A stretch of 64,000 nt of DNA, from the NCBI RefSeq assembly GCF_005144885.1, contig NZ_CP039690.1:3733001-3797000 (forward strand), written 5' to 3'. Below are positions 1-64,000 of the stretch, piece by piece. Every line of letters begins with the position of its first letter. Positions within the stretch are counted from its first letter, which is position 1. The notes under the pieces were generated by a model. It saw nothing but the letters and a program-made list of their open reading frames with translations. It had not been told where the DNA came from and made no database searches. A program made the position numbers and the translations under genes. The DNA is from Phreatobacter stygius (lineage in GTDB: Bacteria; Pseudomonadota; Alphaproteobacteria; Rhizobiales; Phreatobacteraceae).

Positions 1-918
1 GCCGCCGGCCGGCAGGCGCGGCGTTGCCGCCGACAGCGGGAAGCGGCCGCAGACCAGCTTGAACCGGCCGCCGATCTCGCGGTTGTAGCGGGCGAGCTGC
101 GCCGTCGACTGCATGGAAATGCCGAGCCGGCCGGAGAAGAAGTCCTGGAAGGCGGTGGCCGACTGGATATCGGCCATCTTGCCGGCATCGACCATCTTGC
201 GCAGCACCCGGATGGCTTTCTGGCCCGGCTCTTCGCTGAAGGCGACCCTGGTCTCCTCGGCGTTCAGCATGGTGCCGCCATGGGCGAGCACCAGCGCCTG
301 CCACGACCAGTTGCCGGTAATCGTCCAGTCGAAGAACAGGCCGGCCCGGTTCTGACCGGGATTGGCAATGGCGCCGGCAAGCGCGATCAGCTCGTCCCAG
401 GATGTCGGGAGCTGGTCCGGATTGCCGCCGGCCGCCGTCACCAGTTCGGTGTTGTAATAGAGGATCGGCGTCGACAGCGCGAAGCCGATGCCGGTCTGCT
501 TGGCGCCGACCTGGCCGAGCGACAGGAGCGTCGGCGAGAAGCCGAGCGACGCGGTTTCCGGGTCGGCATCCATGAACGGCTTGAGGTTCACCGGAATGCC
601 GCGCTCTTCCAGGGTGCGCTGGCGGTTCAGCCCGTGGAAGGCGATGTCGGGCAGCGTGCTGGTCACCACGTCGCGCAGGTTGCGCTGCAGGATTTCCTCA
701 TAGCCGACCTCGGGCGCCCGCAGCGTGATCTTGATGGTCGGGTTCTTCGCCTGGAATTCGGCGGCGAGCTTTTCGATCAGGTCCTTGAACAGGACCGGGG
801 TCGAATATTGGCAGGACAGCTCGATGGTGGCGCTCTGGGCGCGCAGGTAACCGGGCAGGGCAACCGAACCGGCGATGGCCGCCGTCGTGGTCATGAAGCT
901 GCGGCGTGTCGTCGTCAT
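1..918 (-). CDS. ABC transporter substrate-binding protein (sugar / glycerol-phosphate type), C-terminus cut by window edge
   Basis: Periplasmic solute-binding protein of the extracellular family 1 type. The frame opens at an ATG at 918 and stays open to base 1, so about 306 residues of the N-terminal part are present and the C-terminus lies outside the window. The N-terminus has a twin-arginine signal (TTTRRSFMTTTAAIAG followed by a hydrophobic run and LRAQS), so export in folded form by Tat is likely. Mature sequence such as EFQAKNPTIKITLRAP and the DIAFHGLNRQRTL region fit sugar or glycerol-3-phosphate binding proteins (UgpB-like). It is the last gene seen of a minus-strand operon with two permeases and an ATPase, 36 bases after the second permease. 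The ligand cannot be read from sequence. Confidence 0.9.
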   Translation of the reverse strand, partial: MTTTRRSFMTTTAAIAGSVALPGYLRAQSATIELSCQYSTPVLFKDLIEKLAAEFQAKNPTIKITLRAPEVGYEEILQRNLRDVVTSTLPDIAFHGLNRQRTLEERGIPVNLKPFMDADPETASLGFSPTLLSLGQVGAKQTGIGFALSTPILYYNTELVTAAGGNPDQLPTSWDELIALAGAIANPGQNRAGLFFDWTITGNWSWQALVLAHGGTMLNAEETRVAFSEEPGQKAIRVLRKMVDAGKMADIQSATAFQDFFSGRLGISMQSTAQLARYNREIGGRFKLVCGRFPLSAATPRLPAGG

Positions 919-954
919 GGCAAAGTCTCCTGGAGGGGACGGAAAGGCAGGGCG

Positions 955-1800
955 TCACTTCACCGCGGTCATGGTGACGCCGTCGATGAACCAGCGCTGG
1001 GCGGCGAGGAAGGCGATGACCAAGGGCGCGGTGATTGCGGTGGCGGCGGCCATCAGCGGGCCGTAATTGGTGCCGGCCTCGGCGTTGTTGAAGAACACGA
1101 CGCCGAGCGGCGGGGTCGCCAGGTGCTCGGATTGGATGACGATGAGCGGCCAGAAGAACTCGTTCCAGTTCCACACCAGCGACAAGACGCCGAAGGCGAT
1201 CACCGCCGGCACCGCGGTCGGCATCATGATGCGCCAGACGATGGCGAATTCGCCGAGGCCGTCGAGCCGGGCAGCGTTGATCAGGTCGTCAGGCACGGTC
1301 AGGAAGAACTGGCGCATCAGGAAGATGCCGAAGACCGAGATGGTCGAGGGCAGGATGATCGCGGCATAGCTGTCGAGCAGGCCGAACTTCCAGAACAGGA
1401 TGTAGAGCGGGATGGCCGTCACCTGGTGCGGGATCAGCAGGCCGAGCAGCACCATGAGGAACACCGTTTCCTTGCCGCGCCAGCGCAGCTTGGCCAGCGC
1501 ATAGGCGCAGGGCAGCGCCACGATGAGCTGACAGACGAAGATCGAGCCGGTGACGATGAAACCGTTCAGGATGAAGCGGGCGAGCGGCTGTTTGGTGAAG
1601 GCGGCCGAATAGTTTTCCCAGGCGTGCCAGACCTTCGGCAGCAGTGTGAATTCCGGCGAGAAGATCTCGCCCGAGGGTTTCAGGCTGACCGAGATCATCA
1701 GCACGAAGGGGGCCAGCATGATCAGCGCGCCAAGGCCGAGCAGCGCGTGCCGGAACAGGGCGAAGCCGATGCGGCCGGGTTCGAGGGTCTTGGTTCGCAT
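955..1800 (-). CDS. carbohydrate ABC transporter permease, MalG/UgpE family
   Basis: Inner-membrane permease of 281 residues for the sugar-type importer. The ATG at 1800 begins MRTKTLEPGRIGFALFRHAL, followed by a first membrane helix (LLGLGALIMLAPFVLMISVS) and the LKPSGEIF loop typical of MalG/UgpE proteins. The binding-protein-dependent transport motif is visible as NAARLDGLGEFAIVWRIMMP, the EAA loop that contacts the ATPase. The end YFIDG-like sequence (QRWFIDGVTMTAVK) is the usual C-terminus of this family, where members end in a (Y/F)xxG(L/V)TxGAVK-like stretch. An open frame continues upstream inside the preceding permease gene but is only overlap in another frame. The start is 8 bases after the upstream permease stop, so translation is probably coupled. 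Confidence 0.93.
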   Translation of the reverse strand: MRTKTLEPGRIGFALFRHALLGLGALIMLAPFVLMISVSLKPSGEIFSPEFTLLPKVWHAWENYSAAFTKQPLARFILNGFIVTGSIFVCQLIVALPCAYALAKLRWRGKETVFLMVLLGLLIPHQVTAIPLYILFWKFGLLDSYAAIILPSTISVFGIFLMRQFFLTVPDDLINAARLDGLGEFAIVWRIMMPTAVPAVIAFGVLSLVWNWNEFFWPLIVIQSEHLATPPLGVVFFNNAEAGTNYGPLMAAATAITAPLVIAFLAAQRWFIDGVTMTAVK

Positions 1801-1808
1801 GGCGGGCC

Positions 1809-2744
1809 TCAGCCGTAATGGGTGCGCCGCTCCTGCAGCTTCACCTGGACGAGGGTGATGAGCAGGACGAAGCCGAGAAAGACGACGGTGAGCGCCGCCG
1901 CATAGGCCGAGCGCAGGAAGGAGAAACCTTCCTGGTACATCTGGAACAGCAGCACGTTGGTCGCCTTGTTCGGCCCGCCGTCGGTCAAGACCGAGACCGT
2001 GTCGAACACCTGGAAGGCGCGCGTCGCGGTGATGGTGACGACGAACAGCATGGCCGGCCCGAGCATCGGCCAGGTGACCCGCCGGAACCGCTCGACCGCG
2101 CCGTCGGCGCCGTCGACCGCGGCGGCCTCGTAGAGCTCTTTCGGCACCGCCTTCAGGCCGGCGATGAACAGCACCATGGACAGGCCCACCGCCTGCCAGA
2201 TGCCGATCACGCCGAGCGCGAAGATCGCCGTGTCGGGGTTCTTCAGCCAGTCGGTGGTCGGCAGGCCGACAAAGGCGATGACCCGGTTGATCGCGCCGAG
2301 GCTCGGATGGAAGGCGAACTGGAACACCAGTGCCATGGCGAGCAGGGTAGAGGTGACCGGCAGGAAGAAGGCCGCGCGGTAGAAACCGCGCAGGCTCGAT
2401 CCGGCCTCGATCAGCAAGGCCGCGCCGAGCCCGATGAACACCGACAGCGGCACCACGAAGGCGACATAGACGAGGGTGTTCTTCAGGGTCTTCCAGAACA
2501 CCTCGTCGGCGAACATTTCCTGGTAATTGCCGAGCCCGATCCAGCCGATGGTCGGCATGCCGAAGGTCCAGTCGGTGAACGACAGGGCGAGCACCGCCAC
2601 CGCCGGGCCGAGCAGCATGATCCACATCAGCGTGATGGCGGGCCCGGCCAGCACCCAGGCCGCGAGGATCTCGGCGCGCGCGCCGGCGCGGCCTTTGGCA
2701 CGTCGCGCGGCGATGCCGGGAAGTGCCATGGCGACGTCAGCCAT
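1809..2744 (-). CDS. carbohydrate ABC transporter permease, MalF/UgpA family
   Basis: Inner-membrane permease of 311 residues, partner of the MalG-like permease. I chose the ATG at 2744 (MADVAMALPG) because it overlaps the stop of the ATPase gene by 8 bases, a classic coupled arrangement; a longer frame to 2819 would run deep into the ATPase gene. About six membrane helices are evident (AAWVLAGPAITLMWIMLLGP, the LALSFTDW segment and later ones). The SFTDW motif and the EAAAVDGADGAVERFRRVTWP loop are hallmarks of MalF/UgpA/LacF permeases. It forms the membrane channel with the next gene. Confidence 0.93.
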   Translation of the reverse strand: MADVAMALPGIAARRAKGRAGARAEILAAWVLAGPAITLMWIMLLGPAVAVLALSFTDWTFGMPTIGWIGLGNYQEMFADEVFWKTLKNTLVYVAFVVPLSVFIGLGAALLIEAGSSLRGFYRAAFFLPVTSTLLAMALVFQFAFHPSLGAINRVIAFVGLPTTDWLKNPDTAIFALGVIGIWQAVGLSMVLFIAGLKAVPKELYEAAAVDGADGAVERFRRVTWPMLGPAMLFVVTITATRAFQVFDTVSVLTDGGPNKATNVLLFQMYQEGFSFLRSAYAAALTVVFLGFVLLITLVQVKLQERRTHYG

Positions 2745-3924
2745 GGGCGGCCTCGCGCAGGCGTTCGCGTGACGGCACGGCGACGGTTTCGCGCGGCCGC
2801 AGCCGCTTGCCGTCGGCACCGAAGACCAGGATGCGCGACGGCTTGACCGCCAGGGTCACGGGGTCGCCGATGACAAGCGCGCTGCCGGTGACCGGCTCGA
2901 CCCGCGCGACCGCCGGCTTGAGCAAGGGCGCGGCGGCGACATGAACGAGCGTCTCGGCGCCGAGATGTTCGAGATGACGGATCGTGCCCGAAATCGTCGC
3001 GGCTTCGGTCCGCGGGCCCTGCACCAGCGAAAAGGCCTCGGGCCTGACCGCCACCGTCACGGCGCTGCCGGCGGCTGCGGCGACGCTGATCGGCCAGGTC
3101 CGGTCGAGCACCTCGATCGCGCCGTCGCCATGCACCGTGCCGGGGATGCAGTTGATCTCCGGCGTGCCGATGAAGGTGGCGACCGCGAGATCGGCGGGAT
3201 CGTCATAGATCGTCTGAGGCGGGGCGACCTGCAAGAGATGACCGCCCATCATGACCGCCACGCGGTCGGACATGGTCATCGCTTCGGCCTGGTCATGGGT
3301 GACATAGACGAAGGTGGTGCCGAGGCTGCGATGCAGTTCGGCGATCTCGGCACGCGCCTGGACGCGCATCTTGGCGTCGAGGTTCGACAAGGGCTCGTCC
3401 ATCAGGAAGGCCTTGGGCTGGCGCACCATGGCGCGCCCGAGCGCCACGCGCTGACGCTGGCCGCCGGACAATTGCGCCGGCCGGCGGTTCAACAGATGAC
3501 CGATCGACAGGCCCTCGGCCACCGCCCGCATGTCGGCGTCGATGGTCGCGCGCTTGTCCGCCGATCCCGGCACCAGCCGGCCGATCAGCGGCAGGCGCTC
3601 GATCGTCGACAGCCGGCGCATGGTCAGCGGCAGCGCGATGTTCTCGGCGACCGTCATATAGGGGTAGAGCGCGTAGGACTGGAACACCATGGCGACGTCG
3701 CGCGCCTTGGGCGGCAGATCGTCGACCATGGTGTCGCCGATAAAGACGTCGCCGTCGTCCTGCGTCTCGAGACCGGCGAGAATCCTGAGCAGCGTGGTCT
3801 TGCCGCAGCCGGAAGGCCCGACCAGGGTCAGGAATTCGCCGTCGGCGATGTCGAGCGACACCCCGTGAAGCACGGGCGCATCCTTGAAGCTCTTGCGGAT
3901 GCCTTTGATCGAAATGCCGGCCAT
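2737..3924 (-). CDS. ABC transporter ATP-binding protein, MalK/UgpC family
   Basis: Cytoplasmic ATPase of 395 residues energising the sugar-type importer. It contains Walker A (GPSGCGKTT, near residue 38), Q-loop (MVFQSYALYPYMTV), the ABC signature LSGGQRQR, Walker B AFLMDEP and the H-loop VYVTHDQ. A C-terminal OB-fold/TOBE domain (VAVRPEAFSL onward) as in MalK and UgpC follows. There is an insertion of roughly 25 residues between Q-loop and signature (STIERLPLIGRLVPGSADK) that standard MalK lacks. The start at 3924 (MAGISIKGIRKSF) was preferred to an upstream in-frame ATG because the alignable sequence begins there. It is first of the transporter genes after the regulator, separated by 107 bases that hold a dyad. 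Confidence 0.95.
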   Translation of the reverse strand: MAGISIKGIRKSFKDAPVLHGVSLDIADGEFLTLVGPSGCGKTTLLRILAGLETQDDGDVFIGDTMVDDLPPKARDVAMVFQSYALYPYMTVAENIALPLTMRRLSTIERLPLIGRLVPGSADKRATIDADMRAVAEGLSIGHLLNRRPAQLSGGQRQRVALGRAMVRQPKAFLMDEPLSNLDAKMRVQARAEIAELHRSLGTTFVYVTHDQAEAMTMSDRVAVMMGGHLLQVAPPQTIYDDPADLAVATFIGTPEINCIPGTVHGDGAIEVLDRTWPISVAAAAGSAVTVAVRPEAFSLVQGPRTEAATISGTIRHLEHLGAETLVHVAAAPLLKPAVARVEPVTGSALVIGDPVTLAVKPSRILVFGADGKRLRPRETVAVPSRERLREAAHG

Positions 3925-3966
3925 GGATCGTCTGCCCGATCGTCGTGGTCGAGGCTCACGCGCCTC

Positions 3967-3994
3967 ACTTGTCGGCATTAACTCGACAAGTTAA
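3967..3994. promoter_or_regulatory. overlapping dyads, candidate GntR operator
   Basis: Two overlapping inverted repeats lie in the gap between the GntR gene and the ATPase gene: ACTTGTCG (3967-3974) with CGACAAGT (3984-3991), and TTAACT (3978-3983) with AGTTAA (3989-3994). Both are perfect. The position just upstream of the transporter genes and the CTTGT/ACAAG half-sites make it a reasonable operator for the neighbouring UTRA-type GntR regulator. Binding is inferred, not shown. Confidence 0.5.
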
Positions 3995-4031
3995 CGGGCG
4001 TGTGACGATCGGGCTTTGCGGCGATGAAGGC

Positions 4032-4748
4032 TCAGAGCGTGTCGACCCGCACCACCAGGCTGCCATTGGGGATCACCGCATTGCCGTAGAGCAACGGCCG
4101 GCCGTCGGCGTCGCGATCGACATACATCATGACCAGCACGGGAGCATCGAGCGGGATCGACAAGGCTTCGGCCTCGCGCGGGCGCGGCATGCGGCAGTCG
4201 ATCCAGGTCGAGGCCCGGTAGAAGCGCTCGACACCGAACTCCCTCAGCGCTTCGGTATAACTGCCGGTGCGGGCGACCGCCGCCTCGATGCCGGCGAAGC
4301 GGTCGCGGTCGAAGACGTGATAGCTGTAGATCAGCAAGGCCGGGGTCGAGCCGCGCACCGTCTCGACCATCAGGATCGTCGCGCCCTGGCTCAAGCCCAG
4401 CATCTCGGCAATGGTCGCCGAGGCTGGCCGTTCCGACACGCTGACCAGGCGGCCCGACGGCGCGGCATTCATCTCGCGCTCGATCTCGCTCCATTTGGAA
4501 TCGCGGGTGACGCGATATTCCGGCGGCTTGTCCTCGACGAAAACGCCGCGTCCGCGCCGGGCGCGGGCAAGCCCGGCGATCGCCAGGTTGGCCAAGGCCG
4601 TTCGCACTGTGTGGCGATTGACCTTGAACCGTTCGGCGAGTTCGTGTTCCGACGGCAGCTGGTCGCCCGGGCCGATCAGGCCGGAGCGGATTTCCGCCTC
4701 GAGCTCGCTTTGGATCAGCCGCCAGACCGGAAATCGGTTCTTCGCCAT
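4032..4748 (-). CDS. GntR family regulator with UTRA domain (HutC/PhnF-like)
   Basis: DNA-binding repressor of 238 residues. The N-terminal winged helix (residues 5-70, QSELEAEIRSGLIGPGDQLP then SEHELAERFKVNRHTVRTAL) is the GntR fold; the rest is a UTRA ligand-binding domain ending in VDRDADGRPLLYGNAVIPNG, which resembles PhnF-type regulators. I chose the ATG at 4748 (MAKNRFPVWR) because AAGGGC lies about 8 bases upstream; a longer frame to 4781 is possible. It precedes, in the same direction, the sugar/glycerol-phosphate type importer and presumably controls it through the dyads at 3967-3994. PhnF similarity hints at a phosphorylated or phosphonate ligand, but the importer is not of the PhnCDE type. 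Confidence 0.9.
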   Translation of the reverse strand: MAKNRFPVWRLIQSELEAEIRSGLIGPGDQLPSEHELAERFKVNRHTVRTALANLAIAGLARARRGRGVFVEDKPPEYRVTRDSKWSEIEREMNAAPSGRLVSVSERPASATIAEMLGLSQGATILMVETVRGSTPALLIYSYHVFDRDRFAGIEAAVARTGSYTEALREFGVERFYRASTWIDCRMPRPREAEALSIPLDAPVLVMMYVDRDADGRPLLYGNAVIPNGSLVVRVDTL

Positions 4749-5189
4749 GTCGTGCCCTTGGTCGTGCCCTCGGGGCGCCATCCGCCAGATTGCCGCCGCG
4801 ACAACGGGCAGGCGATGATGCCTTCGGCGCCCATGCCGGCCCGCTCATAACATGGCCAAACCGGCCCGCGATGACGGTCTCGCCCTTCGCAAGGGTCTTG
4901 TGCGGACCACGACGCCGGAGGGCTTGTCCAGCGCAAACAAGCGTTTTTTCCATCCGCTAAACATCGGATCGCGCTTTATCGTAGCCGCGCTAACCTGCCC
5001 CGCAGCCGAAGTGGCCCATGCCTTGCTTTGCTGCGCTGCGACATAGCAGGGCTCGGGCCGCCGCCAGGCAGGCCGCGCAAGCGGCCTCGACCGCAGTGCC
5101 TTCACGTGCCGTGCATGAGGAAGAAACGTGCATTCAAGAACGCCGCATCAAGCGGCGTGCGTCAAAGACGGTGGACGAGGGGCATTTCG
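4749..5189. other. divergent intergenic region without a gene
   Basis: This gap separates the minus-strand GntR/importer operon from the plus-strand Dpp-type operon and should contain both promoters. I see no convincing gene. The only structured element is the GCTTGT/ACAAGC dyad with a T-run at 4922-4949. The stretch from about 4940 to 4990 is relatively AT-rich, but no clear -35/-10 pair could be assigned. Confidence 0.6.
4922..4949 (+). promoter_or_regulatory. GCTTGT/ACAAGC dyad followed by a T-run
   Basis: A 6-bp inverted repeat, GCTTGT (4922-4927) and ACAAGC (4937-4942), is followed by G and six T residues (4944-4949). It could be a weak intrinsic terminator or attenuator ahead of the Dpp-type operon. 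Because the half-sites CTTGT and ACAAG also occur in the dyad at 3967-3991 on the other side of the GntR gene, it could instead be an autoregulatory operator. The stem is short, so confidence is low. Confidence 0.35.
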
Positions 5190-6980
5190 ATGAGAGAGCA
5201 AGAACTGCGCGGCCTGGTCGCGGAGGTGAAGGATGGCACGCTGTCGCGGCGTAGCTTCGTTCAGCGCATGGTGGCACTTGGGCTGACTGCGCCGATGGCA
5301 ACCATGATGCTGGCCCATCACGGCGTCGCCATGGCGCAGCCGAGCAGCGCCTATACGCCGACCAAGGCGGGCGGCGGCGGCCCCCTGAAGCTGTTGTTCT
5401 GGCAGGCGCCGACATTGCTCAATCCGCATTTTGCCGTGGGCACCAAGGACCAGGAAGGCTCGCGTCTGTTCTACGAGCCGCTGGCCGGCTGGGACCCGGA
5501 AGGCAATATGGTGCCGATCCTGGCGGCCGAAGTGCCGAGCCGGGAGAACGGCGGCCTTGCCGCCGACGGCATGTCGGTGACCTGGAAACTGAAGCGCGGC
5601 GTCAAATGGCACGACGGCAAGCCGTTCACCGCTGACGACGTCGTGTTCACCTGGAAATATGCCTCCAACCCGGAGACCGCCGCGGTCACCTCGGGCAGCT
5701 ATATCGACGTCGTCACCGAGAAGATCGACGATCACACCGTGGTGGTGAAATTCAAGAAGGCGACGCCGTTTTGGGGCGATGCCTTCGTCGCCGCGCTCGG
5801 CCAGATCATCCCCAAGCACCTGTTCGAGGACTATATCGGCGCGAAGTCGCGCGATGCGCCGACCAATCTCAAGCCGGTCGGCACCGGCCCCTATCGTTTC
5901 GTCGAGTTCAAGCCGGGCGATATCGTCCGCGGCGAGCGCAATCCCGACTACCACCGGCCGAACCGGCCGTTTTTCGACACGGTCGAAATGAAGGGCGGCG
6001 GCGATGCCGTCTCGGCGGCGCGCGCGGTGCTGCAGACGGGCGAATTCGACTATGCCTGGAACACCCAGGTCGAGGACGAGGTCCTGCTGCGCATGGAGGC
6101 CGGCGGCAAGGGCCGCACCATGATCACCGAGGGCGGTGACATCGAGTTCATCCAGCTGCAGACCTGCGACCCCTGGACCGAGATCGATGGCGAGCGCGCG
6201 AGCCTCAAGGCGCCGCACCCGATCATGACCGACAAGGCGGTGCGCCAGGCGATCGGCCTGCTGGTCGACCGGACCTCGATCCAGAAGTTCATCTATGGCC
6301 GCACCGGCGTCGCCACGCCGAATTTCCTGACCAACCCGAAACAGTTCCGTTCGGCCAAGGCGACCTGGGAGTTCAACGCCGAGAAGGCGGCCCAACTGCT
6401 CGAAAGCGCCGGCTGGAAGCGCGGCGCGGACGGCGTCCGCGCCAAGGACGGCAAACGGCTGAAATTTGTCTTCCAGACCTCGATCAACGCGCCACGCCAG
6501 AAGACCCAGGCGATCATCAAGCAGGCCTGCCAGCGCGCCGGTATCGATCTCGAACTGAAATCGGTCGTCGGCTCGGTGTTCTTCTCCTCCGATGTCGCCA
6601 ACCCCGACACCTACACCAAGTTCTACTGCGACATGCAGATGTTCACCACGACCATGACGCAGCCGGACGCCGAGCGCTTCATGAACCAGTACTGTTCATG
6701 GGAAGCTGCCACCAAGGAGAACAAGTGGCAGGGCCGCAATATCGTCCGCTGGCGCAGCGAGGACTATGACCGGCTGTTCCGCGCCGGCCAGGGCGAGCTC
6801 GATCCGGTCAAGCGCGCTGCCCTGTTTGTCCAGATGAACGATCTCGTGATTGCCGACGGGCATGTCATGGGCGTGGTGAACCGGCCCAAGACCGCCGCCG
6901 TGATCAACAAGCTCAAGACCAATGTGAGCGGCTGGGACAATTCGCTCTGGCTCATCGGGGAATGGTTCCGCGAGGCATGA
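5190..6980 (+). CDS. peptide-type ABC transporter substrate-binding protein (family 5), Tat-exported
   Basis: Periplasmic binding protein of 596 residues of the DppA/OppA superfamily (SBP family 5). A twin-arginine motif (SRRSFVQRM, residues 19-27) is followed by a hydrophobic stretch ending in VAMAQ. Family features are the LKLLFWQAPTLLNPHFAVG start of the mature protein, GVKWHDGKPFTADDVVFTW and PVGTGPYRFVEFKPGD. The ATG at 5190 was chosen because GAGGGG lies 7 bases upstream; the frame is open a further 162 bases. It heads an operon with two permeases and two ATPases. The ligand may be a peptide, but this family also binds sugars, opines and other solutes. Confidence 0.93.
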   Translation: MREQELRGLVAEVKDGTLSRRSFVQRMVALGLTAPMATMMLAHHGVAMAQPSSAYTPTKAGGGGPLKLLFWQAPTLLNPHFAVGTKDQEGSRLFYEPLAGWDPEGNMVPILAAEVPSRENGGLAADGMSVTWKLKRGVKWHDGKPFTADDVVFTWKYASNPETAAVTSGSYIDVVTEKIDDHTVVVKFKKATPFWGDAFVAALGQIIPKHLFEDYIGAKSRDAPTNLKPVGTGPYRFVEFKPGDIVRGERNPDYHRPNRPFFDTVEMKGGGDAVSAARAVLQTGEFDYAWNTQVEDEVLLRMEAGGKGRTMITEGGDIEFIQLQTCDPWTEIDGERASLKAPHPIMTDKAVRQAIGLLVDRTSIQKFIYGRTGVATPNFLTNPKQFRSAKATWEFNAEKAAQLLESAGWKRGADGVRAKDGKRLKFVFQTSINAPRQKTQAIIKQACQRAGIDLELKSVVGSVFFSSDVANPDTYTKFYCDMQMFTTTMTQPDAERFMNQYCSWEAATKENKWQGRNIVRWRSEDYDRLFRAGQGELDPVKRAALFVQMNDLVIADGHVMGVVNRPKTAAVINKLKTNVSGWDNSLWLIGEWFREA

Positions 6981-7029
6981 TGATGATGGCATGCCTTGGA
7001 AGGGATCGTTCTGACCGGCGAGGCGGCTG

Positions 7030-7989
7030 ATGGGCAGTTACCTCGTCCGGCGCCTCTTGATCGCGATACCGAGTTTGATCGGTATCAGCCTCGTGCTCTT
7101 CACCGTGTTGGCGCTCGCCCCGGGCGATCCCTTCGGCGAACTCGCGACCAATCCGAATGTGCCTCCCGAAGTCCGGGAGGCACTGCGCGTCAAGTTCGGC
7201 CTCGATGACCCGATCATGGTGCGCTACCTGCGCTGGATAGTCGCCATGGCGCAGGGCGACTGGGGCTTCTCGTTTGCCAGCCGCATCAATGTCGACACGC
7301 TGATCCTGCAGCGGCTGCCGACCACCTTGTTCGTGGTCGGATCGTCGCAGATCCTGGCCTTGATGATCGCCTTGCCGATCGGCGTCTATGCCGCGACCAA
7401 GCCCTATTCGATCTTCGACCAGGTCGCCAATACGCTCGCCTTCGTCGGCTTCTCGCTGCCGACCTTCTTCACCGGGCTTCTGTTCATCCTGGTGTTCAGC
7501 GTTCAGCTCGACTGGCTGCCCTTCGTCTATCGCTCCGACATCAGCGCCACCGGCTGGCAATTTTATTGGCAGCATCTGCGCCAGGCGATCATGCCGATCG
7601 CGGTCCTCGGGCTGTTCCAGGCGGCGTCCTACACCCGCTACATCCGCTCGGCCGTGCTCGACGTCATCCGGCTCGACTATGTCACCACGGCCCGCGCCAA
7701 GGGCCTCGACGAAGGCATCGTCATCGTCAAGCACGTGGTCCGCAATGCGTTGATCCCGGTGGTCACGCTGGTCGCACTGCAGATGCCGGCGATCTTCGGC
7801 GGCGCCATCGTTACCGAACAGATCTTCCGCGTGCCCGGCATCGGCTCGCTGCTGATCGACGCCATCCTCGCCAACGACACGCCGGTCATCATGGCGGTGA
7901 CCTTCGTGTTTTCCTGTCTCGTGGTTTTTTTCAACCTGGTGGCCGATATCCTCTATGGCTGGCTCGACCCCCGCATCTCCTACCGTTGA
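7030..7989 (+). CDS. ABC transporter permease, DppB/OppB family
   Basis: Inner-membrane permease of 319 residues. It starts with the characteristic first helix (YLVRRLLIAIPSLIGISLVL) and the LAPGDPFGELATNPNVPPEV segment of DppB/OppB proteins. The cytoplasmic coupling loop is DYVTTARAKGLDEGIVIVKH, followed by VVRNALIPVVTL. The final LVVFFNLVADILYGWLDPRI is the usual C-terminus. It lies 49 bases after the binding protein and overlaps the next permease by 35 bases, so the genes are coupled. It forms the channel heterodimer with the DppC-type protein. Confidence 0.95.
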   Translation: MGSYLVRRLLIAIPSLIGISLVLFTVLALAPGDPFGELATNPNVPPEVREALRVKFGLDDPIMVRYLRWIVAMAQGDWGFSFASRINVDTLILQRLPTTLFVVGSSQILALMIALPIGVYAATKPYSIFDQVANTLAFVGFSLPTFFTGLLFILVFSVQLDWLPFVYRSDISATGWQFYWQHLRQAIMPIAVLGLFQAASYTRYIRSAVLDVIRLDYVTTARAKGLDEGIVIVKHVVRNALIPVVTLVALQMPAIFGGAIVTEQIFRVPGIGSLLIDAILANDTPVIMAVTFVFSCLVVFFNLVADILYGWLDPRISYR

Positions 7990-8895
7990 CGTCGGCATCG
8001 CCGCCGGCGTTCAGTCACGCCACGTTTCGCCGGGCCTCGATGCCTGGCGGCGTTTCCGCCGTCATCGTCTCGCCGTGGTCAGCGGCGGCATCCTGTTCCT
8101 GATGGTTCTGGCGATCGTCTTCGGTCCGTGGATCTGGCGTGTGCCGATCGACGAGATCGACTTCTCCGCCAGGCTCGCCCGGCCGTCCTGGGATCATCCC
8201 TTCGGCACCGACGATCTCGGCCAGGATCTCCTGGCGCGGATGATCTATGGCGGCCGCATCTCGCTGGCCGTCGGTCTCGCCGCCATGCTGGTGGCGATCA
8301 CGGTTGGAACCATCATCGGGGCCATTGCCGGCATTTCGCGCGGCAGCGTCGACGCGGCGCTGATGTGGGTCACCGATCTGTTCCTGTCGCTGCCGCAATT
8401 GCCGCTGCTGCTGCTGGTCATCTACCTGTTCCGCGACGCGCTCAAGACCATGTTCGGCGTCGAGGGCGGCGTCTTCATCCTGATCGTCGTGGTCATCGGG
8501 GGCCTGCGCTGGATGCCGGTCGCACGCCTGGTCAGGGCCCAGTTCCTGTCGCTGCGCGAGAAGGAATTCGTCGAGGCGGCCCGCGCGCTCGGCGCGTCGA
8601 AATGGCGCCAGGTGGTGCGGCATATCCTGCCCAATGCACTCGGGCCGGTGATCGTCGCCGGCACCATCGACGTTGCCGCCGCGATCATCGCGGAATCGAC
8701 CCTGTCTTTCCTCGGTCTCGGCTTCCCGCCGGATATTCCGACCTGGGGGCGCATCCTGTTCGACGCCAAGGACTATCTCGACCACGCGCCGCATTGGGCC
8801 CTGTTCCCGGGTGCGGCGATCTTCCTCACCGTTCTGTCGATCAACTTCATCGGCGACGGGCTGCGTGACACGCTCGACCCCCGCAAGGTGATGTG

Positions 8896-8896
<1 letters not shown>
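7955..8896 (+). CDS. ABC transporter permease, DppC/OppC family
   Basis: Inner-membrane permease of 313 residues. After a hydrophilic N-terminal tail the first helix is LAVVSGGILFLMVLAIVFGP, followed by the HPFGTDDLGQDLLARMIYGG motif that defines DppC/OppC proteins. The coupling loop EFVEAARALGASKWRQVVRH and the terminal NFIGDGLRDTLDPRKVM are also typical. The ATG at 7955 lies inside the end of the DppB gene; no better start exists downstream before the first helix. Its stop overlaps the ATG of the next ATPase (TGATG). Confidence 0.95.
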
Positions 8897-9908
<1,012 letters not shown>

Positions 9909-9912
<4 letters not shown>

Positions 9913-10883
9913 CCGAAGCCCTGCTCAGCGTCAAGAACCTGGTCAAGAACTACGCGATCACAGGCGGGCTGCTGTCGCGCGAAGTCGCCCGGGTTCACGC
10001 GGTCGACGGCGTCAATTTCGACATCAAGGCCGGCGAGACCCTCGGTCTCGTGGGTGAATCCGGCTGCGGCAAGTCGACCACCGGACGCTGCATCCTCCGG
10101 CTGATCGAGCCGACCGCCGGCGAAATCTGGTTCGAAGGCAAGGACGTCATGGCGCTCGGCCATGATGCGCTGACGGCGCTGCGCCGTGACATGCAGATCA
10201 TCTTCCAGGACCCCTACGCCTCGCTCAATCCGCGCATGACCATTGGCGCGATCATTGCCGAGGCCTTGATCATCCACGGCCTGGCGAAGTCGAAACAGGA
10301 CCTCGACGCCCGTGTCGTCGACCTGCTCGAAACGGTCGGCCTGCGGTCCGACCATATGAGCCGTTATCCGCATGAGTTTTCCGGTGGCCAGCGCCAGCGC
10401 ATCGGCATTGCCCGGGCGCTCGCGGTCGAGCCCAAGCTGATCGTCTGCGACGAGCCGGTCTCGGCCCTCGACGTGTCGGTCCAGGCCCAGGTGATCAACC
10501 TTCTGGAGGACCTGCAGGAAAAGTTCAGCCTGACCTATCTGTTCATTGCCCACGATCTCAGCGTGGTCGAGCACATCTCGACCCGTGTCGCGGTGATGTA
10601 TCTCGGCCGGGTCGTCGAGATCGCGCCGGCGCGCGACCTCTACACCACGCCGCTGCACCCCTATACCGAGGCGCTGCTCTCGGCCGTCCCTATCCCCGAT
10701 CCCAAGGTCAAGCGCCGGCGCATCATGCTGCAGGGCGACGTGCCGAACCCGATCAACCCGCCGACCGGCTGCCATTTCCACACGCGCTGCCCGGTGCGCC
10801 AACTGCCCTTGTGCAGCCAGACCTCGCCCGAACTGAAGCAAAGCGCCGACGGGCACTGGGTTGCTTGCCACCTTCGCGGCTAG
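9909..10883 (+). CDS. ABC transporter ATP-binding protein, DppF/OppF family
   Basis: Second ATPase of the Dpp-type importer, 324 residues. It has Walker [11 protein letters not shown]-loop [15 protein letters not shown], signature [15 protein letters not shown], Walker [17 protein letters not shown] and the H-loop [11 protein letters not shown]. The C-terminal oligopeptide domain with [19 protein letters not shown] carries the conserved cysteines. It is translationally coupled to the DppD-type gene by an ATGA overlap and completes the permease/ATPase set. A 116-base gap without strong signals follows before the next binding protein. Confidence 0.95.
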
Positions 10884-10999
10884 GCCCGTCCGAGCGGGCT
10901 GGAAAACGCATAGCTCAAGAGCGCCGGCGGGCATGGTCAGATGGTACCGGCATTGCTGTGTGATGCGCCGTCACACTTGATCTCTCACCTGGGCTCATC

Positions 11000-12556
11000 A
11001 TGCTGAAATTACGATCGGTCTTCGCCTTGTCGCTGGCGCTCGCAGCCCCATTTGCGGCGCCGCCCGCGCAGGCCGCCGGCACGCTCGTCGCGGTGCTGGA
11101 AGCGGAGATCACCACGCTCGATCCGCATTTCAACGCCGCCTATATCTCGCGCACCTTCAGCTACATGGTGTTCGACACCCTGTTCGCGATGGATTCGAAG
11201 GGCGAGATCAAGCCGCAGATGGTGCAGGACTGGCAGGTCTCGGACGACCGCATGACCTATACCTTCACCTTGCGCGACGGCCTGAAATGGCATGACGGCC
11301 AGCCGGTGACGGCAGCCGACTGCGTCGCCTCGCTGCGCCGCTGGGGTGCCCGCAATGCGCTCGGCCGCCGGCTGATGGCGGCGACCGCGTCGATCGAGGC
11401 GCGCGACGCCAAGACCTTCGTGCTCAAGCTGAAGGAGCCGTTCGGCCTGGTCATCCACGCGCTTGGCCACCCGGTCAGCCCCGGCGCCTTCATGATGCCG
11501 GAACGCCTTGCCAACACGCCGGGCGAACAGCGGATCCCGGAGGTCATCGGTTCCGGCCCGTTCGTCTATGCGAAGGCCGACCACCGCTCCGGCGACCGGA
11601 TGACCCTGCGCCGCAACGCCGCCTATGTGCCGCGCGACGAGCCGGCCGATTTCCTGGCCGGCGGCAAGCGGGTCAATATCGACGCGCTGGAGATCCGCGT
11701 CATCCCCGATGGTGCGACCGCCGCCTCGGCCCTGCAGGCCGGCGAAATCGACTTCATGCAATATGCCCCCTTCGATCTCCTGCCCATGCTGGAGAAGAAC
11801 AGCCGGATCAGGGTCCTGGGCTTTTCCGGGCCGCATATGTTCGCCGGCGCCTATCGCCTCAACGCCACGCAAAAGCCGTTCGATGATCCGGCGATCCGCC
11901 GGGTCCTGTGGCAACTGGTCGACCAGCGCGAGGTGCTCGACGGCCTTGGCCTGTCGGCGCGCTACGCCAGGACCTGCGCGAGCTTCTTCATGTGCGGCGG
12001 CACCTATGAGAGCACCGCCGGCATCGCGGCGGCGTCCGCGCCGTCGATCGAGGCGGCCCGCAAGGCGCTGAGCCAGACCCGTTACGCCGGTGAACCGGTG
12101 GTCGTGCTGCAGGCGAGCGACCTGGAAGCGCCGCGCGTCTCGGCCGAGGTGCTGGCCGACAAGCTCCGGCGCGTCGGCTTCAATGTCGACCTGCAGGTGA
12201 TGGACTGGGCTTCGGTCCTGGCGCGCCGCGCCAAGCGCGAGGGCTGGAGCGTCTATGGCGTCCATGCCGGCGGTTTCGATCTCGCGTCACCCTTGACCAA
12301 TGTCATGGTCGCCTTCAACTGCGCCGACTATACCGGCTGGCAGTGCGACGCCCGCATCACGCCGCTCCTGGAAGCCTTCACGCGCGCGCCCGACGATGCC
12401 GCGCGCAAGCCGCTCGCCGATCAGATCCAGGCCATCATGTACGAACAGGCGCCGGGCATTCCCTGGGGCCAGTTCGCCCAGCCGGCCGCCCATCGCGCCA
12501 ATCTGCGCAATCTGATTCCGTCGGCCATTCCGGTATTCTGGAACGTCGAGAAGTAA
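11000..12556 (+). CDS. second family 5 ABC substrate-binding protein
   Basis: Periplasmic binding protein of 518 residues with a Sec signal (LRSVFALSLALAAPFAAPP, cleavage after AQA). Family 5 features include TTLDPHFNAAYISRTFSYMV, DGLKWHDGQPVTAADCVASL and GSGPFVYAKADHRSG. It is not a copy of the binding protein at 5190; it is much closer to the two at 28199-31421, sharing KRWG/RRWG sequence, the ALQAGEID motif and two cysteine pairs (CASFFMC and NCADYTGWQC). It probably gives the upstream permease/ATPase complex a second ligand range, or once belonged to another system. The next gene starts 12 bases later, so co-transcription is likely. Confidence 0.93.
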   Translation: MLKLRSVFALSLALAAPFAAPPAQAAGTLVAVLEAEITTLDPHFNAAYISRTFSYMVFDTLFAMDSKGEIKPQMVQDWQVSDDRMTYTFTLRDGLKWHDGQPVTAADCVASLRRWGARNALGRRLMAATASIEARDAKTFVLKLKEPFGLVIHALGHPVSPGAFMMPERLANTPGEQRIPEVIGSGPFVYAKADHRSGDRMTLRRNAAYVPRDEPADFLAGGKRVNIDALEIRVIPDGATAASALQAGEIDFMQYAPFDLLPMLEKNSRIRVLGFSGPHMFAGAYRLNATQKPFDDPAIRRVLWQLVDQREVLDGLGLSARYARTCASFFMCGGTYESTAGIAAASAPSIEAARKALSQTRYAGEPVVVLQASDLEAPRVSAEVLADKLRRVGFNVDLQVMDWASVLARRAKREGWSVYGVHAGGFDLASPLTNVMVAFNCADYTGWQCDARITPLLEAFTRAPDDAARKPLADQIQAIMYEQAPGIPWGQFAQPAAHRANLRNLIPSAIPVFWNVEK

Positions 12557-12567
12557 GACCAGGAAAC

Positions 12568-14169
12568 ATGCTCATGTATGACGTCATCATTGTCGGCGGC
12601 GGCTCTGCCGGCGCGGCGCTCGCCGCCCGCCTCACCGAGGATGCCGACCGGCGCGTCCTGCTGCTCGAGGCAGGTCTCGACTGGCGCGCCGGCGAGGCGC
12701 CCTGGGAGATCACCACGCCCAATCCGATCCCGATCATCCACCGGCGCGAATTCCAGGAAAAATGGCAATGGCCTGATCTGATGACGCGCCGCATCGCCGG
12801 TCAGGACCAGCGCTTCTACTGGCGCGGCAAGGGGCTCGGCGGCAGTTCCATGATGAACGGCCAGATCGCCATTCGCGGCGTCGCCGATGCCTTCGACGAA
12901 TGGGCGGCGCTTGGCTGCGAGGGCTGGTCGGCGCGCGAGATCATGCCGCTGTTCTCGACCATCGAGGACGACCTGGCTCTCGGCGGCGAGCCCGGCCATG
13001 GCCGCGGCGGACCGCTGCCGGTCTATCGCGCGCCGCCGGAAGCCTGGGGGCCGGTCGACCACGGCCTGCGCGATGCGGCGCTTGCCGCCGGCTATCCCTG
13101 GTGCGCCGACGTCAACGGGCCCGACGGCGAGGGTGTCGCCTGCTACCCGATCAACAGCCGCGACCACAGGCGCATCTCGACCAATGAAGCCTATCTGGAA
13201 CCGGCGCGGCATCGCCCCAATCTGGAAATCCGCGGCCATGCCCTGGTCGACCGGGTGCTCATCCGCGACGGCAGGGCGACCGGCGTACGCGTCCATCTTT
13301 CCGGCCACGGCTGGACCGAGATCGCCGCGCGCGAGGTGGTGCTCTGCGGCGGCGCGATCCACAGTCCGGCGATCCTGATGCGCTCCGGCGTCGGGCCGGC
13401 CGGACACCTCAAGGCCTTGGGGCTCGCAGTCGAGCGCGACCTGCCGGTCGGACAGCATTTCTTCGACCATCCGCTGTTCCGTGCCTCGGTCGAACTCGAC
13501 GACGCGCACCGGCCGACCGATCCCGACACCCGCCACACCAATTGTTGTGTCACCTACAGTTCCGGCCTCGCCGGCGGCGGCAAGCGCGACATGATCCTGA
13601 TCGCCTTCAACCACCGCGGCATCGAGAACCCCGCGCGTTCGGGCGCCATTGGCGCCGGCCTGTTCAATGCCTTTTCGCGCGGCACGCTGAGGCTCGCCTC
13701 GGCCGATCCCGACATCGATCCGATCGTCGAGGAGAACATGCTGGCCGACCCGCGCGACATGCTGCGCATGACCGACGCGGTGAAGCGGCTGGCGGTGCTG
13801 GCGGTTCAGCCGGCGCTGTCGGGCATTTCGCAGTGGATCCGGCTGGGCGACACGGCCTTGAGCCTGCCCGAGGCGGCAGCGCTGCCCGATGCCGAACTGG
13901 AAGCTGTGCTGCGCCAGGAGACCGGCGATATCCAGCATGCCGCCGGCTCCTGCAAGATGTCCGGGTTTGGCGATGCCGACGGCGTGGTGAACCCCGACGG
14001 GACCGTCAAGGGCCTTGGCGCGCTGCGCGTCGCCGATGCCTCGATCATGCCGGCCGATTGCCGGGCCAACACCCATCTCACCACCGTGGTGATCGGTGAG
14101 GCCATTGCCGCCCGCATGCGGGCGGCGAGCCTTGCGTCGGCGAAGGTCGCGGTGGCTGCAGCGCCGTGA
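12568..14169 (+). CDS. GMC family FAD-dependent oxidoreductase
   Basis: Flavoenzyme of 533 residues of the glucose-methanol-choline family, which oxidises alcohol groups. The N-terminal dinucleotide fold is YDVIIVGGGSAGAALAARL with the acidic residue at the end of the second strand in LLLEAG. The second GMC signature GGAIHSPAILMRSGVGPAGHL and the C-terminal active-site region (QHAAGSCKMSG, then RVADASIMPADCRANTH) are present. I chose the ATG at 12568 because AGGAA lies just upstream and the fold begins at once. It follows the second binding protein by 12 bases, suggesting it oxidises what that protein helps import. The substrate cannot be named; choline dehydrogenase is only the nearest characterised type. 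Confidence 0.92.
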   Translation: MLMYDVIIVGGGSAGAALAARLTEDADRRVLLLEAGLDWRAGEAPWEITTPNPIPIIHRREFQEKWQWPDLMTRRIAGQDQRFYWRGKGLGGSSMMNGQIAIRGVADAFDEWAALGCEGWSAREIMPLFSTIEDDLALGGEPGHGRGGPLPVYRAPPEAWGPVDHGLRDAALAAGYPWCADVNGPDGEGVACYPINSRDHRRISTNEAYLEPARHRPNLEIRGHALVDRVLIRDGRATGVRVHLSGHGWTEIAAREVVLCGGAIHSPAILMRSGVGPAGHLKALGLAVERDLPVGQHFFDHPLFRASVELDDAHRPTDPDTRHTNCCVTYSSGLAGGGKRDMILIAFNHRGIENPARSGAIGAGLFNAFSRGTLRLASADPDIDPIVEENMLADPRDMLRMTDAVKRLAVLAVQPALSGISQWIRLGDTALSLPEAAALPDAELEAVLRQETGDIQHAAGSCKMSGFGDADGVVNPDGTVKGLGALRVADASIMPADCRANTHLTTVVIGEAIAARMRAASLASAKVAVAAAP

Positions 14170-14257
14170 ACGGTCTTCGGCCGGGCACCTGAAACACGAC
14201 CGCTTCACCTCTCCCCGGCGATCACAGGAGCCCTGATCCGGCCTCACCGCCCTTTTT

Positions 14258-14340
14258 CGTCTTGGCCGGGCTTGTCCCGGCCATCCACGCATCGGGACCG
14301 GGGCAAGTCGTGGATGCCCGGCACAAGGCCGGGCAAGACG
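14258..14340. repeat. REP-like imperfect inverted repeat, long form
   Basis: Two 32-base arms, 14258-14289 and 14309-14340, are inverted copies with only a few mismatches around a 19-base loop. Each arm carries the sequence CGTCTTG(G/C)CCGG and ends in CATCCACG. The same arm sequence, with CGTCATGG at its start, recurs at 28024-28108. Such elements are dispersed in many alphaproteobacterial genomes. Confidence 0.8.
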
Positions 14341-14430
14341 AAGTGATCAGTCTTGCGGGCGCTCGGATTCGCGCTCGGCTCGCGGCAACGCAAACCCTCG
14401 GGGCAAAATCCCCGGGGAACGGGCCTTGCT

Positions 14431-14461
14431 CGTCATGGCCGGCCTTGTGCCGGCCATGACG
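14431..14461. repeat. REP-like perfect palindrome, short form
   Basis: A perfect 13-bp inverted repeat, CGTCATGGCCGGC at 14431-14443 and its complement at 14449-14461, surrounds the 5-base loop CTTGT. It is the same family as the arms at 14258-14340 and 28024-28108 but lacks the CATCCACG extension. Confidence 0.8.
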
Positions 14462-14489
14462 CGGTGAAAACCGGCCGCGACCTCCCGCC

Positions 14490-15389
14490 TCACACCGCAT
14501 TGTCGCGCGCAAACTCCGCGACTTGCGCATGGGTCGCGAACCAGACATCGCCCTTGGCCTTGGCGTGTTTGATCAGCTCCTCGATGATCCAGATGCGCGA
14601 GCGATAGCCGATGATGTGCGGATGGGTGGTCAGCTGGAAAATGCCGCCTTCGTCATAAGCCGCGTCGAACTCGCGTTTGAAGATGTTGAACACGGCTTCC
14701 GGCGCGGTGTGGGGCCTCAGCGACTGGAACCGGTGCATCATGAAATAGACCGCGTCGTCGCGCACCCATTCGACCGGCAGCTCGATCACGCCTGACGGCT
14801 TACCCTCGAGCATGAGCTCGTAACAGTCCTCGTCGGCCATCAGCGAGGAGTCGTAGAGCAGGCCCATTTCCTTCTCGATCTTGAGCGTATTCGGGCTGAA
14901 GTCCCAGGACGGCGTGCGCAGGCCGACCGGTCGGACGCCGGTGATCTTTTCCAGCGTCTCGGTCGAACGCATCATCAGGTCGCGTTCCGCCTCATAGGGC
15001 AGCACCGAATTGAGCTCATGGATCCAGCCGTGAATGCCGATCTCGTGGCCTTCGGCGACCACGCGGCGCTGCTCGTCCTCGTGCAGCAGGGCTGCCACCG
15101 CCGGCACGTAGAAGGTCGCCGGCACGCCGTATCGTTCCAGGATCTTCAGGATGCGCGGCACGCCGACCCGCGGCCCATATTGGCCCCAGGCCATGCGGCC
15201 GATGGAATTGCCGCCGTCACGCAGCTCGTTGGTCTCGTGGTCGGCATCGAACGACAGGGCGAAGGCGCAGCGCGCGCCGTCCTTCCAGGCCTTCGGGCGA
15301 TAGCTGCGGCCAGCCCGCACCTGGCCGACCAGCTTGCGCCAATGCTCCTCCGGCCACTGCCAGGGTTCGAGTTTCGGGGTCTCGGTCAT
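14490..15389 (-). CDS. polysaccharide deacetylase family protein (NodB fold; cyclic-imidase/PuuE-like)
   Basis: Metal-dependent hydrolase of 299 residues. The NodB-type motifs are FDAD (residues 48-51, catalytic base and metal aspartate), HEIGIHGWIH (115-124, metal histidines), RTPSWDFSPNT and the late TTHPHIIG. There is no signal peptide, so it acts in the cytoplasm. That, the length and the opening RPKAWKDGARCAFALSFDAD fit the subfamily that includes allantoinase PuuE, HP0310 and bacterial cyclic imidases rather than cell-wall chitin deacetylases. It is the last gene of an MFS-SDR-hydrolase operon, 37 bases after the SDR gene, suggesting it opens or deacylates an imported small molecule. 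Confidence 0.9.
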   Translation of the reverse strand: MTETPKLEPWQWPEEHWRKLVGQVRAGRSYRPKAWKDGARCAFALSFDADHETNELRDGGNSIGRMAWGQYGPRVGVPRILKILERYGVPATFYVPAVAALLHEDEQRRVVAEGHEIGIHGWIHELNSVLPYEAERDLMMRSTETLEKITGVRPVGLRTPSWDFSPNTLKIEKEMGLLYDSSLMADEDCYELMLEGKPSGVIELPVEWVRDDAVYFMMHRFQSLRPHTAPEAVFNIFKREFDAAYDEGGIFQLTTHPHIIGYRSRIWIIEELIKHAKAKGDVWFATHAQVAEFARDNAV

Positions 15390-15426
15390 CGATCACTCCT
15401 CAGGCTCGATCACGAATCCGGCGCCG

Positions 15427-16188
15427 TCACAAAAGCGGCGCGCCGGTCACCGGCAAGGTCTGGCCGGTGATCCAGGACGCGAAGTCGGACGCGAGAAAGG
15501 TCACCGCGTCGGCGATGTCGTCGGGCTTGCCCATCCGGCGCATGGCGATGCGATCGGTGAAGGTCGCGCGGAAATCCGGCGTGTAGCTGGCCCATTGCCG
15601 CTCATAGTCGGGGCTCGTCGCCATGAAGCCGGGCGCCACCGAATTGACCGTGATGCCGAACGGCCCGAGCTCCTGGGCCAGCTGCTTGACCAGCCCGATC
15701 TGGCCATGTTTGGCGGCGGCATAACTTTGGATGCCGGTCAGGCTGGTGGCGAGCCCGGCGCGGCTGGAAATCGTGATGATGCGGCCCGAGCCCTTGGCCT
15801 TCATGCCCGGCGCCACCGCCTTGGCGAACAGGAAGGCGCCCTTCAGGTTGACGTCGACGACCGCGTCGAAATCGTCGGCGCTGACCTCCTCCAGCGGCCG
15901 TGCCTGCTGCCCGCGCACGCCGCCGGCAACATAGACCAGCACGTCGACCGCGCCGCCGGCGGCCGCGACCACCGCGCCGATCGAGGCCTCGTCCGTGATG
16001 TCGACCGGCAGCGCGTGAATGGCGCCGCCGGCCTCGGTCTTGGCCGTGAGGGGGCCGAGCGCCTCGGCCAGCAGGTCGCAGGCGAAGACCTCGGCGCCGT
16101 CCGCCGCCAGCGATCGGGTTATCGCTTGCCCGATGCCGCGCGCCGCGCCGGCGACGATGATCGTTTTGCCGTCGAAACGGATCAGCAT
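15427..16188 (-). CDS. SDR family NAD(P)-dependent oxidoreductase
   Basis: Classical short-chain dehydrogenase of 253 residues. The cofactor-binding motif is GAARGIG (residues 14-20), the catalytic Ser lies in ITISSRAG and the Tyr/Lys pair in SYAAAKHG; the NVNLKG-like segment (DVNLKGAFLF) supplies the structural Asn. The DLL after the second strand (VFACDLLAEA) has an acidic residue, suggesting NAD preference. The end GQTLPVTGAPLL is the usual family C-terminus. It lies 7 bases after the MFS gene and is probably co-transcribed with it. The substrate is unknown; a hydroxy acid or alcohol is likely. Confidence 0.94.
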   Translation of the reverse strand: MLIRFDGKTIIVAGAARGIGQAITRSLAADGAEVFACDLLAEALGPLTAKTEAGGAIHALPVDITDEASIGAVVAAAGGAVDVLVYVAGGVRGQQARPLEEVSADDFDAVVDVNLKGAFLFAKAVAPGMKAKGSGRIITISSRAGLATSLTGIQSYAAAKHGQIGLVKQLAQELGPFGITVNSVAPGFMATSPDYERQWASYTPDFRATFTDRIAMRRMGKPDDIADAVTFLASDFASWITGQTLPVTGAPLL

Positions 16189-16195
16189 GGGCGCC

Positions 16196-17473
16196 TCATT
16201 GCAGGTCCTCGAAGGCGGTCTCGCGCAATTGCCAGATGACGATGGTCGAGACCACCGCCGCCGCCACCAGGTAATAGGTATGGGCGATCGGCGAGCCGAA
16301 GGTGCTGATCAGCCAGACCGAGATGAATGGCGCGAAGCCGCCGAAAATGGCGACCGCCAGGGCATAACCCGAGGTCATCCAGGTCGAGCGGTTGCGGGTC
16401 GGGAAGATCTCGGCGATCGCCGCCGGCCCGGCGCCGGAGAACATCGAGATCATCACCGCGAAGACGACCTGCACGATGATCAGGGAGGTCAGCGAGACGC
16501 CGCCGGACAGGAGATAGCTGAAAACCGGATAGGGCACGATGACGAAGCAGAGGCAGCAGGCGATCAACAGTGGCTTGCGGCCGAAGCGGTCGGACAGCTT
16601 GCCCATGATCGGGATCGCGACCATCAGCGCCAGCAGCCCGATCGTATTGGCCCACAAGGCCTGCGAGGCGGTCAGGCTCATATAGCGCTGGGTCCAGGTT
16701 GGCATGTAGTTGAGCAGCACGTAGAAACAGACGGTCCAGACGATGGTGAAGCCGAAAGCCCGGCCGGCGAGCAGCCAGGGGCTGACATGGTCGTCGACCG
16801 AGGGTGCCACGACCTTGCCTTCGGCGACCGCTTTATAGGCCGGGGTCTCCTCGATGGTCCGGCGCATATAGAGGCCGACCGGTCCCAGAATGCCGCCGAT
16901 CAGGAACGGGATGCGCCAGCCCCAGTCGTCCATCTGCGGCGTGGTCAGCACGGTGTTCATCAAGGCGGCGACGCCCGAGCCGAGCAGCAGGCCGGCGACC
17001 ACGCTCATCTGCTGGAAGCTGCCGTAGAAGCCGCGCTGGTTCTTCGGCGCCCATTCGACGATGAAGGCGGTCGAGCCGCCCCATTCGCCGCCGGCCGAGA
17101 AGCCCTGCAGCAGGCGGGCCACCACCAGCAGCAGCGGCGCCAGGTAGCCGATGCTCTCATAGGTCGGCAACAGGCCGATCATCACCGTGCCGACGGCCAT
17201 CAGGAACATGGTCAGCAACAAGGCGTTCTTGCGGCCGCTGACATCGCCCATGCGGCCGATGACGATGCCGCCGAGCGGCCTTGCGAGGAAGCCGAGCCCA
17301 TAGGCCAGGAAGGCCGACAGGAGTGCCGTCACCTCGTCCTGAACGGGGAAGAATTTTCTGGCGATGATGCTTGCGACATAGGCGTAGACGGCGAAATCGT
17401 ACCACTCGAGGACGTTGCCGACGACCGCGGCCGTGACCGCCTTCTTGCTCTTGACCCGATCTTGCGCCGACAT
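16196..17473 (-). CDS. MFS transporter, metabolite:H+ symporter (MHS, ProP/KgtP-like)
   Basis: Secondary transporter of 425 residues with about twelve membrane helices. The start GNVLEWYDFAVYAYVASIIA, the loop GRMGDVSGRKNALL and the LLQGFSAGGEWGGSTAFIVE segment define the MHS subfamily, whose known members carry alpha-ketoglutarate, proline/betaine, citrate or shikimate with protons. It leads a minus-strand operon with an SDR and a NodB-fold hydrolase, so uptake of an organic acid or zwitterion for these enzymes is likely. Its promoter must lie in the 381-base divergent gap that follows. Confidence 0.94.
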   Translation of the reverse strand: MSAQDRVKSKKAVTAAVVGNVLEWYDFAVYAYVASIIARKFFPVQDEVTALLSAFLAYGLGFLARPLGGIVIGRMGDVSGRKNALLLTMFLMAVGTVMIGLLPTYESIGYLAPLLLVVARLLQGFSAGGEWGGSTAFIVEWAPKNQRGFYGSFQQMSVVAGLLLGSGVAALMNTVLTTPQMDDWGWRIPFLIGGILGPVGLYMRRTIEETPAYKAVAEGKVVAPSVDDHVSPWLLAGRAFGFTIVWTVCFYVLLNYMPTWTQRYMSLTASQALWANTIGLLALMVAIPIMGKLSDRFGRKPLLIACCLCFVIVPYPVFSYLLSGGVSLTSLIIVQVVFAVMISMFSGAGPAAIAEIFPTRNRSTWMTSGYALAVAIFGGFAPFISVWLISTFGSPIAHTYYLVAAAVVSTIVIWQLRETAFEDLQ

Positions 17474-17854
17474 GAAGTGCCCCCACTCTGGTAACGGACC
17501 CGTTCAGCCTCCGATGGTTTTTTATGGTCGGGAGACCGGTGCCCTGCCGGCAGGATGGCGCGCGGGTTCCGGTGAGGCAACGGCCGCAGACCGGCCGCAG
17601 AGCAGCGTTGCAAGACAAGGCTGCGTCAGATCTGTCGCATTATCTGTCTCATCAGGGATGAACGGTGTCGCGACGGCGCGTCAAACCTTGGCATTGCGGT
17701 GGATCAAACTTGCTCCAAACGGACTGAGCTCGATCATTCTTTGCTCTCGACGGGTTCCGGGAAAACCGGGACAGTGCGGTCCTGCGCCAGCGGTCGGCTT
17801 CCGCCGCGCGGGCGCGAAGGACATCGGGGCCGAGAGGGCTTGGAGGGGCATGTC
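17474..17854. other. divergent intergenic region without a gene
   Basis: It separates the MFS operon from the amino acid importer operon and should hold both promoters. The frame of the binding protein is open upstream to 17699 but that part looks non-coding. An 11-base direct repeat lies at 17630-17652. I could not assign a promoter with confidence. Confidence 0.6.
17630..17652. promoter_or_regulatory. ATCTGTC direct repeat
   Basis: ATCTGTCGCAT (17630-17640) is followed after one base by ATCTGTCTCAT (17642-17652), an 11-base direct repeat with a single difference and a 12-base period. It sits midway between the divergent MFS and amino acid importer operons. It could be a tandem regulator site, but no regulator gene is adjacent. 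Confidence 0.3.
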
Positions 17855-18730
17855 ATGATATTTGCCGATCAGATCAGGAGCGGCGTTCTGGCCGCGATGG
17901 TGGCTCTTGGGCTGGCGACATCCGCCGCGGCCCAGGCTCCGGCGACGCCGGCGGCCCAGCCGCCGGTCAATACCTTCCAGAAGATCCAGCGCGAAGGCGT
18001 GCTCAAGGTCGGCGTGCGCGCCGACTACCGGCCCTGGGGCTTCCGCAATCCGCAGGGCGAATTTGTCGGCCTGGAGATCGAGATGGCGCGCGACATCGCC
18101 CGCTCGCTCGGTGTGCGCGTCGAGTTCGTGCCGGTGGTGGCTTCCAACCGCATGCAGTTCCTGCAGCAGGGCCAGACCGATCTGATGATCGCCACCATGT
18201 CGGATGTGGCGGACCGGCGGCGCGTCGTCGGCATCGTCCACCCGAATTATTATTCCTCGGGCTTCAACGTGATCATGCCGAAAAGCGTCACGCCGGCGGC
18301 CTGGGAAAACCTGCGCGGCCGGACGCTCTGCGCCATCCAGGGCGCCTGGTACAATCGCCCCGCGACCGAGCGTTTCGGCGTCGAGATCCTGGCCTTCACC
18401 GGCGTATCCGAGGTCGAAACCGCGCTCGAGCAGCGCCGTTGCCTCGGCTGGATCTATGACGACAACCTGATCGCCGTGATGCTGGCCGATGCGTCGGGCC
18501 GCTGGAAGGATTTCCACCAGCCGCTGGCGAGCCAGAGCGACACGCCCTGGGGGCTTGCCGTACGGCTGGAAGACCGCGACAGCGCCTGGGGTCGCTACGT
18601 CGGCGGCACGATCGCCGAATGGCATCGCACGGGCAAGCTGCTGGAATGGGAAAAGGCCGCCGGCATCGCCGAGAGCCCGTTCCTGCGCCGCATGCACGAC
18701 GCGCTGCGCGACCACGTGCGGACGAATTGA
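17855..18730 (+). CDS. amino acid ABC transporter substrate-binding protein (family 3)
   Basis: Periplasmic binding protein of 291 residues of the HisJ/GlnH type. A Sec signal (AAMVALGLATSAAAQ) is followed by a proline/alanine-rich linker and the mature start LKVGVRADYRPWGFRN. The sequence GEFVGLEIEMARDIARSLGV is the diagnostic family 3 region. The ATG at 17855 was chosen because GGAGGGG lies about 6 bases upstream; an earlier in-frame ATG at 17699 would add residues unlike any signal peptide. Two permeases and an ATPase follow, so this is a complete polar amino acid importer. The exact amino acid is not evident. Confidence 0.93.
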   Translation: MIFADQIRSGVLAAMVALGLATSAAAQAPATPAAQPPVNTFQKIQREGVLKVGVRADYRPWGFRNPQGEFVGLEIEMARDIARSLGVRVEFVPVVASNRMQFLQQGQTDLMIATMSDVADRRRVVGIVHPNYYSSGFNVIMPKSVTPAAWENLRGRTLCAIQGAWYNRPATERFGVEILAFTGVSEVETALEQRRCLGWIYDDNLIAVMLADASGRWKDFHQPLASQSDTPWGLAVRLEDRDSAWGRYVGGTIAEWHRTGKLLEWEKAAGIAESPFLRRMHDALRDHVRTN

Positions 18731-18832
18731 TCGGTCAATTCAGCCTTGCACGGCAAATCGTCGCCCGGAGATGGACAGGCCGCTCCGGGCGGTTGCATCG
18801 TTGCGCCTGCCGCCGCTTGAGCCCGATCCTCG

Positions 18833-19582
18833 ATGCTTGATCTCGTCGCCGAGTTTTTCCGCAATCTGAAGGACACCAGGGGCCTCAACTTCACGATCTT
18901 CTACGACCCGTTCGACCGCGCGCGCTTCTGGAGCGCCTTCCTGACCACCGTGCAGCTCTCCGTGCTGTCGGTTGCCGGCAGCCTGGTCATCGGTGTCATC
19001 GGCGCCTTCGTCCAGAAGGCGGCGTTCCGGCCGCTGGCCTGGCTGGTCAACGGCTATATCGCGCTGTTCCGCAACACGCCGCCGCTGGTCCAGATGTATT
19101 TCTTCTATTTCGCGCTGGGCGCGGTCACGCCGACCATGCGCGACGACATCGGCATGGAAGTGCCGCTCATTTCGAACTTCACCTGGGCGCTGGTGTCGCT
19201 GTCCTTTTTCGCCGGCGCCTTCAATGTCGAGATCTTCCGCTCCGGTGTCGAGGCGATCCCCAAGGCGACCGTCGAGGCCGCCGAGGCGCTCGGTTATTCC
19301 CGGCTCAAGGCCTATATCCACATCGTCTTGCCGCTGGCCTTCCGGGTCTGCCTGCCGGCGCTCAACAACAACCTGGTCAACCTGATCAAGACGACGACGC
19401 TGGCCTACGCCATCGGCGTGCCGGAAATGCTCTATGTCGCCAACCAGATCTGGTCCGACACGCTGAACGTGCCGGAAATGATGAACCTGCTCCTGTTCAT
19501 CTATATCGCGCTGGTCAGCCTGCTGGTCTGGCTGATGCATCGCTGGGAGAAGGCCATGCGCATGCCCGGTTACGGGAATTGA
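18833..19582 (+). CDS. amino acid ABC transporter permease (HisM/GlnP type), first
   Basis: Inner-membrane permease of 249 residues. The sequence FLTTVQLSVLSVAGSLVIG is the usual first helix, FRNTPPLVQMYFFYFALG is the family motif, and the coupling loop is EAAEALGYSRLKAYIHIVLP. The following NNNLVNLIKTTTLAYAIGVPE is conserved in HisM/HisQ/GlnP proteins. It starts 102 bases after the binding protein and is separated from the second permease by 5 bases. Confidence 0.95.
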   Translation: MLDLVAEFFRNLKDTRGLNFTIFYDPFDRARFWSAFLTTVQLSVLSVAGSLVIGVIGAFVQKAAFRPLAWLVNGYIALFRNTPPLVQMYFFYFALGAVTPTMRDDIGMEVPLISNFTWALVSLSFFAGAFNVEIFRSGVEAIPKATVEAAEALGYSRLKAYIHIVLPLAFRVCLPALNNNLVNLIKTTTLAYAIGVPEMLYVANQIWSDTLNVPEMMNLLLFIYIALVSLLVWLMHRWEKAMRMPGYGN

Positions 19583-19587
19583 TCGCC

Positions 19588-20463
19588 ATGCGCGCCTTGC
19601 CCGACAAGACCGACCTGCCGGTTCTGCTGCCCGCCGCCGAAAGGCTCAGGGTGCGGGCCGAGACCGACCGCGCCATGGGCTTGCCCCGCCTCGATCTCGA
19701 CTGGCGTTTCGGCCTGGCGCTGGTTGCTCTCCTGCTCCTCTGGTGCGGCGTCGCCGAGGCCCAGGCACTGGCCGGCGGGCAGGAGAGCGTGCTGGCGGCC
19801 ATGTGGAAATGGACGCCGCTGATCGGCCGCGGTTTCGCGCTGAACATTGCTATCAGCCTGATCGCCATGGGCATCGGCAGCCTGTTCGGCCTGTTCCTGG
19901 GCCTGGCCCAGATCTCGCTGCTGCCGCCGGTGCGCGCCGGGTCCTGGGTGCTGACCCAGTTCTTCCGCAACGCGCCCTGGCTGGTGCTGCTGTTCTACTG
20001 CATCTATGTCCTGCCGTTCCGGGTCACCCTGTTCGGCCAGGTCCATGACGTGCCGAACTGGCTGCGCGCCACCATTGGCCTGATCCTGCCGGTGATGGCC
20101 AATGTCTCCGAGATCGTCCGCGGCGCGGTCCAGTCCCTGCCCAAGGGCCAGTGGGAGGCCGCCGAATCGCTCGGCTACCGGCGCTGGGCGACGCTGCGCT
20201 CGATCATTCTGCCGCAATGCGTCAAGCGCATGCTGCCGCCCTGGATGAATCTCTATGCCATCGTCATCGTGGCGACGCCGCTGACCTCGGTGGTCGGCGT
20301 CGAGGAGGCCATGGCGCTGACCCGCGGCGCGCTCAATGCCGAGCGGCGCGGCGACCTGCTGATCCCCTTCTACGGCTATCTGCTTTTGTGGTTCTTCGCC
20401 TATTGCTACCCGATCGCACGCGCCACCCGGGTTCTGGAACAACGCTACCAGGTGAAGATCTGA
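19588..20463 (+). CDS. amino acid ABC transporter permease (HisQ/GlnP type), second
   Basis: Inner-membrane permease of 291 residues with an N-terminal cytoplasmic extension of about 40 residues before the first helix (FGLALVALLLLWCGVAEAQA). Family motifs are ALNIAISLIAMGIGSLFGLF, TQFFRNAPWLVLLFYCIYVL and the coupling loop WEAAESLGYRRWATLRSIIL. The ATG at 19588 was chosen over a TTG at 19579 that overlaps the upstream stop. It pairs with the preceding permease; the ATPase starts 4 bases later. Confidence 0.94.
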   Translation: MRALPDKTDLPVLLPAAERLRVRAETDRAMGLPRLDLDWRFGLALVALLLLWCGVAEAQALAGGQESVLAAMWKWTPLIGRGFALNIAISLIAMGIGSLFGLFLGLAQISLLPPVRAGSWVLTQFFRNAPWLVLLFYCIYVLPFRVTLFGQVHDVPNWLRATIGLILPVMANVSEIVRGAVQSLPKGQWEAAESLGYRRWATLRSIILPQCVKRMLPPWMNLYAIVIVATPLTSVVGVEEAMALTRGALNAERRGDLLIPFYGYLLLWFFAYCYPIARATRVLEQRYQVKI

Positions 20464-20467
20464 GCCG

Positions 20468-21208
20468 ATGACCGTGCCCCAAGCCCTCGTCTCGATCCGC
20501 AATGTTCACAAGCGCTTCGGCGCGCTCGAAGTGCTGAAGGGCGTCAGCCTGGATGTCGCCAGGGGCGAGGTGATCTGCATCATCGGACCCTCGGGTTCCG
20601 GCAAGTCGACGCTGCTGCGCTGCATCAACGCGCTGGTGCCGATCGAGGCCGGCACCATCCTGGTCGGCGTCACCGACGTGACCGATCCGAAGCTCGACAG
20701 GATCGCGCTGCGCCAGCGTGTCGGCATGGTGTTCCAGCAATATAATCTGTTCCCGCACCGCACCGCCCTGCAGAACGTCATGATGGCGCCGGTCCAGGTC
20801 CTGAAGCAGGACCGGCGCGTCGTCGAGGACAGGGCGCGCGCCCTGCTCGCCAAGGTCCGGCTCACCGACAAGGCCGATGCCTATCCCGGCGAACTGTCCG
20901 GCGGCCAGCAGCAACGGGTCGCGATTGCCCGCTCGCTCTGCATGCAGCCCGAGGTGATGCTGTTCGACGAGGTGACCGCGGCACTCGATCCGGAAACGGT
21001 CAAGGAGGTGCTGCTGACCATTCGCGAGCTCGCCGAGGACGGCATGACCTGCCTCCTGGTGACCCATGAAATGAACTTCGCCCGGGACCTCGCCGACCAG
21101 GTCTATTTCACCGACCGCGGCGTGATCGTCGAGCACGCCGCGCCGGCGGAATTGTTCTCGGCCCCGCGCGACCCGCGCACGCGGGAGTTCCTGGGCAAGG
21201 TGTTGTGA
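20468..21208 (+). CDS. amino acid ABC transporter ATP-binding protein (GlnQ/HisP type)
   Basis: Cytoplasmic ATPase of 246 residues. Walker A is GPSGSGKST, the Q-loop MVFQQYNLFPHRTALQNV is diagnostic of polar amino acid importers, the signature is LSGGQQQRVAIARSL and Walker B VMLFDEVTAALDPE. The H-loop TCLLVTHEMNFARDLADQ follows. It is one residue type off at the position after Walker B (EVTAALD rather than EPTSALD), a common variant. It closes the operon and ends 21 bases before the convergent aldo-keto reductase stop. Confidence 0.95.
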   Translation: MTVPQALVSIRNVHKRFGALEVLKGVSLDVARGEVICIIGPSGSGKSTLLRCINALVPIEAGTILVGVTDVTDPKLDRIALRQRVGMVFQQYNLFPHRTALQNVMMAPVQVLKQDRRVVEDRARALLAKVRLTDKADAYPGELSGGQQQRVAIARSLCMQPEVMLFDEVTAALDPETVKEVLLTIRELAEDGMTCLLVTHEMNFARDLADQVYFTDRGVIVEHAAPAELFSAPRDPRTREFLGKVL

Positions 21209-21229
21209 GGGAGGGGTGCTCACGCCCTC

Positions 21230-22171
21230 TCACGCACTCGCCGCATCCAGCTTGGCGACCGCATCGGCCGGCAGCACCAGCCGGGCGGCCTTCAGGATCT
21301 CGGTCAATTGCGTGAGGCTGGTTGCGCTGACGATCGGCGCGGTGACGCCGGGCCTGCCGATCAGCCAGGCCAGGGCGACCTGCGCCTGGGTCGCGCCGAG
21401 CTCGGCCGAAACCGCATCGAGGGCAGCCAGAATGCGGAAGCCACGCTCGTCGAGATAATTCTTCACGCCGGCGCCGCGCGGGCTTTTCGCCAGGTCCGCC
21501 TCCGTGCGGTATTTGCCGGTCAGGAAGCCGGCGGCCAAGGCGAAATAGCTGATGACGCCGAGCCCGCCTTGGCTCACCACCTTGGCGAGATCGCCTTCGA
21601 ATTCGGCGCGGTTGTAGAGGTTATAGGCGGGCTGGACTGACACGTAGCGCGGCAGGTCCCTGGCGCCGGCGACATCGAGCGCCGAGGCGAGCCTGGCGGC
21701 GCTGAAATTGGAGGCGCCGATGGCGCGCACCTTGCCGGCCTTGATCAGCCGCGAATAGGCTTCCAGCCCCTCGTCCTGCGGCGTCGCCGCGTCGTCCTTA
21801 TGCGACTGGTAGAGGTCGATATAGTCGGTCTGGAGCCGCTTCAGCGATTCCTCGACGGCTACCGCGATGGTCGCAGCCTTCAGGTCCGGGTATTTCGCCC
21901 ACATGCCGACCTTGGTGGCGATCACCACGTCGTCGCGCCGGCCGCGCCGCTTCAGCCAGTTGCCGATGACGGTTTCCGATTCACCGCCGGCATGGCCGGG
22001 CGCCCAGGCCGAATAGACGTCGGCCGTGTCGATGGCATTGAAACCCTCGGCGACGAAGGCGTCGAGCAGGCCGAACGAGGTCGCCTCCTCGGCGGTCCAG
22101 CCGAAGACATTGCCGCCGAACATCAGCGGTGCGATCGAGAGGCCGGAACGGCCGAGCGGGCGATGGTTCAT
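21230..22171 (-). CDS. aldo/keto reductase
   Basis: NADPH-dependent oxidoreductase of 313 residues with a TIM-barrel fold. The catalytic tetrad is visible: Asp and Tyr in FNAIDTADVYSAW, Lys in VVIATKVGMW and His in DLYQSHKDD. The cofactor region near the end (GRPGVTAPIVSATSLTQLTE) fits AKR families 11/12-like. The ATG at 22171 (MNHRPLGRSGLSIAPL) was chosen because the family alignment begins there; a longer frame to 22204 adds unrelated residues. It is the distal gene of the sulfonate-type importer and OsmC group, separated from OsmC by 91 bases, so co-transcription is possible but not certain. Confidence 0.93.
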   Translation of the reverse strand: MNHRPLGRSGLSIAPLMFGGNVFGWTAEEATSFGLLDAFVAEGFNAIDTADVYSAWAPGHAGGESETVIGNWLKRRGRRDDVVIATKVGMWAKYPDLKAATIAVAVEESLKRLQTDYIDLYQSHKDDAATPQDEGLEAYSRLIKAGKVRAIGASNFSAARLASALDVAGARDLPRYVSVQPAYNLYNRAEFEGDLAKVVSQGGLGVISYFALAAGFLTGKYRTEADLAKSPRGAGVKNYLDERGFRILAALDAVSAELGATQAQVALAWLIGRPGVTAPIVSATSLTQLTEILKAARLVLPADAVAKLDAASA

Positions 22172-22262
22172 GGCGTGGCTCCATTGTCGATCACAGCCTG
22201 GCACGGCGGGCCATCAGGCACAGCGTCCGCCCACGCATGGCAGGGGCCCCGACAGGTTTGGT

Positions 22263-22778
22263 TCAGGCCGCCCGCACCAGCGCGGCATGGATCGGCGTGC
22301 CACCCTTGATGGTCTGGTAGACCACGCAATAGCGTTCCGTCAGTTTCATCAGGCTGGCGAGCTTGTCGTCGGGCGCGTCGGTCCTGACCGCGAAGGTGAG
22401 GCGGATGTCGCGGAAGCCGACCGGCGCCTCGCGGTCGACGCCGAGCGTGCCGCGGAAGTCGAGGTCGCCTTCGACGCTGACGGTGGCATCCTCCAGGCTG
22501 ATCTCGAGCGCGGTCGCGACCGCCTTCAAGGTCACGCCGGCGCAGGCGACCAGCGCCTCCAGCAGCATGTCGCCGGAGCAGAGCTCGAGGCCCGTGCCGC
22601 CGGACGCCGGATGCAGGCCGGCGGTCGCCAGCGCCCGGCCGGTCTCCACCTTGCAGGCAATCGACTGGTCGTCGATCCGGCCGCGCGCCTTGAGCACGAT
22701 GACGGCTGCATCCGGATCGGTCTTGTATCTGTCCTTGATCGGCGCCTGAAGCGCGCGCAGGGCATTGGCGTCCATCAT
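22263..22778 (-). CDS. OsmC family protein (thiol peroxidase-like)
   Basis: Cytoplasmic protein of 171 residues of the OsmC/Ohr superfamily, whose members reduce organic hydroperoxides with two cysteines. Cys79 lies in ALVACAGVTLKAVA and Cys151 in ERYCVVYQTI, the expected positions; Cys42 and Cys67 are extra. The closing ERYCVVYQTIKGGTPIHAAL is typical of the YhfA-like branch. GGAGA precedes the ATG at 22778. It starts 18 bases after the importer ATPase and is probably in its operon, which fits a link between sulfur metabolism and peroxide stress. Confidence 0.92.
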   Translation of the reverse strand: MMDANALRALQAPIKDRYKTDPDAAVIVLKARGRIDDQSIACKVETGRALATAGLHPASGGTGLELCSGDMLLEALVACAGVTLKAVATALEISLEDATVSVEGDLDFRGTLGVDREAPVGFRDIRLTFAVRTDAPDDKLASLMKLTERYCVVYQTIKGGTPIHAALVRAA

Positions 22779-22795
22779 CCGGTCTCCGGTGCTGC

Positions 22796-23581
22796 TCAGC
22801 CGGCGCCGGCGGCGCGCAGCTCTCGGCGGGCATCTAGCGCGCCGGAAAGTGACCTGTCGAGCGCCGCCAGCACCTGCCGGCGGATGGCGTTGAAGCCGTC
22901 GCTGGTGCGCTCGCGCGGTCGCGGCAGGTCATGGACGATCTCGGCGAACAGCCGTCCGGGGCTCGGCTGCATGACGATGATCCGGTCGGCCAGCACGATC
23001 GCCTCGTCGACATCGTGGGTGACGATCAGCAAGGTGGTGCGGGCCGTGCCGGCGGCCTCCCACAGCGCCGCCAGCTGATCCTGCAGGTCGGCCTTGGTCA
23101 GCGCGTCCAGCGCCGAGAACGGCTCGTCGAGGATCAGCACTTCCGGGTCGGGCGCCAGCCCGCGGGCGATCGCTACCCGCTGCGCCTGGCCGCCGGACAA
23201 TTCGCGTGGCCAGGCATCGGCCTTGTCGGCAAGGCCGACAGCGGCCAGCCGCTCGGCGACCCGTGCCGCACGGGTCGTGACGTCATGACCTTCCAGCATG
23301 AAGCCGGCATTGGCCGAGACCGTCAGCCAGGGCAGCAGGCGCGGCTCCTGGAACACCACGCCGATCTTGGGATGGGGACCGCTGATGGTCTCGCCATCGA
23401 TCGTGAGCTTGCCTTCGGACGGGCTGTCGAGGCCGGCGATCAGCCGCAGCAAGGTCGACTTCCCGCAGCCCGAACCGCCGACCAGCGCGACCGTTTCGCC
23501 GCGCTCGACTTTCAGCGAAATGCCGTGGAGCGCGCGCGTGCCGTTCGGATAGGTCTTGCCGACGTCGGAGACGGTCAACAT
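22796..23581 (-). CDS. ABC transporter ATP-binding protein, SsuB/TauB type
   Basis: Cytoplasmic ATPase of 261 residues for a sulfonate/nitrate/taurine-family importer. Walker A is GGSGCGKST, the Q-loop GVVFQEPRLLPWLTVSANAG is characteristic of SsuB/TauB, the signature is LSGGQAQRVAIARGL and Walker B VLILDEPFSALDALTK. The H-loop LLIVTHDVDEAIVLADRI is present. It begins one base after the permease stop, indicating coupling. The C-terminal tail of about 50 residues beyond the core is alanine- and arginine-rich. Confidence 0.94.
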   Translation of the reverse strand: MLTVSDVGKTYPNGTRALHGISLKVERGETVALVGGSGCGKSTLLRLIAGLDSPSEGKLTIDGETISGPHPKIGVVFQEPRLLPWLTVSANAGFMLEGHDVTTRAARVAERLAAVGLADKADAWPRELSGGQAQRVAIARGLAPDPEVLILDEPFSALDALTKADLQDQLAALWEAAGTARTTLLIVTHDVDEAIVLADRIIVMQPSPGRLFAEIVHDLPRPRERTSDGFNAIRRQVLAALDRSLSGALDARRELRAAGAG

Positions 23582-23582
23582 G

Positions 23583-24404
23583 TCAGCGCGCCTCCGCGGC
23601 GATGTCCTGCCAGGCCAGGAACGGCCGGGCCACCGCCGAGATGACGCTATCGGTCAGTTTGCCGAGCACGGCGAAGACCAGGATGGTGGCCAGGATCTGG
23701 TCGGCCTTGCCGAGTTGCTGGCCGTCGACCAAGAGATAACCGAGGCCTTCGGAGGCGCCCATGAATTCGGCCGCCACGACGAACATCCAGCCGAGCCCGA
23801 GGCCGGCCCTGAGCGCCAGCACATAGGCCGGCAGGATCGCCGGCAGCAGGATGCGCCTGACCATGCCGAGCCGGGACAGCCGCGCCACCCGGCCGACCTC
23901 GACGATCTTGCGGTCGATCGCCAGGATCGCGCCGGAGACGCCGAGATAGACCGGGAAGAACACGCCGACCGCGATCAGCGCCACTTTCGAGGCTTCGAAA
24001 ATGCCGAGCCAGAGGATGAACAGCGGCACCCAGGCGATCGAGGGAATCGAGCGTAGGCCTTGCAGCGTCGGATCGATCAGCCGGCGGATGAGCGAGGAAG
24101 CGCCGGCCGCCGCGCCGAGCAGCGTGCCGGCGGCGACACCAAACGCGAACCCCGCGCCGACACGCGCCAGCGTCGTCAGGATATGCAGCCAGAGATCGCC
24201 CGACTGGTAGAGGCTGGTGAGCGTGGCGGCGATCCGCGACGGCGGCGGCAGGAGCCGTCCCTCGATCAGCCCGAACCGCACCGCGAGCTCGAAGCCAAGC
24301 GCCAGCACGACCGGCAGGATCAGGCCGAGCGGCGCCCCCGACAGCGTCAGCCGCAAGCGGCGCGGCCGTACTGCGATGCTCTCCTCGGCGATCCGAAAGG
24401 TCAC
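23583..24404 (-). CDS. ABC transporter permease, SsuC/TauC type
   Basis: Inner-membrane permease of 273 residues. After a basic N-terminus the first helix is APLGLILPVVLALGFELAV, followed by GRLLPPPSRIAATL, a sequence seen in SsuC/TauC proteins. Further signatures are PTLQGLRSIPSIAWVPLFIL, the coupling loop EVGRVARLSRLGMVRRILLP and the AAEFMGASEGLGYLLVDGQQ segment. It lies 8 bases after the broken binding-protein gene and directly before the ATPase. The importer family handles alkanesulfonates, taurine, nitrate or aromatic sulfonates; the nearby flavin monooxygenase favours a sulfonate. Confidence 0.94.
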   Translation of the reverse strand: MTFRIAEESIAVRPRRLRLTLSGAPLGLILPVVLALGFELAVRFGLIEGRLLPPPSRIAATLTSLYQSGDLWLHILTTLARVGAGFAFGVAAGTLLGAAAGASSLIRRLIDPTLQGLRSIPSIAWVPLFILWLGIFEASKVALIAVGVFFPVYLGVSGAILAIDRKIVEVGRVARLSRLGMVRRILLPAILPAYVLALRAGLGLGWMFVVAAEFMGASEGLGYLLVDGQQLGKADQILATILVFAVLGKLTDSVISAVARPFLAWQDIAAEAR

Positions 24405-24412
24405 GCCGGACC

Positions 24413-25384
24413 TCAGGCCGAACGGGGGCTGAGCGTGGCGTCGACCAGCTCGCGGCTGACAGCGGCGATGTCGACATTGGCCGGGATGACGCCGGCCGCC
24501 TGCAAGGCCTCGCCCGCCGCACGAATGGTTGCCACCTGGGTCGGGCCGATCTTGGCATGGGTCAGGTCGGTGCGTTCCAATTGCCTGGCGATGATCGGAT
24601 CGGCGAGCTTGGCCTCCTTGGCAAGCGTCGCGGCCAATTCGGCCTGGTTGGCGAGCGACCAGACCCGCGCCCGCTCATAGACCTGCAGCACGCGGGCGAC
24701 CAGCTGGGGCTGGGCGGCGAGGAAAGCCTCGCGCGTGTTCAAGACGCCCCAGGTATTGGCTTCGGCGTCGCGGTGGAACAGCTTGGCGCCGTTCTCCAGC
24801 TCGGCCGCGGCCATGATCGGATCGAGCCCGGCCCAGGCGTCGACATCGCCGCGCACCAGCGCCAGCCGGCCGTCGGCATGCTGCAGCGGCACCACCTTGA
24901 CGTCGCGTTCGCTCAGGCCGGCGGCAGCGATCGCGCGGACCAGGAAGATATGCGGATCGGTGCCGCGGGTGACCGCCACCCGGCGGCCGCGGAGATCGGC
25001 CGGCTTGGTCACGCCGCTCTCCGGCCTGGTCACCAGGGCGGTCCATTCCGGCTTCGAGAACACGCCGACCGCGCGCACCGGATTGCCGTTGACGCGGGCG
25101 ACCAGGGCGGCGGCGCCGGCCGTCGAGCCGATGTCGAGCGAGCCGGCGTTGAGTTATTCGAGCGCCTTGTTGGAGCCGGCCGAGAACACCCAGCGGATGG
25201 TGATGGCGTCGGCCTTGAACTCGTCCTCCAGCCACCCCTTGGCGCGCAGCACCAGGCTCACCGGGCTATAGGTGGCATAGTCGACGCGCAGCTCGCGGAC
25301 CTGCGCCGAGGCCGTGCGCGCGGCGGCGATGAACGGGCTCGCCAGCAGCAGCGAGGCGGCGGAACGGCGGGTGATCACGGACAT
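24413..25384 (-). pseudogene. sulfonate-type ABC substrate-binding protein gene interrupted by an in-frame stop
   Basis: From the ATG at 25384 the frame reads a signal peptide (TRRSAASLLLASPFIAAARTASAQ) and the SsuA-like start VRELRVDYATYSPVSLVLRA. At 25154-25156 it meets TAA (codon 77), directly after SNKALE. The same frame then continues without any shift through LNAGSLDIGSTAGAAALVAR and ends at 24413, giving 323 codons in all. Relatives usually have an aromatic residue at this point, so a TAT or TAC tyrosine codon changed by one base is the simplest explanation. Either the gene is inactive, or the stop is a sequencing error or is read through. It is the first gene of the importer operon, so loss would remove ligand recognition while the permease and ATPase genes remain intact. 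Confidence 0.88.
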
Positions 25385-25730
25385 GGCGGCCTCAAAAGTG
25401 CTGGAAATAGCGGCCGACTAAAATAATGTTCTCGTACAAGATCAATCTCTTGTGAAAAATAGAAAATAAATTCTCTCTTGTCGCATGCGTGTAGCATGAG
25501 GCTGCTGCATCGTCGAAATCCGCGATCACCGCTTTCTTCGCCACGGCAGCGCCCCTTGGCAGCGCCGCTTTCCGGGGCGTCCGCCGGCACCTTCGGCACT
25601 CCCGCGGCCTTGACCACGGCTGGCTTTGCTTGCCACCTTGCAGGTCAATCCACGGCTCTCCGCAGCCCCTCGAGGTCATCGCCGGCGGACCGGGAACCGT
25701 GATCCCCTCTCGACACGAGGTCACCAAGCC
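25385..25730. other. divergent intergenic region without a gene
   Basis: It separates the sulfonate-type importer operon from the flavin monooxygenase gene and should carry both promoters. The part from 25418 to 25480 is markedly AT-rich for this genome and holds an ACAAGA/TCTTGT dyad at 25436-25453. A second CTCTTGT follows at 25475-25481 and a small CATGC/GCATG dyad lies at 25484-25498. From 25500 to 25730 I see nothing that looks coding. Confidence 0.6.
25436..25453. promoter_or_regulatory. ACAAGA/TCTTGT dyad
   Basis: Perfect 6-bp arms, ACAAGA (25436-25441) and TCTTGT (25448-25453), with a 6-base spacer lie about 52 bases upstream of the broken binding-protein gene within an AT-rich stretch. 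A further CTCTTGT half-site occurs 22 bases on. It is a plausible operator or part of the promoter; no regulator gene is adjacent. Confidence 0.35.
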
Positions 25731-27053
25731 ATGGCGCGTCAACTTCGCCTCGGCGCATTCATGCGTCCGGTCAGCATTCACACGGCGGCCTGGCGTTATC
25801 CCGGCGCCTATCCGGATGCCAATTTCAACTTCGCCCACCTGAAGCGGTTCATCCAGACGCTCGAGCGCGGCCGCTTCGACGCCTTCTTCATGGCCGATCA
25901 CCTGGCCGTGCTGAACATGCCGATCCAGGCCCTGAAGCGCAGCGCCACGGTCACCTCGTTCGATCCCTTGACGTTGCTGCCGGCGCTCGCCGCTGTCACC
26001 GACCATATCGGCCTGGTCGCCACCGCCTCGACCACCTATGAGCAGCCCTATCATATCGCCCGGAAATTCGCGTCGCTCGACCACATCAGCGGCGGCCGCG
26101 CCGGCTGGAACCTGGTCACCACGGCCAATCCGGACGTGGCGCTGAACTTCGGCCTGGACGAGCACATGGAACATGGCGAGCGCTACAAGCGCGCCCGTGA
26201 GTTCTACGACGTGGTCACCGGCCTGTGGGACAGCTGGGCCGACGATGCCTTCATCCGCGACGTCGACAACGGCATCTATTTCGACCCCGACAAGCTGCAT
26301 GTGCTGAATCACAAAGGGCCGGAGCTCGCCGTGCGCGGGCCGCTCAATATTGGCCGGCCGATCCAGGGCTGGCCTGTCATCGTCCAGGCCGGCGCCTCCG
26401 AGGCCGGCCGCCAGATCGCCGCCGAGACCGCGGAAGTGGTGTTCACCGGCGGCGGTACGCTCGCCGACGGCCAGCGTTTCTATGCCGATGTCAAAGGCCG
26501 CATGGCCGCCCTGGGGCGCTCGCGCGATGCCATGAAGATCCTGCCGGGCGCTTTTGTCGTCGTCGGCGATACGGTCGAGGAGGCGCGTGCCAAGCGGGAC
26601 CTGCTCGACAGCCTGGTCCATTACGACAGCGCCATCGCCTCGCTGTCGATCGCGCTCGGCATCGACGCCTCTCGGTTCGACCCGGAAGGCCCGCTGCCCG
26701 AGATCCCCGAAACCAATGCCTCGAAAAGCGGCCGGGAGCGGGCGATCGAGCTCGCCCGGCGCGACAACCTCAATGTCCGGCAACTTGCCCAGCGGCTTGG
26801 CGGCTTTGCCGGCCTCGCCTTCGTCGGCACGCCGAAAACCATAACCGACCAGATGGAGGAATGGCTCCTCACCGAAGGCAGCGACGGCTTCAACGTCATG
26901 TTCCCCTACCTGCCGGAAGGGCTCGACGATTTCGTCGACAAGGTCGTGCCGGAACTGCAGCGGCGCGGCCTGTTCCGGCGCGAATATGAAGGCCGGACGC
27001 TGAGAGAAAATCTCGGCCTGGCGCGGCCGGAAAACCGCTTCTTTCCAAAATGA
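25731..27053 (+). CDS. LLM class flavin-dependent monooxygenase (NtaA/SnaA/DszA family)
   Basis: Flavin-dependent two-component monooxygenase of 440 residues that uses reduced FMN from a separate reductase. The opening LRLGAFMRPVSIHTAAWRYP, the SFDPLTLLPALAAVTDHIGL segment, TASTTYEQPYHIARKFASLD, then HISGGRAGWNLVTT and the HGERYKRAREFYDVV region define the nitrilotriacetate/dibenzothiophene-sulfone/pristinamycin branch of the luciferase superfamily. The ATG at 25731 was chosen because the family sequence begins there; the frame is open upstream to 25626. It lies opposite the sulfonate-type importer, so desulfonation or C-S cleavage of an imported compound is a fair guess. No flavin reductase gene is adjacent. 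Confidence 0.93.
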   Translation: MARQLRLGAFMRPVSIHTAAWRYPGAYPDANFNFAHLKRFIQTLERGRFDAFFMADHLAVLNMPIQALKRSATVTSFDPLTLLPALAAVTDHIGLVATASTTYEQPYHIARKFASLDHISGGRAGWNLVTTANPDVALNFGLDEHMEHGERYKRAREFYDVVTGLWDSWADDAFIRDVDNGIYFDPDKLHVLNHKGPELAVRGPLNIGRPIQGWPVIVQAGASEAGRQIAAETAEVVFTGGGTLADGQRFYADVKGRMAALGRSRDAMKILPGAFVVVGDTVEEARAKRDLLDSLVHYDSAIASLSIALGIDASRFDPEGPLPEIPETNASKSGRERAIELARRDNLNVRQLAQRLGGFAGLAFVGTPKTITDQMEEWLLTEGSDGFNVMFPYLPEGLDDFVDKVVPELQRRGLFRREYEGRTLRENLGLARPENRFFPK

Positions 27054-27207
27054 GCTGACATCGGCATCCTCGGTCCGATCACGCGGCCGTGATCACCGCC
27101 ATCCCCCGCTGCGTCGTAACAAGCGGTGCGAGCATGGGCTGCGTTTGAACAACGGTCCCGCCGCCGATCGAGACACGTGATCGAGACACGTCATGGAGGC
27201 CTCCGGG

Positions 27208-27894
27208 ATGCTGAAGTTCTATTTCAACGGTTCGCCCAATCCGACCAAGGTGGCGTTGTTCCTGGAGGAGTCGGGGCTGCCCTATGAGGCGGTGCCGGTC
27301 GACACCCGCAAGGGCGACCAGTTCAATCCCGACTTTCTCGCCATCAATCCGAACGGCAAGGTCCCCGCCATCGTCGACGACGGCGCGGTGGTGTTCGACA
27401 GCAATGCCATCCTGCTTTACCTCGCCGAAAAGACCGGCCAGTTCCTGCCCGCCAATACGCCGGCGCTGCGCGGCGAGATGTTGTCCTGGCTGATGTTCGT
27501 GGCAACCGGCGTTGGCCCCTATTCCGGCCAGGCGGTCCACTTCAAGCATTTCGCACCGGAGAAGGTGCCCTATGCGCTGAACCGCTATCAATACGAGGCC
27601 GAGCGCCATTTCGGCATTCTCGACGACCATCTGGCCAAGCGCCGCTACATGGTCGGCGACAGCTATACGATCGTCGACATGGCGGCCTGGGGCTGGGCGC
27701 GCATGGTGCCGTTCATTCTCGGCGACGATGCCTGGGCAAGGTTCCCGAACCTGAAGCGCCTGTTCGACGAGATCAGCGCGCGCCCGGCCGCGGCCCGCGC
27801 CAATGACCTGAAGACCAAGCACGTGTTCAAGGCCGAGATGGACGACGAAGCCCGCCGCCACATGTTCCGCCACATTGCCAACAGCGCGGGGTGA
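27208..27894 (+). CDS. glutathione S-transferase family protein (YfcG/Ure2-like)
   Basis: Cytoplasmic protein of 228 residues. The N-terminal thioredoxin-like domain starts MLKFYFNGSPNPTKVALFLE, with the Ser/Asn pair typical of the nu-class disulfide reductases such as YfcG, followed by NPNGKVPAIVDDG and the glutathione-contact DSNAILLYLAE. The helical C-terminal domain includes YTIVDMAAWGWARM. The ATG at 27208 is preferred over one at 27193 because GGAGG lies 8 bases before it and would otherwise fall inside the gene. It follows the monooxygenase gene by 154 bases. Glutathione-dependent handling of a sulfur or halogen compound would fit, but the substrate is unknown. Confidence 0.92.
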   Translation: MLKFYFNGSPNPTKVALFLEESGLPYEAVPVDTRKGDQFNPDFLAINPNGKVPAIVDDGAVVFDSNAILLYLAEKTGQFLPANTPALRGEMLSWLMFVATGVGPYSGQAVHFKHFAPEKVPYALNRYQYEAERHFGILDDHLAKRRYMVGDSYTIVDMAAWGWARMVPFILGDDAWARFPNLKRLFDEISARPAAARANDLKTKHVFKAEMDDEARRHMFRHIANSAG

Positions 27895-27911
27895 GCGGGG
27901 AACCGCTGAAC

Positions 27912-28180
27912 CGACCCTCTCCCAAACGGCTACGACATTCACACATCTCTCAAAGGGGCCTGAATTCGCCACCTCTCAAGGCTTCGCACGAGAACCACGG
28001 ATAGCGCATGCGCCGTCCTTGTTCGTCATGGCCGGCCTTGTGCCGGCCATCCACGCATTGCCTTGACCGCGGAGGACGTGGATGGCCGTGACAAGCACGG
28101 CCATGACGAAGCGAGAAACACCGCGCCAAGACATGGATTGTCGAGATGCGTGAATCCGGTAGCCCAAACGGAGAGGGTCG
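27912..28180. repeat. nested inverted repeat with 38-bp arms
   Basis: The left arm 27912-27949 and right arm 28143-28180 have the same length and are imperfect inverted copies. They match over 11 bases (CGACCCTCTCC), then 4 (CTAC), then 12 of 13 (ATTCACACATCTC). Between the matching blocks a 9-base segment, CCCAAACGG, occurs in the same orientation in both arms instead of being inverted. The inner hairpin 28024-28108 sits between them. This may be a small non-autonomous mobile element or a bidirectional terminator. Flanking target duplications were not evident. Confidence 0.65.
28024..28108. repeat. REP-like inverted repeat, long form, second copy
   Basis: Arms of 32 bases, 28024-28055 and 28077-28108, form an imperfect hairpin. 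They begin CGTCATGGCCG and end CATCCACG, matching the arms at 14258-14340 and the short palindrome at 14431-14461. As with those copies, it lies between the 3' ends of two convergent genes. Confidence 0.8.
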
Positions 28181-28198
28181 ATTTGCCGACGCCACCGC

Positions 28199-29776
28199 TC
28201 AGCGCGGCTTGCCGACGTTCCAATAGACCGGCAGCCCGGCAGCGATGAGCCCGGTGAGGCTCGCCTGATGGGCCCGCACCAGCCAGAACTGGCCGACCGG
28301 AACATAGGGCACGGTCTCGAGCGCGCGCTCCTGGATCTGCCGGGCAATGGCCCGGCGCCCTTCCAGGTCCGGCACCATGGTGAAGGCGGCGCGCAGCTTC
28401 TCGATGGCCTCGTCGCAAGGCCAGCCGAACCAGGCGGCGTCGCAATTCGAGCGCAGTGCCAGATGGCCGACCGGCTCGGCCATGTCGGGTGATGCCGGGC
28501 CCGACATGAACACCGACCAGCCGCCCTGGCCGACCGGGTTCTTGCTGGTCCGGCGGCTCGACAAGGTACCCCAGTCCATTGCCTGGTAGTCGACGTTCAG
28601 ACCGATCTCGCGCATCGCCTGGGCGACCACCTGGGTGGCCGGGCTCAATGCCGTCTCGGTGGCATCCAGAACCACGATCTTGGTGCCGTCATAACCGCTG
28701 TCGCGGACCATCTGGCGGGCCGCCGCCACGTCGGGGCCGCGCCAGCCGGCATTGGTGAAATAGGGCGAGTCGCACATGTAGAACGACGGGCAGTTGGTAT
28801 AGAGGCTCTTGTCGTCGACATAGGCGCGCAGCGTCTGCTCCTGGTCGACCAGCCGGAGGATCGCCTGGCGCAGCTTCGGGTTGTTGAACGGCGGCTGCAG
28901 CTGGTTAAAGCGCATCACGCCCTGCAGCGCCGACAGCCTGGCGACCGCGATCCGCGGATTGTTCTTGACCAGCGACAGCATGTCCGGCGGCATTTCTTCG
29001 AAAATGTCGATCTCGCCGGCCTGCAGCGCGTTGAGCGCCGTCTGGGCATCGGGGATGACCAGCCACTCGACCCGGTCGACATTGGCGCGCTTGGCCCCGG
29101 CCAACCCGCTCGGCGGTTCGGCGCGCGGCACATAGGTCGGCGCCCTGATATAGACGATCTTGGCGCCGGGCGACCATTCGGCGCGCACCATCATGAACGG
29201 GCCGGAGCCGGTCGGGTCGGTGATCGGCTGGTTCGACGGCGTCTGCGCGAGCCGTTCCGGCATGATCACCGGCAGCATCGAACTCGGCTTGCCGAGCGCA
29301 TCCAGCACCAGGCCCCAGCGGTCTTTCAGGACCAGGGTGATGGTCTTCGGGTCGGTTGCGGTGAGGGAGGCGGTATGGGCGAGCAATTGCTGGCCGAGGC
29401 CGTCGCGTTCGCCCCAGCGCTTCAGCGAGGCGACGACATCGGCCGAGGTCACGGCCGCGCCGTCATGGAACTTCAGTCCGTCGCGCAGCACGAAGGTCCA
29501 GGTCAGGCCATCGGCCGAGGTGGTGAAGCGGTCGACCATTTGCGGCTTGATCGCGCCGTGCTCGTCCTGGGCGAACAGCGTGTCGTAGACCATGTAGGCG
29601 TGGTTGCGGACCATATAGTCCGAGGTGACCATCGGATCGATGGTCTTCAGGTCGCCGAACGGGCGCACCCGCAGCACGCTCTGGGCCAGCGCCGGCAGCG
29701 CCGCCATGGAGCTGGCCAGCAGGCCCACCGCCGCGGCCAGCAGCGCCGTCTTCAATCCGCCTCTCAACGTCGTCAT
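28199..29776 (-). CDS. family 5 ABC substrate-binding protein, tandem copy 2
   Basis: Periplasmic binding protein of 525 residues with a Sec signal (TTLRGGLKTALLAAAVGLL, cleavage after ALAQ). Family 5 features are KTIDPMVTSDYMVRNHAYMV, DGLKFHDGAAVTSADVVASL and DPTGSGPFMMVRAEWSPG. It is a close, gap-free paralogue of the gene at 29844-31421. Two cysteine pairs, CPSFYMC and NCDAAWFGWPC, probably form disulfides; both pairs are also present in the binding protein at 11000. It is the last gene of the Dpp-type operon, 67 bases after its twin. Divergence between the copies suggests different ligands or affinities. Confidence 0.95.
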   Translation of the reverse strand: MTTLRGGLKTALLAAAVGLLASSMAALPALAQSVLRVRPFGDLKTIDPMVTSDYMVRNHAYMVYDTLFAQDEHGAIKPQMVDRFTTSADGLTWTFVLRDGLKFHDGAAVTSADVVASLKRWGERDGLGQQLLAHTASLTATDPKTITLVLKDRWGLVLDALGKPSSMLPVIMPERLAQTPSNQPITDPTGSGPFMMVRAEWSPGAKIVYIRAPTYVPRAEPPSGLAGAKRANVDRVEWLVIPDAQTALNALQAGEIDIFEEMPPDMLSLVKNNPRIAVARLSALQGVMRFNQLQPPFNNPKLRQAILRLVDQEQTLRAYVDDKSLYTNCPSFYMCDSPYFTNAGWRGPDVAAARQMVRDSGYDGTKIVVLDATETALSPATQVVAQAMREIGLNVDYQAMDWGTLSSRRTSKNPVGQGGWSVFMSGPASPDMAEPVGHLALRSNCDAAWFGWPCDEAIEKLRAAFTMVPDLEGRRAIARQIQERALETVPYVPVGQFWLVRAHQASLTGLIAAGLPVYWNVGKPR

Positions 29777-29843
29777 GTCTCACTCCCTTGAACCGTTGTC
29801 CTGGTCATGCTCCGCCTGTGGCCGGCGGTATCTCGGCGCGCCG

Positions 29844-31421
29844 TCAGCGCGTCTTGCCGATGTTCCAGTAGATCGGGATGCCGACGCTCAGGAGCCCGGT
29901 CACGGTCTTCTGGTAGCCGCGCAGCAGGAAGAACTGGCCCGTCGGCACATAGGGCACGGTTTCCAGCGCCCGCTGCTGGATCGCCTGGGCGATCGCCCGG
30001 CGGCTGGCGAGATCGGGCGCCAGGGTGAACTCGGCGCGCAGCGTCTCGATCGCCGGGTCGCAGGGCCAGCCGAACCAGGCGCCCTCGCAATTGGAGCGCA
30101 GCGCCATATGGCCGACCGGCTCGGTCATGTCGGGCGCGGCAGGCCCCGAGACGAAGGCCGACCAGCCGCCTTGCGCGACCGGGTTCTTGTTGGCGCGGCG
30201 GGCCGACAGCGTGCCCCAGTCCATCGCCTGATAGTCGACATTCAGGCCGATCTCGCGCATCGCCTGGGCGATCACCTGGGTGGCCGGGCTGCCCGAGGTT
30301 TCGGTCGCGTCGAGGACGACGATGCGGGCGCCGTCATAGCCGCTCTCGCGCACCAGCTGGCGGGCGGCCGCGACATCGGGGGCGGGCCAGCCGGCATTGG
30401 TGAAATAGGGCGAGTCGCACATGTAGAACGACGGGCAGACGGTGAAGAGGCTCTTGTCCTCGACATAGGCCGAGAGCGTCTGCTGCTGGTTGACCAGGCG
30501 CAGGATCGCCTGGCGCATCTTCACATTGTCGAACGGCGGCTGCAGGTGATTGAAGCGCCAGACACCTTGCAAGGACGACATCTTGCCGATGACGACGCGC
30601 GGATTGTCGCGGATGAGCTGCACCATGTCGGGTGGCAGTTCCTCGAAAATGTCGATCTCGCCGGCCTGCAGCGCGTTCAAGGCGGTCTGCGCATCGGGAA
30701 TGATCAGCCACTCGACCCGGTCGACATGGGCGCGTTTGCCGCCGGCAAGGCCGCTTGCCGGCTCCGGGCGTGGCACATAGGAGGGCGATCGCGCATAGAC
30801 GACCCTGGCGCCGGGTGACCATTCGGCCCGCACCATCATGAACGGGCCCGAGCCGGTCGGATCGGTGATCGCCTGGTTCGACGGGGTGCGTGCGATCCGC
30901 TCCGGCATGACGAAGGGCACGATCGAGCTCGGTTTGCCGAGCGCGTCGAGCACCAGGCCCCAGCGGTCCTTCAAGGTCAGGGTAATGGTTTTCGGATCGG
31001 TGGCGGTCAGCGAGGCGGTCCGCGCCATGAGCTGCTGGCCGAGGCCGTCGCGCTCGCCCCAGCGCTTCAGCGAGGCGACGACATCGGCCGAGGTCACGGC
31101 CGCGCCGTCATGGAACTTCAGTCCCTCGCGCAGCACGAAGGTCCAGGTCAGTCCGTCGGGCGAGGTCGTATGGCCTTCGGCCATCTGCGGCTGGATCTGG
31201 CCAGTCGCATCCTGGGCGAACAGCGTGTCATAGACCATGTAGCCGTGGTTGCGGACCTGGTAGTCCGAGTTGACGATCGGGTCGATCGTCTTGAGGTCGC
31301 CGAACACGCGGACCTTCAGGACGGTTTGCGCCATGGCCGGCAATGCGGTGATGGAAGGGGTCGCCATGCCAAGCGCCGCGGCCAGCAGCGCCATTTTCAA
31401 TCGGCCTCTCAGCGTCGTCAT
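29844..31421 (-). CDS. family 5 ABC substrate-binding protein, tandem copy 1
   Basis: Periplasmic binding protein of 525 residues, the same length as its downstream neighbour and identical at most positions without gaps. The signal peptide is TTLRGRLKMALLAAALGMA with a cleavage site after AMAQ. KTIDPIVNSDYQVRNHGYMV and DGLKFHDGAAVTSADVVASL are family 5 signatures; the cysteine pairs CPSFYMC and NCEGAWFGWPC are conserved. The ATG at 31421 was chosen because the signal peptide begins there, matching the twin; a longer frame to 31619 overlaps the ATPase gene. It lies 22 bases after the DppF-type ATPase. Confidence 0.95.
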   Translation of the reverse strand: MTTLRGRLKMALLAAALGMATPSITALPAMAQTVLKVRVFGDLKTIDPIVNSDYQVRNHGYMVYDTLFAQDATGQIQPQMAEGHTTSPDGLTWTFVLREGLKFHDGAAVTSADVVASLKRWGERDGLGQQLMARTASLTATDPKTITLTLKDRWGLVLDALGKPSSIVPFVMPERIARTPSNQAITDPTGSGPFMMVRAEWSPGARVVYARSPSYVPRPEPASGLAGGKRAHVDRVEWLIIPDAQTALNALQAGEIDIFEELPPDMVQLIRDNPRVVIGKMSSLQGVWRFNHLQPPFDNVKMRQAILRLVNQQQTLSAYVEDKSLFTVCPSFYMCDSPYFTNAGWPAPDVAAARQLVRESGYDGARIVVLDATETSGSPATQVIAQAMREIGLNVDYQAMDWGTLSARRANKNPVAQGGWSAFVSGPAAPDMTEPVGHMALRSNCEGAWFGWPCDPAIETLRAEFTLAPDLASRRAIAQAIQQRALETVPYVPTGQFFLLRGYQKTVTGLLSVGIPIYWNIGKTR

Positions 31422-31443
31422 CGCCACCTCCCTTGGATCCTCG

Positions 31444-32444
31444 TCATGCTTCTTCTGTCCCGCCCGTCGCGGCAGGTGGTGTTTCGGGCGCCACGAAATG
31501 GCAGGCGACCCGATGTCCGGGGCGCTTGTCCTCGAGCGGCGGCGCGATCTCGGCACAGATCGGCGCGGCAAGCGGGCAGCGGGTACGAAACCGGCAGCCC
31601 GACGGCAGCGCGCTGGCACTGGGGATTTCGCCTTGCAGCAGGCGGCGGGTGCCGCGCTGGCGCGGATGGGTGATCGTCACGCTGTCGATCAGCGCGCGCG
31701 AATAGGGATGCAGCGGCTCATGGAAGAACGCATCGCGCGGCGCGATCTCGACGATGGCGCCGAGATACATCACGGCGACCGTCCGGCTGACATGCTCGAC
31801 CACGCTCAGGTCATGGCTGATGAAGAGATAGGCGAGGCCGCGCGCCTGCTGGAGATCCTGCATCAGATTGAGGATCTGAGCCTGGATCGAGACATCGAGG
31901 GCTGCGACCGGTTCGTCGGCGACCACCAGGCTCGGATCGAGCGCCAAAGCCCGCGCGATGCCGATCCGCTGGCGCTGGCCGCCGGAGAACTCGTGCGGAT
32001 AGCGGTCGGCCTGGTAACGGGCGAGGCCAACCTGCTCGAACAGCGCCGCGACCTGGGCGTCCAGCGCGTCACCTTCGGCGATGCGGTAATTGATCAGCGG
32101 TTCGGCGACGATGTCGCGCGCGGTCAGGCGCGGATTGAGCGAGGCGAAGGGGTCCTGGAACACCATCTGCATGTTGCGCCGGGCGCGGTGCAGGCGCTCG
32201 CCCGAAGCCTGGGTAATGTCCTCGCCGTCGAGCCGGATGGTGCCGGCCGTCGGCGCGATCAGGCGCAGGATGAGGCGGGCGACCGTCGACTTGCCGCAAC
32301 CGGATTCGCCGACGATCGCGAGTGTTTCGCCGCGGTTGAGCGAGAACGACACGTCGTCGACCGCCCGGACCGTCCCCTTGGCGCGGAACAGGCCACGCCG
32401 GAAGGCAAAATGTTTGGACAGGCCGTCGACCGAGAGCACTGGTG

Positions 32445-32448
<4 letters not shown>
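31444..32448 (-). CDS. ABC transporter ATP-binding protein, DppF/OppF family (second system)
   Basis: Cytoplasmic ATPase of 334 residues. Walker [11 protein letters not shown]-loop MVFQDPFASLNPRLTARD, signature [15 protein letters not shown], Walker B LVVADEPVAALDVSIQ and H-loop [14 protein letters not shown] are all present. The C-terminal domain has PSGCRFRTRCPLAAPICAEI with the conserved cysteines. The ATG at 32448 overlaps the stop of the DppD-type gene by 4 bases. It is the second ATPase of the operon under the LacI region. Confidence 0.95.
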
Positions 32449-33479
<1,031 letters not shown>

Positions 33480-33486
33480 CGCCGCC

Positions 33487-34383
33487 TCAATTCCGCGGCC
33501 GGCGCGCCAGGCGCGGGTCGAGCGCATCGCGCAGCGCATCGCCGAGCACATTGACGGTGAGCACCAGAAGCGCCAGCGCGACGCCCGGAAAGGCGACGAG
33601 CCAAGGCGCGCGCTGCAGATATTGACGGCCGTCGGCGAGCATGTTGCCCCAGCTCGGAATGGTCGGCGGGGTGCCGGCGCCGAGGAAGGACAGGACGGAT
33701 TCGACGATCATGGCGGAGGCGAAGACATAGGTGGCCTGGACGATCACCGGTGCGGCGACATTGGGCAGGACGTGACGGGCGAGCAGCCGGGTGAGGCGCG
33801 TGCCGTTGGTCACCGCGGCCTCGACGAACAATTGCTCGCGGATGACCAGCACCGAACTCCTGACCACCCGGGCCATGCGCGGGATTTCGGCGATGCTGAT
33901 GGCGACGATGACGTTCTGCACGCTCGAGCCGAACAGCGACATGAGTGCGATGGCCAGCAGGATGCCGGGGATCGCCATGACCCCGTCCATCAACCGCATC
34001 ACGATCCCGTCGAGCCAGCGGGTGAAGCCCGAGACCAGGCCGATCACCAGGCCGAAAACCGTCGTGACGATGGTCACCAGCGCGCCGACGGTGAGCGAGA
34101 CGGTGGTGCCGTTGAGCGTGCGCGACAAGGTGGAGCGGCCGAGCTGGTCGGTGCCGAACCAATGATCGAGGCTCGGCGGACGCAACCGGACGATCGGGTT
34201 GAGCCGGGCCGGATCCGGCAGGAACAGCGCCGCGGCGATGGCCAGCATCACGAAGCAGGCGAGCACCGTGACACCGGCCAGGATGACCGGCTGGCCGCGC
34301 AGGAACTGCCCGAGCGCGCGAAAGCGGCGCATCGCCCGCGACGGCCGGCGGTTGGCATGGCCGGTGATTTCGGTCATCGCCAT
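33487..34383 (-). CDS. ABC transporter permease, DppC/OppC family (second system)
   Basis: Inner-membrane permease of 298 residues. The first helix PVILAGVTVLACFVMLAIAA is followed by SLDHWFGTDQLGRSTLSRTL, the DppC signature. The coupling loop is LFVEAAVTNGTRLTRLLARH, and the end VLGDALRDALDPRLARRPRN is typical. An ATG two codons downstream of 34383 is an equally possible start. The gene is 7 bases after the DppB-type gene and 7 before the DppD-type gene, a tight operon. Confidence 0.95.
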   Translation of the reverse strand: MAMTEITGHANRRPSRAMRRFRALGQFLRGQPVILAGVTVLACFVMLAIAAALFLPDPARLNPIVRLRPPSLDHWFGTDQLGRSTLSRTLNGTTVSLTVGALVTIVTTVFGLVIGLVSGFTRWLDGIVMRLMDGVMAIPGILLAIALMSLFGSSVQNVIVAISIAEIPRMARVVRSSVLVIREQLFVEAAVTNGTRLTRLLARHVLPNVAAPVIVQATYVFASAMIVESVLSFLGAGTPPTIPSWGNMLADGRQYLQRAPWLVAFPGVALALLVLTVNVLGDALRDALDPRLARRPRN

Positions 34384-34390
34384 CGCGGCC

Positions 34391-35332
34391 TCAATACTGC
34401 ACGCGCGGGTCGAACAGCACGTAGCTGAGGTCGACCAGCAGGTTGATCAGGACATAGATGGTCGAGAACACCAGGATCAGCCCCTGCACCACCGGATAGT
34501 CGCGCCGCAGGATGGCATCGGTGGTCAGCCGGCCGAGGCCTGGAATGTTGAACACGGTCTCGGTCACCACGACCCCGCCGAGCAGGGCGGCGATGCCGAC
34601 GCCGACCACGGTGACGATCGGGATGGCGGCGTTCTTCAACGCATGGCGCAGAATGACCCGTCCCGGCAGCAGCCCCTTGGCGCGGGCGGTGCGGACATAG
34701 TCCTCCGACAGCACTTCCAGGAGGCTTGCCCGGGTGATACGGGCGATCAGCGCGGCATAGAGCAGGGCCAGCGTCAGGCCGGGCAAAGCCAGGCTGTTGA
34801 GGCAAGGCGCGAGGCCTTGCGCCAGCGGCACATAGCCTTGCGTTGGGAACCAGCCGAGACCAAGTGCGAAGACATAGACCAGCAGGAAGGCGATGACGAA
34901 GACCGGCGAGGAGAAGCCGAGCATGGCGAAGGCCATCACCGCCCGGTCGAATGGGCTGCCGGCCTTGACCGCCGCGATGGTGCCGAGCGGCACCGCGATG
35001 GCCAGGGCGAGCACGATGGCGACCAGCGCCAGCATGGCGGTCGGCTCGACGCGCATGCCGATCAGCCGGGTGACCGCCATGCCGGAGAAGATCGAGCTGC
35101 CGAGGTCGCCGCGGGCGAGCTGTCCGGCATAGGTGACGAGCTGCTCGCTCAGCGGCCGGTCGAAACCGAGCTTCTGCCTGATGTCTTCGATCTGTGCCGT
35201 GGTGGCCTGGTCGCCGGCGATCAGGATCGCCGGATCGCCGGGGGTCAGCCGCAACAGGAAGAACACCAGCAGCGCCACGAACAGCAGCACGGGAATGGTG
35301 GCCGCCAGGCGGCGCAGGATATAGCCGAGCAT
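34391..35332 (-). CDS. ABC transporter permease, DppB/OppB family (second system)
   Basis: Inner-membrane permease of 313 residues and first gene of the operon. Its start MLGYILRRLAATIPVLLFVA and RLTPGDPAILIAGDQATTAQ are typical of DppB. The coupling loop is DYVRTARAKGLLPGRVILRH, and the end NLLVDLSYVLFDPRVQY is the family C-terminus. The 228-base gap upstream separates it from the divergent LacI gene and contains a perfect LacI-type operator at 35408-35419, about 76 bases before this start. It is therefore probably repressed by that regulator. Confidence 0.95.
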   Translation of the reverse strand: MLGYILRRLAATIPVLLFVALLVFFLLRLTPGDPAILIAGDQATTAQIEDIRQKLGFDRPLSEQLVTYAGQLARGDLGSSIFSGMAVTRLIGMRVEPTAMLALVAIVLALAIAVPLGTIAAVKAGSPFDRAVMAFAMLGFSSPVFVIAFLLVYVFALGLGWFPTQGYVPLAQGLAPCLNSLALPGLTLALLYAALIARITRASLLEVLSEDYVRTARAKGLLPGRVILRHALKNAAIPIVTVVGVGIAALLGGVVVTETVFNIPGLGRLTTDAILRRDYPVVQGLILVFSTIYVLINLLVDLSYVLFDPRVQY

Positions 35333-35407
35333 GACCGTTACGCCGATGCCGGGACGGATTCGACCTGCCTGCGTGTCATGTCCCGAACCCTCCCGATGTG
35401 CTTGTTG

Positions 35408-35419
35408 TGAAACGTTTCA
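35408..35419. promoter_or_regulatory. LacI-family operator, perfect palindrome
   Basis: TGAAACGTTTCA is a perfect 12-bp palindrome with the central CG typical of LacI/GalR operators. It lies between the divergent Dpp-type operon and the LacI gene, nearer to the former. The adjacent LacI-family gene is the obvious ligand-responsive repressor. Confidence 0.8.
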
Positions 35420-35516
35420 ATTAGGCTGTCACAGATGATTATGCGACACAAGCCAATTGTTTTTCGATCCACGCTTGCCATTCGTCGCCGGCTCGGGAAA
35501 GAATGAGCCAAGCGTT

Positions 35517-35528
35517 TGTATCGTTTCA
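35517..35528. promoter_or_regulatory. second LacI-family operator, two mismatches
   Basis: TGTATCGTTTCA matches the perfect site at 35408-35419 at 10 of 12 positions and keeps the central CG and the whole right half. It lies 33 bases upstream of the LacI start, suitable for autorepression. The two sites are 109 bases apart, so looping by a tetramer is conceivable. Confidence 0.6.
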
Positions 35529-35560
35529 CTGAGCCGGCCCCGGCTCGATCGAGAGGTGTC

Positions 35561-36592
35561 ATGGCGACGATCCGCGACGTGGCGCGGCTGGCCAATGTGT
35601 CGGTCGCCACGGTCTCGAATGCGCTGAACAATGCGGAGCGGGTCAGTCCCGAACTGCTGGCGCGGGTGCGCGCCGCCGTCGACAAGCTCGGCTACGCGCC
35701 GGATGCCGCCGCGCGCAGCCTGCGCAAGGGTTCCAGCCGGCTGATTGGCCTGATCGTCGGCGACATCACCAACCCGTTCTTCTCCGACCTGTTCGAGGCG
35801 GTGGAGGACGCGGCGGCCGCGCGCGGCTATCTTGTGCTCTTGTGCAATTCCAACGAGCGGGTCGAGCGCGAGGAGGCCCATCTGAAAATGTTGCGGTCGC
35901 AGCGCATCGACGGACTGATCCTGGCGCCGACCGGCGCCGTCTCGATGAACCGCGCGGCCTTGCTGGCGGCGCTGGAAATTCCGGTCGTGCTGGTCGACCG
36001 CGCCATGGACGGCCTCGGCTACGATGCCGTCGTGCTCGACAATCACCGTGCGGCCTACGAGGCGACCACCCATATCGTCGGCCACGACCATCGGCGCATC
36101 GCGCTGATCAATGGCCCGGAGATCGTCCGCACGGCGGCCGATCGTCTGCAAGGCTATCGGGAGGCGCTGCTCGCCGCCGGTCTCGCCTTCGACCAGGCGC
36201 TCGTCCGCGACGCCGATTTCCAGGAACAGGCGGCTTATGACGCGGCGATCGACCTGTTGCGTGGCGCGGCTGCGCCGACCGCCATCCTCGCCACCAACAA
36301 CCTGATGACCATCGGGGCCTTGCGCGCCGTTGCCGATCTTGGCCTGAGCTGCCCGCGCGATGTCTCGATCGTCGGCATCGACGACCTGTCCTGGGCCGAG
36401 GCGGTGACGCCCCGGCTGACCACTGTCGCCCAGCCGGTTCGTGCCATGGGCGAGACCGCGCTGGATCTGGTGGTCGAGCGCATGTCCGGTGCCCGCACCA
36501 GCGCCGGCGCGACCACCGTCATGGCGCCCCGCTTGATCGTCCGCAATTCATGTGCCGCTCCCGCATTGTCCAAGGCCAGTCATGTCCAGTGA
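35561..36592 (+). CDS. LacI family transcriptional regulator
   Basis: DNA-binding repressor of 343 residues. The N-terminal helix-turn-helix MATIRDVARLANVSVATVSN with the hinge-region helix (DAAARSLRKGSSRLIGLIVG) is followed by a periplasmic-binding-protein-like sugar-sensing domain (DITNPFFSDLFEAVEDAAAA). GAGAGGTG precedes the ATG at 35561. It heads a plus-strand operon with amidase, aldo-keto reductase and mutarotase, and overlaps the amidase gene by 11 bases. Two sites of the TGAAACGTTTCA type lie upstream. LacI proteins nearly always bind sugars or sugar-like ligands. Confidence 0.95.
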   Translation: MATIRDVARLANVSVATVSNALNNAERVSPELLARVRAAVDKLGYAPDAAARSLRKGSSRLIGLIVGDITNPFFSDLFEAVEDAAAARGYLVLLCNSNERVEREEAHLKMLRSQRIDGLILAPTGAVSMNRAALLAALEIPVVLVDRAMDGLGYDAVVLDNHRAAYEATTHIVGHDHRRIALINGPEIVRTAADRLQGYREALLAAGLAFDQALVRDADFQEQAAYDAAIDLLRGAAAPTAILATNNLMTIGALRAVADLGLSCPRDVSIVGIDDLSWAEAVTPRLTTVAQPVRAMGETALDLVVERMSGARTSAGATTVMAPRLIVRNSCAAPALSKASHVQ

Positions 36593-37988
36593 TCTGATCC
36601 GGCTCGACGCGCTCACCGCGCGCAAACTGCTCCAGCGTGGCGAGGTGACGTCGCTCGAACTGGTCGAGGCGGCGGCCGCGCGCATCGCGGCCGTCGAACC
36701 CCAGGTGAACGCCGTGCCGACGCTCTGCCTCGAGCGTGCCCGCGAGCAGGCGGCCGCCGCCGATCAGGCGCGGCGGACCGGCCAGGCGACGCTGCTCGCC
36801 GGCCTGCCGATCGTGGTCAAGGACAATGCCGATGTCGGCGGCGTCCGCACGACAGGCGGCACGCTCCTGTTCAAGGACCGGGTGGCCGAGGTCTCCGACC
36901 GCACCGTCGCGCTGATCGAACGCAATGGCGCGGTGGTGCTGGGCAAGTCGAACCTGTCCGAGCTCGGCGGGGCGCAAACCACCAACCGCGTGCTGGGCAC
37001 GACGCGCAATCCCTATGACGTCAGGCTGACCTGCGGCGGTTCGTCGGGCGGCGCGGCGGTAGCGCTGGCCACCGGCGAAGCCTGGCTGGCGCATGGCAAT
37101 GACTATGGCGGCAGCCTGCGCATCCCGGCCGCCTTCTGCAATGTCACGGGCTTGAGGCCGACGCCGGGCCGCGTGCCGCGCAAGCGGCTGGCCGACCCGT
37201 TCGACACGATCGCGGTCGAAGGGCCGATGGCGCGCAACGTTGCCGATCTCGCCCTGTTCTTCGATGCCATGGTCGGCTTCGACCCGGGCGATCCCTTGAC
37301 CACGCCGGCGACCGAGGCGCCGTTCCTCGATGCCGCGCTCAATCCCTCGAAGCCGCAGCGATTGGCGATTTCGGCGGATCTCGGCATCTTGCCGATCGCC
37401 GCGCCGATCCGCGCCGCCGTCGGCGCCTTCGCGCAGCATATGACGCAGGCCGGCGTCGATGTCCGCATGGGCGCGCCCGATGTCACCGGATCGATGGAAG
37501 CGTTCCGCGCGCTGCGCGGTGCCGGTTTCTACGGCTCGTGGAAACCGTTCCTGCCGGCGGATCGCGACAAGTTTCCAGACCCCGTGCTTGGCGACCTCGA
37601 CCGTGGCCGCGACCAGGCGGGAGCCGCGCTCGCCGAGGCCCATCGCTATCGCGCCGAGCTGTTCCGGCGCACCACCGATTTTCTCGACGAGCATCACTTC
37701 CTGGTCTGTCCGGCCGCGCAGGCCATGCCGTTTCCGGTCGAGACGCTCTATCCCGCCGACATCGAGGGTGTCGCCTCGACCTCCTATCTCGACTGGATTT
37801 CGATCACCGCGATCTGGTCGATGACCAGCCTGCCGGCGATCTCGATCCCCATCGGCTTCGCGCCTGACGGCCTGCCGATCGGCGTGCAGATCCTGGCGCA
37901 TAGCCGGCACGAGGCGGCGCTGTTCGGCCTTGCCGCCTGGATCGAACGTGAGCTCGGCCTGCCGGCTTTGCCGGTCGATCCGAGATGA
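36582..37988 (+). CDS. amidase signature family hydrolase
   Basis: Cytoplasmic hydrolase of 468 residues that cleaves a C-N amide bond. The Ser-cisSer-Lys triad is visible: Lys80 in PIVVKDNAD, the cis-Ser in LTCGGSSGGAAVA (154/155) and the nucleophile Ser178 in GNDYGGSLRIPAAF. The end SLPAISIPIGFAPDGLPIGV is the usual C-terminal signature. The ATG at 36582 (MSSDLIRLDALTAR) lies in the overlap with the LacI stop; one ten codons upstream is less likely. The next gene overlaps by 4 bases (ATGA). It probably releases the amine or ammonia from the solute imported by the divergent transporter. Confidence 0.95.
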   Translation: MSSDLIRLDALTARKLLQRGEVTSLELVEAAAARIAAVEPQVNAVPTLCLERAREQAAAADQARRTGQATLLAGLPIVVKDNADVGGVRTTGGTLLFKDRVAEVSDRTVALIERNGAVVLGKSNLSELGGAQTTNRVLGTTRNPYDVRLTCGGSSGGAAVALATGEAWLAHGNDYGGSLRIPAAFCNVTGLRPTPGRVPRKRLADPFDTIAVEGPMARNVADLALFFDAMVGFDPGDPLTTPATEAPFLDAALNPSKPQRLAISADLGILPIAAPIRAAVGAFAQHMTQAGVDVRMGAPDVTGSMEAFRALRGAGFYGSWKPFLPADRDKFPDPVLGDLDRGRDQAGAALAEAHRYRAELFRRTTDFLDEHHFLVCPAAQAMPFPVETLYPADIEGVASTSYLDWISITAIWSMTSLPAISIPIGFAPDGLPIGVQILAHSRHEAALFGLAAWIERELGLPALPVDPR

Positions 37989-39034
37989 CGCCGGTGACCA
38001 TGCCCGGGCCTTCGACCGTCCCCGTCGATCCACTGCCGCGCCGGCGCATCGGCGCTGAGCTCCGCCCGACGCTGATCGGCTTCGGCGGCGCGCCGCTCGG
38101 CGATCTCTATGAAGAGCTCGATGAGGCCAAGGCCCAGGGCGCGGTCGCCGCGGCGCTTGCCGCCGGCATCAACCTGATCGATACCGCGCCGCTCTACGGC
38201 CACGGCCTGTCGGAGCATCGCATCGGCGCCGCGCTCAGGGCCGTGCCGCGCGGCGCGGTGATCCTGTCGACCAAGGTCGGGCGCTGGATGGATCCGCGTG
38301 CGCCGCGCGCCGATGGCTCGGGTTATCGCGGCGGCCTGCCGCACCGGGCGGTGATCGACTATTCCCATGACGGCGCGCTGCGTTCGCTCGAGCAGTCGCT
38401 GATCCGGCTCGGCACCGACCATGTCGACATCCTGCTGATCCACGACGTCGACCGCTGGACCCATGGCGACGCCGTCGAGGAGCATTTCAAGACGGCGATG
38501 AGCGGCGCCTACCGGGCCCTGGTGCGATTGCGCGACGAGGGCGTGGTCAAGGCGATCGGTGTCGGCGTCAACGAGGCGGCGATGTGCGAGCGCTTCGCGC
38601 GCGCCGGCGATTTCGACGTGATGATGCTCGCCGGCCGCTACACGCTTCTGGAACAGGGCGCGCTCGAAACCTTCCTGCCGCTGGCGCTCGCGCGCAACAT
38701 CGCCGTGCTGCTGGCCGGGGTGTTCAATTCCGGCATCCTCGCGACCGGCGCCCGGCCCGGCGCATTCTACAATTATGCGCCGGCCTCGCCCGCTTTGCTC
38801 GACCGCGTCAGCCGTATCGAGGCCATCTGCAAGGCGCACGGCACGGAACTGGCCCATGCGGCGCTGGCTTTCCCGGCCGCCCATCCGGCGGTTGCCTCCA
38901 TCGTGCTCGGCGCGGTGACCTCGGATGAGATCCGGCAGAATGTCGAGACCTTGAAAAAGCCGATCCCCCAGGCGCTCTGGAGCGATCTGAAGAGCGCAGG
39001 GCTGCTGCCCGCCGATGCGCCGACGCCGGCATGA
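37985..39034 (+). CDS. aldo/keto reductase, L-fucose (D-threo-aldose) dehydrogenase-like
   Basis: Oxidoreductase of 349 residues. Catalytic residues appear as Asp and Tyr in NLIDTAPLYGHGLSEHRIG, Lys in VILSTKVGRWM and His in DILLIHDVDRWTHG. The sequence GFGGAPLGDLYEELDEAKAQ at the start and DVMMLAGRYTLLEQGALETF are characteristic of the aldose 1-dehydrogenase / pyridoxal 4-dehydrogenase branch, which oxidises free sugars such as L-fucose at C1. Translation is coupled to the amidase by an ATGA overlap. The FucU-type mutarotase that follows supplies anomer interconversion, supporting a sugar substrate. Confidence 0.92.
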   Translation: MTPVTMPGPSTVPVDPLPRRRIGAELRPTLIGFGGAPLGDLYEELDEAKAQGAVAAALAAGINLIDTAPLYGHGLSEHRIGAALRAVPRGAVILSTKVGRWMDPRAPRADGSGYRGGLPHRAVIDYSHDGALRSLEQSLIRLGTDHVDILLIHDVDRWTHGDAVEEHFKTAMSGAYRALVRLRDEGVVKAIGVGVNEAAMCERFARAGDFDVMMLAGRYTLLEQGALETFLPLALARNIAVLLAGVFNSGILATGARPGAFYNYAPASPALLDRVSRIEAICKAHGTELAHAALAFPAAHPAVASIVLGAVTSDEIRQNVETLKKPIPQALWSDLKSAGLLPADAPTPA

Positions 39035-39086
39035 CGATCGGCAGGCGTTTCACCGTGACACCGACCTCTTGCGACAGGACATCATG

Positions 39087-39533
39087 ATGCTCAGGGGATT
39101 GGACCCGCTGCTGACGCCGGATCTCCTATGGATCCTTGCCGCCATGGGTCATGGCGACGACCTGGCTCTGGTCGACGCCAACCATCCGGCCGAGCGGATC
39201 GCCGGCGCCACCATTTCGGGCCGCCTGGTCCGCCTGCCCGGGCTCACCATGGGACATGCGGCCAGCGCCATTCTGTCGGTCCTGCCGGTCGACGATTTCG
39301 CCGCCGATCCGGTCAGGCGGATGCAGGTGGTCGGCGACCCCGGGACGATCCCCGAGGTTCAGGCCGAAGTGCAGGCCGAAGTCGACCGGGCGGCCGGCCG
39401 CAGCCTGGCCATGGCCGGCCTCGAGCGCTTTGATTTCTACGCGGCGGCGGAACAGGCCTTTGCCGTCGTCCAGGTCGGCGACCCCAGGCCTTATGGCTGC
39501 TTCCTGATCCGCAAGGGCGTCATCGCCGGCTGA
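39087..39533 (+). CDS. RbsD/FucU family sugar mutarotase
   Basis: Cytoplasmic protein of 148 residues that interconverts anomers of a monosaccharide. MLRGLDPLLTPDLLWILAAM is the diagnostic start, GHGDDLALVDANHPAE follows with the conserved His and Asp, and AFAVVQVGDPRPYGCFLIRK near the end holds the conserved Tyr. The length matches FucU (about 140 residues) better than RbsD. Of two adjacent ATGs, 39087 is preferred because AGGA lies 7 bases before it. It closes the LacI-amidase-AKR operon. L-fucose or a related 6-deoxy or threo-type sugar is the likely substrate. Confidence 0.92.
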   Translation: MLRGLDPLLTPDLLWILAAMGHGDDLALVDANHPAERIAGATISGRLVRLPGLTMGHAASAILSVLPVDDFAADPVRRMQVVGDPGTIPEVQAEVQAEVDRAAGRSLAMAGLERFDFYAAAEQAFAVVQVGDPRPYGCFLIRKGVIAG

Positions 39534-39597
39534 ACCATGGCCCGCTCCGCCGGCTGTTTCGGCCAAAAATCGCGGCCGACACGATTCGCCCTTGCGT

Positions 39598-39609
39598 CTT
39601 ATATATAAG
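39598..39609. promoter_or_regulatory. CTTATATATAAG palindrome, candidate GntR operator
   Basis: A perfect 12-bp AT-rich palindrome, conspicuous in this GC-rich sequence, lies 33 to 44 bases upstream of the FCD-type GntR gene. Regulators of that family bind short AT-rich palindromes, so it is a plausible autoregulatory site controlling the TRAP operon. It could also contain the -10 element. Confidence 0.5.
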
Positions 39610-39641
39610 GCATACATGCTCCCTTTCCCTGGGAGGAACAG

Positions 39642-40373
39642 GTGGCGATGTCGAATGATGAGCCACGATCGGGCCGGATGCCGCGCGGCCGCACGGCGGC
39701 GGAAGCCGTCTATCTGGCGCTGCGCGACGACATCGTCTCGCTTGCCCGCAAGCCCGGCTCGCAGGTCAATGAGAAGGCCATTGCGCTGGCCCATGGGGTC
39801 AGCCGCACGCCGGTGCGCGAGGCCATCCTCAGGCTGGCCGGCGAAGGCCTGATCGACGTCGTCTCCAAGGCCGGCACCTATGTCTCGCGCATTCGCCTCT
39901 CGGCGCTGGCCGAGACCATCGTGGTGCGCAAGGCGCTGGAGGAGGTGACGGTGCGGGCGGCGGTGGCCCATGCGACACCGAGCCAGATCATCGAGATGCG
40001 GGCCCTGCTGACCCGTCAGGCCGAGGCGTCCGAGGCCGGCGATCAGGGCGCCTTTCATTTGGCCGACGAGGCCTTTCACGAGACGATCGCGCGGGCTGGC
40101 GGGTTTCCCGGCATCTGGGCGCTGGTGCAGACCGTCAAGCTGCAGGTCGACCGTTACCGCCGGCTGACCTTGCCGCAGCCCGGCCGCATGGCGCTGGTCA
40201 TTCGCGAGCACAAGCTGGTGCTCGACGCCATCGAGGCGCGCGACGCCGATGCCGCGGCCGAGGCCATGGGTCGCCACATTGCCGGTCTCGACGTCAATCT
40301 GGCGGAGATCCGCCGGATCAACCCCAACCATTTTGAGGAGGACGTCGCGACCATCCAGCGCTTCGTCGCCTGA
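39642..40373 (+). CDS. GntR family regulator, FadR/FCD subfamily
   Basis: DNA-binding regulator of 243 residues. The winged helix (AAEAVYLALRDDIVSLARKP then NEKAIALAHGVSRTPVREAI) is followed by an all-helical FCD ligand domain with metal-type residues in FHLADEAFHETIARAG and REHKLVLDAIEARDADAAAE. GGGAGGA precedes the start; GTG at 39642 and ATG at 39648 are both possible. FCD regulators generally sense organic acids. It heads a plus-strand group with a TRAP transporter 101 bases downstream and probably controls it through the palindrome at 39598-39609. Confidence 0.93.
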   Translation: MAMSNDEPRSGRMPRGRTAAEAVYLALRDDIVSLARKPGSQVNEKAIALAHGVSRTPVREAILRLAGEGLIDVVSKAGTYVSRIRLSALAETIVVRKALEEVTVRAAVAHATPSQIIEMRALLTRQAEASEAGDQGAFHLADEAFHETIARAGGFPGIWALVQTVKLQVDRYRRLTLPQPGRMALVIREHKLVLDAIEARDADAAAEAMGRHIAGLDVNLAEIRRINPNHFEEDVATIQRFVA

Positions 40374-40473
40374 CTGATGCCCGTGCGTCCTGCGAGGGCG
40401 TCGCGCAATGAGTGGCGGGTCAACCGCCCGATGCCAACAGATACAAGGCAGGAACCCCCAGGGAGGAAACCCA

Positions 40474-41466
40474 ATGATCGTCACTCGCCGCAATGCGCTG
40501 ATATCAGGCGCGGGCCTCGCACTCGCCGCCACCCCGCTTCGGGCCCAGACGACCAAGCTGAAATGGGCGCATGTCTACGAGACCAACGAGGCCTACCACA
40601 CCGAAGCCTTGTGGGCCGCGCAGGAGATCGCCAAGCGCACCAACGGGAAATACCAGATCGACGTCTTCCCGGCGTCCCAGCTCGGCAATGAGAACCAGAT
40701 CAACGAGGGCCTGAGCCTCGGCACGGTCGACATGATCTATACCGGCGTCGCCTTTGCCGGTTCGATCCACAAGCCGATCGCCATCACCAACGCGCCTTAT
40801 GTGCTGCGCGACTACAACCACTGGAAGGCCTATCGCGATGCGCCGCTGTTCCGGCAGATCGCGTCGGGCTACGAGGGCCGCACCCGCCACAAGGTGGCGT
40901 CGCTGACCTATTACGGCGCCCGTCATGTCACCGCCAACAAGGCGATCAACAAGCCCGAGGACATGCGCGGCATGAAGCTTCGGGTGCCGCCGGCGCCGCT
41001 GTTCCTGATGTTCACCAAGTCGGTCGGCGCCAATGCCACGCCGATCGCTTTCGCCGAGGTCTATCTGGCGCTGCAGCAGGGCACGGTCGACGGCCAGGAA
41101 AATCCGTTGCCGACCATCATGGCGAAGAAGTTCTACGAAGTTCAGAGCCATATCATGCTGACCGGCCACATCACGGAATCGCTGGTGTCGGTGGTTGGCA
41201 GCCATGTCTGGAGCAAGCTCAACGACGCCGAGAAAGCCACCTTCCAGGAGGTGCTGATGCAGGCGGCGGCGCGCGCTTCGGAAGCGATCCGCACGTCCGA
41301 AGGCCTGCTGGCGGACGAGTTCAGGAAGCTCGGCAAGACCGTGATCGAGCCGGACCGGGCCGCCTTCCGGGCCGTCGCCATCCCCCTGCACAACGATGCT
41401 TCGGCCGGCGCCGGCTGGTCGCGCGCCGAATATGACGCGCTGCAGGCGCTTGCGCCGTCGAGCTGA
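40474..41466 (+). CDS. TRAP transporter substrate-binding protein, DctP family
   Basis: Periplasmic binding protein of 330 residues. It has a twin-arginine-like start (VTRRNALISGAGLALAATPL, cleavage after RAQ) and the mature start TKLKWAHVYETNEAYHTEAL. The ligand-binding arginine is in MRGMKLRVPPAPLFLMF, which in the family contacts a carboxylate, followed by EVYLALQQGTVDGQENPLPT. GGGAGGAAAC precedes the ATG at 40474. The intact arginine supports an organic acid ligand. The DctQ and DctM genes follow. Confidence 0.95.
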   Translation: MIVTRRNALISGAGLALAATPLRAQTTKLKWAHVYETNEAYHTEALWAAQEIAKRTNGKYQIDVFPASQLGNENQINEGLSLGTVDMIYTGVAFAGSIHKPIAITNAPYVLRDYNHWKAYRDAPLFRQIASGYEGRTRHKVASLTYYGARHVTANKAINKPEDMRGMKLRVPPAPLFLMFTKSVGANATPIAFAEVYLALQQGTVDGQENPLPTIMAKKFYEVQSHIMLTGHITESLVSVVGSHVWSKLNDAEKATFQEVLMQAAARASEAIRTSEGLLADEFRKLGKTVIEPDRAAFRAVAIPLHNDASAGAGWSRAEYDALQALAPSS

Positions 41467-41599
41467 GGGCTGCGCCGGGGGGCGGTTTTCCGCCCTCCGG
41501 ACAAGCGCTGCTCACCAGCCCGCATCATCCACGGCGGCTTGGCCTCCCAGGTCCTTGCCGTCGGGTTTTTGACGCATGAACGATCCCAGGACCGCCGCC

Positions 41600-42166
41600 A
41601 TGACCGATAGTGCGAGAGCGCCCGCAGACCCCGTCGAGGACGTCCACCTGATCGTCGCCGAGGACGAAGAGGTGACGGTCGAATATTTCCTCGAGGACTG
41701 GCTGTCGATCGCCCTGTTCTGGGCGCTGGCCTTCATCATTTTCCTGCAGTTCTTCACCCGCTACGTGATGAACGACAGCCTGGCCTGGACCGAGGAGATC
41801 GCCCGCTACCTGCTGATGGTGCTGGTCTTCGTCGGCGGCGCCATGGTCATGCGCCGCAATACCAATATCTCGGTCGAGCTGGTGATGAACCTGATGCAGG
41901 ACGGCTTGCGGCGGCGGGTGCTGATCGCGGCGGTCGAGATCACCAAGCTCTTCTTCGTCGGCCTGCTCGCCTATTTTTCCATTCTGATCACCGAGCGCAT
42001 GCACGGCCTCTACATGACGGTGGTCGATTGGCCGATGTCGCTGGTCTATGGCGGCATCGCGGTCGGCTGTTTCCTGATGGTGTTCCGTCAGGCGCTGAAC
42101 CTCCTGCGCGAGGCCCGCAACGGCTTCCGGCGCGCGCCGCCCCATTCCATTCCCGACGTCGATTGA
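41600..42166 (+). CDS. TRAP transporter small permease, DctQ family
   Basis: Inner-membrane protein of 188 residues with about four helices after an acidic cytoplasmic tail: WLSIALFWALAFIIFLQFFT, then YLLMVLVFVGGAMVMRRNTN, ITKLFFVGLLAYFSIL and LVYGGIAVGCFLMVF. The TRYVMNDSLAWTEEIARYLL segment is the DctQ signature. The ATG at 41600 is preferred since AGGA lies 8 bases upstream; an ATG eight codons earlier lacks a ribosome site. The next gene starts 12 bases later. Confidence 0.93.
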   Translation: MTDSARAPADPVEDVHLIVAEDEEVTVEYFLEDWLSIALFWALAFIIFLQFFTRYVMNDSLAWTEEIARYLLMVLVFVGGAMVMRRNTNISVELVMNLMQDGLRRRVLIAAVEITKLFFVGLLAYFSILITERMHGLYMTVVDWPMSLVYGGIAVGCFLMVFRQALNLLREARNGFRRAPPHSIPDVD

Positions 42167-42178
42167 GCGCCGCACGCC

Positions 42179-43459
42179 ATGGCCATTGTCATCTTCATCT
42201 TCCTCGCGGCACTGATCGCCGGCCTGCCGGTGTTCATCGCGCTGGCTGGTTCGTCGCTGGTCTATACCCACTTCATCGCCCATATCCCCGACTTCGTGGT
42301 GCTGCACCGCATGGCCGGCGGCCTGGACTCGTTTCCGCTCCTGGCCGTGCCGTTCTTCATCCTGGCCGGCAACCTGATGAATTCAGCCGGCATCACCAAC
42401 AAGATCTACGACTTCGCGGTGGCCATCGCCGGCTGGATGCGCGGCGGCCTGGCGCAGGTGAACATCATTGGCTCGGTGATCTTTTCCGGCATGTCGGGCA
42501 CCGCGATCGCCGATGCCGCCGGGCTCGGCACGATCGAGATCAAGGCCATGAAGGACCATGGCTATTCGACCGAATTCTCGGTCGGCGTTACGGCGGCCTC
42601 GGCGACGCTCGGGCCGATCATCCCGCCGTCCTTGCCTTTCGTGATCTACGGCATGATGGCCAATGTCTCGATCGGCGCGCTGTTCCTCGGCGGCATCATT
42701 CCGGGTTTGGTCATGACCATCTTCATGATGGCCTATGTCTGGTGGTGCGCGCGCAAATACGGCATGGGCCGCGACCAGGCCTTCCGTTGGCGCGTCCTGT
42801 TCTACACGTTCATCGCCGCGGTCCCCGCCCTGATGACACCGGTCATCATCATTGGCGGCATGGCCTTCGGCTGGTTCACGCCGACCGAAGCGGCGATCGC
42901 CGCCTGCGCCTGGGCGCTGATGCTCGGCGCCTTCCTCTATCGTTCGCTCAGCTGGAAGCAGCTCTACAAGGTCACCCTCGACACCGTCGAGACCACCGCC
43001 GGCGTGCTGCTGATCGTTGCCGCCGCATCGCTGTTCGGCTGGGTGCTGACCACCACCCGGCTGACCGAGCAGGCGGCCGATGCGCTGCTCTCGATCACCA
43101 CCAATCCCTATATCATCCTGGTGCTGGTCAACCTCCTGCTGCTGGTGGTCGGCTGCTTCCTGGAGACGATCGCCGCCATCAGCATCCTGGTGCCGGTGCT
43201 GATGCCGATCCTGCTGAAGGTCGGCGTCGACCCGATCCATTTCGGCGTGGTCATGACGCTCAACCTGATGGTCGGCCTGCTGCATCCGCCGCTCGGCATG
43301 GTGCTGTTCGTGCTGGCGCGCATTTCCGGCCTCTCGGTCGAGCGCACGACGATGGCGATCCTGCCCTGGCTGGTTCCGCTGCTCCTGTCGCTGCTCGCCA
43401 TCACCTTCATCCCGGAACTGACGCTCTGGCTGCCGCGCTACATGGGCATGCTCAAATAG
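42179..43459 (+). CDS. TRAP transporter large permease, DctM family
   Basis: Inner-membrane ion-coupled transporter of 426 residues with about twelve helices. Signatures are AVPFFILAGNLMNSAGITNK, VIFSGMSGTAIADAAGLGTI, GYSTEFSVGVTAASATLGPI with IPPSLPFVIYG, and the late MVGLLHPPLGMVLFVLARIS. It works with DctP and DctQ to take up a carboxylate driven by sodium or protons. A GC-rich hairpin with a T-run follows 12 bases after the stop, so this is the probable end of the TRAP transcript. Confidence 0.95.
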   Translation: MAIVIFIFLAALIAGLPVFIALAGSSLVYTHFIAHIPDFVVLHRMAGGLDSFPLLAVPFFILAGNLMNSAGITNKIYDFAVAIAGWMRGGLAQVNIIGSVIFSGMSGTAIADAAGLGTIEIKAMKDHGYSTEFSVGVTAASATLGPIIPPSLPFVIYGMMANVSIGALFLGGIIPGLVMTIFMMAYVWWCARKYGMGRDQAFRWRVLFYTFIAAVPALMTPVIIIGGMAFGWFTPTEAAIAACAWALMLGAFLYRSLSWKQLYKVTLDTVETTAGVLLIVAAASLFGWVLTTTRLTEQAADALLSITTNPYIILVLVNLLLLVVGCFLETIAAISILVPVLMPILLKVGVDPIHFGVVMTLNLMVGLLHPPLGMVLFVLARISGLSVERTTMAILPWLVPLLLSLLAITFIPELTLWLPRYMGMLK

Positions 43460-43471
43460 CGGCGCGGCGGG

Positions 43472-43501
43472 CCGGCCGCGGCGAGACGCGCGGCCGGTTT
43501 T
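43472..43501 (+). terminator. intrinsic terminator after the TRAP operon
   Basis: A perfect 9-bp GC stem, CCGGCCGCG (43472-43480) with CGCGGCCGG (43489-43497) and an 8-base loop, is followed by TTTT (43498-43501). It lies directly after the DctM stop and before the next regulator gene. Confidence 0.65.
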
Positions 43502-43548
43502 GGCTTATCCATGCCGGCCATGCGCCCCAGCAAACGCCTGACGCTGCC

Positions 43549-44289
43549 ATGACCGACAAGACCAGCGCGGCCCAGCCGCGGCACCGGAACCTCGCCGCCG
43601 TCCTGGCCGACGAAATAGCCTGCGCGGTCTATCCGATCGGTGGCCGCTTCCCAACCGAGCAGGAATTGCAGGCGCGCTTCCAGGTCGGCCGCCACACGGT
43701 CAGGGAAGCGCTGAAGATCCTGACCGAACAGGGCCTGCTCGGCCGCCGGCGCAAGACCGGCACGGTGGTGCTGTCGGCCCGGCCGGTGTCGCATTATGCC
43801 CATAGCCTGCGCGACCTGCGCGGCCTCTTGGATTTTGCCGAAAACACCTTGCTCGACATTCGCTACGAGAGCTTCGTCTCGACCTCCGAGCGCGGTCCGC
43901 CGGAGCTGCAGGGCTTGCCCGACACCCGCTGGCTCCGCATTGCCGGTGTCCGGTCGACCCGCAGCAATGGCGAGCTTCTGTGCTGGTCGGAGATCTATGT
44001 TCCCGATCGGTTTGCGCCGGAGCGCGACCGGATCCGTCAGCCCGACCGGGCCATCTATGAACGGGTGCTGGAGCAGCACGGCCTGAAGCTCGAATATGTC
44101 GAGCAGGATGTCACCGCGGCGGCCCTGCCGGGACCGATCGCTGCCTTGCTCGGCGCCGAGCCGGACAGCCCGGCCCTGATGGTGACGCGCCGCTACGTTG
44201 CCCATACCGGGGCGACCTTCGAGGTCTCGCAGAACCTCTATCCGGCCGGCCGCTATTCGCTGCGCAGCATGCTCCGCCAGCGGGCCTGA
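43549..44289 (+). CDS. GntR family regulator with UTRA domain
   Basis: DNA-binding regulator of 246 residues. The winged helix (LAAVLADEIACAVYPIGGRF then PTEQELQARFQVGRHTVREA) is followed by a UTRA domain (SRLRxx-type region ELLCWSEIYVPDRFAPERDR and ALMVTRRYVAHTGATFEVSQ). The frame is open far upstream through the DctM gene, but the HTH begins right after the ATG at 43549. It stands between the TRAP genes and the CoA-pathway genes and probably controls the latter, which begin 116 bases downstream. The ligand is unknown. Confidence 0.92.
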   Translation: MTDKTSAAQPRHRNLAAVLADEIACAVYPIGGRFPTEQELQARFQVGRHTVREALKILTEQGLLGRRRKTGTVVLSARPVSHYAHSLRDLRGLLDFAENTLLDIRYESFVSTSERGPPELQGLPDTRWLRIAGVRSTRSNGELLCWSEIYVPDRFAPERDRIRQPDRAIYERVLEQHGLKLEYVEQDVTAAALPGPIAALLGAEPDSPALMVTRRYVAHTGATFEVSQNLYPAGRYSLRSMLRQRA

Positions 44290-44405
44290 GGCGCGGGTTG
44301 GCCGAGTGGCCGATTGCAGTTCATGTCGCCTCCTATTAAGTTCGAACAAATAGGCGAACCGCAAGCTCCATCGCCGCGCCAGGAACATCTCAGGCTGATC
44401 GCGCC

Positions 44406-45599
44406 ATGCTCGAAAGCATTTTGTCCGGCATAAAGGTCGTCGACTTCACGCAGAATGTCGCCGGGCCGTTCTGCACGCAGATTCTCGGCGATCTCGGCGC
44501 CGAGGTGATCAAGGTCGAGCGGCCGGGGCGCGGCGACGACACGCGCGACTGGCGCCCGCCGGAGATCGGTGGCCAGTCCTCGACCTTCCTGGCGCTCAAC
44601 CGCAACAAATCGAGCATCTGCATCGACATCGACCAGCCCGACGGCCGGCGGGTGCTGCGTGACCTGGCGGCGACGGCCGATGTCTTCGTCCATTCGATGA
44701 AGCCCGGCAGCGCCGAGGCGCGCGGCCTTGGCCATGACGATCTGAACGGCCTGAACGCGCGGCTCGTCTATTGCGCGATCAGCGCCTTCGGCCAGGTCGG
44801 ACCGTTGAAGGGCCTGCCCGGCTACGACCCGCTGATGCAGGCCTTCACCGGCATCATGAGCACGACCGGCAGCCCGGGCGACGATCCGGTTCGCGTCGGC
44901 GTATCGCTGATCGACATGGGCACCGGCATGTGGGCGGCGCTCGGCATCATGGGCGGGCTGATGCACCGCGCCAGGAGCGGCGAGGGCATGCTGGTCGAGG
45001 CGAGCCTGATGGAGACCGGCATCAGCTGGATGACGGTGTTTGTCGCGAGCTATCTGGCCACCGGCCGGCTGCCGCAGAAGCTCGGTTCGGCCATGACCAT
45101 GACCGCGCCCTACGAACTGTTCGCATCCGCCGACGGCCATGTCTTCATCGCCGCCGGCAATGACCGCCTGTTCGACAAGGTCTGCGCCGGCCTCGGCTGT
45201 CCGGAGCTCACGCAGGATCCGCGCTTCGCCGCCAATCCGTTGCGGGTCGCCAACCGGCCGGCGCTCAAGGCCGCGCTCGAAGCGGTCACCGTCAAAAAGA
45301 CCACCGTGGCGATTGTCGCGGCGCTGAGGCAGGCCGGCGCGCCGTGCAGCGAGATGAACACTGTCGCCGAGATGCTCGACCACGAACAGGTCAAGGCCGC
45401 CGGCATCGTCCAGGATCTGCCGGTCGAGACGGCCAAGGATCATCGTGTCGTGGCCTTGCCGCTGAAGGCCAATGGCGCGCGCAGCCGCGCCGTGGCGCCG
45501 CCGCCGGCGCTCGGCGCCGACACGCGAACCGTGCTGGCCTCGCTCGGTTACGCCGCTGCCGAGATCGATCGCCTGAGCCGGCAGGGCGCGGTCGGCTGA
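44406..45599 (+). CDS. family III CoA-transferase (CaiB/BaiF/Frc)
   Basis: Cytoplasmic enzyme of 397 residues that moves CoA between carboxylic acids. Signatures are VVDFTQNVAGPFCTQILGDL, GAEVIKVERPGRGDDTRDW, TFLALNRNKSSICIDI, YCAISAFGQVGPLKGLPGYD and LMQAFTGIMSTTG. The catalytic carboxylate region reads MLVEASLMETGISWM, with Glu at the place often held by Asp. It activates a free acid to its CoA thioester, presumably the acid imported by the TRAP system, and is followed by an MmgE/PrpD gene and an enoyl-CoA hydratase gene in the same direction. Confidence 0.94.
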   Translation: MLESILSGIKVVDFTQNVAGPFCTQILGDLGAEVIKVERPGRGDDTRDWRPPEIGGQSSTFLALNRNKSSICIDIDQPDGRRVLRDLAATADVFVHSMKPGSAEARGLGHDDLNGLNARLVYCAISAFGQVGPLKGLPGYDPLMQAFTGIMSTTGSPGDDPVRVGVSLIDMGTGMWAALGIMGGLMHRARSGEGMLVEASLMETGISWMTVFVASYLATGRLPQKLGSAMTMTAPYELFASADGHVFIAAGNDRLFDKVCAGLGCPELTQDPRFAANPLRVANRPALKAALEAVTVKKTTVAIVAALRQAGAPCSEMNTVAEMLDHEQVKAAGIVQDLPVETAKDHRVVALPLKANGARSRAVAPPPALGADTRTVLASLGYAAAEIDRLSRQGAVG

Positions 45600-45668
45600 T
45601 GCCGCGCCGGAGCCGAGCCTTGTCATTCGCGCGCCGGGCTGGTCCCGGCTCACCTGATGGAGAGATCC

Positions 45669-47090
45669 ATGTCTGCTCATGCCGCTTTTTCCGCGCGCCT
45701 TGCCGATGACGGGCGGGATCTGCCGCTGACCCGCCGGCTCGCCGGCTTCATCGGTGAAGGCCAGGTCGACGCTTTCGCCCAGCGCCGCGCCGTTGCCGTC
45801 ATTGTCGATACGCTGGCGGTGACCATCGCCGGCGGCGCGGAACCGGCGGTCAGGCTTCTGGCACGCAGCCTCGATCCGCGTCAGGACGGCGAGGTCGCCT
45901 CGCTCTGGGGGGCCGCCTATCGCGCCGACGATGCCGCGCTGCTGTTCGGCATGGCGAGCCATATTCTCGACTATGACGATGTCAGCATGCTCGCGGTCTG
46001 CCATCCGACCGCGCCGGTGCTCAGCGCCGCGCTCTCGGCCGTGCCTTGGCACGACCTCTCCGGCCGTGACCTGGCCGATGCGGTCGCTATTGGCACCGAG
46101 GTGATGATCCGGCTCGGCCAGGCCATGGGGTTTCGCCACTATGCGCTCGGCTTTCACGCCACCGCGACGCTCGGCACGATTGGCGCCACGGCCGCCGCCG
46201 CCCGGCTGATGCGGCTCGACCAGGCCAAGATCGTCCATGCCCTGGCGATCGCGGCGAGCCTCGCCTCGGGCCTGCGCAAGAATTTCGGCTCGATGGTCAA
46301 GTCGCTGCATGTCGGCCTTGCCGCATCCAACGGCCTGAAGGCGGCGCGCTGGGCCGCCGCCGGCATCGAAGGCGCCGCCGAACCGCTCGAGCAGGACGGT
46401 TTCCTCAGGGCGTTCTCGGGCGGCGAGACCGATCGCTGGCCGAGCGATCTGTCGCTCGGATCGCCTTTCGTGCTGACCGAGCCGGGCTTCGAGCAGAAGC
46501 GCTATCCCTGCTGCTACCTGCTGCACAGGATGATCGAGGCGACCCTGGCCATGGTCCGCGAAACCGGCGTCGGGCTCGCCGATGTGGCGGCGGCGCGGGT
46601 CGACATGCCCCCGGGCGGCACCAGGCCGCTGATTCACCCTTTCCCGAAGTCCGGGCTCAATGCCCTGTTCAGCGCGCCCTATGCCATCGTCGCGAGCCTT
46701 GCCGACCGGCGTATCGACTTGAAGAGCTTCACCGATGCCGCCGTGCTGCGCCCGGAAATCCAGGCGCGCCTCGGCGATGTCGACGTGGTCGAGGCCGCCG
46801 GCACCTCGCTGCAGGGGGCCGACGTCGGCAGCGCGCCGGTCACCGTGACGCTGACGCTGCGCGATGGTGCAAGGCTCGCAAAGACCATCCTGGTGTCGCC
46901 AGGGTCGGTCGAAGACCCGCTGACGCCGGCACAGCTCGAGGCCAAATGGACCGATTGCCTGGAGCGCGCGGCGCCCGGCATCGACAGCGCCACCGCCGCG
47001 CGGCTGTTCGCTCAGGGTTTCGATCTCGCCGCCCTGCCACGCGTGAGCGATTGGCTGGCCGGCCTCAGGCACGCTGTGTCGGCCGCCTGA
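45669..47090 (+). CDS. MmgE/PrpD family protein
   Basis: Cytoplasmic protein of 473 residues of the 2-methylcitrate dehydratase superfamily, which also includes cis-aconitate decarboxylase and iminodisuccinate epimerase. Features are the VIVDTLAVTIAGGAEPAVRL start, the HILDYDDVSMLAVCHPTAPV motif with the conserved Asp/His, and GFHATATLGTIGATAAAARL. The late KRYPCCYLLHRMIEATLAMV is also typical. The ATG at 45669 is preferred because GGAGAG lies just before it; 45657 is an alternative. It follows the CoA-transferase by 69 bases. The reaction is probably a dehydration, epimerisation or decarboxylation of a polycarboxylate. Confidence 0.93.
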   Translation: MSAHAAFSARLADDGRDLPLTRRLAGFIGEGQVDAFAQRRAVAVIVDTLAVTIAGGAEPAVRLLARSLDPRQDGEVASLWGAAYRADDAALLFGMASHILDYDDVSMLAVCHPTAPVLSAALSAVPWHDLSGRDLADAVAIGTEVMIRLGQAMGFRHYALGFHATATLGTIGATAAAARLMRLDQAKIVHALAIAASLASGLRKNFGSMVKSLHVGLAASNGLKAARWAAAGIEGAAEPLEQDGFLRAFSGGETDRWPSDLSLGSPFVLTEPGFEQKRYPCCYLLHRMIEATLAMVRETGVGLADVAAARVDMPPGGTRPLIHPFPKSGLNALFSAPYAIVASLADRRIDLKSFTDAAVLRPEIQARLGDVDVVEAAGTSLQGADVGSAPVTVTLTLRDGARLAKTILVSPGSVEDPLTPAQLEAKWTDCLERAAPGIDSATAARLFAQGFDLAALPRVSDWLAGLRHAVSAA

Positions 47091-47143
47091 TCGCCCTATG
47101 CTGCGCGCCGCAAGACGCCCTGGAAGCGCATGATCGGAGACCG

Positions 47144-47944
47144 ATGGCTGCCATGATGGAATTCGAAACGCTCCGCCTGTCCGAGCCCCAGGAGCATGTC
47201 GTCGTCGTGCAATTGCACCGGCCCGACAGGTCGAACGCGCTCAACACCCAGATGGGCCGCGACCTGGTGCGCTGCTTCGAGGATGTCGCGCTCGACCCCG
47301 CTGACATCAGATGCCTCGTGCTGACCGGTGCCGGCGACAAGGCGTTCTGCGCCGGCGGCGACCTGAAAGAGCGCAAGGGCATGACCGACGAGGCCTGGAC
47401 GCGCCAGCATGTCATCTTCGAACGCATGGTGCGGGCCATCCTGGATTGCCCGGTGCCGGTCATCGGAGCGGTCAACGGCGCGGCCTATGGTGGCGGCTGC
47501 GAGATCACCGCGGCCTGCGATTTCCTCTATGCGGCCGAGACCGCCCGCTTCGCGCTGACCGAGGTGACGCTCGGCATCATGCCGGGCGCCGGTGGCACCC
47601 AGACGCTGGCGCGTGCGCTCGGCGAGCGGCGCGCCAAGGAGCTGATCCTGACCGGCAGGCCGTTCAGCGCGGCGGAGGCCGCCGGCTGGGGCCTGGTCAA
47701 TCAGGTGGTCCCGGCCGCCGGTCTGATGGATGCGGCCTTGGCGACCGCGGCGGTCATTGCCCGCAATGCGCCGATCTCGGTGCGCCAGGCCAAGCAGTCG
47801 ATCCATCGCGGCCTGCAGCTGTCGCTGCGCGACGGCCTGGCCTTCGAGATCGAGGCCTATAATCGCATGGTGCCGACCGAAGACCGGCACGAAGGCGTGC
47901 TGGCCTTCAACGAAAAACGGTCACCGGCCTTCAAGGGGCGCTGA
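47144..47944 (+). CDS. enoyl-CoA hydratase/isomerase family protein (crotonase)
   Basis: Cytoplasmic enzyme of 266 residues. The oxyanion-hole motifs are GDKAFCAGGDLKERKGM and NGAAYGGGCEITAACDF. The catalytic glutamate position is in ALTEVTLGIMPGAGGTQTLA, where Glu of TEV and the residue after GAGG align with typical hydratases. The ATG at 47144 follows CGGAGACCG; the frame is open upstream inside the PrpD gene. It probably hydrates or isomerises the thioester formed by the CoA-transferase two genes before. Confidence 0.94.
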   Translation: MAAMMEFETLRLSEPQEHVVVVQLHRPDRSNALNTQMGRDLVRCFEDVALDPADIRCLVLTGAGDKAFCAGGDLKERKGMTDEAWTRQHVIFERMVRAILDCPVPVIGAVNGAAYGGGCEITAACDFLYAAETARFALTEVTLGIMPGAGGTQTLARALGERRAKELILTGRPFSAAEAAGWGLVNQVVPAAGLMDAALATAAVIARNAPISVRQAKQSIHRGLQLSLRDGLAFEIEAYNRMVPTEDRHEGVLAFNEKRSPAFKGR

Positions 47945-48074
47945 CCGGCTCGGCGCGAGCCGCTCCGCCACGTTGACGCCGGACATTTCGCATTTCACCT
48001 TTCGACAAAACAAAGAACGGCTTGGCCGCCCTTGCTTCGGGGCCGGATCGGGCCGGGGTCCAGGGAGAGACACC

Positions 48075-49079
48075 ATGCATCGCCGCGATCTTGTCCGGGG
48101 CCTGGCGCTTGCGTCGCTCGTTGGCCCCTGTCTCGCCTCCCGGGCCATGGCCGCCGGCTATCCCGAGCGGGCGGTGTCGATCGTCAATGGTTATGCGCCG
48201 GGTGGTTCGACCGATGTCTCGGCGCGCCTGCTCGCCCAGGCGCTGTCCACGGAGCTCGGCGGCGCCACGGCCATTGTCGAAAACCGGGCCGGCGCCAGCG
48301 GCACGCTGGCGAGCGAATGGCTGAGGCGCCAGGCTGCCGACGGCTATACGCTGATGCTGTCGGAGTCCTCGTCCTTCGCGATCTGGCCGAGCATGCATGT
48401 CGACGGCACACGTTATAAGCCGGTCGAGGATTTCACCTGGATCTCGACGGTCTGCACCTCGCCTCTGGTGCTGATCGTCAGCCCCGATTTTCCGGCCCAG
48501 ACCTTGGCCGAGGCGCTCGCCGTGCTAGGCTCGCCGCGCTCGGAAAGCCTGAGCTTCTCGAGCTCCGGGGCCGGCTCGATCCCGCATATCGGCGCTGAAC
48601 TGCTGCGCCACACGCTCGGGCCGGGCGCCAGGTCGCCGCATATTCCCTATCGTGGCGGCGCACCGGCGGTGCTGAGCGTGGCGAAGAACGAGACCGCCTG
48701 GGGCGTCGCCTCGCTCGGCTCGGCCGCCGGCCTGATCGAGGGCCAGATGGTCCGCGCGCTCGCCGTCACCAGCCCGGTCCGGTTCTCGCAATTCCCTGAC
48801 GTGCCGACCTTCATCGAAGCCGGCGTGCCCGCGATGGAACTGAACATCCACTATCTCTTGCATGCGCCGGCGGGCCTGCCTCAGCCGATCGTCGCCAAGC
48901 TCAACCAGGCCGCCGCCAAGGGCATCCTGCAGGAGGGCCTGAGGCAGCGCTTCGTCGGCGCCGGCATGGAGGCCTGGGCCGGGGTCAACACGCCGCACGC
49001 GGCGCGCGAACTGGTCGAGGCTGAGTTGAGGCGCTTCAAGGCGATCGCCGAGCGAACCGGCATCCGGATTTCCGGTTAG
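48075..49079 (+). CDS. tripartite tricarboxylate transporter substrate-binding protein (TctC/Bug family)
   Basis: Periplasmic binding protein of 334 residues. The signal peptide is RRDLVRGLALASLVGPCLAS with cleavage near AMA, and the mature start YPERAVSIVNGYAPGGSTDV is the Bug/TctC signature. IVENRAGASGTLASEWLRRQ and ADGYTLMLSE follow, and DVPTFIEAGVPAMELNIHYL is near the end. No TctA or TctB membrane gene is in the window, so it is an orphan receptor, common in this family. AGGGAGAGA precedes the ATG at 48075. Its stop overlaps the end of the convergent TetR gene by 4 bases. Confidence 0.93.
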   Translation: MHRRDLVRGLALASLVGPCLASRAMAAGYPERAVSIVNGYAPGGSTDVSARLLAQALSTELGGATAIVENRAGASGTLASEWLRRQAADGYTLMLSESSSFAIWPSMHVDGTRYKPVEDFTWISTVCTSPLVLIVSPDFPAQTLAEALAVLGSPRSESLSFSSSGAGSIPHIGAELLRHTLGPGARSPHIPYRGGAPAVLSVAKNETAWGVASLGSAAGLIEGQMVRALAVTSPVRFSQFPDVPTFIEAGVPAMELNIHYLLHAPAGLPQPIVAKLNQAAAKGILQEGLRQRFVGAGMEAWAGVNTPHAARELVEAELRRFKAIAERTGIRISG

Positions 49080-49762
49080 GCGGTCGCGACCTCTCGTGCG
49101 ACGGTCGTCCGGAACTCGGCGAACAGGCGGCGTATGCTGGTCGCGCCGCAGGCGACCAGGTCGAAATGCTGGTCGAAATGCAGCCATTCCATCACCATGC
49201 CGCAGAACAGCCAGTCGAAGGTGCGGGCGGCCGTCTCCGGATGCCACGAGGCGCTCAGCTGGCCTTTCTGGCTGGCCAGCTTGAAGGCGGCGATGAACAG
49301 CGAGCGCTGGCGCGTCATCGCCTCCTGCTGCCGGTCGAGCACGCGCGCCATATCGCCCTGGTACTCGCAGCGCGTCATGATCCGGTAGATGCGCTGGCGG
49401 CGCTCGTCGCTGGCCAGCAGCTGCAGGCTGTCCAGCGCGATATTTTCCAAAAGCGTCAGCGGATCCGGATGGCCCTCGACCACCGCGCGGGCGATCACCT
49501 CTTCCCACAGCAGCGGCACGCTGTCGTGCATCGCCAGGAACAGCTCGGTCTTGTTGGCGAAATACCAGTAGATGGCGCCACGCGTGACGCCGGCCTCCGC
49601 CGCGATCTGTTCGAGCGAGGTATCCGCCACCCCGTTGGCGAAGAACAGGCGTTCCGCGGCATCCATGATGCTCTGCCGCGTCTCTCCAGCGTCGGCCTTG
49701 GTCCTGCGCACGGCTCCGTCCTGTCTCCGCATCGAGCGGTCTGGTGCAGGCAAGGCCTGCAT
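49076..49762 (-). CDS. TetR family regulator (AcrR/TtgR-like)
   Basis: DNA-binding repressor of up to 228 residues. The helix-turn-helix region ETRQSIMDAAERLFFANGVA with TSLEQIAAEAGVTRGAIYWY and FANKTELFLAMHD is the signature of AcrR/TtgR/MtrR repressors, and the C-terminal domain (AARTFDWLFCGMVMEWLHFD) fits the same group. The start could also be the ATG at 49732 (MRRQDGAVRRTKADAG); neither has a clear ribosome site. It is the third gene after the adaptor and pump genes, 48 bases after the latter, so it probably represses its own operon through the site at 54321-54344. Confidence 0.92.
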   Translation of the reverse strand: MQALPAPDRSMRRQDGAVRRTKADAGETRQSIMDAAERLFFANGVADTSLEQIAAEAGVTRGAIYWYFANKTELFLAMHDSVPLLWEEVIARAVVEGHPDPLTLLENIALDSLQLLASDERRQRIYRIMTRCEYQGDMARVLDRQQEAMTRQRSLFIAAFKLASQKGQLSASWHPETAARTFDWLFCGMVMEWLHFDQHFDLVACGATSIRRLFAEFRTTVAREVATA

Positions 49763-49810
49763 GCGCGAGGCGGCCGCGGCAGTGCCGCGGCCGCAACCGG
49801 CTGGATCGGC

Positions 49811-52800
49811 CTAGTGGCTCGGGTTCGGCTCGGTCTGCCGGCTGGCGGGCGCGGCATGGTCGCCGGGCGTCGGCTGGTCGGCCGGCGTGCTATCCGTAGT
49901 CTTGTCCCGGCCGCCGAACAGCTGCGACACCACGACGAAGAAGATCGGCACGAAGAACACCGCGAGCACGGTGGCCGTGATCATGCCGCCGAGCACGCCG
50001 GTACCGATCGCCTGCTGACTGCCGGCGCTGGCGCCGCTGGCGATCGCCAGCGGCAAGACGCCGAGCGCGAAGGCGAGCGAGGTCATGATGATCGGCCGGA
50101 AGCGCAGGTGCGTCGCTTCGACCGTCGCTTCCAGCAGGCCCTTGCCTTGGGCTCTCAGGTCCTTGGCGAACTCGATGATCAGGATCGCGTTCTTGGCCGA
50201 AAGTCCGATGATCGCGATCAGGCCGACCTTGAAATAGACGTCGTTCGGCATGTCGCGCAGCGTCACCGCCAGCACCGAGCCGATGACGCCGAGCGGCACC
50301 ACCAGCATGACCGAGATCGGGATCGACCAGCTCTCATAGAGAGCTGCCAGGCAGAGGAAGACCAGGATGCAGGACAGCGCGATCAAGAGCGGCGCCAGCG
50401 AACCCGACTGGATTTCCTGCAGCGACTGGCCGGTCCACTCATAGCCGAAACCGAGCGGCAGTTCGCCGGCGAGCTTCTGCATCTCGGCAATGGCGTCACC
50501 CGACGAATAGCCGGGCGCGGCCTGACCGCTGATGCGCACCGCCGGATAGCCATTATAGCCGATGATCTGCGACGACCCGCGCTGCCACTCGATGCGTGCG
50601 AAGGCCGACAGCGGCACCATGCCGCCATTGGTGTTGCGCACGTTGAGCGTCAACAGGTCGGCGGTCTGCATGCGGCTGGTTGCTTCGGCCTGCACCAGGA
50701 CGCGCTGCTGCCGGCCGCCATTGGGGAAGTCGTTGACATAGGCCGAGCCGAGATTGGTGGTCAGCGTGGCGTTGATGTCGGCGAAGGTGACGCCGAACGT
50801 ATTGGCCTTTTCGCGGTCGATGACCAGGTTGACCTGGGCAGCGTCGGGCAAGCCTTCGACGAACAGCTGGCTGAGGATCGGGCTCTTCTGCGCGGCACCC
50901 AGCAACTGGTCGCGCGCTTCGGCCAACTGCTGCTGGTTCTGGCCGGCGCGGGCCTGCAGCCGGAACGCGAAGCCGTTGGAATTGCCAAGGCCCTGGATCG
51001 GCGGCGGCGACAGGCCGAAGACGATCGCGTCGCGCACCTGCGACAGCGCGATGCTGCCGCGCATGGCGATCTGAGCGGCGCTGTCTTTCGGGCCGCGTTC
51101 GCTCCAGTCCTTCAAGGTGACGAAGGCGAGCGCGGCGTTCTGGCCGGTGCCGAAGAAGCTGAAGCCCGAGATCGCGATGATGCGGGCCACCCCCGGCTCG
51201 GCCAGGAAATGCTTCTCCGCCGCCTCGATGGCGCTCAGCGTGCGGTTGGCGGTGGCATCCGAGGGCGCCTGGAAGTTGACAATCACATAACCCTGGTCTT
51301 CGTCAGGCAGGAAGGCGGTCGGCAGCCGGACGAACAGGTAGCCGAGCCCGGCGAGCAGGGCGGCATAGATGATCATATAGCGCCCGGCGCGCCGGATCAG
51401 CTTGCCGACGAAACCGCTATAAGCATGCGAGGTCCGGTTGAACGAGCGGTTGAACCAGCCGAAAAAGCCGCGCTTCTCATGATGTTCGGCCGGGATCGGC
51501 TTCAGGAACGAGGCGCAGAGCGCCGGCGTCAGGCTCAGCGCCAGCAGGGCCGAGAACAGGATCGACACCACCATGGTGATGCTGAACTGCTTGTAGATGA
51601 CGCCGACCGCGCCCGGGAAGAAGGCCATGGGAATGAACACCGCCACCAGCACCAGCGTGATGCCGATGATGGCGCCGGTGATCTGGCCCATCGCCTTCTT
51701 GGTCGCTTCCTTCGGCGACAGGCCTTCCTCGGCCATGATGCGCTCGACATTCTCGACCACGACGATCGCGTCGTCGACCAGGATGCCGATCGCCAGCACC
51801 ATGCCGAACATGGTCAGCACGTTGATCGAGAAGCCGAAGGCCAGCATGGCGGCGCAGGTGCCGAGCAGGGCCACCGGAACCACCAGGGCCGGGATCAGCG
51901 TGTAGCGGATGTTCTGCAGGAACAGGAACATCACCAGGAAGACCAGAAGCATGGCTTCCGCCAGTGTCTCCACGACCTTCTGGATCGAGGCCCTGACGAA
52001 GGGCGAGGTGTCGTAGGGCACCGAGAATTCGACGCCCGGCGGGAAATAGACGGCGAGCTCCTTCAGCCGCGCGGTCACCGCTTCCGACGTCGCCATGGCA
52101 TTGCCGGTCGGCGACAGCTGGACGCCGATCGCCGCGCTCGGCTTGCCGTTGAGGCGCGACGAGAAACTGTAGGACAGGCCGCCGACCTCGACGCGCGCGA
52201 CATCGCGCAGCCGCACCGCCGAACCATCGGGATTGGCGCGCATGACGATCGCGCCGAACTCCTCGGGCGAGGTCAGCTGGCCCTTGACCAGCACGGTCGC
52301 GGAGATCTGCTGGGTGATCGGGTTGGGCAGCGCGCCGATGCTGCCGGCGGCAACCTGGGCGTTCTGCGCGGTGATCGCCGCGACCACGTCGGTGGCGGTC
52401 ATGTTGAGGCCGACCAGCCGGTCCGGGTCGATCCAGATGCGCATCGAGCGCTCGGTCGCAAACAGCTGCGCCTTGCCGACGCCGGGAATGCGGCGAACCT
52501 CGCCGATGATGTTGCGCATCATGTAGTCGCCGAGCCCGATATCGTCGACCGAGCCGTCGGACGAGGTCAGCGAGACCACCATCAGGAAGCTCGAGCTCGC
52601 CTGCTCGACCTGGACGCCCTGCTGGGCGACCGACCGGGGCAGGCGCGGCTCGACGCGGCGGACACGGTTCTGCACGTCGACCGCCGCCTGGGCCGGATTG
52701 GTGCCCGGCTGGAAGGTGGCGGTGATTTCGACCGAGCCCGAGGTGTCCGAGGTCGATTCGAAATAGAGCAGGCCGACAATGCCGTTCAGCTCTTCTTCGA

Positions 52801-52993
52801 TCGGCCGGGTCACCGCCTGATAGACGTTCTCAGGCGAGGCGCCGGGATAGCTGGCGGTGATCGAGATCTGCGGCGGCGCGACGGTCGGATATTGCGCGAT
52901 CGGCAGCAGCGGCACGGCGATCGCGCCGGCCAGCATGATGAAAAGCGCGACGACCCACGCAAAGATCGGGCGTTCGATGAAAAATTGAGGCAT
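49811..52993 (-). CDS. RND multidrug efflux pump, HAE-1 family (AcrB/MexB-like)
   Basis: Inner-membrane proton-driven pump of 1060 residues, the usual length. It starts MPQFFIERPIFAWVVALFIM, the hallmark of AcrB/MexB, followed by IAQYPTVAPPQISITASYPG. The proton-relay aspartates are in AIGILVDDAIVVVENVERIM around residue 405, and the second half repeats the fold with SIPISVMLVVPLGVIGSVLA and IGLSAKNAILIIEFAKDLRA. The adaptor gene precedes it by 12 bases. No outer-membrane channel gene is present, so it must use a TolC-type protein encoded elsewhere. A very long frame on the opposite strand is only a codon-bias shadow. Confidence 0.97.
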   Translation of the reverse strand: MPQFFIERPIFAWVVALFIMLAGAIAVPLLPIAQYPTVAPPQISITASYPGASPENVYQAVTRPIEEELNGIVGLLYFESTSDTSGSVEITATFQPGTNPAQAAVDVQNRVRRVEPRLPRSVAQQGVQVEQASSSFLMVVSLTSSDGSVDDIGLGDYMMRNIIGEVRRIPGVGKAQLFATERSMRIWIDPDRLVGLNMTATDVVAAITAQNAQVAAGSIGALPNPITQQISATVLVKGQLTSPEEFGAIVMRANPDGSAVRLRDVARVEVGGLSYSFSSRLNGKPSAAIGVQLSPTGNAMATSEAVTARLKELAVYFPPGVEFSVPYDTSPFVRASIQKVVETLAEAMLLVFLVMFLFLQNIRYTLIPALVVPVALLGTCAAMLAFGFSINVLTMFGMVLAIGILVDDAIVVVENVERIMAEEGLSPKEATKKAMGQITGAIIGITLVLVAVFIPMAFFPGAVGVIYKQFSITMVVSILFSALLALSLTPALCASFLKPIPAEHHEKRGFFGWFNRSFNRTSHAYSGFVGKLIRRAGRYMIIYAALLAGLGYLFVRLPTAFLPDEDQGYVIVNFQAPSDATANRTLSAIEAAEKHFLAEPGVARIIAISGFSFFGTGQNAALAFVTLKDWSERGPKDSAAQIAMRGSIALSQVRDAIVFGLSPPPIQGLGNSNGFAFRLQARAGQNQQQLAEARDQLLGAAQKSPILSQLFVEGLPDAAQVNLVIDREKANTFGVTFADINATLTTNLGSAYVNDFPNGGRQQRVLVQAEATSRMQTADLLTLNVRNTNGGMVPLSAFARIEWQRGSSQIIGYNGYPAVRISGQAAPGYSSGDAIAEMQKLAGELPLGFGYEWTGQSLQEIQSGSLAPLLIALSCILVFLCLAALYESWSIPISVMLVVPLGVIGSVLAVTLRDMPNDVYFKVGLIAIIGLSAKNAILIIEFAKDLRAQGKGLLEATVEATHLRFRPIIMTSLAFALGVLPLAIASGASAGSQQAIGTGVLGGMITATVLAVFFVPIFFVVVSQLFGGRDKTTDSTPADQPTPGDHAAPASRQTEPNPSH

Positions 52994-53005
52994 GGCGTGC
53001 CGACC

Positions 53006-54193
53006 TTACTGAACGGTGGTGTTGCTGGCCGCGGCGGTCGTCTGAGCCGGCGGCACCCAGGCCGTTGCATTGACCTTGGCGCCCGGGCGCAGCCGCTGGA
53101 AGCCGTCGACCACCACCCGTTCGCCGGCCTTCAGGCCCTCGTTGATGACGGCGCGGCCGTTGACCACCCGGTTGGAGGTCACCGTCCTGAGCTCGGTCGT
53201 GTCGTCCGGCTTGACGACATAGACCTGGGGCCGGCCGGCATTGTCGCGCTGCACCGCCTGCTGCGGCACGGCAATGGCGTTGCGCTCGACGCCCTGCTCG
53301 ATCCGCACGCGGACATATAGGCCCGGCAAGAGGTCGCCATTGGGGTTGGGGAACTCGCCGCGCAGCGTCACCTGGCCGGTGGTCGTGTCGACGGTTGCCT
53401 CGGAGAACAGCAGGCGGCCGGGATGCGGATAGACGCTGCCGTCGTCGAGCACCAGGCGCACCCGCGCCTCGTCCTGCCCGGTCGCTTCCAGCGCGCCGGC
53501 CTGCAGCGCGCGGCGCAGGCGCACCAGGTCGGTCGCCGACTGGGTGAAGTCGGCATAAACCGGGTCGAGCTGCTGGATGATGGTCATCGGCTCGGCGCCG
53601 TTGGCGGCGACCAGCGCGCCCTCGGTCACCAGGGCCCGGCCGGTGCGGCCGCGGATCGGCGCGGTGATATTGGTATATTGCAGGTTGAGCTGGGCCGCGG
53701 CGAGGCCGGCCTTGCCGCTGGCGACGTCGGCATCGGCCTGGGCGAGCGATGCGACCGCGCTCTCATGTTGCTGCGGGCTCGCGACATTGCGCGCGCGCAG
53801 CTGCTCATAACGTTCGGCCTGCTGCTGGGCCTGGATGCGGGTCGCCTCGGCGCGCTGCAGCGTTGCCTGGGCACGCTCCACCTCGACGCGGAACGGCGCC
53901 GGATCGATCCGGTACAGCACGTCGCCTTCGTTCACCGCCGTGCCCTGCTGGAACACCCGCTCGACCACGATGCCGGAGACCCTGGGCCTCACCTGCGCGA
54001 TGCGTGTCGGCGCAATACGGCCGGGCAGCTCGTTGGTGATCGCGATATCCTCGGGCGTCGCGGTGAACACCGCCACCGGGGCCGGCGGCATGCCGGGGCC
54101 GCCTTGGGCCTGCTGACCGTCCTTGCACCCCACCAGCACCAGGCTGAACGAGAGGGCGATCGGCAGCATGAGTCGCGAGGGTTGGAAGCGCAT
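53006..54193 (-). CDS. RND efflux periplasmic adaptor lipoprotein (AcrA/MexA-like)
   Basis: Periplasmic membrane-fusion protein of 395 residues. The signal peptide ends in a lipobox, LVLVGC, with Cys23 as lipidation site. The lipoyl/beta-barrel parts are visible as AQVRPRVSGIVVERVFQQGT and NLQYTNITAPIRGRTGRALV with a coiled-coil of Ala/Gln-rich repeats between them (QAQQQAERYEQLRARNVASP). The end LKAGERVVVDGFQRLRPGAK is typical of MexA. The ATG at 54193 was chosen as the start of the lipoprotein signal; the frame is open upstream into the promoter region. It bridges the pump to an outer-membrane channel. Confidence 0.95.
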   Translation of the reverse strand: MRFQPSRLMLPIALSFSLVLVGCKDGQQAQGGPGMPPAPVAVFTATPEDIAITNELPGRIAPTRIAQVRPRVSGIVVERVFQQGTAVNEGDVLYRIDPAPFRVEVERAQATLQRAEATRIQAQQQAERYEQLRARNVASPQQHESAVASLAQADADVASGKAGLAAAQLNLQYTNITAPIRGRTGRALVTEGALVAANGAEPMTIIQQLDPVYADFTQSATDLVRLRRALQAGALEATGQDEARVRLVLDDGSVYPHPGRLLFSEATVDTTTGQVTLRGEFPNPNGDLLPGLYVRVRIEQGVERNAIAVPQQAVQRDNAGRPQVYVVKPDDTTELRTVTSNRVVNGRAVINEGLKAGERVVVDGFQRLRPGAKVNATAWVPPAQTTAAASNTTVQ

Positions 54194-54320
54194 GGTGGAT
54201 CCAGGAAATGGCGCGGGCGCGCGGTTTGACGGGCAAAAGACGAAAAAGCCGCACGTTGAACGGGCGGCTTGAAAAGACTGGGGTCGTCCTGCGCCGGCCC
54301 AATTGACCGATACAAAACGT

Positions 54321-54344
54321 GATATACAGACACGTATGTATGTA
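54321..54344. promoter_or_regulatory. AcrR-like operator upstream of the RND operon
   Basis: This 24-base pseudo-palindrome lies 127 bases upstream of the adaptor gene. Read on the minus strand it begins TACATACAT and ends TGTATATC, closely resembling the E. coli AcrR box as I remember it. The AT-rich surroundings (54303-54352) stand out from the GC-rich context and probably also contain the promoter. The TetR-family gene at the end of the operon is the likely binder. Confidence 0.65.
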
Positions 54345-54486
54345 TATTGCGGTGCAATAGTCAAGCGCGCACGCCGCCGCTCGTCATCACGGGTCGCTGA
54401 ACGGATCGCGTTGGGTTTCTGCCGTGTTGGGAGAAGCGTCGGATTGTCGCGGGCCCGAACTTGCCGGGCCATTGCCCGCTTCAATA

Positions 54487-55005
54487 TCAGGTGATCAGGC
54501 GCGAGCCGCGCGGCGCCTGCAGGGCGTTGCCGAAGCGCTCGAGCTCCAGCGTGTAGCAGAACAGCGAGAACAGCATGGCGATCAACAGAAGGCCGCGAAG
54601 CGCCAGGCCGAAGGCGTCGGGCAAGGTCTCGAATTCCGGCAGGTGACGAAAAAACACCACCGAGAACAGCGCGCCGCCGAAGATGAAGCTGAGCTTGCTG
54701 GCGAAGACCAGGACATGGCCGATCAGCACGCTTCGCCAGGCCAGCCCGGCCGGCAGCCGCAGGAGCCGGACCCAGTAGCAGAGCTGAATGACCAAAGTGG
54801 CCACGGCGAGCTCCGCATAAAAGCGGGCTTCGATCAGCTGCTGCTGGCCAAGCGTATCCAGCAGCCGCTGGAAGGCCGCCTGGATATGCAGCACGATGGA
54901 CAGCGCCGCGACGGTCTCGATGACCAGCAGCAGCGCCCAGGTCCGGTCGGACCGGCGGGCGGCTGCGGCGGAAACGTCCGACGCTGTCTCCGGTGGTGAG
55001 GTCAT
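54487..55005 (-). CDS. conserved-looking integral membrane protein of unknown function
   Basis: Protein of 172 residues from the ATG at 55005 (MTSPPETASDVSAAAA) or 196 from 55077. I do not recognise the family. After a hydrophilic N-terminus there are about four membrane helices: TWALLLVIETVAALSIVL, the YAELAVATLVIQLCYWV segment, SVLIGHVLVFASKLSFIFGG and LALRGLLLIAMLFSLFCYTL. The C-terminus is short and basic. It lies 83 bases after the AroM gene and 293 bases before the adaptor gene on the same strand. It may be the tail of the AroM operon or a separate unit; nothing ties it to efflux. Confidence 0.65.
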   Translation of the reverse strand: MTSPPETASDVSAAAARRSDRTWALLLVIETVAALSIVLHIQAAFQRLLDTLGQQQLIEARFYAELAVATLVIQLCYWVRLLRLPAGLAWRSVLIGHVLVFASKLSFIFGGALFSVVFFRHLPEFETLPDAFGLALRGLLLIAMLFSLFCYTLELERFGNALQAPRGSRLIT

Positions 55006-55088
55006 CGGCGAGGCCTTGGCTGGTCCGCGATTGCCTTCGCGGGCGCCATCATGGCCGCAGCGGAAATCGGTGGTCAACCAGGCGCCGA

Positions 55089-55769
55089 TCAGACGATCTC
55101 GGACACCACCTTGGCGATCAGCGCGTTCGACAGGATCACCGGCAGCCCGCTGGCTTGCGCGACGACCTGGCGGTGCTGCTCGAGGAAACCCATGCAGTCC
55201 ATCAGCAGGATGTCGGCGCCGCGGGCTGCGAGATCGCGCGCCGCAGCTTCAAGCTCGGCCTGGCCCTCGGCATAAGGCGAAGCGGCGGCATAGATCGGCT
55301 GGCGGGCGAGCGCCGCCCATTTCGACGCCTCGCTGTCGATCTGCTCGATCAACGGCACGATGATGCCGACCTGGGCGTCCTGGACCGCGGCCGCCACTGT
55401 CGGGGGCAGGATCCGGTCCGGCTCGACCAGCCGCGCCCGCGCGCAATGCAGCGTCTCGAAAGTGCCGGTGCACAACATCACGACCGTCGTGCAGCCTTCG
55501 GCCTCCAAGGCGGCGAGCTTGTCGCGGGCGGCGGTCTCGGTCGCCTGCTTGTCGATGATCACGGAACTGCCGTCGCGCAGCCGGGTGATCAGCACCGGCT
55601 TGCCTGGCCGCGGCGCGAACTGCTCGGCGACCTCGCCGGCGGTCAGGCCGTCGAGCACGCCGGCATGAATGCGCGGCAAGGCGTTGTCGACATGGGCGTC
55701 GAGGATCGGCGTGATGTCGGCGCGCGGCGCCTGGCCGATGGTGAGCGTCCCGAGTTTGCGGATGGTCAT
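55089..55769 (-). CDS. AroM family protein
   Basis: Cytoplasmic protein of 226 residues. The start IRKLGTLTIGQAPRADITPI is diagnostic of AroM. Two cysteines lie in conserved glycine-containing loops, Cys100 in VVMLCTGTF and Cys192 in LLMDCMGF, about 92 residues apart. This spacing and setting recall the two catalytic cysteines of the Asp/Glu/hydantoin racemase superfamily. The family has no firmly established reaction that I know; the name comes from a gene near aroL. It is the last gene of the IclR-hydantoinase-OPT-DUF1177 operon, 9 bases after DUF1177. A racemase role in this operon is inference. Confidence 0.93.
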   Translation of the reverse strand: MTIRKLGTLTIGQAPRADITPILDAHVDNALPRIHAGVLDGLTAGEVAEQFAPRPGKPVLITRLRDGSSVIIDKQATETAARDKLAALEAEGCTTVVMLCTGTFETLHCARARLVEPDRILPPTVAAAVQDAQVGIIVPLIEQIDSEASKWAALARQPIYAAASPYAEGQAELEAAARDLAARGADILLMDCMGFLEQHRQVVAQASGLPVILSNALIAKVVSEIV

Positions 55770-55778
55770 GGGGCGATC

Positions 55779-56711
55779 CTAGTCCTGTCGCTTCTGCAGA
55801 TGGGCGAGCGAGCCGTAGAGCGCGATCAGGCGCTGATATTCGGCGGGGTCGTGGAACTGGCAGGTGCCACGGGTGAATTCCTTGGCGACCTCGACCGCGA
55901 ATTTCACTGCAAGCGCGATATCGACCTCGTGGCTGGCGCCGGTGCCGCAGCCGGGCACGACGCTTTCGGCTGCGATGGCTACGCCGACCACCGGGGCCGA
56001 GGTCGCGATCGACGGCTGCAGGATGCTGTTGAGGTGATAGACGCCATTGCCGTAGGGCGTGATGTCCTGGGTGGTGATCGGGAAGGTCACCGCCGGTCGG
56101 CCGGTGGTCATTTCCATGATGCGCACCAGATCCTCGGCCACCCGCAGGATATAGCCCTGCTTGACCGTCGGCGAGATGGCGATGCCCTTGTGATTGAGGA
56201 TCCGGTTGCCCTTGGTGGTGTCGATCGACAGCACCGCCTCCATTTCGGGCAGCACCTCCTCGGCATTCATGTCCTCGGTCTCGACCGGCGAATCCATGAA
56301 GTCGACCGGCTGGTGCGGCCGGGTCGGGGCATCCGGGCAGACATGGGTGGTGACGATCACGTCGCCGGGCAGCGCGTCGCCCTTGGTCTGCATGTCCGCG
56401 AGCTTCAGCGCGGTCGCCACCGCCGCGATCGCGCCGTCGCCGTCGGAGACCAGGCCGATCCGGCTCGGCCGCGCGCCGATGCCGCCGAGGCGGCCGACCA
56501 CGCCGAGCGTCGGGGTCGCGCCGCCGCCGGTCCGGCCGGTCAGGCCAGGCAGGACGATCTTGACGAAATCGGTCTTGCCTTTCGGCCCAGAGATTTCCCG
56601 GACGCTGACTTTGGCGTCCGGGAAGCGGGCGAACAGATCGACCACGGTCTGGCCCGAGGCATAGGCGCTGTCGAAAGCGTCGAACACCTGGAGGGTTTGC
56701 GAGAGGCTCAT
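55779..56711 (-). CDS. DUF1177 family protein
   Basis: Protein of 310 residues with no signal peptide. It starts MSLSQTLQVFDAFDSAYASG and fits DUF1177, a family of unknown function that I recall next to AroM genes. Charged, conserved-looking blocks are IGLVSDGDGAIAAVATALKL, DVIVTTHVCPDAPTRPHQPV, EAVLSIDTTKGNRILNHKG and GCGTGASHEVDIALAVKFAV. Their order and the acidic/histidine residues are reminiscent of dinuclear metallopeptidases of the M20/M28/M42 type, but I cannot confirm homology by eye. It lies 40 bases after the OPT transporter gene and 9 before AroM. Confidence 0.9.
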   Translation of the reverse strand: MSLSQTLQVFDAFDSAYASGQTVVDLFARFPDAKVSVREISGPKGKTDFVKIVLPGLTGRTGGGATPTLGVVGRLGGIGARPSRIGLVSDGDGAIAAVATALKLADMQTKGDALPGDVIVTTHVCPDAPTRPHQPVDFMDSPVETEDMNAEEVLPEMEAVLSIDTTKGNRILNHKGIAISPTVKQGYILRVAEDLVRIMEMTTGRPAVTFPITTQDITPYGNGVYHLNSILQPSIATSAPVVGVAIAAESVVPGCGTGASHEVDIALAVKFAVEVAKEFTRGTCQFHDPAEYQRLIALYGSLAHLQKRQD

Positions 56712-56751
56712 CGTCTGTTCCTTGGCGGTTGGCGGCGCCGGGCCCGAGGGC

Positions 56752-58380
56752 TCAGCGCCTGAGGTTCTTGATCACCGAGTCGAAGAAGTTGAACAGCGCG
56801 TCGCCGGCGATGATGCCGGCGGCGAACACTTCCATGTCGCCATCGCTGTCCTTGCCGCGCAGCCGCTCCCAGATGAGCCGCGCGGCGATGCCGACCAGCA
56901 CCGCCCAGCCGGCCGCCGGGAAGTTGATCAACAGGCCGGTGGCGAACAACACGCCGATCTGGCGCTTCGGCCCGCCGACGAATTGCAGGATCGCGCCGGG
57001 GATCGCCCAGATGAACAAGGACCAGGCGACGCCCGGCGCCACTCCGGCGCGGATGGTGGCGGCATAGACCCGGTCGACCGGCGGGATCAGGTTCTGGGCG
57101 AAATAGGTCTGGTAGCTGAACAACACGACGATGCCGGCGACCACGAAGGCGAGCATGGCGGCGAACAGCTGCTGGCGGCGGCCATCCCGTTCGAAGGCCG
57201 GGTCGGCGCCATTGCCGCGCAACAGATAACCGGCCTTCAGGTCATAACCCATGTCGGCAAAGGCGGGTCCGGTGGCCGCCGAGAAGCCGACCAGCAGCGC
57301 CAAGGCCGGCAGCGGGAAACCGATGAGCATGCCGATGATCAAGGTGATCAGGGCCACGGCGAAAGCCGGGAACCAGCCGGAATGCATGGCGGCGAGGCCG
57401 ACGATCAGCTCGTGAACATAGGCCGCGAAAGCGGCATAGAGCACGAACAGGATCAGCATGCCGATCGACATGTCGCTGGCGAGCCCGCCGGCGATCGCCA
57501 GGAACACCGCGATGGCGAGATAGCCTGCCGTGCCGAGGCCGAGCGCGCGCCTGACTTCGGCATCGGGCCGGCCAGCGGTCTCAGCCGCCGTGGCGCTGTC
57601 GCGCGCCATCAAGATCTGGCCGACCTGGATCAGCGCGACGATGCCGGCGCCGATCATGAAGCCGTGCGGGATATAGGCAGCCATCAGGTCGCCGCGCGGG
57701 ATCAGCGACGCGAACAGGGTGTTGTTGAACAGGTCGCCGGAATAGCCGCGCAGCAAGAGGCCGACGCCGAACATCGACAGCGCCCAGATATTGCCGATGA
57801 AGGCGACGCCGAAGGCCGACATCGGGATCCGGAAAAAGGCGCCGATCAGGCCGAAGCCCACGCCGATGCCCATCAGCACGGCCTTGCGCCCGCCCTCATC
57901 GCCGGCCTTGATCGCCTCGGCCGCGGCAACGCCCGGCGGCCAGGCGCCGGTCGCCGGAAACACCCGGCTGTCGAACATCCGGTAGAGCAGATAGGCGTCG
58001 AGCAGCATGGCCAGGAAGACGCCGGCAAACATCGGCAGGATCAGGTCCGGCCGGCCGAGCAGGAACGGCACGCCGATCGGCAGGAGCAGGCTGTTCGCCG
58101 CGCCGAAGGTTGCTGACGAAATGGCGCTCTGCGCCAGGTTCTGCACATGGATCGAGCGATAGCGCATGAACAGGCCCACCGGCACGCGGGCCAGCGCCAT
58201 GGCGGCCATGGCGCCGATCAGCGAGGTGTTGGCGGTGACGCCGAGCGACACCAGCAATTGCATGCCGATGATCGCTCCGAAGATCGACAGGATGCCGATC
58301 AGCACGAAAGTGGCCGGGTCGAACAGGCTCGGATGGCGCCGGGATGCCCCCTCGGGCGCCGGCTGGTTGATATCGCTCAT
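56752..58380 (-). CDS. OPT family transporter
   Basis: Integral membrane protein of 542 residues with perhaps 13 to 15 helices, consistent with the oligopeptide transporter (OPT/YSL) family. Helical segments include TFVLIGILSIFGAIIGMQLL, LIPHGFMIGAGIVALIQVGQ-like sequence (AAYIPHGFMIGAGIVALIQ) and FPAFAVALITLIIGMLIGFP. The motif NIWALSMFGVGLLLRGYS is also in character. The length is somewhat below the 600-700 residues common in OPT proteins. The ATG at 58380 (MSDINQPAPEGASRR) was chosen; an open frame upstream overlaps the hydantoinase gene. It is the only transporter of this operon and probably imports the substrate of the enzyme encoded before it. Confidence 0.88.
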   Translation of the reverse strand: MSDINQPAPEGASRRHPSLFDPATFVLIGILSIFGAIIGMQLLVSLGVTANTSLIGAMAAMALARVPVGLFMRYRSIHVQNLAQSAISSATFGAANSLLLPIGVPFLLGRPDLILPMFAGVFLAMLLDAYLLYRMFDSRVFPATGAWPPGVAAAEAIKAGDEGGRKAVLMGIGVGFGLIGAFFRIPMSAFGVAFIGNIWALSMFGVGLLLRGYSGDLFNNTLFASLIPRGDLMAAYIPHGFMIGAGIVALIQVGQILMARDSATAAETAGRPDAEVRRALGLGTAGYLAIAVFLAIAGGLASDMSIGMLILFVLYAAFAAYVHELIVGLAAMHSGWFPAFAVALITLIIGMLIGFPLPALALLVGFSAATGPAFADMGYDLKAGYLLRGNGADPAFERDGRRQQLFAAMLAFVVAGIVVLFSYQTYFAQNLIPPVDRVYAATIRAGVAPGVAWSLFIWAIPGAILQFVGGPKRQIGVLFATGLLINFPAAGWAVLVGIAARLIWERLRGKDSDGDMEVFAAGIIAGDALFNFFDSVIKNLRR

Positions 58381-58445
58381 GTGGAAGGTCCCCTCGTTTT
58401 TTGGCCGTGATGGGCCGATCGCCGTCGCCCGCGACCGGCCGGTCG

Positions 58446-61400
58446 TCATGCAACCAGAATGCCGGACTTCTCCGCGGCGACCGCGCGCCGCGGTTCCGCG
58501 CCATGCAAGCCGTAATCGCGCTTGGCGGCGTCCGGTGTGACCAGCCCGAACGCGACGTCGGCGGCGACCGCCTCGCGCGGGCGCTCGGCCGGATCGCCAT
58601 AGCCGGCGCCGCCGGCCAGCACGACCTCGACCACCTCGTGGGGCTTGTCGATCTGAACCAGTTCGCCGGTGCCGCAATCCTTGATCAGGTGGCCGGTGTC
58701 ATCAAGCACGCGGCCGGACGCGCCGCCGCCCGCCTTGCCGCCGAACAGGCCGGGGATCGGATTGTTGACCCCTTCCGGATAGACCGAGACCAGCGTCGGC
58801 AGGCCGTCATCGGTCAGCTTGCGCAGCCTGACCTGCTGGCCGAGGCCGCCGCGATGCCGGCCGGCGCCGCCGGAATCGGCGATATAGGTCTTCTCGATCA
58901 CCAGCACCGGCACGCGCGCCTCGAAGGTCTCGATCGAGGTATTGGCCGCCGAGGTCGGATAGAGCAGGCCCGACTTGCCGTCGCCATGGGCCGAGCCGCC
59001 CTGGCCGCCACCCATGAACAGCATGTCCGAATAGGTGTCGCCGGCGCGGTCGCGGCCATAGACATTGGCCGCCACCGGCAGGCCGGTGAAAGCCTGGACC
59101 TGGGTCGGCGCCGCCTTGGACAGCGCCCGGAAGATGTTGGGTGCGATATACCAGCCGGTGCGGGTCCGCAGGTTCACCGCCATCGGCTTGTCGCAGTTGA
59201 GGATCGAACCCTCCGGCGCCTTCACCGTGAAGGCGCGGTAGCAGCCGGCATTGCCGCGCACATTCGGCGTCAGCATGCATTTCAACGGGTAGGTCGCGTG
59301 CGCCGTGGTGTAGTTCAGCGTGCAGTTGAGCCCGCCTTGCGGCAATTGCGCGGGAGCGCCGGCGAAGTCGAGCTCGATGGTCTCGCCCTTCACCGTCAGC
59401 GCCAGCGGATAGGTCATCGGCGTGCCCAGGGGATTGTTGGTGACCGTGCCGTGATAGATGCCGTCGGGCAGCGCCGCGATCGCCTCGCGCATGGCCTTTT
59501 CCGAGCGGTTCTGGACGACGGAAGCCAGCGCCCGCAGGTCCTGCATGCCGTAATCGGCCATGAAGGATGCCAGCCGCTCGGCGCCGATGGCGTTGGCGGC
59601 GACGAAGGAATGCAGGTCGCCCAGCACCTGTTCGGAATTGCGGACATTCTCGCCGAGCAGCCGCAGCAAGGTCTCGTTCGGCTTGCCCGCCTCGTAGAGC
59701 TTCATCGGCGGGATCTGGAAACCTTCCTCATAGATCTCGCGCGCCCGCATGCTGTCCTTGGTGCCGCCGATGTCGGAGACATGGCCGACCGTGCCCATCA
59801 GGCCGACCACCCGGTCGCCCATGAACACCGGCGTCACCACGGCGATGTCGAACAGGTGGCCGGCGCAGAGCCAGGGATCATTGGTGATCAGCACGTCGCC
59901 GGGCTTCAGCGTCTCGGCGGGATAACGCGCGAGCAGCGCCTTCACCGCGCGCGGCAGGGTCAGGTTGAACACCGGCATGGCGCGCGGGCTGTGCGCCAGC
60001 GTCTCGCCTTCTGGATCGAGCAGTTCGCAGGCGAAATCCTGCGCTTCCGAGATCACCAGCGAGAAGGCGGTGCGGCAGACGGTCAGCCACATTTCCTCGA
60101 CGACATTGACGAGGCGGCTCCACATGATCTCCAGCGCGATCGGATCGGCCTCGATCCGGCGGGCGGCTTCCGCCACCGGCATGTCGGCTGATATCACCGT
60201 CTCGACCGCGTCGGCCTGGCCGATGGCGATGATCAGGTCGAGCACCTCATCGACCGTGACGTGGTCGCCGGGCGGCACGATGGTGGTGGCTTCCCGCTCC
60301 TCGATAATGGCCGGGCCGGCCAGCCTGTCGCCCGGGCGCAGGGCATAGCGGTCATAGACGGTGGCATCCTGCCAGCCGCCGTCGAACCAGGCGCGGCGCG
60401 TGCCTTTGATCTTGGCGCCGGCATCGCCGCCGCCGGTTGCCCCTGATAGCGACAGCGTCGCGGCGGGACCGGCGCAGCGGACGCGGAAATTGATCGCCTC
60501 CAGGCGCGCGCCCTCATAGACCGAGGTGTAGCGCGACGAATAGACCGTGGTGAAGGCTTGGCGGATGGCGCCGAGGCTCGCCGCGCTGATGGCGCCGCCC
60601 GGCAGCGGCACGGCAATGTCGTGCATCTGGCCGACCAGGCGCATGTCGGCGCCGCGCTCCACCGTGATGTCGTCGGGTTTGACGCCGGCCTCGACCAGAT
60701 GGCGGCGGCCTTCGGCCTCGAGCTCGGTCAGGAGCGCGTTGACACCGGCCGCATCGAAGCCCTCGGAAAATTCCACCGGCAGCGAACGGACCATGTCGAA
60801 GGACAGCGGCGCGACCAGGAAGCCGAGCGCGGAAGCCGCGCCCGAGGCTGGCGGAATGATCACTTCCTTGACGCCGAGCACGCGCGCCACGTCGGCGGCA
60901 TGGGCCGGGCCGGCGCCGCCGAAACCGACCATGGCGTAGCGGCGGGGATCCTTGCCCTTCTCGACCAGGTGGACGCGGGCGGCGGCCGCCATGCTCTCGA
61001 CCACCACCTTGTGGATGCCCCAGGCGGCCTCCTCGACCGTCAGGTCGAGCGGGGCGGCAACCGTTGCGATGGCGTCGGCGGCGGCCTTGGCGTCGAGCGC
61101 CATGCGCCCGCCGAGGAAGAAGCCGGGATCATAATAGCCGAGCACCAGGTTGGCGTCGGTTACGGTTGGCCTCGTGCCGCCCATGCCGTAGCAGGCCGGG
61201 CCCGGATCGGAGCCGGCCGAATGCGGGCCGACCTTCAACAGGCCGACCTCGTCGATCGCCGCGATCGAGCCGCCGCCGGCGCCAATCTCGATCATGTCGA
61301 TGACCGGCGCCTTGATCGGCAGGCCGGACCCCTTGGCGAAGCGGTTGACCCGGCCGGCCTCGATCATCTGGGCGATCTCGGCGCGGCCGTTCTCGATCAT

Positions 61401-62294
61401 GCAGGCCTTGGCCGTCGTGCCGCCCATGTCGAAAGAAATGACGTCCTTGTGGCCGGCAAGCTCGCCGAACAGGGCGGTGGCCAGGCCGCCACCGGCCGGC
61501 CCGCTCTCCAGCAAGCGGATCGGCAAGGTGCGGGCGGTCTCGGGCGACACCAGCCCGCCGGCCGAATGCATCAGGCGGAGCGCGCCGGTGAACGAACGGG
61601 CTTCGAGCTCACGCTGCAGGCGCGCCAGGTAGCTGTGCATCAAGGGCTGGACATAGGCGTTGGCGCAGGTGGTGACGAAGCGCTGATATTCCCAGATCTC
61701 GGCAACCACTTCGCTCGACAGCGACACGGTCAGCTGAGGCAAGGCCTCGCGCACGATCCGGCCGGCCGCCTGTTCGTGCTGCGGGTTGCGATAGCTGTTG
61801 AGGAAGCAAATGGCGATCGCCTGGCAGCCGGCGGCGGCGAGCCGTTCGGCCTGGGCGCGCACCGCCTTCTCGTCCAGGGCGGTGACGACGGCGCCGTCAC
61901 GATCGATCCGCTCGGCGACCTCCAGCCTGAGGTCGCGCGTCACGAAGGGCTCGGGGAAGGCCAGGAACAGGTCATAGATGTCGTAGCGCTGCTCGGTGCC
62001 CATCTCCAGGATGTCGCGGAAGCCGCGCGTGGTGATCAGGCCGAGCTTGGCGCCCTTGCGCTCGATCACCGCATTGGTCACCAGCGTCGTGCCGTGGACG
62101 ATCTCGGATACCTCGCCAAGCGTGATGCCGGCCATGGCGACCAGTTCCTCGAGCCCGATCAGGGCTGCCTCGGACGGATCGTGCGGCGTGGTCAGGCGCT
62201 TGTGCAGGCGGACCGATTTCTCGACGCCGTCATAGAGGATGAAATCGGTGAAGGTTCCGCCGATGTCGAAGCCGATGCGCCAACGCTGGGTCAT
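58446..62294 (-). CDS. fused hydantoinase A/B protein, 5-oxoprolinase-like
   Basis: Cytoplasmic ATP-dependent hydrolase of 1282 residues. Residues 1-690 are HyuA/OxoprolinaseA: RIGFDIGGTFTDFILYDG with the ATP-binding DIGGT, a second FDMGGTTAKACMIENG near 290, and the EIGAGGGSIAAIDEVG loop. Residues 717-1270 are HyuB: DPIALEIMWSRLVNVVEEMW, GDVLITNDPWLCAGHLFDIA and the C-terminal DSGGAGRHRGGLGQQVRLRK. This full fusion is the architecture and length of eukaryotic-type 5-oxoprolinase, whereas many bacteria have two separate genes. The reaction would be ATP-driven opening of 5-oxo-L-proline, a hydantoin or a related lactam. The start overlaps the IclR stop by 4 bases; OPT, DUF1177 and AroM follow. 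Confidence 0.95.
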   Translation of the reverse strand: MTQRWRIGFDIGGTFTDFILYDGVEKSVRLHKRLTTPHDPSEAALIGLEELVAMAGITLGEVSEIVHGTTLVTNAVIERKGAKLGLITTRGFRDILEMGTEQRYDIYDLFLAFPEPFVTRDLRLEVAERIDRDGAVVTALDEKAVRAQAERLAAAGCQAIAICFLNSYRNPQHEQAAGRIVREALPQLTVSLSSEVVAEIWEYQRFVTTCANAYVQPLMHSYLARLQRELEARSFTGALRLMHSAGGLVSPETARTLPIRLLESGPAGGGLATALFGELAGHKDVISFDMGGTTAKACMIENGRAEIAQMIEAGRVNRFAKGSGLPIKAPVIDMIEIGAGGGSIAAIDEVGLLKVGPHSAGSDPGPACYGMGGTRPTVTDANLVLGYYDPGFFLGGRMALDAKAAADAIATVAAPLDLTVEEAAWGIHKVVVESMAAAARVHLVEKGKDPRRYAMVGFGGAGPAHAADVARVLGVKEVIIPPASGAASALGFLVAPLSFDMVRSLPVEFSEGFDAAGVNALLTELEAEGRRHLVEAGVKPDDITVERGADMRLVGQMHDIAVPLPGGAISAASLGAIRQAFTTVYSSRYTSVYEGARLEAINFRVRCAGPAATLSLSGATGGGDAGAKIKGTRRAWFDGGWQDATVYDRYALRPGDRLAGPAIIEEREATTIVPPGDHVTVDEVLDLIIAIGQADAVETVISADMPVAEAARRIEADPIALEIMWSRLVNVVEEMWLTVCRTAFSLVISEAQDFACELLDPEGETLAHSPRAMPVFNLTLPRAVKALLARYPAETLKPGDVLITNDPWLCAGHLFDIAVVTPVFMGDRVVGLMGTVGHVSDIGGTKDSMRAREIYEEGFQIPPMKLYEAGKPNETLLRLLGENVRNSEQVLGDLHSFVAANAIGAERLASFMADYGMQDLRALASVVQNRSEKAMREAIAALPDGIYHGTVTNNPLGTPMTYPLALTVKGETIELDFAGAPAQLPQGGLNCTLNYTTAHATYPLKCMLTPNVRGNAGCYRAFTVKAPEGSILNCDKPMAVNLRTRTGWYIAPNIFRALSKAAPTQVQAFTGLPVAANVYGRDRAGDTYSDMLFMGGGQGGSAHGDGKSGLLYPTSAANTSIETFEARVPVLVIEKTYIADSGGAGRHRGGLGQQVRLRKLTDDGLPTLVSVYPEGVNNPIPGLFGGKAGGGASGRVLDDTGHLIKDCGTGELVQIDKPHEVVEVVLAGGAGYGDPAERPREAVAADVAFGLVTPDAAKRDYGLHGAEPRRAVAAEKSGILVA

Positions 62295-63076
62295 AAGCTC
62301 TTCTCCTCAATAGGAAATCTCACGGGAATAAAACGCTTGTCGCCGATCACGGCGGCGATCTCGGCGGCCCCTTCGCCGAGCGCCGCGATGATCCGGGTCC
62401 GCTCATGCGGCGTGACGGTGGATGCGGGATAAGAAATGCACAGCGCGGCCTCGTCGCCGGTGACGGGATCGCCGACGGCGACCGAGATGGCGCCGACCCC
62501 GCGCACCGCCTCGTCATGGGATTCGGCAAAGCCCGCCCGGCGGATCGCGGCAAGCCGCGTGATCAGGTCGTCGAGCGTCTGCGGCGCGGTGGCAGACGGC
62601 GGCACGAAACCCTGGGCGTAGAGCTTGCGCACCTCGTCATCGGGCAGCCGGGCGAGCAGGGCGCGGCCGGTGCTGCTGGCAAAGGCCGAGATCCGGTCGC
62701 CGATGGTCGAGACCACGCGCAGGATGTTGCGGCCGGGGTGCACGGTGATGCCGACCACCTCGCCGCCGCGCCGCATGCTGATATAGCCGGTATGGCCGAT
62801 CTCGGCCGCGACCCGCGCCACGATCGCGTCGGTCCGGTCGATCAGCGAGGTCGCGAAGCGATAGATGTGGCCGGTCTGGTGCAGCAGCAGGCCGGGCCGG
62901 TAGCGTTTGGTTTCGCCCACGGTTTCCAGAAATCCGGCATCGCGCATTGCGCGCAGCAGGCGCGACACATTGCTCTTCGGCAGGCCGAGCACCGACGACA
63001 CTTCGGTCACCGTCAGCTCGTTGCGGGTGACGGAGAAACAACGGAGCACATCGGCCGCGCTGGAAAGGATGGACAT
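62291..63076 (-). CDS. IclR family transcriptional regulator
   Basis: DNA-binding regulator of 261 residues from the ATG at 63076 (MSILSSAADVLRCF). The winged helix (residues 5-65, ELTVTEVSSVLGLPKSNVSR) is followed by the IclR effector domain (VVSTIGDRISAFASSTGRAL, RRAGFAESHDEAVRGVGAIS and ALCISYPASTVTPHERTRII). In-frame ATGs at 63094 and 63103 would lengthen it, but the 63103 codon lies inside a palindrome at 63097-63113 and lacks a ribosome site, while AAAGG precedes 63076. It is co-directional with and overlaps the hydantoinase gene by 4 bases, so it most likely regulates the whole operon and itself. Confidence 0.93.
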   Translation of the reverse strand: MSILSSAADVLRCFSVTRNELTVTEVSSVLGLPKSNVSRLLRAMRDAGFLETVGETKRYRPGLLLHQTGHIYRFATSLIDRTDAIVARVAAEIGHTGYISMRRGGEVVGITVHPGRNILRVVSTIGDRISAFASSTGRALLARLPDDEVRKLYAQGFVPPSATAPQTLDDLITRLAAIRRAGFAESHDEAVRGVGAISVAVGDPVTGDEAALCISYPASTVTPHERTRIIAALGEGAAEIAAVIGDKRFIPVRFPIEEKSL

Positions 63077-63096
63077 GCGGGCCACGCCTTTCATTT

Positions 63097-63113
63097 GTTC
63101 CATAAAATGGAAC
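63097..63113. promoter_or_regulatory. IclR-type operator palindrome
   Basis: GTTCCAT (63097-63103) and ATGGAAC (63107-63113) form a perfect 7-bp inverted repeat with a 3-base spacer. TTCC/GGAA half-sites of this layout are typical of IclR-family operators. It sits immediately upstream of the likely IclR start and just downstream of a candidate promoter, ideal for autorepression of the operon. Confidence 0.7.
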
Positions 63114-63122
63114 TTGAGTTCT

Positions 63123-63149
63123 ATAATATGAAAATAGTGCGAATGTCAC
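63123..63149 (-). promoter_or_regulatory. candidate promoter of the IclR-hydantoinase operon
   Basis: Read on the minus strand, GTGACA (63149-63144) and TATTAT (63128-63123) form a -35/-10 like pair with a 15-base spacer, slightly short. Transcription would start at about the upstream edge of the palindrome at 63097-63113. The AT-rich character in a GC-rich genome supports it, but the assignment is by eye. Confidence 0.35.
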
Positions 63150-63302
63150 GGCGCTGTCAAACGCCGAGCGGCTCTGTCCGGAATTGTTCGTATGGCGCGG
63201 CGATGCGGCGCGGCCGACCGATGGCTGGCCGCCCGTTGCACGAGATCAGGACGGTACGGAGTTTCGCCGGGCGCGCCGGAGCAGCCTCGGCTGGTTGGCC
63301 GG

Positions 63303-64000
63303 TCAGCCGATCCTGAGCCGCTCGGCTTCCATCGCGGCCGTGGCCCGCTCGACCATTTCATTGCCGGTCAGGCCTGGCGGTATCGCCGGCAGATAGGACA
63401 CGACAATGGTGCCGGGGCGCCGGGCGCCGCCGGAAATGCCCCAGAAACGGCCCGAATTCACCACCACCGGCAGCACCGGCACGTCGAGCCTTGCATAGAT
63501 CATCTCGACGCCGCGCTTGAAGTCGATCGGTTCGTCCGGGCTCTTGCGCGTGCCTTCCGGAAAGACCAGAACCGGCCGGCCCTCGGCCAGCGCCGTCTTC
63601 GCGCCGTCGATCATCCTGCGCAGCGCCTGGGTGCCGAGCTCCCGGTCGATGGTGATCATCGGCTGGTTTCTCAGATACCAGCCGAACACCGGCACCTTGA
63701 GCAATTCCTTCTTGGCGACCACGGCGACATCGGGAAACAGCACGTTGGCGGCCAGCGTCTCCCAGGTCGACTGGTGGTTGCTCAAGACGATGCAGGGGCC
63801 GGCTGGCCGGTTTTCCAGGCCACGCTCGACATAATCGAGCCCGACGACATGTTTCAGAAGGAACAGCGCGCCGCGCACCCAGCGCCGCGACACCGAGCGG
63901 ACCATGCGCGGCGAGCCGACCAGCATGAGCACCGGAATGAAAGCGCCGAACAGCGCGGTCCACAGGCCGAACAGGATGTCGAACGTCTTCGAGCGAATGG
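63303..64000 (-). CDS. lysophospholipid acyltransferase family protein (PlsC-like), N-terminus cut by window end
   Basis: Membrane-associated acyltransferase that transfers an acyl chain to lysophosphatidic acid in phospholipid synthesis. The frame is open to base 64000 and reads IRSKTFDILFGLWTALFGAF before the region with the catalytic motif NHQSTWETL (His and acidic residue four apart). The second motif FPEGTRKSPDEP and the MITIDRELGTQALRRMIDGA segment fit PlsC. About 231 residues are present and only a few N-terminal residues are probably missing. It is unrelated to the IclR operon, from which it is separated by about 200 bases. Confidence 0.93.
   Translation of the reverse strand, partial: IRSKTFDILFGLWTALFGAFIPVLMLVGSPRMVRSVSRRWVRGALFLLKHVVGLDYVERGLENRPAGPCIVLSNHQSTWETLAANVLFPDVAVVAKKELLKVPVFGWYLRNQPMITIDRELGTQALRRMIDGAKTALAEGRPVLVFPEGTRKSPDEPIDFKRGVEMIYARLDVPVLPVVVNSGRFWGISGGARRPGTIVVSYLPAIPPGLTGNEMVERATAAMEAERLRIG

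Follow-up and report, generated by a model that had tools for sequence, protein, structure and literature searches.

The locus lies in a 64,000-nucleotide window of Phreatobacter stygius DNA, where five genes are read in one direction from the minus strand. At the front is an IclR-family regulator (62291..63103; PF09339/PF01614), which overlaps by 4 nt the gene for a fused HyuA-HyuB hydrolase of the ATP-dependent hydantoinase/oxoprolinase type (HyuAB; 58446..62294, 1282 aa), recognised from Pfam domains and motifs. After a gap of 65 nt comes an OPT/YSL-family transporter (56752..58380, 542 aa), then, 40 nt further on, a DUF1177 protein (55779..56711, 310 aa; PF06675, 444.8 bits) with a predicted M17/M28-like alpha/beta fold and, 9 nt beyond that, AroM (55089..55769, 226 aa; PF07302, 244.2 bits), for which an Asp/Glu/hydantoin racemase fold is predicted. 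The transporter scores 75.7 bits against a curated PF03169 cut-off of 25.8; its mechanically called reading frame, which runs to 58677, is too long, and the ATG at 58380 is the likely start. The layout described in the original prediction, a five-gene operon with overlaps or short gaps behind a perfect palindrome, is present in full.

The palindrome (63097..63113, no strand assigned) has 7-bp arms and a 3-bp spacer, GTTCCAT-TTT-ATGGAAC, and this is the sole place in the genome that matches it with at most one mismatch. When the window was shuffled, 18 of 100 shuffles contained at least one match at two or fewer mismatches (mean 0.19); the real site is free of mismatches. The first in-frame ATG of the IclR gene (63103) falls inside the palindrome, so that the true start may instead be the ATG at 63094 or 63076. 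The palindrome recurs at locus L001, which says little because L001 is a close relative (its IclR is 97% identical). We consider the palindrome a candidate operator for IclR.

We surveyed the genes lying on the same strand within 9.5 kb of DUF1177 at 86 loci. These are top matches and not a random sample (80 of them, from genomes, ranked highest among at least 419), 18 of the 86 occupy one shared place next to aroL, and Pfam was used to check the family labels on example proteins. Among these best-matching loci, 84 have a peptide-type importer nearby, either OPT (68) or a Dpp-type ABC system (16), and in 64 of the 68 OPT loci the transporter is no more than 1.5 kb upstream of DUF1177. AroM is found at 80 of the 86, within 600 bp downstream in 76 of those 80; DUF1177 occurs without it at six of these loci, in two of five genomes of a class sample and in four of 24 genomes of a family sample. 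The loci are spread over Proteobacteria, Bacillota, Acidobacteria and one haloarchaeon, and this recurrence of the arrangement across phyla rules out a chance grouping of genes. The recurrent core is an importer, DUF1177 and AroM.

HyuAB does not belong to this core. Clear HyuA and HyuB genes, over threshold and on the same strand, are present at only three of the 86 best-matching loci, and the fused form adjoins DUF1177 only at L001, whose DUF1177 is 95% identical to ours. Weaker HyuA-like genes occur at L065 and L077, and HyuA-like genes on the opposite strand at L077 and L085. Thus, of the co-occurrence proposed originally, the importer, DUF1177 and AroM hold together far beyond close relatives, but HyuAB does not.

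Other genes accompany the core more variably. In the same set of best matches, peptidase genes are found at 60 loci and absent from 26, with S51 PepE near 21 and an M29-like peptidase near 34; a PF01177-type racemase is near 37, a PucR-type regulator near 29 and DUF917 (S-Me-THD) near 24, and CDOA and CDOB are found together at the same six loci. On a Planococcus plasmid, genes for DUF917, a hydantoinase and a cytosine permease lie near DUF1177 on the opposite strand, and at L094 a xanthine-dehydrogenase-type enzyme adjoins DUF1177.

The fused HyuAB carries PF05378, PF01968, PF19278 and PF02538 in a single open reading frame. Searching for the family ATP motifs (DxGGTxTD, DxGGT and GxxPGP) located intact versions in the A part, DIGGTFTDF at 10, DMGGT at 289 and GSDPGP at 361, and the B part holds an Asp-His-Asp-His metal site (D753, H813, D816 and H838) placed by motif and not by structure. 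Both the ATP motifs and the metal tetrad are common to the caprolactamase CapAB (6YRA), and the metal spacing of 60/3/25 compares with 58/3/25 in CapB (positions from PMC8453981). The best solved relative is 7hk5 (608 bits), a fused protein named N-methylhydantoinase whose chain aligns with HyuAB end to end; it is narrowly ahead of the two 6yra chains combined (390 + 183 bits), of which chain A is named 5-oxoprolinase. HyuAB falls below both NCBIfam caprolactamase equivalog cut-offs (it scores 547.7 and 226.9 bits where either model demands 1000) and, unlike CapAB and 7HK5, it is linked to OPT, DUF1177 and AroM. Its two nearest fused relatives in an order sample, L133 (69% identical) and L134 (55%), adjoin peptide ABC importers, with SBP5 and permease genes at both and OppD and OppF also at L134. 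Of the ten relatives whose neighbourhoods were examined, eight, each of them 40-44% identical, have no clear Dpp/Opp importer adjacent, and one of the eight, L138, has weak ABC matches.

In Foldseek the AroM model (pLDDT 94) matches two racemases best, 2eq5 for hydantoin and 5lg5 for allantoin, with probability 1.00, TM (query) of 0.55-0.59 and rmsd of about 5. Cys100 and Cys192 are invariant in 25 of 25 aligned AroMs. By sequence, nothing credible was found in the PDB. AroM thus shares a predicted fold and two invariant cysteines with the PF01177 racemases (hydantoin, allantoin, Asp and Glu) but forms its own Pfam family, about 15% identical to solved PF01177 members; a PF01177 protein at L079 matches the AroM model weakly, below cut-off. 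AroM is therefore predicted to be a racemase-type enzyme, in line with the racemisation step first proposed for it, and PMC11055893 describes its activity as untested.

For DUF1177 the fold match is moderate. Its model matches M17/M28 structures with E 8.5e-9 and probability 1.00, at a TM of about 0.5 and an rmsd of about 7 Å; the pLDDT is 81, and the weak loops (82-86, 131-138, 216-226 and 252-258) hold conserved residues. Neither sequence nor profile searches of the PDB gave a significant match to peptidases, 33 members compared with Pfam gave no significant peptidase-family match, and hhalign against 30 M17 and 23 M20-like proteins returned probabilities of 0.05% and 0.18%. In these searches no sequence homology to peptidases was recognised. 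The M17 alignment, although non-significant, pairs D90 with one M17 stretch, presumably the M17 metal site, and is a hint only. The cleavage step that had been assigned to DUF1177 is reduced to a guess from the predicted fold; our literature search found no assigned reaction for the family.

The aroM gene of E. coli provides a view of AroM outside this setting. It occupies the site where relatives carry iclR-opt-DUF1177-aroM, and its product groups with AroMs of the DUF1177-operon type, but the aroL-yaiA-aroM region has no IclR, OPT or DUF1177 and the first catalytic-type cysteine has been lost. In an Enterobacteriaceae-like sample, both cysteines persist at 18 of the 20 loci where AroM adjoins DUF1177 (of the two exceptions, one retains just a fragment of DUF1177 and the other is broken), whereas only five of 79 complete AroMs without an adjacent DUF1177 keep both and 74 lack one or both. 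The catalytic role of AroM would thus depend on the DUF1177 operon, because the cysteine is lost where DUF1177 is gone. Using a home-written Nei-Gojobori count (dS 0.1-1.2), we obtained dN/dS of 0.03-0.20 in 24 of 28 non-overlapping AroM pairs without DUF1177, while the remaining four gave 0.47-0.60; the medians were 0.23 over all 74 such pairs and 0.46 over 22 DUF1177-linked pairs. Most compared pairs without DUF1177 are under purifying selection, and the low values in the 24 pairs disfavour plain decay. This pattern suggests that E. coli aroM descends from an operon of the importer-DUF1177-AroM type whose other genes were lost, and that it has been repurposed.

We suggest that the operon is inducible and serves to take up and break down a cyclic or blocked amide of peptide origin, with a diketopiperazine or hydantoin as the likeliest type, a reading to which we give about an even chance. 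IclR would sense the compound or a metabolite and control the operon through the palindrome. OPT would import the compound, as its family and its exchange for Dpp-type ABC systems suggest, and the importers found near DUF1177 agree with the peptide-like cargo envisaged originally. The intact ATP and metal motifs of HyuAB likewise fit the ATP-dependent ring opening foreseen for it: the actin-like ATP site of HyuA may activate the ring amide and the D-H-D-H site of HyuB may hydrolyse it, the scheme proposed for caprolactamase (PMC8453981). DUF1177, if the modelled exopeptidase-like fold is a guide, could contribute a hydrolytic step on which the role of AroM depends, and AroM, given its fold and cysteines, may invert the alpha-carbon so that both stereoisomers become usable. 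HyuAB may here replace the S51 (PepE), M29-like and M20 (ArgE/DapE) peptidases and DUF917 of other loci.

Describing the system as undescribed, as the original prediction did, was too strong, because similar gene sets are reported near cyclodipeptide oxidases (PMC11055893, Nat Commun 2024). The non-CDPS cyclodipeptide-oxidase clusters of that paper share AroM, DUF917, a hydantoin-type racemase, OPT or dipeptide ABC importers and peptidases with the DUF1177 loci; its main text, by word search, contains neither DUF1177 nor PF06675. The window operon differs from the clusters described there in using a fused HyuAB, and CDOB (PF19585) had zero matches in the window's genome, in a search where no control gave a match either.

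Other substrates would account for parts of this picture. Catabolism of purine-derived hydantoins or allantoin, instead of peptides, would explain the PucR-type regulators and DUF917, the Planococcus and L094 neighbourhoods, and the hydantoin and allantoin racemases as nearest folds to AroM. We consider it rather unlikely in view of the prevalence of peptide-type importers (84/86) and peptidases (60/86), and because Pfam finds no purine-ring breakdown genes in the window operon. Some OPT proteins transport glutathione, and HyuAB has the same domain order as, and a similar length to, the fused eukaryotic 5-oxoprolinase; HyuAB could then be a 5-oxoprolinase salvaging 5-oxoproline from imported pyroglutamyl or glutathione-type peptides. 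This is improbable, since racemases are hard to fit into such a route, the best solved relative is named for N-methylhydantoin, no 5-oxoprolinase-named model is among the NCBIfam matches (the library may hold none) and the caprolactamase models fall below cut-off. In addition, many Pseudomonas genes annotated oplAB encode lactamases for other substrates (PMC8453981). We saw no evidence pointing to 5-oxoproline or pyroglutamyl peptides in preference to hydantoins or diketopiperazines.

The substrate might also be linear, a D-aspartyl, isoaspartyl or otherwise stereo-damaged peptide that PepE or the M29-like enzyme cleaves and AroM and PF01177 proteins racemise, with DUF1177 as an exopeptidase. 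The frequency of these two peptidases, the Asp-X dipeptidase specificity of S51 PepE and the predicted DUF1177 fold are in keeping with this, but such a pathway has no need for an ATP-driven HyuAB, DUF917 or a cyclodipeptide oxidase, each of which lies near DUF1177 in some loci, and we think it unlikely to be correct. Uptake of metal chelates with tailoring enzymes has a precedent in the OPT/YSL proteins that carry metal-nicotianamine; the substitution of a Dpp-type ABC importer for OPT at 16 of the 86 loci makes it very improbable.

Returning to the peptide-derived amide, we tentatively put forward a joint reading, at somewhat less than even chance, in which DUF1177 would be a new family of metal-dependent hydrolases with an M17/M28-like fold and an unusual ligand set, carrying out the central cleavage of the ring or blocked peptide, and AroM would racemise the substrate or product. 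The pair would then form a peptide-ring salvage system extending from Proteobacteria to Haloarchaea; where it is broken, AroM would tend to lose a catalytic cysteine yet be kept, so that E. coli AroM would be a one-time racemase exapted to another use and would not belong to the aromatic pathway. The highly conserved DUF1177 thereby gains a testable setting, between a peptide importer and a racemase-type partner, and E. coli aroM, an orphan next to aroL, a proposed history as a leftover retained for another use.

The operon comprises five co-directional genes on the minus strand: IclR (62291-63103), a fused HyuA-HyuB protein of 1282 aa (HyuAB; 58446-62294), an OPT transporter (56752-58380), DUF1177 (55779-56711) and AroM (55089-55769). 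The gaps between them, from IclR to AroM, are -4, 65, 40 and 9 nt, in agreement with the original prediction of five genes running in one direction with overlaps or short gaps. The palindrome GTTCCAT-TTT-ATGGAAC (63097-63113) overlaps the first possible IclR start codon, and a genome search finds it to be the single site with at most one mismatch across 7.35 Mb. The upstream neighbour is an acyltransferase by profile match (63303-63932); the downstream neighbour bears a weak likeness to DUF6264, under cut-off. On the downstream side, one small gene separates the operon from minus-strand genes for an AcrB-type RND efflux pump and an HlyD-like adaptor (49811-54484).

We considered what recurs around DUF1177 at 86 loci, made up of 80 genome loci (the best 80 of at least 419 confirmed DUF1177 relatives) and six of seven plasmid matches, counting neighbours on the same strand, within 9.5 kb and above fixed bit thresholds, with family labels confirmed by Pfam for one to three examples per family. 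In this best-match set a peptide-type importer is found at 84 of the 86 loci (the exceptions are L003 and L004), as OPT at 68 and as a Dpp/Opp-type ABC importer without OPT at 16. AroM accompanies DUF1177 at 80 loci, no more than 600 bp downstream in 76 of them, and within the same limits is absent from L012, L023, L028, L030, L034 and L085. Peptidases occur at 60 loci (S51 PepE at 21, M20 ArgE/DapE at 12 and M29-like at 34, the M29 Pfam match being partial and weak, at 40-45 bits against a cut-off of 27), IclR at 44, PF01177-type racemases at 37, PucR at 29 and DUF917 at 24; both cyclodipeptide-oxidase subunits are present in the same six. HyuA and HyuB are found together at three: L001, where they are fused and DUF1177 is 95% identical to that of the window, and L032 and L085, where they are separate genes. 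L065 and L077 have weaker HyuA-like genes on the DUF1177 strand, and L077 and L085 have further ones on the other strand. In this set the proposed co-occurrence of DUF1177, AroM, OPT and HyuAB extends to AroM and OPT and does not extend to HyuAB.

A Pfam-confirmed Tar-type chemoreceptor gene lies near OPT-DUF1177 in L028 (12914-14578), with members of the same sequence cluster in L030 (1952-3598), L034 (2096-3736) and L052 (2816-4798); AroM is absent from three of these four loci.

Genomes with DUF1177 and no AroM, in two samples, count against reading the two as a pair. In a sample of 385 genomes from the window's class, 5 carry DUF1177 and 15 carry AroM; three of the five DUF1177 genomes also hold AroM, always on the same contig and about 2.5 kb or less away. 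The other two (L094 and L095) have an S51-type gene close by, which in L094 is on the opposite strand; DUF1177 is flanked there by luciferase-like monooxygenase and xanthine-dehydrogenase-type molybdenum-enzyme genes (3671-12334, by Pfam). Among 246 genomes of the family of genome G706, taken as Enterobacteriaceae by gene content, 97 hold AroM and 24 hold DUF1177, 20 of the latter together with AroM. Genome G1006 carries the two on separate contigs, i.e. they are not always adjacent.

Motif comparison finds the ATP motifs and D-H-D-H metal site of HyuAB intact, the latter by the residue numbers of the caprolactamase subunit CapB as given in PMC8453981. The best solved relative is 7hk5, a fused protein named N-methylhydantoinase (608 bits), with the caprolactamase chains together narrowly behind (390 and 183 bits). 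Seven Hydantoinase_B (HyuB-type) genes are present in the genome, the window copy ranking sixth by score, and HyuAB is therefore one among several copies. A scan of 199 genomes from the order, scoring three candidates per genome with an E of at most 1e-200, gives two relatives beyond the window's own that are full-length and exceed 50% identity, L133 (69%) and L134 (55%). Because both adjoin peptide ABC importer genes, the near relatives of HyuAB are linked to peptide uptake by either importer type; the family at large is not, and none of eight further-off relatives (40-44%) whose surroundings were inspected has a clear peptide ABC importer alongside. The importer type beside the near relatives mirrors the OPT/ABC swap of the DUF1177 loci.

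Thirty-four DUF1177 relatives, one of them haloarchaeal, share 52-81% identity with the DUF1177 of the window, and their alignment gives D90, E152, D164, D216 and H226 as invariant candidate residues. A model from 33 sequences (pLDDT 81, pTM 0.87; low-confidence loops at 82-86, 131-138, 216-226 and 252-258) has as its top 50 structure matches 49 Plasmodium M17 aminopeptidase entries, including a few titled only 'protease' that we take to be M17, and the S. griseus aminopeptidase 1qq9, presumably of M28 (E 8.5e-9, TM about 0.5). None of the sequence-profile comparisons backs the aminopeptidase match. The model makes a hydrolase-like fold likely, and DUF1177 may be a peptidase.

The AroM model (pLDDT 94) finds its matches among racemases of hydantoin, allantoin and aspartate, and all 25 aligned sequences have Cys100 (CTG) and Cys192 (DCMG). 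An identical view of the fold appears in the main text of PMC11055893, where AroM, DUF917 and hydantoin racemase genes are described as enriched in non-CDPS cyclodipeptide-oxidase clusters; these also carry OPT and ABC importers and peptidases, and resemble the DUF1177 loci in AroM, DUF917, importers and peptidases. A text search of that main text finds no DUF1177. The analysis establishes the gene content, its conservation, the motifs, the modelled folds, the synteny and the loss of cysteines; the operon would act by import, ring opening, racemisation and hydrolysis, and would be under IclR control. As substrate type, diketopiperazines are slightly favoured over hydantoins, since both the importers and the peptidases belong to peptide families and six loci hold cyclodipeptide oxidases. 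The abstract of PMC3852281 reports bacteria that break down diketopiperazines, among them Paenibacillus chibensis with cyclo(Asp-Phe); it names strains and no genes.

At 18 of the 86 loci (among L010-L066), every one named Enterobacterales, AroL lies near DUF1177 in the order (proC-yaiI-)aroL-yaiA-iclR-opt-DUF1177-aroM-ppnP-rdgC-mak, with single genes in some undetected or beyond the contig end (AroM is absent from L023, and yaiA undetected in L023 and L031). E. coli K-12 has the identical order minus iclR-opt-DUF1177, with aroM at 4429-5106 of its locus, L109. A tree of 95 AroMs places E. coli AroM in a clade (support 100/99) with 18 AroMs of the aroL place, 17 from the aroL-DUF1177 loci and one from L035, whose contig begins too late for AroL; the E. 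coli branch is long (1.22) and the placement of such long rows unsure. E. coli AroM has MST in place of the others' first cysteine motif. E. coli aroM, its first catalytic-type cysteine lost, appears to be what remains of an aroL-adjacent iclR-opt-DUF1177-aroM operon.

In the G706 family we inspected 100 AroM loci (among L150-L259), covering all 97 AroM genomes. Where DUF1177 sequence adjoins, both cysteines are kept at 18 of 20 loci, the exceptions being the broken L258 and L206, which has a Gly and in which only a 56-residue DUF1177 tail between iclR and aroM (3813-3980) marks a transitional state in loss of the operon. Where it does not, both are kept in 5 of 79 complete AroMs (L190, L200, L238, L244 and L253) and one or both are missing in 74 (the first in 73, the second in 17), a count that may include a few misaligned divergent rows and from which the partial AroM of L259 is excluded. 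L190, L200 and L206, in which IclR remains between aroL and aroM, are intermediate states. In the aroL/ppnP place alone, both cysteines are kept in 7 of 8 AroMs with DUF1177 versus 5 of 79 without. On the tree, linkage must have changed 3 times and the first-cysteine state 5 times (at least 3 and at least 4 on well-supported branches), so the 74 AroMs that lost cysteines are far from independent. Among AroM pairs without DUF1177, dN/dS is 0.03-0.20 in 24 of 28 non-overlapping pairs and 0.47-0.60 in the other four; in most comparisons these AroMs are still constrained by purifying selection. We suggest that AroM catalysis is tied to the DUF1177 operon, and that the E. coli-type AroM was retained for a different purpose.
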